Shown here piece by piece: positions 1 to 35,575 of a DNA stretch of 35,575 nucleotides. The position numbers and the translations under genes were made by a program. The DNA is from a virus: IMG/VR virus record IMGVR_UViG_3300029448_000139, positions 1-35,575 of that record; one strand, given 5' to 3'. Numbering within the stretch: position 1 is the first letter of the stretch; each line of letters begins with the position of its first letter. Under the pieces are notes generated by a model. That model was not told where the DNA came from and made no database searches. It worked only from the letters and a program-made list of their open reading frames with translations.

Positions 1-1378
1 CAGAGCCTACTGTAACTGTGCCGTCATTGTCGTTGGTAGACAAGTCCTGTACTGTGGTTGTGCCTATGTCGTTTTGGAAGTCGTACTCAAAAGCAGTAGA
101 GCCACTAATAGTTAGTTTAAAGTTTTGTAAAGTGCCACCGCAGTTGTTAAATCCATTTAACAATGAATATATTCCAATGGCTGAGTTGTTTGTAAAACCA
201 TTTGCAGCAGAAAAAGTATTACTGTATATTGTAACATTATCAACTACATAAGTTAGTGTGCCATTATTCACAGTAATTTTGTGTGTTTTTACAGAACCAT
301 CAAAAAAATCAACACTTTGGTTGTGACTTACCTGTCTTGTTCCTCCGTTGGGATAAAATACAATATTAATTGAATCAAAAGTTGATACTCTTTCAAGAGT
401 AAAACCACCTTCATTAAAGGTGTTATTTGTATTTGTAACAATTTTCCCAAAAGACTCTGTATTTGATATAGAACCAGTCCACTCAAACTCAAAATTATTA
501 CCAAGCGTTACGGGTTCTGTAGCAAACGAATCAGCCACTCCATCAAACGTAGCCACCTGCTTGGTCTTGGCGTTGAGTGCGGGGACTTTAACTGCTCCGT
601 TAATATCAAACCCATACTCGTGGTTCCAAGACTCGATGCCGTCTAACGTAGTCCAAGTAGCACCTGTAATTATCCCGTGTCCATTATTACCGCTTATGTC
701 GTACGCTTTGGTTCCAGAACCCTCTGCTAGGGGTAGATGGAAGCCTGCACCTTTTGAAGAGTTGGTTACGGATACATTAGATATTTTACCATTAAAGTTA
801 AATCCGTTTGTTCTGGCACCAATCTGAAAGCCGTGTGTGCCACCGTGATTAGAATGAACCCTAAACGTTGTGTCGGTTTGAGTTGTTCCATCGGTTAAGT
901 TTTCTAAAACAAAGCTAGTAACCGCACCAGTTGCACTATATGTTAATGTGGTTCTATATAGCTTATTCAGCTCTACTGCAAAAATTCTATATGAATCGGC
1001 TGTTAAATTATTAACGTGAAAATATCCATCTATAATTAAAAGTCTATAAGTTGCCGCCCCGCAAGCGTAAATTACTTGAGGATCCGTAGTCAAACCCTCT
1101 TGAATAAATGTTGACGTAATAACACAGGAGCCTAGGTTGGTTTGAGTGTTTGCCGTTAAGTCAACGCCTCCCGCAGAATTAATATCTACACGTTTATTCA
1201 CATTACCATCAAATTGAAGGCAGTTAACATCCGTAAGGTCGGCATCCACACCCTTAGAGTTAGCAAGGGTTTTGCCATCTGCTGTGGGCTGTGTAAGCCA
1301 CGAAATAAGATGGTCTATAGTGGGCAATAACCCACCTGCCCGTGTAGCAAGCTGTCCTAAGTTCAACCAAAGAGACAT
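1..1378 (-). CDS. Tail fibre / receptor-binding protein with LamG-like domains, C-terminus cut by window edge
   Basis: Open frame of 459 codons from the ATG at 1378 to the left edge, with no stop, so the gene is partial. The N-terminus (LWLNLGQLATRAGG) looks like a virion-attachment segment. Two beta-rich stretches follow, at about residues 60-250 and 280-459, with the rhythm of concanavalin-A/laminin-G-like domains (GFQIGARTNGFNFNGKISNV; later KTHKITVNNGTLTYVVDNV). Such domains in phage tail proteins usually bind surface glycans. It is the last gene of the virion arm, 3 nt after the preceding 95-aa gene, where fibre genes usually lie. If the window is a closed circle the frame ends three codons beyond position 1. 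Exact receptor role is inferred. Confidence 0.8.
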   Translation of the reverse strand, partial: MSLWLNLGQLATRAGGLLPTIDHLISWLTQPTADGKTLANSKGVDADLTDVNCLQFDGNVNKRVDINSAGGVDLTANTQTNLGSCVITSTFIQEGLTTDPQVIYACGAATYRLLIIDGYFHVNNLTADSYRIFAVELNKLYRTTLTYSATGAVTSFVLENLTDGTTQTDTTFRVHSNHGGTHGFQIGARTNGFNFNGKISNVSVTNSSKGAGFHLPLAEGSGTKAYDISGNNGHGIITGATWTTLDGIESWNHEYGFDINGAVKVPALNAKTKQVATFDGVADSFATEPVTLGNNFEFEWTGSISNTESFGKIVTNTNNTFNEGGFTLERVSTFDSINIVFYPNGGTRQVSHNQSVDFFDGSVKTHKITVNNGTLTYVVDNVTIYSNTFSAANGFTNNSAIGIYSLLNGFNNCGGTLQNFKLTISGSTAFEYDFQNDIGTTTVQDLSTNDNDGTVTVGS

Positions 1379-1381
1379 AAC

Positions 1382-1669
1382 CTACCCTAAAGAACGCACA
1401 TTAATAGAAGCTGATCCACGAACCTGTGTTTGTCCTGAAGGTACAGCGAATGGTCGTGTAACTCCATATGGCGGAACATAGAAACTTCCTGCTGTAGTTC
1501 CATCAGCGGCAGGTGCAGAAGACCCATAGGCTACATAAGCTCCTGAGCCAGTAACGTCTTGCACTTCAATAAATCCACTTACAGTAATAGCGGCAGTTCC
1601 TGTACCCAAGCTAGTCATTCCACCTACTTGTATAGGTGATCCTGTTTTTGTATAACGATAACCAATCAT
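1382..1669 (-). CDS. Small tail-associated protein, unknown function
   Basis: 95 aa, rich in Gly, Ser, Thr, Ala and Val, starting MIGYRYTKTGSPIQVGG. It has no Cys, no membrane segment and no recognisable enzyme motif. The composition is that of a short beta-structured virion protein. A GGGAG ribosome site lies about 9 nt upstream of the ATG, and the gene ends 3 nt before the tail fibre start, so the two are probably co-translated. A fibre adaptor or baseplate-like accessory is a reasonable guess from position. I recognise no named family. Confidence 0.75.
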   Translation of the reverse strand: MIGYRYTKTGSPIQVGGMTSLGTGTAAITVSGFIEVQDVTGSGAYVAYGSSAPAADGTTAGSFYVPPYGVTRPFAVPSGQTQVRGSASINVRSLG

Positions 1670-1693
1670 AATCTTTTTTCTCCCTCGCCCTCT

Positions 1694-1722
1694 GTTCTAA
1701 TAAAATGTTAAAGTATTGTCAA
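1694..1722 (-). promoter_or_regulatory. Candidate sigma70-like promoter for the tail fibre pair
   Basis: On the minus strand TTGACA (1717-1722) is followed after 17 nt by TAGAAC (1694-1699), four of six matches to the -10 consensus. It sits in the 62-bp gap between the giant internal protein and the 95-aa gene, the right place for a separate fibre promoter. The -35 and spacing are perfect. The -10 lacks its final T, so strength is uncertain. Confidence 0.35.
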
Positions 1723-1731
1723 GTAAATTAA

Positions 1732-4700
1732 TTAATAATATTTAGGTGTTTTAGGTTTCTTTTTTGTTTTACTTCGTTTTTCATATACACCTACACCCAC
1801 ACCCAAAAACTCTGGTATAAATACTGAGGCCGTTTCTATAGAGTTGTATTCTTGATCATACGAATCTTTTAAAGATTGAGCTACAATAGGTGCAAACGAC
1901 CAAGCCTGTTCCTTCCAATCTTCAGACCAAACAATATCTTTGTGTGTAAAAGGGTCTTCTTTAAATAATAGTTTATGACTTAATGATAATATCGGGTTAA
2001 ATTTATACTCAACAAACTTAAACATTTCATTACGAACATCTTTTTTAACCTTTTCATCGTATATTAATTGAAAATATTCAGAGTCGTTTTTCTTTATCAT
2101 TAACATCAATAATCTTATTGGCTGAACTAAACCACCAAATATATCATATCTTCTGTTACCAATAACAAATTTACCAAAATCAGAATCTTCTGGATCATCT
2201 CCTACATCAGCACCATTTGCGGCCGCTAAAGCTAATACAGCAGAAGCTGTTCCCGCCAACGCAAGCCATTGTCTAGCCATCTCTCCTCTTAATTCAGGCT
2301 GTTTAACCATATTAGTTATAGCGTATGCGGGAGCTTGTATTCTTGATACAGCAAATCGTGGAGAGAAAAACGCTTGTGATAATGCAATAGCCGCACCATT
2401 AAATTGACCTAGTTCTCCACGACCTGTAGCTACATTGACATATCTAGCATAAGCGAATTTAGCTTCTTCGCTTGCTTCTGGATGTTTACTTATAAAGTCA
2501 TCAAACAAACCTGTTCTCAAATGATTTAGGCCTGTAACCATATGTCGCTCTGATGCACTAACAATCTCACGAACACCTACAATTTTTTGTAACAATGTAG
2601 TAGCAAAACTTTCTTCACGTTCTGTTAATGCACCATCCATTGTAGAAAGTTCTAATCCGTAATACATTCGTGATGGATGCAAGTCCATGTTTCTTAAATT
2701 TTCATCAAACAATCTAGCATTACCCTTAGAGAAAAATGCTTGGAATGCCTTGCCAAACGATTTAGCGGCTAATATAGGATGCCCTGCTGATACAATTAAT
2801 CCCTGACGCAACAGATAAGACATATCAGCCGTAGCTAGTAAAGCACGAGGCACACCTGCTATTTCTCTGTACCAGTAACCAAATGTTTTTTCCTGCATAT
2901 TAAATATGCGATCACGCAACTGAGCCTGCAAAGCCGCACGCTCCATAATTTTTTGCTCAAGTTCTTTATTGCGAATAGGCTTAGGTTCTTTTTTAGGTTT
3001 TTTAGTTTCGACTAAATCTTTAGCCGATAATTTGAGCTGTGCCTGTAGTTCTTTTATTTGATCGTCAATCTTAGATATTCGTTGCAACTCACGCAAATCT
3101 TGCCTTGCTTGTTGTAACCGAGCAGACTCTTCTTTTTTATTAGTGCGTGGAGATACAGCTTGTTCTATACCTTCTTCAATGCGTCTTATTCTATCGTATA
3201 TAGCGTCAGCTTTTACATCATCTGAGTTTAATATCTCCTGCCGAAGCTCTTTTAACTGAGCTTTTAGTTTACTTACTTCAGCGGAGTCTGGCTTTAAAAG
3301 TTTTTTTTGTTTTATAACGCCGTCTAATAAATCTTTTATTTCAGCACGAAACCTAGCTTGTTTCTTAAGTTCAACTAATTTAGTTTTATTAGCATTCTCT
3401 ACTTGCTTAACTTTAGCAGGAGTACGATTAGAAAGAATATTCATTATATCATACTCAGACTTTTCTGGTAGATGAGTTCTTATTTTAGAAATTAAGTCAT
3501 CTAAATCTGTTACACCTTCTTCTACAAAAGTTCTAGCTAGATCAGCTACGGCCTTACGCATTTCAGGCGTATACTCGGCTTGGTCTACTTTACTTAATCG
3601 CACTGTCGAGCTATCTTCATTAACAACAAATCCCATGTTTTTAATAATTTTTAGGTATTCGTTACGCTCTCTGATAATTTTTACTTTATCTCTTTTGGCT
3701 TTGTTAACAAATTTTTTATTTGTGGTTGAAATAAACTCTTCAGACGATTTACGCAAATCTTGTTCTTCAGCCTCGCTAATAGTTTTATTTATAAAATCTA
3801 TTTCTTCATTTAGTTTAGCTATTTCTTTAGCATATTCAGTTAGGTCTTGTCTTTCTTCTTTAGTTAACTCACTGCCTTTTTGTTTTCTAGCTGATTCTAA
3901 TACTCTAGGTAGTGCATAAATATTTAATTTTGTTTGAGACAATTGAGCAAAACGCAATCCTCTTGCAAACTGAGAGGTCATAGATTGTGCAACAGTAAGT
4001 AAGTTTTCTAAGTCTGCTAATTTATTATCTAGCTCTTGTAGTTTATTAGATTCGGTTAGTGTCGCACCATTTGCCTGTGCTTCTTCTACCTCTCTACTTA
4101 CTGTCATTATTTCTCGTTCTAACTCATCTTTACGTAAAGCTAATATAAATACATGATCTGGATTCATATAAACTTTTTTGTCAGTTCTAAGCCTAGATAA
4201 ATTAGATTTAACTAATTGATTTGCACCATCAGAAGTATAACTTTGTTGTATTCTTTGAACTACACTTTCAAAGTGTTGCACTTCGTTTTGAGCTTCACCG
4301 TCAATAAAATATGCTTCTCGTGTTTTATTTATATCTGCTTTAGTCAACGATGTAGTACTAGCACGCTCTGCTAATATATCTGAATCCATAAGAGGTTGTT
4401 CTTTAATTTTAGATACTAACCCTTTTATAATGTCAGCTACATCTTCTGGTATTTGTTCACGACTTTTAGCAAAACGAACTTGTTGTGGGTCTGGTATACC
4501 TGCGGCTAATGCTTTTTCAACTTCTTTAGATGTCTTAGCTATAGAAAATTCTGGATCAGATCGATCTCCATATACAGGGTCTTTTACAAAAACTACATTA
4601 CCAACTTGAATTGCTTCTGACCCAGATAATACTGGTTGTCCTGTTTCTCTATCAAAAAAATATCCAAACCTAAATGGATTAAATCCTACCTGTATCCATT

Positions 4701-7700
4701 TTTGCTTAGACTTTTTCTTACCCTGCATAATTGCAAGAACTTCTTTAGCTCTTTTATAATTTTTTTCATCTGTATATTCTTCGTAAAAACCCTCTATACG
4801 ACTTATAGGTGTTTTCTTTTTACCTGTTGCTATTTCATATGCGGTAAAATGAGATTGGCTTTTAAACACAGGATTTTTTAATCTAATGCTAGGAACATAA
4901 GACATAGCACGACCAGTAGATTTAGCATTTAGCTTACCTTCGTGTAAAGTAACAGCAAATACACCAGTTTCTTTATAGGTAGGAATATCTAAACGAGCAG
5001 AAATTTGATCTCCATCTTTTATTTCTACATCACCTACACCAGTAATATTAGCATTATTAATACCTATTTTATCTAAAAACGATTTACTTCTACCTGCGGC
5101 TCTCATAGCACTTTTTATAATGCCTGTATCAATTCTGTCTGGTAGTTCTGTGTATGGTTCAAATGGGTCTTCTTGCATTACTATTTCAGCATATTGATCT
5201 GGCGTTATTTCACCTCTTACTAACTGTAAAGCGGCTTCTATAATTTTTGGTTTTCTTTCATATTCTTGTTTTTCAAATTCTGGAAGTCTTATAGGGTCAG
5301 TAATACGAAGCTCTGCCGCAAAACTAGATTCAATAAGTTTCTTTTGTACTTGTGATCCTTTGTAAGTAAGAAGGCTTTTACCTAATTGATTTATTATTCT
5401 ATTAAAGTATTTTTCTGCATTGTATTTTACAGGCTTACCATCTTCATCAGTACCCTCAAACTCTGGTATTACTTGTGTAGCATCGAGAGTATCCTCAAGC
5501 ATTAACACTTCTATTGTATCACCTTTTTCAGCTTCTAAATGGTATGCATACGCATCGTGATAATTATCGCTATTAGGATCAGTTTCAACAACTTTAGGTA
5601 ATCCAGAAAGTTTAATAACATTTACAATTTCACCTCTAGCAACTTTTTGTAAATCTGGATCAGCTAATAATTTTGCAAAATAAGGATGATCTCCAATAGA
5701 TGGGTATTTAACATTTCTACCCATTCCTAATATTGTTGTAATAAAATCTTTTCTTTTAGCAAATGATAACTCTCTTACAATTAACGAAACTTGAAATACA
5801 GCTTCTTCTACAGTTTCTTGTTGTACTGCTTCTTCAACAGCAGGTAATAACTCTCTTACACTTTCTTTATCGAAAGCCTCTATAGCCTCTTTTTGAAACT
5901 TTTCTAAAGTTAATTCACCTTGTTCTATAGCTGTTTCAAAATGACTAACAACTGCTCTTAATACACTATTGTTTGATAGGTGTGCATCTTCTCCCATAAT
6001 AATAGGAGTTAGATAATAAAACCCATCAGCAGTATTACCATTTTCGTCTTCTTGTAATTTTAATTGATCTACTATTTTTTGAGCCGCTTCTTCTGTTGAA
6101 GCCGCCCAAGCATAACCAGTTATTGTCGGATAATAAATACCACCAAAAAACTTTTCTTCTCCATAAGCACCGCCTGCTAATCTGTCAGCCATTATTGTAC
6201 TAACAACTTTTCCGTCTAAAGTTTCAGGATTAACATTTGTAGTTATCTTTACATTTGGATTCGGTTCTAGTCGTTTAAAGTCTTCTTTTCTAAAAATACT
6301 TTTACGAACTATACCTTTTGAAGCACGCAACACACGCTTACCAAATTTACCACGCACTCTTTCTAAGATTTGTGCTTTAGTTCCGTATGATGGTACACCA
6401 AGTTCTTTTGCACGAGCTATTAAATCTTTTTTGCTTAATGTTTCTATATCTGGCCGCAACACATCTAGGTCACGATCTTGTATTTCTATACCTTCAGATA
6501 AAGCTACAGACAGATTATTTAAAAAGTTAATTACCTGTTTATCTCTTTTAGGTATACCTTTGCGTGTTTTAAATCCTAAATTAAAGATTGCATCTGAATA
6601 ATCAGATAGCCCAAGCATCTCAATTAAACGCTCAAGAAACTTAATAATTATGTTCTTTTCAGTTTGCGGTAAGGCCTGATAGTTGCGAGATAATATCTCA
6701 ACCATTTTTGCTAATGACTCTTCGCCTTTATAACTTTCATTTTTGTAGTTTTCTAAATGTATATTAAGTTCTTCTAATGCTTCTTTTTCTAAATATGGTT
6801 TTACACGCTCTGATATTTCAAATAATCGCTCTTCGATGTTAGATATATCTAAAGAGTTAACTAAAGCATGAAACGCTTCATGTGCTACTGTTTCTGACCG
6901 TGCTATTTCAGAGTTAATATGAATAACTTTTTCGCCGTCTACTTCACCAATAAACAAGCCGTCTGCACTTTTTTGTCTTGTAGCCTTTTCAAATTGCTCT
7001 GTATTTTCATGTGTAATAATTTTTACATTAGGAGCTACTTGAGCTAATGCTTTTGTTACATTAACTGATATATTATTTATACCTTCTACACGAACTATTT
7101 TTTCTTGTTCAGTTTCAGTTTCTGCATCAAGATCAAAATTTTGTCCATATGTTTCCATTAAATCAATAAGTAAAATACGAGCTTCTTCTATAGAGATGCC
7201 ACGAATATTAGCTATTTCTTCTACTTCGTTTACAGCAAGTTCACCTGCAAGAATTTGTTCTCGCTGTTCATCTGATAACGAAAACGGTTGAGAATCTGCT
7301 TCTGATCGCTCTTCTACTGTTTGTGTAGGTTTAAACCTTGCGTCTACTAAATTAAACGCTTTAAGAAACTTGTCATAATCAATATCACGAGCATCTTGCA
7401 TTATTTGGTTGTATTCTGCTTGTGCTTCTTTATCGCCATTTACAGCACGAGTAAACACATCTACAAGCTCTTCCATATCTTTAGGCAACTGGTACAAAGG
7501 TACATCAATTAACTCTTGTAACTCCGCATCAGTCATTGTTTCACGAAGTTGTTTAAAATCTTCTTCTGTTAAAAGACCTAATTTAGAATATGGCATATTA
7601 GGGATTTGATACTCAGCCGCAAGATCAGATAAATCCATTGCTATTTTACGGCGTATTTCCATATTTTTTTCAAAATCTGTTTCTTCTTCTAATTGTGTCG

Positions 7701-9705
7701 CATAATCTCTAGCTTTTGTTCTATCCATATTTGCGTTTGCTAATGTTTCTGTTGCTAGCTTTATACGCAAATTTTTAAGACTGTTATCAATTTGAGTTTG
7801 CACTTCTGTTTGTAGTTCTTCAGCTAATGATGCAGATTCAGTTTCAAGCTCAGAATCAGTTAGCATTTTAGCAAGAGCTTCTACATTAAAATCTACTAAC
7901 AGTTCATTAGGCAAGTCAGGGTTAATCTGATCTCGTGTTCTGTTTACATATGATTGAAGTATTACTTTATTAAAGTCGAATAAGGCCGCATTTGTTTCTT
8001 TTTTATTTCTAGCATTTGCAAGTGCTTCAGCAATTCTTTTAGCTTCAGATTCTTCTACACCCTGATCTACAAGTTGCATAGATTTAACCTGAACCATAGC
8101 CGCTTTTTGTTTATCTTTGCCAAGAATGCCGTGTTTTTCTATAGCAAGTTCAAGAGCCTTTTCGTCTGTAAATCTTTTTTTCTGCGTAAGATACTCTCGT
8201 TCTCGCTGTATTGACTGGTATTCACGATTTGACTGAACTAAATCTACTACAGTGCCACCTGCTCCCATAAACAAAACTGCATATTTAGATTCATCAAATG
8301 CTTCTTTACCTCTAGCAAATGCTTCTTTAAAATCTGATTTTAAAAATTCTTTAAATGTTTCAATAACTGCTTCTTTTTCTGGGTCAGCTTTTTGTGCTAA
8401 TTCTACAGTAGTAGTTTTGATCCATTCTTGTACGCCTTCTTCTAAACGCTCACCATAATAATTTGCTATTGTTGTGTAACCTACACGAGCCAATACGGCT
8501 TTTTTACCGTATTTTTTAAATGTTTTCATAGCGACATCACGAGACAACTTCCTAACAATGCTACCACCCAATGCAGATACTGGAATAGCGGCAAAAGCAA
8601 ATTCTGTTAAAGCATACGGAATAGATGCTATATTACTAATTTTATTTATTTCACTAAGTTCATTTGGGTTTATTTCGGTAAGTTTTCGATTACCAATAAC
8701 TTCTTGTTTTATTTCTCCCCCCGCAAAATTTGCCCAATAACCAACATTTAAAACCCTACCTAATTTCTTTTTATCTTTAGTTAAACCCGCTATTAATAAA
8801 TGTTCTAACATTGGAACAGCCGTTCCTACGCCTTCTTTTAATCCTCGCTCATACCAACTTTTTTCACGATAATCAAATGCTGGACCTACCATATCACTAA
8901 GTTCATCATATTCAGCTTTTAATTTATCAGCTTCTTCTAAACGATTTGCATTAACTAATGCATTATACTGTTGATTAAAATTAACACTAGTATAACCCCA
9001 TTGTGCGGATTGTGCCGTTGTCCCAGAACCACGAATCATTTCTCCATTTAGCTTGCGTCTACCTACTAAATCATTGCGAATATCTTTTTTAATTTGTTCG
9101 ACACCCATTAGTTTTCGAATAGGGCTAGTACCAAAATAATCAGCCGCAAAACTACTTGCTGATGCCCATTTTTTTTGTATTTGACGATTAATAAATTGAT
9201 TTTCTTTTTGTTGTGTAGTTAACCTTCTAGCTTTAAATGCAGGCTCTTGATCAGGGTTACGCATAATAAATCGTTCTTCAGGACTAACCATCCATTCATC
9301 AGATTCAGGCGTATAAGACATTTTAGCTTTAGTAACAAATGCACCATAGTTAACATCTTCGTCTTTTTCTAAACCCATTTCTTGCCGAATTATTATATCA
9401 GTCATTACACCACTAATATCTTTTTGATATTTAGAACTAAGAAACTGATCAGCTATAAATTTATATTCGTCTTCTTCTGTAGTAAAATCGTTATATAATT
9501 TTAACTCTTCTTTTGGTAAATTTTTGCGAGGGTCGTAGTTAAGAATAGCATTAGGCTTAAAAGCTACAGGAGGCTCAACAAGCATCTGTTGTTTATCATC
9601 ATCAAATGCACCGCTAAATCTACGGTAAGAAGCCATTTGACCCTTCCATTGATCTTTAGGTACTCCACGATTATTTAGAGTTTCTAAAAAAGTTTGTCTA
9701 TCCAT
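1732..9705 (-). CDS. Giant internal virion / polyvalent protein with HExxH and SAP motifs (2657 aa)
   Basis: Occupies more than a fifth of the window. Visible parts: a helical N-terminus; a zinc-metallopeptidase-like HEAFH at residues 942-946; a SAP-like DNA-binding helix pair at about 1088-1120 (LSKKDLIARAKELGVPSYG); a segment around 1670 (WIQVGFNPFRFGYFFDRETG) of the kind seen in large polyvalent phage and plasmid proteins; Lys/Glu-rich coiled coils at about 1850-1900 and 2110-2260; and a conserved-looking C-terminal region from about 2275 with hydrophobic runs (about 2475-2498). Position after the other internal proteins matches T7 gp16, but a peptidase-like motif replaces the transglycosylase. 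It is probably carried in the capsid and ejected with DNA. The start overlaps the previous stop in TAATG. Family assignment is from motif memory. Confidence 0.8.
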   Translation of the reverse strand: MDRQTFLETLNNRGVPKDQWKGQMASYRRFSGAFDDDKQQMLVEPPVAFKPNAILNYDPRKNLPKEELKLYNDFTTEEDEYKFIADQFLSSKYQKDISGVMTDIIIRQEMGLEKDEDVNYGAFVTKAKMSYTPESDEWMVSPEERFIMRNPDQEPAFKARRLTTQQKENQFINRQIQKKWASASSFAADYFGTSPIRKLMGVEQIKKDIRNDLVGRRKLNGEMIRGSGTTAQSAQWGYTSVNFNQQYNALVNANRLEEADKLKAEYDELSDMVGPAFDYREKSWYERGLKEGVGTAVPMLEHLLIAGLTKDKKKLGRVLNVGYWANFAGGEIKQEVIGNRKLTEINPNELSEINKISNIASIPYALTEFAFAAIPVSALGGSIVRKLSRDVAMKTFKKYGKKAVLARVGYTTIANYYGERLEEGVQEWIKTTTVELAQKADPEKEAVIETFKEFLKSDFKEAFARGKEAFDESKYAVLFMGAGGTVVDLVQSNREYQSIQREREYLTQKKRFTDEKALELAIEKHGILGKDKQKAAMVQVKSMQLVDQGVEESEAKRIAEALANARNKKETNAALFDFNKVILQSYVNRTRDQINPDLPNELLVDFNVEALAKMLTDSELETESASLAEELQTEVQTQIDNSLKNLRIKLATETLANANMDRTKARDYATQLEEETDFEKNMEIRRKIAMDLSDLAAEYQIPNMPYSKLGLLTEEDFKQLRETMTDAELQELIDVPLYQLPKDMEELVDVFTRAVNGDKEAQAEYNQIMQDARDIDYDKFLKAFNLVDARFKPTQTVEERSEADSQPFSLSDEQREQILAGELAVNEVEEIANIRGISIEEARILLIDLMETYGQNFDLDAETETEQEKIVRVEGINNISVNVTKALAQVAPNVKIITHENTEQFEKATRQKSADGLFIGEVDGEKVIHINSEIARSETVAHEAFHALVNSLDISNIEERLFEISERVKPYLEKEALEELNIHLENYKNESYKGEESLAKMVEILSRNYQALPQTEKNIIIKFLERLIEMLGLSDYSDAIFNLGFKTRKGIPKRDKQVINFLNNLSVALSEGIEIQDRDLDVLRPDIETLSKKDLIARAKELGVPSYGTKAQILERVRGKFGKRVLRASKGIVRKSIFRKEDFKRLEPNPNVKITTNVNPETLDGKVVSTIMADRLAGGAYGEEKFFGGIYYPTITGYAWAASTEEAAQKIVDQLKLQEDENGNTADGFYYLTPIIMGEDAHLSNNSVLRAVVSHFETAIEQGELTLEKFQKEAIEAFDKESVRELLPAVEEAVQQETVEEAVFQVSLIVRELSFAKRKDFITTILGMGRNVKYPSIGDHPYFAKLLADPDLQKVARGEIVNVIKLSGLPKVVETDPNSDNYHDAYAYHLEAEKGDTIEVLMLEDTLDATQVIPEFEGTDEDGKPVKYNAEKYFNRIINQLGKSLLTYKGSQVQKKLIESSFAAELRITDPIRLPEFEKQEYERKPKIIEAALQLVRGEITPDQYAEIVMQEDPFEPYTELPDRIDTGIIKSAMRAAGRSKSFLDKIGINNANITGVGDVEIKDGDQISARLDIPTYKETGVFAVTLHEGKLNAKSTGRAMSYVPSIRLKNPVFKSQSHFTAYEIATGKKKTPISRIEGFYEEYTDEKNYKRAKEVLAIMQGKKKSKQKWIQVGFNPFRFGYFFDRETGQPVLSGSEAIQVGNVVFVKDPVYGDRSDPEFSIAKTSKEVEKALAAGIPDPQQVRFAKSREQIPEDVADIIKGLVSKIKEQPLMDSDILAERASTTSLTKADINKTREAYFIDGEAQNEVQHFESVVQRIQQSYTSDGANQLVKSNLSRLRTDKKVYMNPDHVFILALRKDELEREIMTVSREVEEAQANGATLTESNKLQELDNKLADLENLLTVAQSMTSQFARGLRFAQLSQTKLNIYALPRVLESARKQKGSELTKEERQDLTEYAKEIAKLNEEIDFINKTISEAEEQDLRKSSEEFISTTNKKFVNKAKRDKVKIIRERNEYLKIIKNMGFVVNEDSSTVRLSKVDQAEYTPEMRKAVADLARTFVEEGVTDLDDLISKIRTHLPEKSEYDIMNILSNRTPAKVKQVENANKTKLVELKKQARFRAEIKDLLDGVIKQKKLLKPDSAEVSKLKAQLKELRQEILNSDDVKADAIYDRIRRIEEGIEQAVSPRTNKKEESARLQQARQDLRELQRISKIDDQIKELQAQLKLSAKDLVETKKPKKEPKPIRNKELEQKIMERAALQAQLRDRIFNMQEKTFGYWYREIAGVPRALLATADMSYLLRQGLIVSAGHPILAAKSFGKAFQAFFSKGNARLFDENLRNMDLHPSRMYYGLELSTMDGALTEREESFATTLLQKIVGVREIVSASERHMVTGLNHLRTGLFDDFISKHPEASEEAKFAYARYVNVATGRGELGQFNGAAIALSQAFFSPRFAVSRIQAPAYAITNMVKQPELRGEMARQWLALAGTASAVLALAAANGADVGDDPEDSDFGKFVIGNRRYDIFGGLVQPIRLLMLMIKKNDSEYFQLIYDEKVKKDVRNEMFKFVEYKFNPILSLSHKLLFKEDPFTHKDIVWSEDWKEQAWSFAPIVAQSLKDSYDQEYNSIETASVFIPEFLGVGVGVYEKRSKTKKKPKTPKYY

Positions 9706-11498
9706 TATTGTATTCCAAATCTACCGCTACGGTTACGAGATTCTTCAGCCTTGCGTTTTCTTTCTTGTTTAGCAATTCTAACTGCTTCAGCATCTTTTTC
9801 TTGTTGCGTTTTAGGTTTAGGTACTTTTGTAATTTTTGTTGATACAGATTTAGGTGGTTTGGATTTTAGTAAATCAGGAACTTCTCCAAATCCTTCAATT
9901 AATTCGTCATCTTCTTGATACATTTGTCCACTAGTAGCTTCAAATACTGGAGCCATTAAAATTCTTTGCGTTTGTTCTCTTTGCTCTTGTTCACGTTTGT
10001 AATAATCGTTTCTAACCTGTTGAGCTACTTTTATTCCATATATAGACATTGCTTTATCTACAGCATCCATAATATCATCTTCATAAGAATAAAATTTTTC
10101 TTTGCCAGTTTTAGGGTCTTTAATAACACTTATTAGTGCATTATCACGAATGTTATCTAAAAATTCATTTACTTGTGTAAAAACATCAGCAAAACCTTCT
10201 ATTTGTCGTGTAGCAGAAAGCCCTTGTATTTTAGAAAACTGCTCTCTCATTAATCTAAGTGTTTTTATTTCAATGTCATTATAAGTATTTGGTTTTGCAT
10301 CTTTTAAAAATATACCATTTCTTTCTTCATCTGCCATAAGATTCATTAATGGTGCCAATATTTTAGCCTTAAGTGCAGGTGTAAAGAATGCTTCTCCTGT
10401 AGATTCACTTGTGCTATTAGCTAAATCAAAAACAATTTTTAAATCAGCAGTAAAGTCTTTTGTATCAGCCTTCATTAAGTCATCAACTCTTTTTGCTAAC
10501 TCGTCTGATAAATATGTAGTAGATTTTAATCCAAGACCTAATTGATTTCCGTTAGGAGCTATAACTTTGTCTGCATTAGGATTGAAAAATGTATCTTGTT
10601 TCATAGGAGCTTCTTTAGTTTTTAACGCTCCTCTATAATAATCTTTATTACTTTCCGTCATCGAAGATTTCTCAATCCAATCTTCTGTCAGTTCGTTATC
10701 TTTTAATAACTTATCTGCTGTTTTTTGTGCAGGTGATGCTTTAGTTGATAAAAATGATTTTTCAGAAGAAGCAACTCGTAGTCTTAAACTATTACGGCTA
10801 GAAAAACTTAAGTTATCATCGTTTTCAAAAGCCGTTACTACCTCTTGTATTTCTTCCATACTATTAGCTGTTTGCATTTTATATGCGTAATAATCATGAA
10901 ACCCAACAGACATAGCTGTGCGTTCTTCTTCTGGATCTAAACCAATAGATTTAATTAATGCACGGCCTTCTTCAATTTGATCAGACTTAAACAACTCTTG
11001 TGCAAGCTCCATAGTATCGGCTTTAAATTGTTCTTGTTGTATTTTGTTTACAGAAATAATTTCTTTACGCTTTAAACCTTCTTTATCTAACTCCCATTCA
11101 TCACGCAAATCTTGAGTAATATTAACATTATTTTCTTTAGCCCAATTTTCAAACGCATTATCAAGATATGGATTTATTTTTAACCCATATATACCACTAG
11201 CGTCCATTCCTTCAGAAGCACCTCTTGTTTTTAGTTCATCCATTTGCTCAGGAAGTTCTCTTGTTTTCCATAAAGCAAATTTATGTTTGCCAGATTTTAT
11301 ATCTTGTTCTTTTTTAGTTTCTAAATACTCTTGGCCTGCACCAATAGTTTCTTCCATTATATTAAACATACCTTTAGTAAGAACTTGATCTGCGGCTGAT
11401 TCAGCTCCTGCTAAGTTAACGGCTACAGATGGGTTTATAGATACACCTTTGGCTGTTCCTATACTAGATTGTTGTTGATATAAAGGTATTTTTGGCAT
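9705..11498 (-). CDS. Putative internal virion protein (597 aa)
   Basis: 597 aa, strongly helical and charged, starting MPKIPLYQQQSSIGTAKGVS and ending in a basic tail (KRKAEESRNRSGRFG). There is no signal peptide, no enzyme motif and no Cys pattern. It lies between a gp14-like protein and the giant internal protein and is coupled to the latter by a TAATG overlap. This is the slot that T7-like phages give to internal core proteins (gp15), and the long helical make-up agrees. An AGGAAA ribosome site precedes the ATG. Function is inferred from order and composition only. Confidence 0.7.
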   Translation of the reverse strand: MPKIPLYQQQSSIGTAKGVSINPSVAVNLAGAESAADQVLTKGMFNIMEETIGAGQEYLETKKEQDIKSGKHKFALWKTRELPEQMDELKTRGASEGMDASGIYGLKINPYLDNAFENWAKENNVNITQDLRDEWELDKEGLKRKEIISVNKIQQEQFKADTMELAQELFKSDQIEEGRALIKSIGLDPEEERTAMSVGFHDYYAYKMQTANSMEEIQEVVTAFENDDNLSFSSRNSLRLRVASSEKSFLSTKASPAQKTADKLLKDNELTEDWIEKSSMTESNKDYYRGALKTKEAPMKQDTFFNPNADKVIAPNGNQLGLGLKSTTYLSDELAKRVDDLMKADTKDFTADLKIVFDLANSTSESTGEAFFTPALKAKILAPLMNLMADEERNGIFLKDAKPNTYNDIEIKTLRLMREQFSKIQGLSATRQIEGFADVFTQVNEFLDNIRDNALISVIKDPKTGKEKFYSYEDDIMDAVDKAMSIYGIKVAQQVRNDYYKREQEQREQTQRILMAPVFEATSGQMYQEDDELIEGFGEVPDLLKSKPPKSVSTKITKVPKPKTQQEKDAEAVRIAKQERKRKAEESRNRSGRFGIQ

Positions 11499-11507
11499 AA
11501 CAATTTC

Positions 11508-12071
11508 CTACTGTAAAAGCGATTTAAAACCAAGTTTTTGGATTCCTGCACCTAAAGTTCCTGTTTCAGTTGCTCCTTTAATATTGCCTAATGCTCCACC
11601 AAATCCACCTACCGCCCCTGCTATTCCTCCAAGCAATGATGCACGAGCCGCCGCTTTGCCTTCCGCAATAGCTGTTTGTGCTTGCATTTCTCCTTCGTAG
11701 CGACCTGTTTTAGCTTGTTGTTTAAGGTTTTGTTCTTGCAACAAACGATTACGGCGTTGGTTTTGAATGTCTATTTCCATTTCAGTAGCTTGTTCTAACA
11801 TTACGGCCATAGGAGTTCCAGAGCTTACGGCTCCTGTTTTAGAATATGCGGCACGTTGTGAGGCCATTTGTCGGCGTTTAGACTTATAAGCACGAGTAGT
11901 TTCAGCACCCATTGTCTTACGAACAGACCGTGCCTCCATTTCTTTAACTTTAGCATTATAGTCAGCCATTTGACGGATAGCTCTAGCTTTGCGTTTAGCC
12001 TCTTTTTTAGCACTACTGCTACCCATTATACCAGATGCCAAACTCATTGCTCCTGTAACTATTTGCAACAT
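11508..12071 (-). CDS. Putative internal virion protein, gp14-like (187 aa)
   Basis: Start chosen at 12071 (MLQIVTGAMSLASG) rather than the upstream in-frame start at 12113, because it makes a TAATG overlap with the preceding stop and has a GGAGGGAG ribosome site. A hydrophobic N-terminal helix (about residues 1-20) is followed by a Lys/Arg/Glu/Gln-rich helical body and a Gly/Ala-rich segment near 145-165 (LLGGIAGAVGGFGGALG). This is the architecture of small internal virion proteins of T7-like phages that insert in the host membrane during DNA ejection. Assignment rests on architecture and gene order. Confidence 0.65.
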   Translation of the reverse strand: MLQIVTGAMSLASGIMGSSSAKKEAKRKARAIRQMADYNAKVKEMEARSVRKTMGAETTRAYKSKRRQMASQRAAYSKTGAVSSGTPMAVMLEQATEMEIDIQNQRRNRLLQEQNLKQQAKTGRYEGEMQAQTAIAEGKAAARASLLGGIAGAVGGFGGALGNIKGATETGTLGAGIQKLGFKSLLQ

Positions 12072-14569
12072 TACACTCCCTCCACATCTACTACCATTGC
12101 TAGTACAGTACAAGGCTGTGGCGTATCTGATACTATATAAACAGTTTGCAAAAACTCATTATGATTAGCAAGCCAAACTTCTGCATCTTCTGTATTTAAT
12201 GAGCTAGAACTAGCAAATTTAACATTATCTGTACCTGTTTCTTTTTGCCCAACCTTAGCTTCTAGTGTGTCTTTAAATCGTATAGTAGCATGAGGTATAG
12301 ATTTTTTAGAACCCATACTTCCTTCTGCATCTACATACAAGGGTGCAAGTGTAGATGTGTACGGCAATCCTACATAAACAGTAGCATTAGACGGAGTAGA
12401 TGCTAATGTAATAGCACCGCTACTAACTATTTTTGTTTCTACAACTCCATTAACTTTAGCTGTAACAGATTTGCCTTCTAAATGTTCTAAACCACTTACA
12501 GTCTGACTAGAATGATTTGTGTATTTTTTATACAAATCTAAACCAGAATATTCTGTAGTATAATTTGTACCCCATTCATAATTATTAAATTTTACAATAT
12601 TGCGATTAGTATTATTAGAATTTTTTATAGACAAATAAACAGAATCTTCACTAGTTTTATTGGGTAAAACGGCAACAGATTCTACTTTATTAATAATTAC
12701 TTCTGAAACCCAATTAGGACTAGTGTTATTAATAATACTAGCGTTGTTGCTTCCTGCGGTATCAGTTACCGTAGTTCCACTTCCAGTATTAAATAAGTAA
12801 TTAAATTTAGTAGAGCTACCTACTTTTAAAACTAAACTATTTAAATCTAAATCTAATGTGTCAGTAGGGTTTCCATCTGGAAACAGAGACTCATCGCCAT
12901 TATAAGGACTTTGATAACTTCTAGCATTTCCTATTAAAAAATTATAATTAGCTTGATTAGCGTGTTGAAATGTAGTTCCTGAAAAATCAAAACTTAAATT
13001 CGATGTAGACGTTGTAGAAACTCCATCTATAGTAGCTGTTATATTGTTAGTAGTACTTGTTGGGTCAACGGTTATATGTAATGTATGCCATTGATTATCA
13101 GTAAAATCATTATTAAATTGTAGTATTTTATTATATGTTATAGAAGTTCCGTTAGTGTCTCTGCCAAGAATTAAATAAAATTCATTTGTCGCATTTGCTC
13201 TAATATCAATTTCAAAAGAACCTGCTTGATTTACCAACCATTCTCTTTCAGTACTACTTTGTCTTAGTTTAAAATTTAAAGTAAAATCAATAGTTGCATT
13301 ATTTTGAAAATTAACATGAGGTGCATCTACATAATCGTTTGCACCATCTAAAGAAAGATAGTTTACAGTTTCATTAAATGTATGACGATGCCAAGCAAAC
13401 ACTTCAGTTTCACGTTCATATGTTAAACCAATTAAATCTCCATTATTACTAACAAGCCATACTATATTATAAGGTTCAGTTTGTAATGCCATTTGAATAA
13501 AACCATATTGAGTTATATGATTAGCAATTAAAGATAATTCATTTCCTAAATAATCGTTTTCATTTCCTTGCAAAAACCATTCTCTTAATTTAGTTCCTTG
13601 TCTTTGTAAAAATAATATAGCTGAATTACTTAAAACCGCTTGTACATCATTAGAACCATATTTTGATCTTCGTTTAAAACTTAATTGGGTAGGAGTAAGA
13701 CTTGTTTCAGAATTGCCAGAACTTAATGTCCATTCATTATTAGATGTTCCAATAACTAGTTCTCTTTGAGGACAAAACCATTGTATATCTTCTGCTTCAG
13801 ATGAATTAATCTCTAACTTTAATGCGTCTGTATCTAAAGAACCTAATTGAAAATCATCAAATTCATTTGTTTTACTTAAAAAGACAACATTAGGATTTTT
13901 TTTATTTCCACCTAAAACCAATCTATTTTCATATATTGAAATAGAATTTGGATATCCATTTTCATCATTAAATGCCTCAAAAGCCCATTTATAACTTGAA
14001 GGTGATGTTTCTATAAAAGCACCTTCATTTAACTGAAGCTGAAATACATCTGACGTTTGACCTGTATAATCTTTAGCAACCTGATAAAAACCAGTTTTTT
14101 GTTGATAGGTTAATTGATAAAATTTTAAATCTGATCTTACTAAATAAATAGTACCATCTATTAAAAATAAACTAATCCATGTAGTGTTAACTAATGATAA
14201 ATCTGTTAAATCTATTTCTTGAATTAAGTCTGGTGTATTTGTTACTGGATTAGCAGGCATATCATTTGATGAACCTCTTGTAGCATCATAATGTCCATCA
14301 CTACTAGAATAACCTGCCGCACTATAAATTAAAAGTTTTCTTCGAGAACTATTTAACAAATACATAGTTCCGTCTAATCCTTCAATATGAGTAATTCCTA
14401 AAGGAGTTCCGTTTTGATAAACTACATTTGCATTTGTTAAAAATGGAGTATGAAAGCCTTCTGTTTGCCAAATAGTATCCGAACTACCTTCAAAAGCTGT
14501 TTGAGAACTCGTTCCCTCATAGCCAAAAATAGTGCTTCCATATAATTTTTTTTGTGATTGTACAGTCAT
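12071..14569 (-). CDS. Tail nozzle / tail tubular protein B-like, with an inserted LamG domain (832 aa)
   Basis: The first ~400 residues match the middle of the T7 gp12-type nozzle family: a repeated beta-propeller-like rhythm, GYPNSISIYENRLVLGG, then FDDFQLG, REWF and a FAWHRHTF end. Residues about 400-626 are a separate LamG/concanavalin-like module, opening YLSLDGANDYVDAP and containing NQWHTLHITVD. After it the nozzle family resumes with VESVAVLPN..EDSVYLSIK and the Ig-like VSGLEHLEGKSVTAKVNG and VGLPY motifs. The tail tip therefore carries a carbohydrate-binding-type domain inside the nozzle chain. The stop overlaps the next ATG, and the start is 2 nt after the previous gene. The nozzle assignment is firm by motif; glycan binding is inferred. 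Confidence 0.8.
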   Translation of the reverse strand: MTVQSQKKLYGSTIFGYEGTSSQTAFEGSSDTIWQTEGFHTPFLTNANVVYQNGTPLGITHIEGLDGTMYLLNSSRRKLLIYSAAGYSSSDGHYDATRGSSNDMPANPVTNTPDLIQEIDLTDLSLVNTTWISLFLIDGTIYLVRSDLKFYQLTYQQKTGFYQVAKDYTGQTSDVFQLQLNEGAFIETSPSSYKWAFEAFNDENGYPNSISIYENRLVLGGNKKNPNVVFLSKTNEFDDFQLGSLDTDALKLEINSSEAEDIQWFCPQRELVIGTSNNEWTLSSGNSETSLTPTQLSFKRRSKYGSNDVQAVLSNSAILFLQRQGTKLREWFLQGNENDYLGNELSLIANHITQYGFIQMALQTEPYNIVWLVSNNGDLIGLTYERETEVFAWHRHTFNETVNYLSLDGANDYVDAPHVNFQNNATIDFTLNFKLRQSSTEREWLVNQAGSFEIDIRANATNEFYLILGRDTNGTSITYNKILQFNNDFTDNQWHTLHITVDPTSTTNNITATIDGVSTTSTSNLSFDFSGTTFQHANQANYNFLIGNARSYQSPYNGDESLFPDGNPTDTLDLDLNSLVLKVGSSTKFNYLFNTGSGTTVTDTAGSNNASIINNTSPNWVSEVIINKVESVAVLPNKTSEDSVYLSIKNSNNTNRNIVKFNNYEWGTNYTTEYSGLDLYKKYTNHSSQTVSGLEHLEGKSVTAKVNGVVETKIVSSGAITLASTPSNATVYVGLPYTSTLAPLYVDAEGSMGSKKSIPHATIRFKDTLEAKVGQKETGTDNVKFASSSSLNTEDAEVWLANHNEFLQTVYIVSDTPQPCTVLAMVVDVEGV

Positions 14570-14571
14570 AA

Positions 14572-16476
14572 TTAAAATCCAGTAAAAGAAGGAATAGGTT
14601 CAACTACTGTATATTCAAATTCATTTTGAACACAAGCAGTAACAGTTAATCCTAAAAATAATTCTCTATCGTGATAATTAATACCGTTATCAAGACTAGT
14701 TAAAGTAGTTCTTCCTTTTCCTATACAACAATGAATTCCTGCTGATCCACCAAAAGAAGTTGTAGCTACAAAATCATTTAAATCTGCTCCAAATTCACCA
14801 GTTCCCAAAGGTGTACCTATATTTCCTCCTGATTGAACTTGATAAGCTACCCACCCTATTCTACCTCCAAAAGCATTTTGTTCTAAAGTCCACTTTCCTC
14901 CTTCATTAGATGTGTCACTATTTAAAATTGGATATGCTTCAGTATCATTTTTAGCATAAAGAATTATTAAATTTTCAAGATCGCTTTGACCACTAATATT
15001 TGGTCTATAACTAACCATTCCTAATATTTTATTAGCATTAGCAAATTCATAACCAGATTGAGCTATAACAGAATTTCCTCCTCCACTTTGACTAGGATTT
15101 GATTCAGCACTATACTTAGGCACTCCTCCAAATGTTAAATCTGGATTGGGGTCAGTTAATATATTTGCAAATAGGCCGTGATATGTAAATTCATAACTAG
15201 CATTTGGATCAAAAAGAAATCTATGAATTTTTCCACTTTTGCTTATTCCATAAAGTAAGTTTTCTTGTCTTGAATAATCAAATCTGACTATATTAGCAAT
15301 ATCGGATTCATCATCTGATCCTCCAGTTGCAATGGATTTTTGATAATCTGCTGATGTAGTAGAAAGAGTAAAAGTATTTGCAGTTGCATTAACTTGATTT
15401 AAAACAAAAAATTTATCACCTTTAATAAAATTAGTAGCAGAAGAATTATATTGAGTCCAGTCTTTATATTGTGTAACAGAATCAGGAAATTTTGCATCTG
15501 TAAAACATTCTGTCTCATTAGCCGAAGTCCTAGAATTTACAGTAACAATGTTATCTATTTCTGTTTTGTTAACTTTTAAAGTTATATGACAACCGTCAGA
15601 ATTAAGAGTACCATCAATATATCTAACTCTAATAAAAGTATTTACATCTTCAGGTTCTGTTGAACTAAATGTAAAGTTTTGAATATCAGTTGTTGATACA
15701 ACAGTTGACGTATCACCTAAAACAAAAAAGTTTTCAAAAGTAGCACCATTATCTAAACTTCTTTGAACTATTACTTTTCCTGACCATCTTCCAGTTGTTT
15801 CTACAAAAAATGTATTAGAAGAACAATTTATTGCGTCAGTTACCCCACTTATTCCGTCAAATCTTTTATTAACAGATAATTCTTCTGGAGGTATTTTAGT
15901 AACTATTTTTAATTTTGAGTTAACATGAGTTGTTTTAAATTCTCCATTACTAGAATTTATTTTCATAAATCCAGTATCGTGATTATTAATCATTTCTGAA
16001 TTTTTATTTGTGTTTAAATCTTCAAAAGGAGGATATTCAAAAACAAAGTTACCAAATGTAAAGGTATTTTCTGCTGTTCTTTTTAAAAGAGTTACAGGAA
16101 AATCTGGATGAGCAATAATAAAATCATTACCTTTTTGAACATATTTAAAATCAAATAATTTAGCTTCTGTATATAAAGTAGTAAATGTATATAAAACTGT
16201 TCCGTCAGTTTTTATTACTCTTAATTTTAAATTAGTAAATTCTAATAAATAATTTTCAGAAACAGAACGTATAAAAGGTTCTATCCTAGCTTTATTATTA
16301 GATTCAGTTGATTTAAAAAATTCACTAGCAGGTCTTTTAGAGACTCCTCCTTGTTTCAAAGGAATAAAATTTTCCATTTTAAAACAAGATTTATCATATA
16401 CACTACTATCAGTTCTTGCATGAACATCAGGTGAAACTTCACCTCCATTGAAAGCATTAATAACTTTTTTAGCCAT
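14572..16476 (-). CDS. Tail nozzle N-terminal-domain protein (634 aa)
   Basis: Begins MAKKVINAFNGGEVSPDVHA and continues with ENFIPLKQGGVSKRP and RIEPFIRSVSENYLLEFTN, the opening signature of the tail tubular B / nozzle family (compare the GG..S and KRPP start of T7 gp12). The middle (about 170-370) is a beta-rich insert. The last part (AGIHCCIGKGRTTLTSL) is unlike the usual C-terminus, and the central nozzle domain instead appears in the following 832-aa gene. The two proteins probably assemble together below the tail tubular A ring. Locally very AT-rich. Confidence 0.75.
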   Translation of the reverse strand: MAKKVINAFNGGEVSPDVHARTDSSVYDKSCFKMENFIPLKQGGVSKRPASEFFKSTESNNKARIEPFIRSVSENYLLEFTNLKLRVIKTDGTVLYTFTTLYTEAKLFDFKYVQKGNDFIIAHPDFPVTLLKRTAENTFTFGNFVFEYPPFEDLNTNKNSEMINNHDTGFMKINSSNGEFKTTHVNSKLKIVTKIPPEELSVNKRFDGISGVTDAINCSSNTFFVETTGRWSGKVIVQRSLDNGATFENFFVLGDTSTVVSTTDIQNFTFSSTEPEDVNTFIRVRYIDGTLNSDGCHITLKVNKTEIDNIVTVNSRTSANETECFTDAKFPDSVTQYKDWTQYNSSATNFIKGDKFFVLNQVNATANTFTLSTTSADYQKSIATGGSDDESDIANIVRFDYSRQENLLYGISKSGKIHRFLFDPNASYEFTYHGLFANILTDPNPDLTFGGVPKYSAESNPSQSGGGNSVIAQSGYEFANANKILGMVSYRPNISGQSDLENLIILYAKNDTEAYPILNSDTSNEGGKWTLEQNAFGGRIGWVAYQVQSGGNIGTPLGTGEFGADLNDFVATTSFGGSAGIHCCIGKGRTTLTSLDNGINYHDRELFLGLTVTACVQNEFEYTVVEPIPSFTGF

Positions 16477-16484
16477 AATGCCTC

Positions 16485-17420
16485 CTAACTAAAACTACCA
16501 TATGATGTCTGGGAAAACGGTGGGTATGAGTTGCTGTATGATGAACCAGATGTGTATGTAGCTTCTAACCACTCGCTGTCAACCGTAGGCGACTCACGCT
16601 TCTCAAATGCGTTAATACGCCGTGCCTCTGGCATTATAACTCGGTTAAACTCTTCCATTAAACTTAACGACAAACTGCGGTCACCTGTCACTGGTACAGC
16701 TAATCTGGCCGCTAGCAATGTAATAAATGCCTGTGCAAACAAAGAATCCATTGCCGCAGGTGTTGGTTCTTTTTCATAACACATCCAAAGATTTTCAAAA
16801 TTTGACAATATTTTATTATCTTCAATATTATAATCTACTACTGGTTTCCCGTACTCATATACTTCATCAGAGTTAGTAACATATGTAGCACGAATATAAT
16901 CAGTAGGCAGTGTGTGAATATGTTTAAATTGAAATAACGGAACATCTTTGACTAAAGTAGCACCAGTAAATGTGTATTCATAAGGACGTTTAAGATTAGT
17001 TATGTCTGTTTCTATTGCAGATGATACATTAGGTGCACCATCAGTTCCGTCAAGAAAAGTCCAAAGTACAGTGTTTGGTGCAGGTGTTTCAATAATAAAA
17101 TCAGCACTAGTATTTGTTATATGAACCCATTTTTCGTTTACAGTTCCTATATTAGAAACATTTTCAGGGATATAAAAACCGTTAGAGTCAACAGCATTAC
17201 CAGTCAATCCAGACACAGTAAAACCAGTTGCTAATTTAGCTCTTGCTTTACAACAATTCCATTTGTGCATACGAGTTAACTCTTCAAGAGTTGGTGTGTA
17301 ATGCAAATCAACTTGATCTTTAATGACGCCTGTGTCTGTGTCAAAATTAGATAACAAAACTCTTTCGCTACCTAACCTTGACAAAGCTAAATTACATAAC
17401 TTTGTTTTTGTTAAAGACAT
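16485..17420 (-). CDS. Tail tubular protein A (T7 gp11-like), copy 3, with insertion (311 aa)
   Basis: Has the family landmarks shared with its two upstream neighbours: LALSRLGSERV near the start, then MHKWNCC (residues 51-57), LPTDYIRA, and a C-terminal MDSLFAQAFITLLAARLAVPVTG with PEARR. In T7 this protein forms the ring between portal and nozzle. Unlike the other two copies it carries an extra ~95 residues (about 65-160) between WNCC and LPTDYIR, which is beta-rich and includes FLDGTDGAPN. The start overlaps the previous stop as TAATG. The C-terminus is Ser/Tyr/Gly-rich. Confidence 0.8.
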   Translation of the reverse strand: MSLTKTKLCNLALSRLGSERVLLSNFDTDTGVIKDQVDLHYTPTLEELTRMHKWNCCKARAKLATGFTVSGLTGNAVDSNGFYIPENVSNIGTVNEKWVHITNTSADFIIETPAPNTVLWTFLDGTDGAPNVSSAIETDITNLKRPYEYTFTGATLVKDVPLFQFKHIHTLPTDYIRATYVTNSDEVYEYGKPVVDYNIEDNKILSNFENLWMCYEKEPTPAAMDSLFAQAFITLLAARLAVPVTGDRSLSLSLMEEFNRVIMPEARRINAFEKRESPTVDSEWLEATYTSGSSYSNSYPPFSQTSYGSFS

Positions 17421-18094
17421 TATACTTTACTAAACGCTTTATATGTGAACGGACTCATTGGGGTTTCAAGATAAGACTCATCAACCGCAGGCTCGTTAAC
17501 GCCTTCCATTGTGTTAGCACGGCGTGCTTCAGGAAGAAGTTTTTCATAAAAATATTTTAATAATTCAAATTTTCTATTTACATCTCCTGCTACTGGTACA
17601 GCTAGCTTAGATGCTAACAAAGTTCTTAAACAAGAAACATACATCATATCCATGTCAGCTTCATCTGGCACATCTAAATACTGTGCATAAATATTAGTTG
17701 CATTAATATCTGTTTGAATGTTTTTCACTGTTGCAGAACTATTTACTGCTGTTGTAACAGCAAAATCAATTTTAGGTTTTACTGTTTCTTTACTATTAAC
17801 TTTACTAATGTAAATAATACGGTGAGCATCAGCAGGATAATTATAATCGTGAGCAAAAGAAAGAGCGGCATCCGCACCATCGCCCTCACTAAGTGACACA
17901 CGATGTAAACAACAATTCCAAGCGTGCATACGAGTTAATTCTTGAGCCGCAGGATCATAATGAAGCAACGCTTGTTCCGCTATTGAACCTGTGTCATTTA
18001 TTGCAGATAACTGTACTCTTTCACTTCCTATTAAAGAAAGTGCTTGATTAATAATATTTAATTTAGTTAAACCTGTTTTAGTAGTTTGACCCAT
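17420..18094 (-). CDS. Tail tubular protein A (T7 gp11-like), copy 2 (224 aa)
   Basis: Second of three adjacent paralogues. Shared landmarks are ALSLIGSERVQLS, a TGSIAEQALLHYDP helix, MHAWNCC, MDMMYVSCLRTLLASKLAVPVAG and LLPEARRANTMEG. The length is close to the usual ~200 aa of the T7 gp11 family. It lies 2 nt after copy 1 and overlaps copy 3 by one base. It probably forms part of the head-tail adaptor ring. Whether the three proteins make mixed or stacked rings cannot be told from sequence. Confidence 0.8.
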   Translation of the reverse strand: MGQTTKTGLTKLNIINQALSLIGSERVQLSAINDTGSIAEQALLHYDPAAQELTRMHAWNCCLHRVSLSEGDGADAALSFAHDYNYPADAHRIIYISKVNSKETVKPKIDFAVTTAVNSSATVKNIQTDINATNIYAQYLDVPDEADMDMMYVSCLRTLLASKLAVPVAGDVNRKFELLKYFYEKLLPEARRANTMEGVNEPAVDESYLETPMSPFTYKAFSKV

Positions 18095-18096
18095 GA

Positions 18097-18759
18097 TTAC
18101 ACCTTCTCAAATGTTTTATAAGAGTTTACACAAATTTCTTTGTAGTCTTCTCCAATTTGTTGAACTTGCTTACCCTCTATTGCATCAGCACGCAATGCGT
18201 CAGGAAGAACAATATTATAAAACTCATCTAATAACGCTGATTCTAAATCAGAATTACCTGTTATAGATACACACATTCTGGCCGCTAATAATGTATAAAA
18301 AGCCCTAGCAAATAAAGAATCCATCATGTCGTAATCGTGAGTATTATTTGTGTCTTCTGGAACGGCAGTGTAAACAATATAAGGATTGTCGTGATTTGTA
18401 TTTATTACACGATTTGATCCTACTGTGCTTATTTCATAGTCATTAGGTTTGTTTTTATAACCACCGCCTTGAGCCGCAGATGTTTGATAAACACGAATGC
18501 AATCTGTAGGTAATTCATGAGCAAAATCATATCCAAAAACGGGAACTGTTGTTGGACTTGTTAGAGCCGCACTTTTTAAACAACAATTCCACGCCGCCAT
18601 TGCGGTTACTTCTTCTAATGTTGAATTAAAAAATAAATTAACTGTATCTTTTATAGTGCCTGTATCTGTAGAAAAATCTGCTAATTGAACTCGATCGCTA
18701 CCTAATTGTGATAAAGCGAAGTTTGCTAAATTTGTTTTTGTGTATTGACACCTATTCAT
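18097..18759 (-). CDS. Tail tubular protein A (T7 gp11-like), copy 1 (220 aa)
   Basis: First of three paralogues transcribed in tandem. Landmarks are FALSQLGSDRVQLADFSTDTG, AAWNCC, HELPTDCIRVYQ, MDSLFARAFYTLLAARMCVSITG and LPDALRADAIEG. It begins just after the terminator that ends the capsid unit, with an AGGAAAAATTT ribosome site before the ATG. The D-TGTIKDTVNLFF segment is closer to copy 3 (DTDTGVIKDQVDLHY) than to copy 2. That suggests an ordered duplication history, which a tree could test. Confidence 0.8.
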   Translation of the reverse strand: MNRCQYTKTNLANFALSQLGSDRVQLADFSTDTGTIKDTVNLFFNSTLEEVTAMAAWNCCLKSAALTSPTTVPVFGYDFAHELPTDCIRVYQTSAAQGGGYKNKPNDYEISTVGSNRVINTNHDNPYIVYTAVPEDTNNTHDYDMMDSLFARAFYTLLAARMCVSITGNSDLESALLDEFYNIVLPDALRADAIEGKQVQQIGEDYKEICVNSYKTFEKV

Positions 18760-18770
18760 AAATTTTTCCT

Positions 18771-18798
18771 AAAAAAAAATAAGGGGGGCGAACCCCCC
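18771..18798 (-). terminator. Intrinsic terminator after the capsid/decoration pair
   Basis: On the minus strand six G, the tetraloop TTCG and six C (18798-18783) run into TTA and nine T (down to 18771). This is a textbook Rho-independent terminator nine bases after the decoration-like gene. It would cap an abundant capsid mRNA and reduce tail gene expression, the arrangement T7 uses after gene 10. No clear separate promoter is visible downstream, so tail genes probably depend on read-through. Confidence 0.9.
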
Positions 18799-18806
18799 AT
18801 TAAGTA

Positions 18807-19274
18807 TTACTCGTTTGTTGCGATTAGAACGTGTCCTACTATTGTAACATCAATAGTTCCTTCGTTCCCTGAACCACCAGTAGCAGCATCAGCACCTGCA
18901 ATAGTAAGTAAAAGTTGTTTGTTACCAACATCAATACTTCCTAATGTAGAAATTGCTGAAGCTGTTCCATCACTTGGAAAAGTTAACAATCCTGAATCAT
19001 TATCAGATGCTCCATCAATAATTCTGTTTGTATTAACAGTTCCATCTGCATCATCAGCATAACCTAAATCAACTGTAGCTCCTGTTCCTAAATCAGGATA
19101 AGCTACTGTTGATGATATAACTCTTGCTTCTTGTGGTAATACTTTTGAAATAACATGGCTAGTATTAACTGCACCTGTTATAACTAAAGTAAAAGGAATA
19201 GCTTGAACATTTCCACGATACTTAGACTTGGTTTGAATGCCTGAGTCTAAATCTGTAATTTCACTTGAATTCAT
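18807..19274 (-). CDS. Putative capsid decoration / head-associated protein (155 aa)
   Basis: 155 aa, beta-rich, acidic, high in Gly, Ala, Thr and Asp (LGTGATVDLGYADDADGTVN), with no Cys and no helix-rich part. It lies directly after the major capsid gene in the same promoter-terminator unit, with an AGGAG ribosome site. Equal high expression with the capsid is therefore expected. That placement and the beta-sandwich-like composition suggest a head decoration or fibre protein. I do not recognise the family. Confidence 0.6.
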   Translation of the reverse strand: MNSSEITDLDSGIQTKSKYRGNVQAIPFTLVITGAVNTSHVISKVLPQEARVISSTVAYPDLGTGATVDLGYADDADGTVNTNRIIDGASDNDSGLLTFPSDGTASAISTLGSIDVGNKQLLLTIAGADAATGGSGNEGTIDVTIVGHVLIATNE

Positions 19275-19290
19275 TTCAGTATTCTCCTAA

Positions 19291-20328
19291 TTAAGATTGT
19301 AAACAAGCGATAGCGATAACTTTTTCTTCTTCCATACGAACAGCACCGAACTCGGCTTTCATGTACGCATAGTAGTTGAACGACTTATCGGCACGCTCAC
19401 TAATTTTAGTTGTCATGTCAGGATTAACTTCAAACAACGCCGCATCTTGAATCATAGCATAACAAGCACGAGTTGCTGTACCTGCTGTGTCTTTCCAAGA
19501 ACCTGTAGTTGCATCAACGTCAACATCTAAGTCGATATCAAACGCAGTAGATGTTGTAGGATCAGCACTGTTATGGAAAGGAACAATGTTTGAGATACAA
19601 AAAGATGCACCCATGTAGTCATAAATTTGACCTGCTCCAGATTCGTTAACTTTAGCTCCACCACGATTATCAAAATCGGTGAAGTTATCATCGTTCATGA
19701 TGTCCTGCCACTGATGCCAAGAAATCTTAAACAAAGGCTTGTTAGTTTCAATGTCAACAGACTGATTACCAAACTGTGTCAAAGTCTCAAGGAACTTGCC
19801 ATAGTTGAATCCAACTGCAGTAGTGCCGTTAGAAGAGCCAACGTCTACATTGATAATACCTTTTTGATAAACACCAGATACATCAGTAATGTTACCAGAT
19901 ACACCAAAGCTAACAGAACTAGAACCATCAACGCCACCGAAGTTACCTGAAGTAAGCAACGCTTGGTCAATAGTTAAGTCTTCTTGACGAAGAAACTTGT
20001 TCTTCATAACAGTTAGTTTTTGCGAACGAGGATCAACACCCATCTTAGACAAATCTGCCCAGTCCATAAACTGACCATCTTGGAACTGACTACGAGTGAC
20101 TTTACGTCTGCTGTAATCAATGTCTGATACAGGTGAATCACCGAAACGATTGGTTACCTTCTGAGGAAGACCACCACCAGTTGTGCGTTGGTAAATACCT
20201 TCTTTACGGAACAGATCGCCTGTAGCGAGCTGAATGTAAGGACGCATCTTACCACCTTTAGTTTCGACCGTTTCACGAATAGCACGGTCAAAACCAGTAA
20301 TATAAGTATTAAGCAGATTACCCGCCAT
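19291..20328 (-). CDS. Major capsid protein (345 aa)
   Basis: Starts MAGNLLNTYITGFDRAIRET. It has a long N-terminal helical arm followed by a body with QFQDGQFMDWADLSKMGVDPRSQ, an E-loop-like Gly/Ser-rich part (residues about 125-165), WHQWQDIMNDDNFTDFDNRGG, and a C-terminal beta segment (YYAYMKAEFGAVRMEEEKV) typical of HK97-fold capsid proteins. It follows a scaffold-like gene and has its own strong promoter and long leader, both fitting the most abundant virion protein. Codon use is less AT-extreme than in neighbouring tail genes. The HK97 fold is inferred. Confidence 0.85.
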   Translation of the reverse strand: MAGNLLNTYITGFDRAIRETVETKGGKMRPYIQLATGDLFRKEGIYQRTTGGGLPQKVTNRFGDSPVSDIDYSRRKVTRSQFQDGQFMDWADLSKMGVDPRSQKLTVMKNKFLRQEDLTIDQALLTSGNFGGVDGSSSVSFGVSGNITDVSGVYQKGIINVDVGSSNGTTAVGFNYGKFLETLTQFGNQSVDIETNKPLFKISWHQWQDIMNDDNFTDFDNRGGAKVNESGAGQIYDYMGASFCISNIVPFHNSADPTTSTAFDIDLDVDVDATTGSWKDTAGTATRACYAMIQDAALFEVNPDMTTKISERADKSFNYYAYMKAEFGAVRMEEEKVIAIACLQS

Positions 20329-20469
20329 AATATTTCTCCTATTAATAATTTAATATACAAGTTTTAGTCGGCTCTGAGTGTCCTCACCGTGAGGGTCTAG
20401 CCTGATATAAGGTTCTCACCCCAGATCATCTTTCGGGCTTTAAAAGGTTTCCGCTTCAAATCTGCCTGA
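20329..20469 (-). promoter_or_regulatory. Structured 5' leader of the capsid mRNA
   Basis: About 130 nt between the predicted start site (near 20462) and the capsid ATG, far longer than any other leader in this arm. It contains a hairpin CCTCA-CGG-TGAGG (20382-20394) closed further out by GGCT/AGCC (20399-20402 with 20370-20373). It also has a repeated GGTGAG(A/G)AC (20412-20420 and 20380-20388) and an AGGAGAAAT ribosome site. It may stabilise the message or control translation. No known riboswitch was recognised. Confidence 0.5.
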
Positions 20470-20498
20470 CTTATATGTAATAACTACAAATATGTCAA
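20470..20498 (-). promoter_or_regulatory. Strong sigma70-type promoter for the major capsid gene
   Basis: On the minus strand a perfect -35 TTGACA (20493-20498), 17-nt spacer and -10 TATAAG (20470-20475), five of six matches. It lies just downstream of the scaffold stop codon and faces the capsid gene. Use of a host-type promoter agrees with the lack of a phage RNA polymerase gene. Confidence 0.8.
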
Positions 20499-20506
20499 GT
20501 TAAAAC

Positions 20507-21337
20507 TTATGAAATCTTCTCAAGAAATGCTAAACGCTGTTTTAACATATTCTGATATGCAACATCGCTTGTACTTCCTTCGTAGTTTCTCATTTCTTCT
20601 TCTAATAAATCAAGTTGATCAGATATAGTAGCGGCATTTTGTTCTACTCCGCTTTCAATAATCTCATCTTCGCTAATTATAGGAACAATGTTTTCAAATA
20701 CAGCTTTAATAAAATCTACATTATTACCAATAGCAGGATCATCTTTAAACTCTTCAAGCCCAAGATAGTCCATTACATTAGCTACTTTACCCATGTTGTA
20801 TTCAAACTTATCACCAGTCCACTCTTTGCGAAGCGTTTCCTCTGCTTCACGAACTGATAGCTCTTCAGCTTGTTCTATTTGTTGAAGGTCATTAGAGCCG
20901 CTTTCAATTTCCCAGTCAGCAATTGCTTGAGCTTGTTCAACTGTAAGACCAACTTTGTGGGCCAAGTCTTTAAATGAACCAAGCCTTGCCTCGTCCAACT
21001 CTGTACCTTCGGGTATTTCTTCAGTAGTAATTTCATATCCATCTACCTCACTTGGAATGTTCATTATCTCTCGCCGTCTGGCGATGTCGTTTTGATCTTC
21101 TGAAAGCCAAAAATCTTCTGCTTTCTTTCCAACCTGCGACTGAGCATTGATTGCTCCTTTAACAAGGTCTGTTACATTATCGTACTTAGACCAGATCGAG
21201 TGCTTACCTAAATCATCAGGTAGGGCATCTCGCCATGTTTCGTTAAACTTGCCCTCATCATTTAAGATGTTTAGAGGCTGTGTTGCAGTTTCCTCAACTG
21301 AGGGTGCTTCTACAGGTGTCTCCACTTCTTCGCTCAT
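20507..21337 (-). CDS. Capsid scaffolding-like protein (276 aa)
   Basis: Very acidic, Glu/Asp-rich and helical. The N-terminus is disordered and Pro/Glu/Val-rich (ETPVEAPSVEETATQP), and the C-terminus is a predicted helix (DLLEEEMRNYEGSTSD.. LKQRLAFLEK). It lies between the portal-side genes and the capsid gene, the standard scaffold position, and its size and charge resemble T7 gp9. It would guide procapsid assembly and leave before DNA packaging. Assignment is by composition and order. Confidence 0.7.
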   Translation of the reverse strand: MSEEVETPVEAPSVEETATQPLNILNDEGKFNETWRDALPDDLGKHSIWSKYDNVTDLVKGAINAQSQVGKKAEDFWLSEDQNDIARRREIMNIPSEVDGYEITTEEIPEGTELDEARLGSFKDLAHKVGLTVEQAQAIADWEIESGSNDLQQIEQAEELSVREAEETLRKEWTGDKFEYNMGKVANVMDYLGLEEFKDDPAIGNNVDFIKAVFENIVPIISEDEIIESGVEQNAATISDQLDLLEEEMRNYEGSTSDVAYQNMLKQRLAFLEKIS

Positions 21338-21350
21338 TTATTCTCCTATG

Positions 21351-21434
21351 TTAGCGTTTGTATGTTTTTTTAACTGCCTTCTTAGCAGTTTTCTTTTTAG
21401 AAACTTTTTTAGTAGGTTTTTTCTTGCCGTACAT
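21351..21434 (-). CDS. Tiny Lys-rich basic peptide (27 aa)
   Basis: Begins MYGKKKPTKKVSKKKT and ends in KKTYKR, about half Lys/Arg. A GGAGG ribosome site 5 nt before the ATG supports expression. It shares the MYG start and Lys runs with the 74-aa protein encoded a little upstream, so a duplication is possible. It looks like a nucleic-acid-binding or protamine-like peptide. Function unknown. Confidence 0.65.
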   Translation of the reverse strand: MYGKKKPTKKVSKKKTAKKAVKKTYKR

Positions 21435-21454
21435 TTTTCCTCCACACTTATGTA

Positions 21455-21595
21455 TTATTTGTCTTCATATTTAAGATTCTTATACTTAATTTCTTCAAGT
21501 TTGTTGTTAACGACAACTTGTTTTTTGCCGTCACGAGAAACCATAACCTTGCGGCTAAAGTCTAAAAAATTTTTTGTTTTATCATTTAGTTCCAT
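21455..21595 (-). CDS. Small charged protein, unknown (46 aa)
   Basis: Start taken at the ATG at 21595 (MELNDKTKNFLDFSRK), one base after the previous stop, because a longer frame from 21661 would run into the preceding gene by 65 nt. A weak GGAAG ribosome site lies inside the end of the 95-aa gene. It contains VMVSRDGKKQVVVNN, a short beta-hairpin-like stretch. Basic overall, like its neighbours. No family recognised. Confidence 0.55.
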   Translation of the reverse strand: MELNDKTKNFLDFSRKVMVSRDGKKQVVVNNKLEEIKYKNLKYEDK

Positions 21596-21596
21596 A

Positions 21597-21884
21597 TTAA
21601 CACTTCCATCTCCTACGTGCCTGACGGATACGACTGTTAGGGTCGTTTCTCGTTTTAGCACTACTTCTTTTAAGTTGCCCTAGTGACCTAGCACAATACG
21701 ATTTTCTACGTTTAGCGGCCTTACTGCCTTTTTTAACTTTACCAGTAACAGCGGTTTTTAACTTTGACTTAGGATTAGCACGCCGATATGCGGCAACACC
21801 TTTCTTGGTCATGCCTGCACCAGATTTAGTAGAGCGATAATTACCGCCTTTACCAACAGTTCGTCTAATTACAGTTTCGGCCAT
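21597..21884 (-). CDS. Small basic virion-region protein, DUF6321-like (95 aa)
   Basis: Very basic. The second half holds KSYCARSLGQLKR, then DPNSRIRQARRRW and a final Cys. This C-terminal signature recurs in many phage and metagenomic phage proteins near capsid genes, and I associate it with DUF6321 from memory. The N-terminus is Gly/Lys-rich (GKGGNYRSTKSGAGMTKKG). The start overlaps the previous stop as TAATG. A role in capsid assembly or DNA condensation is plausible but not shown by the sequence. Confidence 0.7.
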   Translation of the reverse strand: MAETVIRRTVGKGGNYRSTKSGAGMTKKGVAAYRRANPKSKLKTAVTGKVKKGSKAAKRRKSYCARSLGQLKRSSAKTRNDPNSRIRQARRRWKC

Positions 21885-22108
21885 TAGTCTTTATTTATTT
21901 TTCTAGCAAATTTTTTGCCAGTTTCTGTTAAATATAATTTATCATTACCAAATAGTTTTGCTAAGATAGTTGCGGCTTTATTTTGCCTTCGCTCCATTCT
22001 TTTTTTACCTTTACCAATACCACTAGCTTTTTCAAAAGCAGTTTGAGTTTGTTTTTTAGTTTTCTTTTTAGTTTTCTTTTTCTTTTTTAAAATTTTACTT
22101 CCGTACAT
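21884..22108 (-). CDS. Lys-rich basic protein (74 aa)
   Basis: The N-terminal third is almost pure Lys/Thr (ILKKKKKTKKKTKK), followed by KASGIGKGKKRMERR and an ordered-looking end (LAKLFGNDKLYLTETGKKF). It starts one base after the stop of the Bbp19-like gene and overlaps the following basic gene as TAATG. The long Lys runs suggest binding to nucleic acid or to acidic scaffold. No family recognised. Confidence 0.65.
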   Translation of the reverse strand: MYGSKILKKKKKTKKKTKKQTQTAFEKASGIGKGKKRMERRQNKAATILAKLFGNDKLYLTETGKKFARKINKD

Positions 22109-22109
22109 T

Positions 22110-22316
22110 TTAATCCTCCGAAATCATAGCTTCTATATATCTATACATATCTTGCATAGCGTTTCTATATGCACACTCTGTGTGACTTAAATCACTACCT
22201 GCCTGTTCATCAATAGCAGAAAGTCTTCGTAAGTCTTCTAAAACAGTTTGCCCCTCTGGAGATAACAATACCCTACGATAAGCACTAATTAGTTTCTGTA
22301 GTTCATTCTCCTCCAC
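22110..22316 (-). CDS. Bbp19-like small phage protein (68 aa, GTG start)
   Basis: The GTG at 22316 is chosen because AGGAGG lies 6 nt upstream, inside the end of the portal gene; the ATG at 22304 is out of frame and hits a stop at once. The sequence contains AYRRVLLSPEGQTVLEDLRR, the core of the Bbp19-like domain found beside portal genes of podoviruses, followed by HTECAYRNAMQDMYRYIE. All helical and acidic. Its role in the virion or in assembly is unknown. It overlaps the portal gene by 14 nt. Confidence 0.7.
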   Translation of the reverse strand: MEENELQKLISAYRRVLLSPEGQTVLEDLRRLSAIDEQAGSDLSHTECAYRNAMQDMYRYIEAMISED

Positions 22317-23955
22317 TTATGCCCTCCTGTACTAATATACTACTAGGATCAACTGCTCCACTTACTTTTTGTGCCGCATCTGCCATAGCAGGCATTGCTT
22401 GCATTATGCGTTGTTGTTCAGCCGCTTCAGCTTTTTCTTGTCGTTCTTCTTCAACTTCTGCGGGGTCTTTAAGTGCATTCATACTAGAGCTATTAGCAAA
22501 CCAAATTTCTTGAAACAACTTGTCGTAGTCTACATTTTCTAGTGACTGCAACGCCTGTGGATTCATTTGAGCTAACTCACCAAACACACGCATTGTATTT
22601 ACAGCACCCATAGTCTCAAACGACTTAGTTGCTAACGATAACCGACCAACATAATCAACCTCATACTCTGCAGACTGCGATAACTCTTGCGGTACTGGAG
22701 GAAGCATTTTGCGTTTTTGAAGTATATAAAACAAATGATTCATTACTGGCGTAACGTGTTCTTCAATGTATCGGGCTACAAACGGAGTCAATGTCATTAG
22801 GTCTGTAGTCATACGCTCGTTGACTTCAGTAGCAGTCATATTTCTGTACTGGTCTAGGGGGCGAAACAAATGATTAAAGAACTGTTTTTTAATCTGATCC
22901 TCGTGCATATCATACATTTCTTTAGCCAATGCAGGATTGCCGTTAGGCTGTAGACGCTCTGGCTTGCCATTAGGATTGGTAGCACGCCACTTAATAAACG
23001 ACCCTGCACGGTTACTCATACCCGATACGCTGTCGTCATCAGGAATCAACCACTGCGGGTTAGCCTGTTGCTCAGAAGCAATCATAAGTGATCGGTATAC
23101 CACATTGGTACGCCGAGCCGTTCCTAGAACCATGCTCATAGGCGAACGACCATATATCTCTTCGTTACCGACCATAAACCGTGACACTTTAAATGGGTTG
23201 TAATCAAAGCCACTCTCTTTAATAATTTCTTTAGAATCTTTAGACACATGATAAGAAGCAAAAGGTTTTTCTGTAGCCTTTAAACTGCCGTATTTAAAAT
23301 CGTCACGAGGTGCAATGTACTGAATAAACTTGTACTTATTATCTTTCCCCATCTCCATTTCTTTAAATATCTTATCAAGTTTTGCTTTTTTTACAGCTTC
23401 TTCTCCAAACTTTTGAATTACCTGACGACCTGTAAGCGTATACTCACGAGCTATTGTATCTACTTCGTGCAAATAGTTTTCAGCAATACGAATGTCATCT
23501 ACAATGTAGTTACGGAAACGAACCATATTGCGGTCATCTTCTTCCATCATAATGCAGTTAGTACCGAAACACCCTAAAGAAAGTAAAGATTGAAACTCTT
23601 CTTGTGCAAAGTTAGACTCTACAATTACTTTGTGTGCTATACGGCTGACTTCTTCAAAGTAGTTGGCTACATTTTTGTTAGCCATCATCATTGGCGATGG
23701 GTGACGGAACTTAGCCCATACCGTATTAGGCGGGAACATATGTGAAAAGAATCCACTAGCAAATGAGTAGTTAGCCTCAATGCAAGTATCGATCATACGT
23801 TGCGGCGGCTTTTCTTGTCCACCAACACGAATGCGATTAATATTGTCATTTGTAGGATAGCACCAGTCCGCACACTCCTGCCAAAGATTCATCCAGTTGC
23901 CACGAACAGTAGAGTCCATAGACTGGTATTTCTTAATTAAAGAATTTCCGTCCAT
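22303..23955 (-). CDS. Portal / head-tail connector protein, T7 gp8-type (550 aa)
   Basis: Size and motifs match the T7-type connector family: an N-terminal helix with GNWMNLWQECADWCYPTND, then ASGFFSHMFPPNTVWAKF, FGTNCIMMEEDD, a wing segment with YGRSPMSMVLGTARRTN, and the crown/stem region with RNMTATEVNERM..LMTLTPFVARYIEEHVTP. The C-terminus is Gln/Glu/Ala-rich. Twelve copies would form the DNA entry ring that docks the terminase and the tail tubular A ring. The start overlaps the upstream stop in TAATG. Confidence 0.92.
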   Translation of the reverse strand: MDGNSLIKKYQSMDSTVRGNWMNLWQECADWCYPTNDNINRIRVGGQEKPPQRMIDTCIEANYSFASGFFSHMFPPNTVWAKFRHPSPMMMANKNVANYFEEVSRIAHKVIVESNFAQEEFQSLLSLGCFGTNCIMMEEDDRNMVRFRNYIVDDIRIAENYLHEVDTIAREYTLTGRQVIQKFGEEAVKKAKLDKIFKEMEMGKDNKYKFIQYIAPRDDFKYGSLKATEKPFASYHVSKDSKEIIKESGFDYNPFKVSRFMVGNEEIYGRSPMSMVLGTARRTNVVYRSLMIASEQQANPQWLIPDDDSVSGMSNRAGSFIKWRATNPNGKPERLQPNGNPALAKEMYDMHEDQIKKQFFNHLFRPLDQYRNMTATEVNERMTTDLMTLTPFVARYIEEHVTPVMNHLFYILQKRKMLPPVPQELSQSAEYEVDYVGRLSLATKSFETMGAVNTMRVFGELAQMNPQALQSLENVDYDKLFQEIWFANSSSMNALKDPAEVEEERQEKAEAAEQQRIMQAMPAMADAAQKVSGAVDPSSILVQEGISGGE

Positions 23956-24185
23956 TAGTAACCCATTGTTTGAGTTTGATCGTCTTCAGGTTTTTTCTTT
24001 TTCTTTTTAGCAGACGACATCATAGTTTGCTGAGGCATTATAGGCGATGTTAATAAAGTTTCACGTTCTTGTTCCCTAGTTTGTAAATATTGTTGCTGAC
24101 CTAATAAATCAGCTTCTTCTGTAACTGGAATTGGTTCTTCAATTTTAGGTGGGGCAGGCGTTTTGCTCTTTTTCTTACTTCCCAT
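23955..24185 (-). CDS. Small Lys/Pro/Gln-rich protein, unknown (76 aa)
   Basis: Low-complexity: MGSKKKSKTPAPPKIEEP at the start, a Glu/Gln-rich helix in the middle (LLGQQQYLQTREQERETLL), and a KKKKKK run near the end. It lies between a small unknown gene and the portal, overlapping both (11 nt and 1 nt). Short disordered proteins of this type are frequent next to portal genes in marine podoviruses. No function can be assigned. Confidence 0.6.
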   Translation of the reverse strand: MGSKKKSKTPAPPKIEEPIPVTEEADLLGQQQYLQTREQERETLLTSPIMPQQTMMSSAKKKKKKPEDDQTQTMGY

Positions 24186-24480
24186 AATAATCTCTCAGTT
24201 TGTTGTAACTATAAATTTTAAGTTTATCTGTATTTAACCTGTGAAAACACACGAATTTTTGTGGTTCAAATATCTCGAACAATTTTGTAACTTTACCTGC
24301 GGCGTAATATACGAACCATGTATCTCCTTTGTCAAGACTTTTATTAGTCTTTTTAAGTATGTAATCTGAATGTGTTTTATAAGCACATACAAAAACTTCT
24401 TCATCGCAATACATATGCGTACATTGTTTAAGTATTTCTTCAGCCTCATCGCCGTACTCTTTAAAAAATGAGGTAATCAT
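24175..24480 (-). CDS. Unknown 101-aa protein between TerL and portal
   Basis: 101 aa with a balanced, folded-looking composition: ILKQCTHMYCDEEVFVCAYK, then GDTWFVYYAAGKVTKLFEIF and FVCFHRLNTDKL. Three of its four Cys are in the first third, without a clear zinc pattern. It begins inside the terminase gene (20-nt overlap) with GGGAG upstream, so it is translationally linked to packaging. I do not recognise the family. Confidence 0.65.
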   Translation of the reverse strand: MITSFFKEYGDEAEEILKQCTHMYCDEEVFVCAYKTHSDYILKKTNKSLDKGDTWFVYYAAGKVTKLFEIFEPQKFVCFHRLNTDKLKIYSYNKLRDYYGK

Positions 24481-25843
24481 CTGCCATATACTCCCTTCGG
24501 TCTAGTTGGCTTTTAGTTCTTAATAAATACTCGCTTGTCATTTTCTCATGCATAGCCATAAACATCATTCTGACCGCATCAGCACCGTGCGAATGCTCGT
24601 TATGCAAGATTTTACCCGTGTTCGGATTCCATTGATAGTTGGTGAGGTGATCCAGTAAGTTCTCAAGCGACATATTAATTTTGCAAGATGGAAGATGCCG
24701 TCTGACAATTTCAATATCATCTCGCACAGAATTGGTTTTTGGTATCGCTCTAGCTTCAAAGCCGTACTGTGTGCGACAAAAGTCCAATATATTAGTACCC
24801 GTATTACCCATACGCTTCTTAGAGTCATGGGGCATATAATGTCCTGCGTATCGGTATTTTTTTTCTGCGATGATGTCAAGATAGTGTTTGATGTCGTGTC
24901 CTGTATTTTCATAGTAGTCTATTATCTCCGCTCGTCCGTGCTCAATATACGCAAACACTATTGCTGTCGGGTCATCCATACCTAAATCCCAAAATGTATA
25001 TACAGGTCTGTCGTTTTTACTAACTTCACATACATTACCATTATCATACAGTTTGGTCATTTCATATCCGTACACCGAGTTAGCCACATCAGCTACCGCT
25101 TCGTTCAAATATTCTTGTCTAGCTAACGAGTACGAAATCATCTTAGAGTCGATTCGGTCTTGGACGTTCATATATGTTAAACCAGTTAGCGGGTCTGTCT
25201 GTCCTTCTAGTTCTGGGTTTAGGTTCATCTCATCGCTTACCCAACAGTACCGCTTGCTGTCTACTGGCGATAACCACTCGCAAAACCAGTCGGGATTATT
25301 TTTGTTTGCCTGATACATCTGGTGCAGTTGGTTCTTTTTACCACGCATTGTGCCGTTCATAATAATAAACGAGTTACCTTCATCCAAGATAGGGGCTAGA
25401 AACCCTGTTACCTCTTCTTTGTGCAACGAAAACTCACTCAAAGCGTAGCCATAACCACCCTGCCCTACGAAGTCTAGGTTGTCTGTACCGCCCATATTAA
25501 CTGTAGAGCCGTTAATCAGCGTGAGCTTTAGGTCTGTGTTGTTTTTATTTACCACAATCTCTGGAGGAAAAATTAAATCAATAAGATGCCCACTCTTCTT
25601 ACCTATAGTTACAATATTGTTCCAAATCGCACGCTCTGCCCACTTCCGTGTCGGAAACAAGTAGTAGTAAGAACCCACCCTAGTCATTGCTTTCTTTGAA
25701 AGAATACTAGCGGTTGTAACATCTTTACCATGCCGCCTAGGGTGGCTTATCAATATATTCCTAGCACCGTTGTCTAACGCTTTCCACGCACCTAACTGGT
25801 AATCTCTAGGTCTAAGCTGTGGTAATCTTAATCTATTTGCCAT
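24461..25843 (-). CDS. Terminase large subunit (460 aa)
   Basis: The packaging motor. Residues 33-41 (SHPRRHGKD) form the deviant Walker A typical of podovirus terminases, with Lys40. GYALSEFSLHKEE is the Walker B region with its catalytic Glu. The C-terminal nuclease shows FWDLGMDDPTAIVF (first acidic cluster), YMPHDSKKRMG and GADAVRMMFMAM (last Asp), as in RNase H-fold terminase nucleases. Length is close to the family norm. It overlaps the 99-aa gene upstream by 16 nt. Confidence 0.93.
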   Translation of the reverse strand: MANRLRLPQLRPRDYQLGAWKALDNGARNILISHPRRHGKDVTTASILSKKAMTRVGSYYYLFPTRKWAERAIWNNIVTIGKKSGHLIDLIFPPEIVVNKNNTDLKLTLINGSTVNMGGTDNLDFVGQGGYGYALSEFSLHKEEVTGFLAPILDEGNSFIIMNGTMRGKKNQLHQMYQANKNNPDWFCEWLSPVDSKRYCWVSDEMNLNPELEGQTDPLTGLTYMNVQDRIDSKMISYSLARQEYLNEAVADVANSVYGYEMTKLYDNGNVCEVSKNDRPVYTFWDLGMDDPTAIVFAYIEHGRAEIIDYYENTGHDIKHYLDIIAEKKYRYAGHYMPHDSKKRMGNTGTNILDFCRTQYGFEARAIPKTNSVRDDIEIVRRHLPSCKINMSLENLLDHLTNYQWNPNTGKILHNEHSHGADAVRMMFMAMHEKMTSEYLLRTKSQLDRREYMADDYLIF

Positions 25844-26127
25844 GTTGCTTCCGCAAAGTCTACCGTTTCTATTACTATATCCTGTGTGGCCTCACCAAGA
25901 CCTAAAAGTCTTGCCAACTCTTTAGCAGATGCCGCATTGCCATTGGCCGTCTGCTGTAATAAATGTTCCATTACCTGCTGTTGCACAGACTCTTTGTCGC
26001 TAAAGTCGATGTTTACATCTTTTATCTTGTCACTCTTGCGGCGAAACTCTGCTAACTCTTGGGCGTAAGCCCACATTTTTTTGTTATCTCCGCTTTTAAG
26101 ATCAGCATATATAGTTTGCGAACTCAT
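25828..26127 (-). CDS. Putative terminase small subunit (99 aa)
   Basis: A helical protein directly upstream of TerL and overlapping it, the normal place for the small subunit that recognises phage DNA. It contains KKMWAYAQELAEFRRKSDK, a Gln-rich helix (ESVQQQVMEHLLQQT) and a short HTH-like SAKELARLLGLGE. It is shorter than most small subunits, and I see no decisive signature, so the name rests on position. Its ATG overlaps the previous stop (ATGA). Confidence 0.5.
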   Translation of the reverse strand: MSSQTIYADLKSGDNKKMWAYAQELAEFRRKSDKIKDVNIDFSDKESVQQQVMEHLLQQTANGNAASAKELARLLGLGEATQDIVIETVDFAEATWQID

Positions 26128-26312
26128 CTTTTGCTCCCTGTGCTTTTAGCACTCCAGTCAATCTCGTCATAGTTTGACCGATACTTTTCTTTGTCAAATT
26201 TAGCCCAGTTATAGTTAGCCCCGTCACGGCCTTCACGCTTATTCTTTGCTTTCCAATTACGCTCTGCTTGGGCATCTGGGCTATACTTGTATGGTACATT
26301 GCCACCACTCAT
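26124..26312 (-). CDS. Small Lys/Asn/Tyr-rich protein, unknown (62 aa)
   Basis: Hydrophilic, with many Lys, Asn, Tyr and Trp (YSPDAQAERNWKAKNKREGR; WAKFDKEKYRSNYDEIDW). The ATG overlaps the previous stop as TAATG and its TGA overlaps the next ATG, so it is tightly coupled. A longer reading in another frame over the same bases is rejected because this frame fits both junctions. No family recognised. Confidence 0.6.
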   Translation of the reverse strand: MSGGNVPYKYSPDAQAERNWKAKNKREGRDGANYNWAKFDKEKYRSNYDEIDWSAKSTGSKR

Positions 26313-26434
26313 TACTCAATCTCCTTTAAATAACAGTTCATACATATACGCTGAACCACATACCCCTCATCATCTAGTATCTCAAAAATAGGGTTCTCTT
26401 CCGAGTCTTCTACTTTACAAATATCACAAATCAT
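26312..26434 (-). CDS. Mini zinc-ribbon-like protein (40 aa)
   Basis: Starts MICDICKVEDSEENP and ends QRICMNCYLKEIE, giving two CxxC pairs (residues 3/6 and 31/34) that could bind one zinc. It overlaps the upstream gene by 11 nt and the downstream gene by one base (TAATG). The paired Cys and fitted junctions make it a credible gene despite its size. A nucleic-acid or protein-docking role is possible but unproven. Confidence 0.6.
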   Translation of the reverse strand: MICDICKVEDSEENPIFEILDDEGYVVQRICMNCYLKEIE

Positions 26435-26582
26435 TTGGCGTCTCTACTTCCTGTATATTATCAAAGTCTATGCCGCAATACGGGCAGTACTTAGGGTCAT
26501 TGATACCCATAGGCATCTCGTGTACAAAAAAGTAATTTTCGCAGTTAATGCACTCGCAATAAGATAACTCATCTATTAACAT
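26424..26582 (-). CDS. Small zinc-finger-like protein, first gene of the virion arm (52 aa)
   Basis: Start taken at the ATG at 26582 (MLIDELSYCECINCENYF). A longer TTG start at 26621 would overlap the likely promoter and has no ribosome site. Cys pairs CINC and YCPYCG, with a His between, suggest a zinc-binding fold. The ATG lies very close to the predicted transcription start, so the message may be almost leaderless. Possibly an early regulator or packaging accessory. Confidence 0.55.
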   Translation of the reverse strand: MLIDELSYCECINCENYFFVHEMPMGINDPKYCPYCGIDFDNIQEVETPNDL

Positions 26583-26588
26583 ATTTGT

Positions 26589-26617
26589 AATAAACCCCCT
26601 GCCCAAAGAAAAGTCAA
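26589..26617 (-). promoter_or_regulatory. Candidate promoter of the leftward virion arm
   Basis: On the minus strand TTGACT (26612-26617), a 17-nt spacer and TTTATT (26589-26594): five and four of six consensus matches. It faces the first leftward gene and no better candidate was seen in the divergent region. Confidence 0.4.
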
Positions 26618-26675
26618 CCAAAAATTACAAAGTTTGGTGAGGGTCTCAATGTACTACGCTCTACATGACGCTGTG

Positions 26676-26707
26676 CCCGACCCCACCCCCCTAGAGACCC
26701 CCTGCCC
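26676..26707 (-). other. Potential guanine-quadruplex motif
   Basis: The minus strand carries five G-tracts in 32 nt: GGG, GGGGG, GGGGGG, GGGG, GGG, separated by loops of 2, 6, 1 and 2 nt. This meets the usual G3+N1-7 rule with a spare tract. Such a run is unexpected in an AT-rich genome and lies at the divergence point of the two arms. Confidence 0.6.
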
Positions 26708-26828
26708 AGTCGATTTAAGGTAGGCTGTGCCTCGATGGAACGCACATTGCTATGCACGCATATTGGAGGTCGAAGGGCTTGATCGAGGGCGAGTTTAAAC
26801 ACCTCTTAATTCTCTCTGTATTAGGGCT

Positions 26829-26837
26829 TGCTATATA
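26829..26837 (+). promoter_or_regulatory. Candidate extended -10 promoter of the rightward arm
   Basis: TGC followed by TATATA (26832-26837) fits an extended -10 element, which can work without a good -35; none is seen 17 nt upstream. It lies about 50 bp before the first rightward gene. Confidence 0.4.
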
Positions 26838-26884
26838 GGGTCTAATCCACTACTCTTTGAGAACAATAAACGAAAGGGTTACAC

Positions 26885-27145
26885 ATGACAGACGCAACGA
26901 TACACCAAGTACGAATCAGCGGTAACGACTACCATATCCGCTACGACCGCATCTGTGCTAATGCAACAGGTAAAGCGGTGGCGAAGATTCACTACTACCA
27001 CGACAAGCATATGCAAGATGAGATCAGAGAGATCGAGATGATCGACGGCTCATTCATCATGTACCATCAGTTGAACGACTTCAATGAGTTGATTCAAGTG
27101 TGGAATGATCACGTAATATCACATAAACTAGAAGGAGCAAAATAA
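26885..27145 (+). CDS. First early protein, unknown (86 aa)
   Basis: 86 aa: an N-terminal beta-like part (ATIHQVRISGNDYHIRYDRI) and a helical end with His/Tyr-rich KIHYYHDKHMQDEIREIEM. No enzyme or DNA-binding motif is evident. It is the first gene after the rightward promoter and is coupled to the next by TAATG. First-expressed phage proteins often redirect host functions, but nothing in the sequence names a target. Confidence 0.65.
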   Translation: MTDATIHQVRISGNDYHIRYDRICANATGKAVAKIHYYHDKHMQDEIREIEMIDGSFIMYHQLNDFNELIQVWNDHVISHKLEGAK

Positions 27146-27357
27146 TGGAACGATCAGAAATGTTAAAATCAATCAGAGATAGAAGAGAGCGAGATCAAAA
27201 GATCGCATCAATACAGGAATTTATTGATGACACCTACAAGCAAATGGAAACATCACCTAAAGATGGCATTGCAGGAACAATCGTCAAATCTCATTTGGTT
27301 ATGAGGGGATGGATTAAACAAGCTGAGGAGCAGGTCAAACAGTTGAGAGGATGGTAG
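27145..27357 (+). CDS. Small helical early protein, unknown (70 aa)
   Basis: Highly charged and helical (MLKSIRDRRERDQKIASIQE; ending QAEEQVKQLRGW). The start overlaps the previous stop, and the stop codon is followed with no gap by a hammerhead-like RNA element. Coiled-coil-like heptads are possible. No family recognised. Confidence 0.65.
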   Translation: MERSEMLKSIRDRRERDQKIASIQEFIDDTYKQMETSPKDGIAGTIVKSHLVMRGWIKQAEEQVKQLRGW

Positions 27358-27408
27358 CCTAACCGATGACGCCTAGTGAGGCAGAAACCGCAGGGATGCG
27401 GTCTTAGG
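27358..27408 (+). ncRNA. Hammerhead-like ribozyme, type I topology, with core deviations
   Basis: Three stems meet as in a hammerhead. Open stem I is CCTAA (27358-27362) with TTAGG (27404-27408). Stem II is GCCT/AGGC with loop AGTG (27371-27382). Stem III is ACCGC/GCGGT with loop AGGGAT (27387-27402). Core strands are CCGATGA (consensus CTGATGA), GAA before stem III, and the cleavage triplet GTC ending at 27403. Deviations are C for U at position 4 and a C-A mismatch at the 10.1/11.1 pair, so activity may be weak. Cleavage would fall 25 nt before the next ATG. Confidence 0.68.
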
Positions 27409-27428
27409 ATAAACAAAGGGATAATGAT

Positions 27429-27641
27429 ATGGGACACCCAAACAAAAAGTACTCGGTCAGATTGACTGAGAATCAAATCCGAATCTTGAAAGACAGGATG
27501 GAGTTGGCAATCCTCAACCATGATCCAGAGTGGTTGGATGGTGAGCAGAAGAGGGAAGATATGATCTACCTCGCCATTATGAACAACGCTGATAAGGCGT
27601 TAGGTGGCAAGGGTGATTATCAACGCAACTTATTTTATTAA
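27429..27641 (+). CDS. Small early protein, unknown (70 aa)
   Basis: MGHPNKKYSVRLTENQIRILKD opens with a strand-helix arrangement reminiscent of ribbon-helix-helix or HTH repressors, followed by a longer helical part (PEWLDGEQKREDMIYLAIMNN). The resemblance is weak. It lies between the two hammerhead elements, so if both cut it sits on a short processed RNA together with the next gene. The ribosome site AAAGGGATAAT precedes the ATG. Confidence 0.65.
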   Translation: MGHPNKKYSVRLTENQIRILKDRMELAILNHDPEWLDGEQKREDMIYLAIMNNADKALGGKGDYQRNLFY

Positions 27642-27658
27642 ACAAAAGGAGAAATAAA

Positions 27659-28069
27659 ATGGAAGTAAAAACAGTAGAGCAAGGATTAAAATTAATGGCG
27701 GAGATGGGTTACAAGTATGTTCCCTCTGGCTGTTGCTTGGAGGATAGATTGAAAAATGTAAAGAAAGGCGTAGGGTATTTTGAACACGTCGTATTGATAG
27801 AAGAAATGGAACCTTCGGTAGCACATCATTTCCCTTGTGCTATCCTTTTTAACGGATTGCCGTTCGATGATTTCATTCGAGAGCAGTCCAAAGAGGAAAC
27901 CGAATTGAGAGAAAAGAGTAAAATTGATCACTATATGATCTTTGAGGGCAAAGGGAGAAATCAAATGCATACGGGAACATATGAATACGAAACGGCATTA
28001 TATATATATAACAATAGCAAAAAGGAAGGTATTGCAGTTTCTATGGAACCCGCAATTCGACGGGATTAA
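27659..28069 (+). CDS. Early protein, unknown (136 aa)
   Basis: 136 aa with a folded-looking mix: MEVKTVEQGLKLMAEMGYKY, SGCCLEDRLKNVKKGVGYF, VAHHFPCAILFNGLPFDDFI, ending VSMEPAIRRD. It has several Cys and His but no regular metal motif. A strong AAAAGGAGAAATAAA ribosome cassette precedes the ATG. The stop is followed after six bases by the type II hammerhead. No family recognised. Confidence 0.65.
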   Translation: MEVKTVEQGLKLMAEMGYKYVPSGCCLEDRLKNVKKGVGYFEHVVLIEEMEPSVAHHFPCAILFNGLPFDDFIREQSKEETELREKSKIDHYMIFEGKGRNQMHTGTYEYETALYIYNNSKKEGIAVSMEPAIRRD

Positions 28070-28075
28070 TTCATA

Positions 28076-28132
28076 AATCGAAACGGGGTTCGCCCCGTCT
28101 GTCTAGTGTGGTTGCTAGGCACTGATGAGATT
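28076..28132 (+). ncRNA. Hammerhead ribozyme, type II topology, complete consensus core
   Basis: Stem II is open: AATC (28076-28079) with GATT (28129-28132), including the consensus C-G closing pair. GAA (28080-28082) leads into stem III, ACGGGG-TTCG-CCCCGT (28083-28098), then C17 at 28099, so the cleavage triplet is GTC. Stem I is TGTCTAG (28100-28106) with CTAGGCA (28115-28121), seven pairs with one G-U, loop TGTGGTTG. The core strand CTGATGA (28122-28128) is perfect. Every conserved core base of the hammerhead is present. Self-cleavage is predicted between 28099 and 28100. It lies just after the stop of the 136-aa gene. Chance occurrence of all parts is very unlikely. Confidence 0.92.
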
Positions 28133-28182
28133 CCCAAATCTTAGATGCAACACCAATTTAAATTAAACAAAAGGAGAATAAC

Positions 28183-28632
28183 ATGACAGAAACAGAGACA
28201 GTAGAAGTGCCGTGGAACAGCAACAGAGTGTACACAGTCGACTATTATCATATGAAGCATGACAAAGAGAGCCGTACATGGGAGCTTGATACAGAATGGG
28301 GTCTCAGTACAAGTAACGTTGGTGTCGGGTTGGATTTACCCGATAACGATGTTGATGAATGGAGTGACGAGTGGGTTCGATTTGATGAGACCATCTACGA
28401 ATACTTCGATGACTTCAGCGACCTTCAGAAGTGTTGGGATAAAAAATTTGGCATGAAGGATGGTCATGATATCAAAATCGTCAACGTCTACATGAGCAAA
28501 GAACAACTGTTCACGCATTACGCACCGATGATGAATTTCGAGTATGACCCAGACCAACTGCTCGAGCTTGCCCTTAAGAGAGGGTTTGTAACAGAGACGG
28601 ACAACGGATACAAAATCAACAACGACTACTAG
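28183..28632 (+). CDS. Acidic early protein, unknown (149 aa)
   Basis: Strongly acidic, rich in Asp, Glu, Trp and Tyr (LPDNDVDEWSDEWVRFDETI; EYFDDFSDLQKCWDKKF), with a more ordered C-terminal half (IKIVNVYMSKEQLFTHYAPM). Such acidic small proteins are common among phage early genes and include DNA mimics, but there is no specific evidence for that here. An AAAAGGAGAATAAC ribosome cassette precedes the ATG. No family recognised. Confidence 0.65.
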   Translation: MTETETVEVPWNSNRVYTVDYYHMKHDKESRTWELDTEWGLSTSNVGVGLDLPDNDVDEWSDEWVRFDETIYEYFDDFSDLQKCWDKKFGMKDGHDIKIVNVYMSKEQLFTHYAPMMNFEYDPDQLLELALKRGFVTETDNGYKINNDY

Positions 28633-28640
28633 CATGGCAA

Positions 28641-28657
28641 GGCGGGTCGCTCCCGCC
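28641..28657 (+). other. GC-rich intergenic hairpin without T-tract
   Basis: GGCGGG-TCGCT-CCCGCC, six perfect pairs, lies just after a stop codon and before the next ribosome site. It lacks a following T run, so it is more likely a message-stabilising or RNA-processing hairpin than a terminator. Confidence 0.55.
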
Positions 28658-28683
28658 ACCAATTTCAAACAAAGGAGAATAAA

Positions 28684-29034
28684 ATGATACAGGAAAAATC
28701 ACCGCTTGAAGCGGTACAGGGTATGCTCGTATGGGTGTACGATTGCAGTCTCGGCAACTCAAGCAATGGCGGTCTATCGTCATATTGTCAGACGCTGGAG
28801 ATCGGCAAAGACATCGAGTTGGTGGAAGGTCATAGGGGCGGTTGCATCGCCAGACCGATTGGCGACCCACCGAAGGGTCATATCGGATGGATGGCAGGAG
28901 GATGCTACATATCAACATCCGATGGTCGGTTCAGTCGAGCGGTTGAGCATATATGTGGGCATCACTTTTATGGTGCAGTTCCATTGCATGACCGCAGTGA
29001 GACTCAAGAGATGTACGATTCAATGTGGAATTAA
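28684..29034 (+). CDS. Early protein, unknown (116 aa)
   Basis: Gly/Ser/Cys/His-rich: GMLVWVYDCSLGNSSNGGLS, HRGGCIARPIGDPPKGHIGW, AVEHICGHHFYGAVPLHDR. The scattered Cys and His might bind a metal, but no standard spacing is seen. A CAAAGGAGAATAAA cassette precedes the ATG. A longer overlapping frame (from 28706) is not preferred; only its last part, from 29045, is a gene. No family recognised. Confidence 0.6.
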   Translation: MIQEKSPLEAVQGMLVWVYDCSLGNSSNGGLSSYCQTLEIGKDIELVEGHRGGCIARPIGDPPKGHIGWMAGGCYISTSDGRFSRAVEHICGHHFYGAVPLHDRSETQEMYDSMWN

Positions 29035-29044
29035 GGAGATGGCT

Positions 29045-29212
29045 ATGGATAAAAAAGAAAAGTTGGGTTACACATTCGCAGTAATTGACTTGGTAGAAAC
29101 CTGCATGGGCATGATCGCCAAGTATCCAGATCGTAGCATCGAGGTCATAGAACACATGACCAAGAGGCTCGACCAACTGGAGGGCGAGTACATACTCGTT
29201 GAGTATAAATGA
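29045..29212 (+). CDS. Small helical protein before the endolysin, unknown (55 aa)
   Basis: MDKKEKLGYTFAVIDLVETC, then SIEVIEHMTKRLDQLEGEYI. The start at 29045 is selected because AAGGAG ends 6 nt before it; the ATG at 29039 would leave no spacing. It ends in an ATGA overlap with the lysozyme-like gene, so it may modulate lysis, but no membrane segment is present. No family recognised. Confidence 0.6.
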   Translation: MDKKEKLGYTFAVIDLVETCMGMIAKYPDRSIEVIEHMTKRLDQLEGEYILVEYK

Positions 29213-29583
29213 ATTGGGCGGGATTACTATTCGTGATCGCTATGGTGGAAAGTGGGGGCAACCCCACGCCACCCGATGGCAAGTTAGGCGAGGTCGGGAT
29301 GTATCAGATACTAGATGTGTATGTCCAAGATGTGAATCGCATTTACAACACCTCTTATACACAAGAGCAGTGTCGTGATCGAAGGATAGCGGAATCGGTT
29401 ATGATAAAGTATCTGAGGTACTGGTCGCACCGATACGAATTGAACACAGGAAAGAAGGCCGATGCTGAAGATTACTTTCGATTGCACAATGGCGGTTGCC
29501 ACTTTTGGAAGAAATCGCACAAGACAGATGGCTACTGGAAGAAATGTCAATATGTGATCGACAAGTACGGCGTTAGAATTTAA
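29209..29583 (+). CDS. Lytic transglycosylase / lysozyme-like endolysin (124 aa)
   Basis: MVESGGNPTPPDG followed by KLGEVGMYQI reproduces the SLT lysozyme-like signature (E-S..NP...G..G..QI). Glu14 is the expected catalytic acid and GMYQI at residues 30-34 the substrate-cleft strand. RLHNGGCHFWK and DGYWKKCQYVI near the end fit the rest of the fold. The N-terminus is the first catalytic helix, not a signal peptide, so a holin would be needed for export. It overlaps the preceding gene by ATGA. It is the only obvious cell-wall enzyme in the window, so it is the likely endolysin. Confidence 0.78.
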   Translation: MNWAGLLFVIAMVESGGNPTPPDGKLGEVGMYQILDVYVQDVNRIYNTSYTQEQCRDRRIAESVMIKYLRYWSHRYELNTGKKADAEDYFRLHNGGCHFWKKSHKTDGYWKKCQYVIDKYGVRI

Positions 29584-29589
29584 TATAAT
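29584..29589 (+). promoter_or_regulatory. Perfect -10 hexamer, possible internal promoter
   Basis: TATAAT in the 30-bp gap between the endolysin and the next gene. No acceptable -35 is seen at 16-18 nt, so this is only a weak candidate for a second start feeding the replication genes. Confidence 0.2.
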
Positions 29590-29613
29590 AAAACAATAAA
29601 AAAAGGATAAGAC

Positions 29614-29871
29614 ATGAGTTATGAAGAATTAGAGTTCGAGATGGCCTTCCATCCGCAGACGAGTGAGTACAACTCAGACTCGTACACGCTGTTCGTCCCG
29701 TTTGACTTGCACGAAGGTGCAGACGAGACGGATGAGGGCAAGTTCTACAAGATACCCTTGTATGAAGATGAGCTGAAGAGATTGTTCCAGTTATGCTGTC
29801 AGCAGGAGTGCGTCAAGCAGATGTTCCATGATGCGATAAACGATATTAGAAAAGAGAGAGGTAAAGTATGA
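29614..29871 (+). CDS. Acidic small protein, unknown (85 aa)
   Basis: Acidic N-terminal half (DSYTLFVPFDLHEGADETDE) and a helical C-terminal half with a Cys pair (LFQLCCQQECVKQMFHDAIN). The ribosome site AAAAGGATAAG precedes the ATG. It is coupled by an ATGA overlap to the following gene, and the two probably form a small pair just before the nuclease and replication genes. No family recognised. Confidence 0.6.
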   Translation: MSYEELEFEMAFHPQTSEYNSDSYTLFVPFDLHEGADETDEGKFYKIPLYEDELKRLFQLCCQQECVKQMFHDAINDIRKERGKV

Positions 29872-30212
29872 TAAAAATAACAAGAGTAGTTGACGACAAG
29901 ACTGCTACAGAAACTTGTCCAGATGTGATGTACCGCATCGAAGATCGTATCAACGACAATCGTGATGGTTGTCAGCAGGTGATTGTCTTAACTCGTGATG
30001 AGTTGGGGCAGTTGCATCACTTGATAGATGTGCAGTTCATGAGTGAGAGCAATGACCATGAGGAATCAATGAGTTCCGCCCAAGAAGAGAATGAGGTGCT
30101 TGATACCCCATCGATAGCAGATATGCTAGATAAGCAAGCCATAGAACGTAAACAAGAAGAGATCAATAACGAGATGGCATGGGACGATCACAAAAACAAG
30201 TGGAGTACATAA
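29868..30212 (+). CDS. Unknown 114-aa protein before the HIRAN-nuclease
   Basis: IKITRVVDDKTATETCPDVM and VIVLTRDELGQLHHLIDVQF make an N-terminal alpha/beta part. The C-terminal half is a disordered acidic/Gln-rich region (ESNDHEESMSSAQEENEV) ending in a helix. It ends 1 nt before the ATG of the HIRAN-nuclease gene. No family recognised. It may be an accessory of the recombination genes by position only. Confidence 0.6.
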   Translation: MIKITRVVDDKTATETCPDVMYRIEDRINDNRDGCQQVIVLTRDELGQLHHLIDVQFMSESNDHEESMSSAQEENEVLDTPSIADMLDKQAIERKQEEINNEMAWDDHKNKWST

Positions 30213-30213
30213 T

Positions 30214-31152
30214 ATGTTATTAAAACTAGTAGGAGTTACATTCGCCACCAACAACAATCCAGAGCTGAAGAAGCTACGCCCTAGTGGCGTGGTCAGCTTT
30301 GAGGCAGAGCCAGACAACGAGTACGACCCGAAAGCCGTCAAGGTCATGTACAAGGGCGACCAGATAGGTTATGTACCGAAGTCGGAGTTGGCACAAGAGA
30401 CTGCTCTACAGGCAGGCACAGCTAAGATCATCGACTACGCATACTATGACCCAGACCTGCGATGGAACGAGAGTCATGTAGGTCAGTTTCAATCAATGAC
30501 TTACGACATCGAGGAGCAGATCGAGGAAGGCTCGAATCGAATCATCGGTGGCAGGTACGTCAGATGCACTACATTCCTAAAGTACTTCGATACTGCAGGC
30601 GGTGCGGAGGGTTTGATCAGATGGGCGTTCAGTCAAGGCACTACCTTTGAGGAGTATGAGGAGGCGTTGAATGAATGTGCCGAGAATGGCACGCTTATGC
30701 ACGATGAGATCGAGGGTTACTTCAAGACAGGTGAGTTCACCGAGGGTAGAAAATATTTGCCAGAGGGTTGGGATAACTTTGTCAACAAGTACGAGCCAGA
30801 GATGATCTATGGCGAGGAGCGGTTCTACGACAACAACCTAATGGTCACAGGGCAACCCGACTTTGTCGGATACATTAGCTACAAAGGTCGGCGTGTTCGT
30901 GCCGTAGTGGACTGGAAAAGTTCTAAACGGCCTTCACTGAAACACAAGATACAGGCTAGTATCTACTCCATGAACGCATCATTGGACGAACAACCCATCG
31001 AGGTTGCAATGGTTGTGGCATTCGGGGCTAGTACCAAGCAGGGATTCAGTGTAGCGGTAGTTGAGCGTGAGCAAATCGAGTCAAACTACCTCGCAATGGA
31101 GTATCTCAGCAAAGCTATGGAGTGTGTGGGGGTGAAGGCAGATGAGTACTAA
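30214..31152 (+). CDS. HIRAN domain fused to PD-(D/E)XK (Cas4/RecB-type) nuclease (312 aa)
   Basis: Residues 1 to about 65 match the HIRAN domain (VGVTFATNNNPELKKLRPSG; VSFEAEPDNEYDPKAVKVMY; GDQIGYVPK), which in eukaryotic HLTF binds 3' ends of DNA. The C-terminal half is a PD-(D/E)XK nuclease of the RecB/Cas4/phage exonuclease kind: H163 in GTLMHDEIEGYF, D216 in GQPDFVG, D233 and K235 in VVDWKSSKR, then an HKIQASIYSM helix (motif QxxxY). It likely processes or resects DNA ends in replication or recombination. It is first of the replication block and overlaps the initiator-like gene by 11 nt. Confidence 0.8.
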   Translation: MLLKLVGVTFATNNNPELKKLRPSGVVSFEAEPDNEYDPKAVKVMYKGDQIGYVPKSELAQETALQAGTAKIIDYAYYDPDLRWNESHVGQFQSMTYDIEEQIEEGSNRIIGGRYVRCTTFLKYFDTAGGAEGLIRWAFSQGTTFEEYEEALNECAENGTLMHDEIEGYFKTGEFTEGRKYLPEGWDNFVNKYEPEMIYGEERFYDNNLMVTGQPDFVGYISYKGRRVRAVVDWKSSKRPSLKHKIQASIYSMNASLDEQPIEVAMVVAFGASTKQGFSVAVVEREQIESNYLAMEYLSKAMECVGVKADEY

Positions 31153-31762
31153 CCCTAATTACTACGCAATCATACCCGCAGAGATCAGATACGACAGTCA
31201 GTTGTCAGCTAATGAGAAGCTGATGTACGGAGAGATTACAGCACTTGCCAATAATACTGGCGAGTGTTGGGCTTCCAATGCATACTTCGCAAATCTGTAC
31301 AACAAGGATATTCGAACCATCACAAGGTGGATTAGTCACCTCATAAAGTTGGGCTTCATTGACTGCAAGCTACAGTATAAAAAAGATAGCAAGGAGGTTG
31401 AGAAAAGAATTATCACCCTATCGACAAAAATGACGGCACCCTATGGACAAAAATGTCCTGACCCCCACGGCAAAAATGTCGGGGATAATAATACAAGTAA
31501 GAATAATACAAGTATAATAGACTTGGAGTTATTTGAATCGCTATGGAAAGCGTATGGATGCAAGGGTACAAAGCAAATAGCTAAGAATTATTGGTCTAGA
31601 TTGTCGAAAGCTAATCGCCAAGCAATAGCTGATGCACTACCCAACTATGTCGAAGCCAGACCAAGAGAGTACCGCAAAGATTTTCAGGGTTGGATTAATC
31701 CCGATTATAAGCGGTGGCAGGATGAAGTTTACATTAAACAACCAGAGATAAAGGAATATTAA
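31142..31762 (+). CDS. Winged-helix replication initiator-like protein (206 aa)
   Basis: The first ~95 residues form a helix-turn-helix/winged-helix of the replication-protein type: YYAIIPAEIRYDSQLSANEK, LMYGEITALANNTGECWASN, KDIRTITRWISHLIKLGFI. After a polar Asn/Lys/Thr linker, a C-terminal helical domain (LFESLWKAYGCKGTKQIAKN; DFQGWINPDYKRW) resembles helicase-loader regions. It lies immediately before the DnaB-type helicase and overlaps it by TAATG, so it probably marks the origin and loads the helicase. An origin inside this gene, as in lambda O, is possible but no iterons were noticed. Confidence 0.75.
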   Translation: MSTNPNYYAIIPAEIRYDSQLSANEKLMYGEITALANNTGECWASNAYFANLYNKDIRTITRWISHLIKLGFIDCKLQYKKDSKEVEKRIITLSTKMTAPYGQKCPDPHGKNVGDNNTSKNNTSIIDLELFESLWKAYGCKGTKQIAKNYWSRLSKANRQAIADALPNYVEARPREYRKDFQGWINPDYKRWQDEVYIKQPEIKEY

Positions 31763-33015
31763 TGAAGTTACCACACTCACCAGAAGATGAACTAGGTGTG
31801 TTGGGTTCGTGTCTAATTGATTGTGCGTTGATTCCAAAGATTGACTTACAACCGAAAGATTTCTACGACCCACGCCACGAGAAGTTATGGAACGCACTAC
31901 AACAGCAGTACAACGAGGGCAAGGCTATGGATGCGTTGACCATCGGTGCTTGGCTGAAGGATAAGAACCTGCTCGATCAAGTCGGTGGCTATGATCACTT
32001 GGTTCGGTTGCAGTCTGAAGTACTGGTATCAGCTCACTCTCAGCACTACTCAGAGGGTGTCCGAAAAGCCTCAAAATTGCGTCAGGAGATAGCTATACTC
32101 CAAGATGGGTTGGGGTCTGCCTATGGCGGAGAAAGTGTCTCTGAGAGGGTAATTAGTGCCTTAAATCTAGGTGCGATGGGGAAGGATGATGATCGTACTT
32201 GGTTAGAGATGGGCGATGACTTCATTCAGAGCTGTATCGAGGGTACAGTAGGTCACTATGATTGGTGGTGTGAAGAGTGGACTAAGAAGCTAGGTAAGAT
32301 GTCTAGTGAACTGATGATTCTGCACGCACCCCGCTCCACAGGTAAGACAGCGATTATGTTGCAATGGATTGTCAACGCACACCGCAACGAGATGCGTACA
32401 CCGCTTGCCTCGATTGAGATGCTGAAGCCAGAGCTAATGCCACGACTACTTGCTCACGCAGGTCAGGTCAATACATATAATATGAGAACTAGAGGTTACG
32501 CAACCGAAAGCGAGATTGGTCGGTCACGATCAGCCAACAAAGAGATTAAGTCGTTAGAGTTGTGTGTTCGTGACAAGGGTATGAGCATCGAGGATATACG
32601 AGGTTGGGCTATCGCTGAGGCTAGGAATGGTGCAGACGCTATCTTTATCGACAACCTACTATCGATTAACGATGGCGGTAAGAAGTACGACAGCAAGACG
32701 CTGATGTACGATGACTTTATCCGCAAGTTGCGTGATTTGCGTGACGAGTTGGAAGTACCTATTATCATACTTGCCCACCCGAACAGCGAGGGACAGGTGG
32801 CTTGGAGTAGAGATGTTGAGAACTTTGCTGATGTTATTCTCTTTATATGTAACGTAGATGAGCAGGGTACAAAGGTTAATGGTAGAATGATAGACTATGA
32901 GGGCGATGGCCATGTCTTTGCTAAATTTCAGAAAAACAGACAAGGTATCAGTCCAGTTGCTACCATGATGTTTGACAAACAGTATCAGACCTTTAAACAT
33001 TTGGAGTGGCATTGA
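31762..33015 (+). CDS. DnaB-type replicative helicase (417 aa)
   Basis: The N-terminal domain is DnaB-like (SPEDELGVLGSCLIDC; LTIGAWLKDKNLLDQVGGYD). The ATPase domain has a Walker A at residues 189-196, APRSTGKT, with Ala in place of the first Gly; a Walker B ADAIFIDN; and a PIIILAHPN sensor region. FAKFQKNRQG near the end matches the arginine-finger/DNA loop area of DnaB/gp41. Slightly shorter than bacterial DnaB. With the initiator-like protein and SSB it forms a minimal primosome that would recruit host primase and polymerase. Confidence 0.85.
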   Translation: MKLPHSPEDELGVLGSCLIDCALIPKIDLQPKDFYDPRHEKLWNALQQQYNEGKAMDALTIGAWLKDKNLLDQVGGYDHLVRLQSEVLVSAHSQHYSEGVRKASKLRQEIAILQDGLGSAYGGESVSERVISALNLGAMGKDDDRTWLEMGDDFIQSCIEGTVGHYDWWCEEWTKKLGKMSSELMILHAPRSTGKTAIMLQWIVNAHRNEMRTPLASIEMLKPELMPRLLAHAGQVNTYNMRTRGYATESEIGRSRSANKEIKSLELCVRDKGMSIEDIRGWAIAEARNGADAIFIDNLLSINDGGKKYDSKTLMYDDFIRKLRDLRDELEVPIIILAHPNSEGQVAWSRDVENFADVILFICNVDEQGTKVNGRMIDYEGDGHVFAKFQKNRQGISPVATMMFDKQYQTFKHLEWH

Positions 33016-33182
33016 TTAGGCATATTTATAGAGAAGATGGGATCCGAAAGGTTAAGGAATTTCCTTACAAATATAAGGGAAAAGGTATTGACTATAAACA
33101 ACTCGATCCGTACTATGAATGGTGTAAAGAGAATAAACATACAGAATTTCTGGGTTTATTCTTTCATAAAGACAAAAATTAG
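33012..33182 (+). CDS. Small basic protein with TTG start, unknown (56 aa)
   Basis: The frame begins at TTG 33012, overlapping the helicase stop (TTGA), with GGAG 5 nt upstream, and ends 10 nt before the SSB start. The product is folded-looking and aromatic/Lys-rich: IRHIYREDGIRKVKEF, YKQLDPYYEWCKENKHTEF, GLFFHKDKN. The fit between stop and next ribosome site supports it as a real gene rather than a 5' extension of SSB. A GTG at 33006 is an alternative start. No family recognised. Confidence 0.6.
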   Translation: MIRHIYREDGIRKVKEFPYKYKGKGIDYKQLDPYYEWCKENKHTEFLGLFFHKDKN

Positions 33183-33192
33183 GAGTAACACA

Positions 33193-33768
33193 ATGGGACT
33201 AACAAACGGGGCTACCACGAGTAGCAAGATAGTAACAATCGTCAAAGGTAAATTCACTATTCGTTTACCTGAAGGCACAGACGATCCAAATGCGGTAGAA
33301 CGAACACTTGAAAAAGGTGCTAACGCAGGCAAGGTCGTTAAGGAACTACAGTACACAGGCATCGAGGGAACAATCGAAACCTGTTACGTAGAAGAATCAG
33401 AGTACGGCACTAACTTTGTTACCGAGTTAATCGATGACGAAGGTGCAAGGTTTAAGCTACAGATGCCATTAGACTCACAGTTCTTTGGTCAGTATGCGAA
33501 GCGTATGCCTAACATCGACACAGCAAAGCCTTTATTTTTAGGGCTAGGGTTTGATCGTGAGCGTGGGCGTAACTTCTTATATGCACGACAGAATGGTGAG
33601 AAGGTATCTATGGCTTATACCAAAGACAACCCCAACGGACTACCCGAACCAACCAAGAAAACTGTGAAGGGCAAGGAAGTATGGGATTGGGAGGCACAAG
33701 AGAACTTCCTGTACGAAGTGGCCATAGATTTCGGGTCTAAATTAGATACATCGGACATTCCTTTCTAA
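33193..33768 (+). CDS. Single-stranded DNA-binding protein-like (191 aa)
   Basis: Start at 33193 (MGLTNGATTSSKIVTIVKGK) because AGGAG precedes it and the upstream extension belongs to another gene. A beta-rich OB-like body (GKVVKELQYTGIEGTIETCY; DEGARFKLQMPLDSQF) ends in the acidic tail DTSDIPF, the hallmark that SSB proteins use to bind partner enzymes. It follows the helicase and precedes recombination genes. The body is only distantly like bacterial SSB, so the name rests on tail, size and context. Confidence 0.75.
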   Translation: MGLTNGATTSSKIVTIVKGKFTIRLPEGTDDPNAVERTLEKGANAGKVVKELQYTGIEGTIETCYVEESEYGTNFVTELIDDEGARFKLQMPLDSQFFGQYAKRMPNIDTAKPLFLGLGFDRERGRNFLYARQNGEKVSMAYTKDNPNGLPEPTKKTVKGKEVWDWEAQENFLYEVAIDFGSKLDTSDIPF

Positions 33769-34202
33769 TGGCTACTAAAAAACGCAAAGCTAAAAAGAGG
33801 GACAGAAAATGGTATCTTCAGAAGTTACTTCAGAAAGCCAAACTTTGCGTTAAAGATCGTGATGGTTACGTCTGCCAACATTGCAACAAAGAGTGTAGTG
33901 GGCGTGACTGTCACGCATCTCATATTCTAAATGTGGGAACGCATAAATGTTTTGAGATAGACCCAAGCAACATGAAGGTATTATGCTCTTATTGTCATCT
34001 ACATTGGTGGCATAAGGATGTACTTCATGCTACCGAATGGTTTAGAGATAAGTTTCCAGAGAGATATATTTATCTAATGGAGGCTTCTAAAGAGAAGTTT
34101 AAGATACCCACTTCTAACCTTATAGAATTACATAAAAATACAAAAGGTGATGGCTCTGACTATGGTGAAAAATACTATGAAATGATAAAGGATATAATAT
34201 GA
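33768..34202 (+). CDS. NinG/Rap-like HNH recombination nuclease (144 aa)
   Basis: A Lys/Arg-rich N-terminus leads to CVKDRDGYVCQHCNKEC, then CHASHILNVG, a MKVLCSYCHLHWWH zinc/HNH knuckle and EWFRDKFPERYIYL. The order of Cys pairs, the H-A-S-H motif and the C-terminal helix match the lambda NinG (Rap) family, which cuts branched DNA such as Holliday junctions and D-loops. It overlaps the SSB stop (TAATG) and belongs to the same recombination cluster. Cutting activity is known for the family and inferred here. Confidence 0.75.
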   Translation: MATKKRKAKKRDRKWYLQKLLQKAKLCVKDRDGYVCQHCNKECSGRDCHASHILNVGTHKCFEIDPSNMKVLCSYCHLHWWHKDVLHATEWFRDKFPERYIYLMEASKEKFKIPTSNLIELHKNTKGDGSDYGEKYYEMIKDII

Positions 34203-34468
34203 AGCACACAATTAAACATAAAAACTATGGCGTAAATGGAGATCAGCAACTAGTTGACGTTGATCATTGGACTAGGAGTAAAGCAATTAAAGCGTTCTGC
34301 ACGGAGTGCTTGGGACATGAAGTTCATCCTAGAGAATGCACAACTGTGTGCTGTGCTTTGTATCCGTTCAGAGGCAAGACTTTAGTAGCTTGGAAAGACG
34401 GCAGACCAATCAAGGACGAAGAAAAATCTGGATACGCTTACGGGATTAAGAAGGTTATAAATGGATAA
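34199..34468 (+). CDS. Cys-rich small phage protein (89 aa)
   Basis: KAIKAFCTECLGHEVHPREC, then TTVCCALYPFRGKT, holds a CxxC and further Cys that match a zinc-binding phage family usually seen near replication genes (typical form AIK..C..C.G....V..C....CPL.PYR). The role of that family is not known to me. The start overlaps the preceding stop (ATGA). Probably a small nucleic-acid-binding accessory. Confidence 0.7.
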   Translation: MKHTIKHKNYGVNGDQQLVDVDHWTRSKAIKAFCTECLGHEVHPRECTTVCCALYPFRGKTLVAWKDGRPIKDEEKSGYAYGIKKVING

Positions 34469-34553
34469 CGATTTCTTTTTAGATTTATTCGGTGCGTTAC
34501 TTATATCACTGTTGCTTGCTTGTTTGTTTTTAGAACTAAAGGAGTATTTCTAA
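34461..34553 (+). CDS. Tiny membrane peptide (30 aa)
   Basis: MDNDFFLDLFGALLISLLLA followed by CLFLELKEYF: one clear membrane helix with an acidic start. It overlaps the previous gene by 8 nt and the next by one base (TAATG). Together with the next peptide it is a candidate for a small holin or membrane-disrupting partner of the endolysin, since no conventional holin is seen. Function is speculative. Confidence 0.5.
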   Translation: MDNDFFLDLFGALLISLLLACLFLELKEYF

Positions 34554-34630
34554 TGTTTACATTAAATGTAGTGTTAATTTCTTTATGTGTAATGATTATA
34601 GCCATTGGTGTTATGAGTGGCGGTGATTAA
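34553..34630 (+). CDS. Tiny membrane peptide (25 aa)
   Basis: MFTLNVVLISLCVMIIAIGV then MSGGD: a single hydrophobic helix. Preceded by AAGGAG inside the upstream gene and joined by TAATG at both ends, which strongly suggests it is translated. Possible holin-like or regulatory membrane peptide. No family recognised. Confidence 0.5.
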   Translation: MFTLNVVLISLCVMIIAIGVMSGGD

Positions 34631-35127
34631 TGAGAGCCAAAGATTTCAAGCAGAGTTGGGAACGAGGGCAAGAATTAGAAAGGAAGTTTTATGAAATACT
34701 TAAGTTGCGTGACAAAAATGCAAGAGAAGCGACACGCCAAGAGCAATACAAACACATTGATTTTTTTACCTACTTCGGAACTATCGATGTTAAAAGTAAA
34801 AAGAGGATTGGTAGATCAGATGTTAATGAGCAAGAAACCATCGTGTGGCTTGAGTATAAGAACGTGCAAGGACGTAATGGTTGGCTCGTGTCGTGCGTTG
34901 ATATACTTGCATTCGAACGAGATGATGACTTTATACTCGTCAAACGCAAAGAGTTACAAAAAATGGCGGATGAGTTGTGCGACCTAACAGATATGGTGAC
35001 CAAGTCTAGTGAGGCCTTATACAAAGGTTACACCCGCAAAGGTAGAGAAGATTTAATAACACAAGTAAAGATGAAAGATATAATGAAACTAGAACATAAA
35101 ATATGGAGCAAAGATGCCGTACAGTAA
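34630..35127 (+). CDS. PD-(D/E)XK-like nuclease (165 aa)
   Basis: ERGQELERKFYEIL begins with the helix carrying a Glu typical of the fold. HIDFFT (D44), TIDVKSKKR (D53, K55), then VWLEYKNVQGRNGWL supply the acidic-acidic-x-Lys pattern and the following strand. The rest is helical. The motif set fits small phage endonucleases or Holliday-junction resolvase-like proteins. Start overlaps the previous stop (TAATG). Substrate cannot be read from the sequence. Confidence 0.65.
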   Translation: MRAKDFKQSWERGQELERKFYEILKLRDKNAREATRQEQYKHIDFFTYFGTIDVKSKKRIGRSDVNEQETIVWLEYKNVQGRNGWLVSCVDILAFERDDDFILVKRKELQKMADELCDLTDMVTKSSEALYKGYTRKGREDLITQVKMKDIMKLEHKIWSKDAVQ

Positions 35128-35254
35128 ACGAAAATCAGTAATGATAGAGCAGTTAGTAAAGCTATATGACCTAGAAACAGTGGCACATGGGTTAGAGATA
35201 ACGGTCGATAGTGTTAAACGAGCATTAAGATATGCAAAAAAGGTGTGTTTATAA
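35114..35254 (+). CDS. Small helix-turn-helix protein (46 aa)
   Basis: MPYSKRKSVMIEQLVKLYDL, then ETVAHGLEITVDSVKRALRY: a compact HTH of homeodomain-like/sigma type with a basic N-terminus. It overlaps the nuclease gene by 14 nt and the following gene by one base. It may be a regulator or a DNA-binding subunit. The HTH reading is by eye. Confidence 0.55.
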   Translation: MPYSKRKSVMIEQLVKLYDLETVAHGLEITVDSVKRALRYAKKVCL

Positions 35255-35466
35255 TGCAAGAGATAACATTAAAACAAAATAATATATCTGTAACTATCTC
35301 CAAACCAGATGGAGAGAGTAGAGAAGAGTTAGTAGAACTTATGAGCACCGCATTATCTTGGATAGAAGCAGAGACTATTGTACTAGGTGAGTGCGAACTT
35401 GAAGATGATAATATTTATATAGAAACTAATGTTCCTCGTGATAATATTGAACACGAGGGTATGTAA
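35254..35466 (+). CDS. Small acidic protein, last gene of the early arm, unknown (70 aa)
   Basis: Start at ATG 35254 (MQEITLKQNNISVTISKPDG), overlapping the previous stop (TAATG), rather than the GTG at 35245. Beta-rich and acidic (ETIVLGECELEDDNIYIETN). It is followed only by an unused-looking ribosome site and the end terminator. No family recognised. Confidence 0.6.
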   Translation: MQEITLKQNNISVTISKPDGESREELVELMSTALSWIEAETIVLGECELEDDNIYIETNVPRDNIEHEGM

Positions 35467-35535
35467 AATTAAAACAGAAAAGGAGGAAATAACCCTTCTA
35501 AAATAAAAATAAACTATTGAAAACGCTGAATTAAG

Positions 35536-35558
35536 AGGGGCTTAATCGCCCCTTTTTT
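35536..35558 (+). terminator. Intrinsic terminator ending the rightward arm
   Basis: AGGGGC-TTAATC-GCCCCT followed by a run of six T. It is a classic Rho-independent terminator for the plus strand at the end of the early arm. If the window is circular it separates the rightward arm from the tail fibre gene arriving on the other strand. Confidence 0.9.
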
Positions 35559-35575
35559 ATTTGTCTAGCTTGATT

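Follow-up and report, generated by a model that had tools for sequence, protein, structure and literature searches.

In bacteriophage T7, early mRNA contains RNase III sites at which a host protein cuts, leaving 5'-phosphate and 3'-OH ends. Type II hammerhead ribozymes clustered around phage genes have been known since 2011, and the idea that they process transcripts into single-gene mRNAs dates from the same work (PMC3088659). The arrays tested there were described as tandem or triple, and tandem phage arrays cut in vitro and, in one case, in E. coli (PMC3088659). A related element, HHphage of haloviruses HF1 and HF2, lies 13 nt upstream of the start codon of an early gene, with a mapped 5' end within three nt of the cut (PMC3088659). 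The type II copy analyzed here is a further instance of this arrangement; to it we add a second, variant ribozyme, mixed type I and type II punctuation in related phages, an operon with 24 copies and a rule for the distance from stop codon to cut.

The window, that is, the whole stretch of 35,575 nucleotides, comprises positions 1-35575 of a 37,508-base IMG/VR record (G000) of a marine phage. On its + strand, positions 28076-28132 form a real type II hammerhead, and the sequence-only reading had placed its three stems (4, 6 and 7 pairs) and its GAA, CTGATGA and GTC elements at the right coordinates. Stem II (28076-28079/28129-28132, 4 pairs) is open and is followed by GAAA (28080-28083); stem III (28083-28088/28093-28098, 6 pairs) is closed by a UUCG loop and followed by the GUC triplet, and the predicted cut is 3' of C28099, between 28099 and 28100. 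Stem I (28100-28106/28115-28121, 7 pairs), also closed, leads into the CUGAUGA core segment (28122-28128), and an A-U pair stands beside the UH cleavage site. The covariance-model search suggested by the earlier reading was passed, because Rfam Hammerhead_II (RF02276) matched positions 28076-28139 with 47.6 bits (E 6.3e-7) against a gathering cut-off of 37 bits, and this was the sole Rfam family matching in the window. When both strands were scanned with a strict type II descriptor, exactly one site was found, compared with 2 matches in total in 200 mononucleotide shuffles of one strand (~0.01 per strand).

The motif had also been called a full-consensus ribozyme. This holds for the core, which is perfect, but not for the pseudoknot between loop I and the 3' tail that belongs to the type II consensus (PMC3088659): in the window only 3 bp can form, between UGG (28109-28111) and CCA (28134-28136) of the tail (28133-28139). 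The pseudoknot has 4 bp in relatives L145 and L144b, and at least four pairs in 66 of 135 pattern matches, so that a pseudoknot of this length is a majority feature and neither universal nor a requirement for type II membership. In one tested example, its shortening lowered the rate 20- to over 100-fold, and of the 18 consensus hammerheads assayed in vitro in 2011, 4 failed to cut (PMC3088659). The tail change that shortens the pseudoknot also creates GAUU-CCCA-AAUC, which allows 28126-28132 to pair with 28137-28143 and would thereby make stem II and the last part of the core unavailable. In partition function calculations, this competing hairpin (28126-28143) had a probability of 0.96-0.99 in the window compared with 0-0.33 in relatives. 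We regard it as a warning rather than a refutation, because the energy model omits tertiary contacts (stem II pairing was low even for the relatives) and the hairpin is completed 11 nt after the ribozyme. Self-cleavage after 28099 is therefore predicted with less certainty than the perfect core suggests, and given the 3-bp pseudoknot and the competing hairpin, the window copy may be slower. As the two pairings of 28129-28132 are mutually exclusive, the hairpin could also act as a regulated switch in which transcription speed or a factor gates cleavage according to conditions. We give this reading a very slight chance, since the hairpin is weak or absent in relatives and Rfam indicated no ligand-binding RNA family near the ribozyme.

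A second ribozyme, which the sequence-only reading had missed, is held by a repeated intergenic block at 27355-27410. This type I hammerhead (27358-27408, + strand, predicted cut after 27403) has stem I open and stems II and III closed: stem I (CCUAA/UUAGG) follows directly 3' of the stop codon UAG, and stem II (GCC/GGC), GAAA and stem III (ACCGC/GCGGU) complete the fold. With nine copies taken from other phage contigs we built a covariance model (R1), which matched the window ribozyme with 50.4 bits (E 1.5e-10), compared with 58-69 bits for the full-consensus type I copies of relatives, although part of the R1 score is stem I sequence because the nine source copies had been retrieved with the stem I letters fixed. 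Even with a loose threshold, Rfam did not detect the window copy, and the relatives' type I copies matched Rfam type I families only far under the cut-off. Where the consensus has U4 and G-C at 10.1/11.1, the window copy carries U4C and, closing stem II, a C.A mismatch; consequently, we describe it as a variant-core homologue, for which activity can be claimed less strongly than for the type II copy. The 10.1/11.1 pair is the most conserved after A15.1-U16.1, with U.U as an exception, and a viroid ribozyme with U4C was weak in vitro and sufficient in vivo (cited in PMC3088659). Among 57 type I copies retrieved by one pattern, U4C occurred in 4. A non-canonical 10.1/11.1 pair was seen in 14 of the 57 (A.A in 6, C.A in 4, U.C in 3 and A.C in 1) with the other stems intact, and A.A, C.A or U.C recurs in L151, L153, L157, L158, L186, L195 and others.

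The imperfections of both copies raise the possibility that the type II copy is decaying or inactive, having been acquired with the upstream gene and losing function here, as its type I companion would be. The 3-bp pseudoknot, the window-specific competing hairpin, the variant core of the type I copy and an RF02276 score below those of relatives (47.6 vs 52-60 bits) are all consistent with such decay. However, the type II copy has an intact core and three intact stems and is completed before the competing hairpin, and L123 keeps a similar variant type I copy (U4C with A.A at 10.1/11.1) with intact stems. We thus consider decay unlikely, while favoring a type II copy that still cuts. The two imperfect copies offer a natural test of which core or pseudoknot changes are tolerable in a working copy.

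Both ribozymes lie at gene junctions on the + strand. The type I copy is abutted by the stop TAG (27355-27357) of a 70-aa gene (27145-27357), which is 80% identical in L122, and another 70-aa gene (27429-27641) follows. Upstream of the type II copy is a 136-aa gene (27659-28069) with the stop TAA at 28067-28069; downstream are a ribosome-binding site, AAAGGAG (28170-28176), and a 149-aa gene (28183-28632), for which no relative was found among viral contigs, PHROGs or Pfam. The stop-to-cut distance is 30 nt for the type II copy and 46 nt for the type I copy. The next junction carries a plain hairpin (28641-28657); in relatives the same place is taken by a type I ribozyme (L127, L123) or a type II ribozyme (L049). 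This right arm on the + strand also encodes a replication-initiation-like protein and a DnaB-like helicase, and the left arm on the - strand holds the structural genes; we call the transcript early from this layout, that is, from its place in the rightward replication-gene arm. No DNA similar to the window was found among annotated phages, and the portal and helicase have only distant relatives in database phages, at about 27-29% identity. Other features of the genome include a 2657-aa reading frame (1732-9705, - strand) that lies at the end of the structural-gene arm and matches no PHROG, and a protein (30214-31152, + strand) that combines an N-terminal HIRAN domain with an exonuclease-like region. 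Just beyond the window, a glutamine riboswitch aptamer (RF01739, 48.5 bits) lies at 35628-35679 of the record (- strand; L143:2129-2180), and it likewise occurs in L122, L123, L128 and L129.

We compared the ribozymes with those of 17 related contigs found via the helicase gene. Hammerhead_II matched above the cut-off three times in L122 (record G001) and once in L129 (G008). With a descriptor for all three permutations, the closest relative, G001, was found to contain seven hammerheads within 2.2 kb (L144:6491-8690), four of type II and three of type I, between early genes, and every hammerhead found in the group was on the + (coding) strand. In near-family type II stems, 93.6% of cells were paired compared with 77.3% after shuffling, two-sided cells numbered 48 compared with 12.7, and covariation was 0.435 compared with 0.119. 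When the partner was shifted by one base, pairing fell to about 34%. Since most rows had been found with the core and stem II letters fixed, stem II is uninformative and stem I informative in this comparison. The same count for type I copies, the rows of which were chosen as well-formed, gave a covariation of 0.496 compared with 0.122. The compensatory stem changes that the earlier reading had proposed to look for in related phages are thus present. That reading had also held that homologues with a broken core would count against the ribozyme; one such copy exists (L144:8628-8682, equivalent to L122:2648 in G001), with core CUGAUAA through G8A and C3 kept, but L209 has the same version of stem I with an intact core. 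The copy at L144:8628-8682 is probably inactive, as judged from its core. In L122, reading frames at 1615-2019 and 2370-2648 begin inside a type I ribozyme (MSRRRRNR...), with SD-preceded starts further downstream, and frames of this kind could be mis-annotated as gene starts.

Hammerheads had been described as sporadic in phages, and this did not hold: a scan of viral contigs using core-adjacent letters only yielded at least 120 loci, and they are in fact common. In the 135 placements among the matches listed, nearly all free stem pairs formed, with varied pair types, and the pattern did not demand these pairs. Perfect-core hammerheads numbered 274 unique copies in 2 Mb of fetched loci, compared with 0 in the reversed sequences. 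We then asked where the ribozymes lie relative to genes. A longest-ORF gene caller was dropped because it produced spurious antisense genes, and a stop/start test with random and antisense controls was used instead. For 195 type II copies away from contig ends, a stop codon ending an ORF was located between 8 nt inside and 40 nt before stem II in 171 (random 18%), and in 151 this stop was combined with an SD-preceded start after the ribozyme (random 7%, antisense 7%). The commonest stop offsets were -1 and 0, which places the stop directly against stem II or overlapping it. In cellular genomes, examined as a separate set, the counts were 109/118 for the stop and 104/118 for the stop and SD-start (random 23% and 12%), with a mode of 0. 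Hundreds of other copies accordingly follow the placement noted from the window itself, with a stop codon before the ribozyme and a ribosome site after it. The type II copy of the window exemplifies a general pattern among phages, with type I and type II hammerheads occupying the junctions between genes.

The predicted cut lies about 20-50 nt past the stop for types I and II, with stop-to-cut medians over all sets of 27 nt (type II), 44.5 nt (type I) and 28 nt (type III, n=21). Of 458 cuts in types I and II, 6 lay between 10 nt upstream and 20 nt downstream of the stop end, a range over which the controls were uniform (133 of 721). Type III ribozymes, which cut near their 5' end, do not abut the stop as types I and II do but follow it at a median of 22 nt, in a small sample (n=21). 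The simplest reading, with the small type III sample in mind, would be that cutting stays clear of the terminating ribosome's footprint. We also considered whether permutations leaving a 3' hairpin are preferred; in a sample retrieved by the stem II hairpin common to types I and III, and so limited to these two types, type III copies (28) were common beside those of type I (89), and no such preference was shown.

The longest array was observed in a 57,338-base record, G026, in which 24 type II hammerheads lie on one strand of one 7.6-kb operon (9932-17520; L146 = G026:7000-20000). The copies are mostly 100-380 nt apart, roughly one per small gene, and most have a stop abutting stem II and an SD sequence right after the tail. 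Arrays of 10, 8, 7 and 6 were present in other records. In our literature search, conducted mostly outside subscription journals, we found no report of such array sizes or of the stop-codon placement.

We next examined how the genes on either side of the ribozymes vary. The window is 91% identical to L129/L145 over 27656-28140, which contains the 136-aa gene and the ribozyme together, and is then unrelated until 28691. The window type I copy and L144_7586 have a common upstream gene and a different downstream gene; conversely, L144_7287 and L211 have a common downstream side (133 nt, to the contig end) and different upstream genes. The gene downstream of the type II copy in L049 is also that downstream of the type I copies in L176 and L193, and is a relative of window 28684-29034, which is preceded by the plain hairpin in the window and by no ribozyme in L128, L129 and L131. 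As the same junction can carry type I, type II, a hairpin or nothing, the ribozymes are optional and interchangeable, and neighboring genes change independently on either side of them. These observations would also fit a DNA-level exchange joint, in which the patch is kept mainly as a short homology for cassette recombination and cleavage matters little: similarity to L129 ends at the 3' end of the ribozyme, and upstream and downstream genes vary independently around near-identical ribozymes. Homology alone, however, would keep neither RNA pairs by two-sided changes nor the stop-to-cut distance. We therefore see a slim chance for recombination as the main role, although both roles can coexist.

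Taken together, we think it likely that the type II hammerhead acts in cis on the rightward polycistronic transcript of the phage and cuts it after nt 28099. Cutting would take place while the transcript is being made and would divide the messages of the 136-aa and 149-aa genes from each other. The stem III hairpin would form the flush end of the upstream product, with a 2',3'-cyclic phosphate. A 5'-OH and the stem I hairpin would stand at the start of the downstream product, which would keep an intact ribosome site. In bacterial mRNA decay, products that lack a 5'-phosphate and have hairpins at their ends should be degraded more slowly by 5'-phosphate-dependent RNase E and 3' exonucleases. 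Catalysis and the effect on mRNA processing and lifetime are what we infer from these features, with the end chemistry taken from the known class. Two stable adjacent hairpins might instead serve as a terminator-like or stabilizing pair without catalysis; this has hardly any chance in our view, given the conserved catalytic core and the covariation, and the terminator reading was rejected because no terminator-like site is present at the ribozyme.

Beyond this locus, hammerheads acting as gene punctuation probably cut one long message into single-gene messages. We suggest tentatively, and stop just short of favoring, a broader possibility: that in many phages interchangeable hammerheads of types I and II, set between the stop and the following ribosome site, take the place of protein-dependent mRNA processing, cutting at least about 20 nt past the stop so that the terminating ribosome clears the cut end, with the ribozymes marking the boundaries of single-gene cassette exchange. 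The spacing rule, the 24-copy operon and the swaps among type I, type II and hairpin turn the 2011 proposal that such ribozymes may process phage mRNA into specific testable predictions, and they suggest why the ribozymes spread with gene cassettes.

Among known systems, the T7 RNase III sites are similar in that an early polycistronic transcript would be cut between genes with hairpins at the product ends; here, however, the RNA itself would cut, leaving 5'-OH and cyclic phosphate ends. HHphage differs from the window copy in its archaeal host and in a variant core proposed to need high salt. Hammerhead_HH9 (RF02275) and RAGATH-1-hammerhead (RF03152) have an architecture like that of the type I copies in the window and its relatives, which differ from them in the short CCUAA/UUAGG stem I beside the stop and, in the window copy, in U4C and C.A at 10.1/11.1. 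The closest likeness of the type II copy is to Hammerhead_II (RF02276; PMC3088659), with which it shares the core, three stems, an open stem II, clusters at phage genes and the proposed single-gene mRNA processing. The window copy departs from it in the pseudoknot cut to 3 bp, and what goes beyond its 2011 description is the abutment to stop codons, the rule for the stop-to-cut distance, the operon of 24 copies and the operons that mix types I and II, with exchange of genes.
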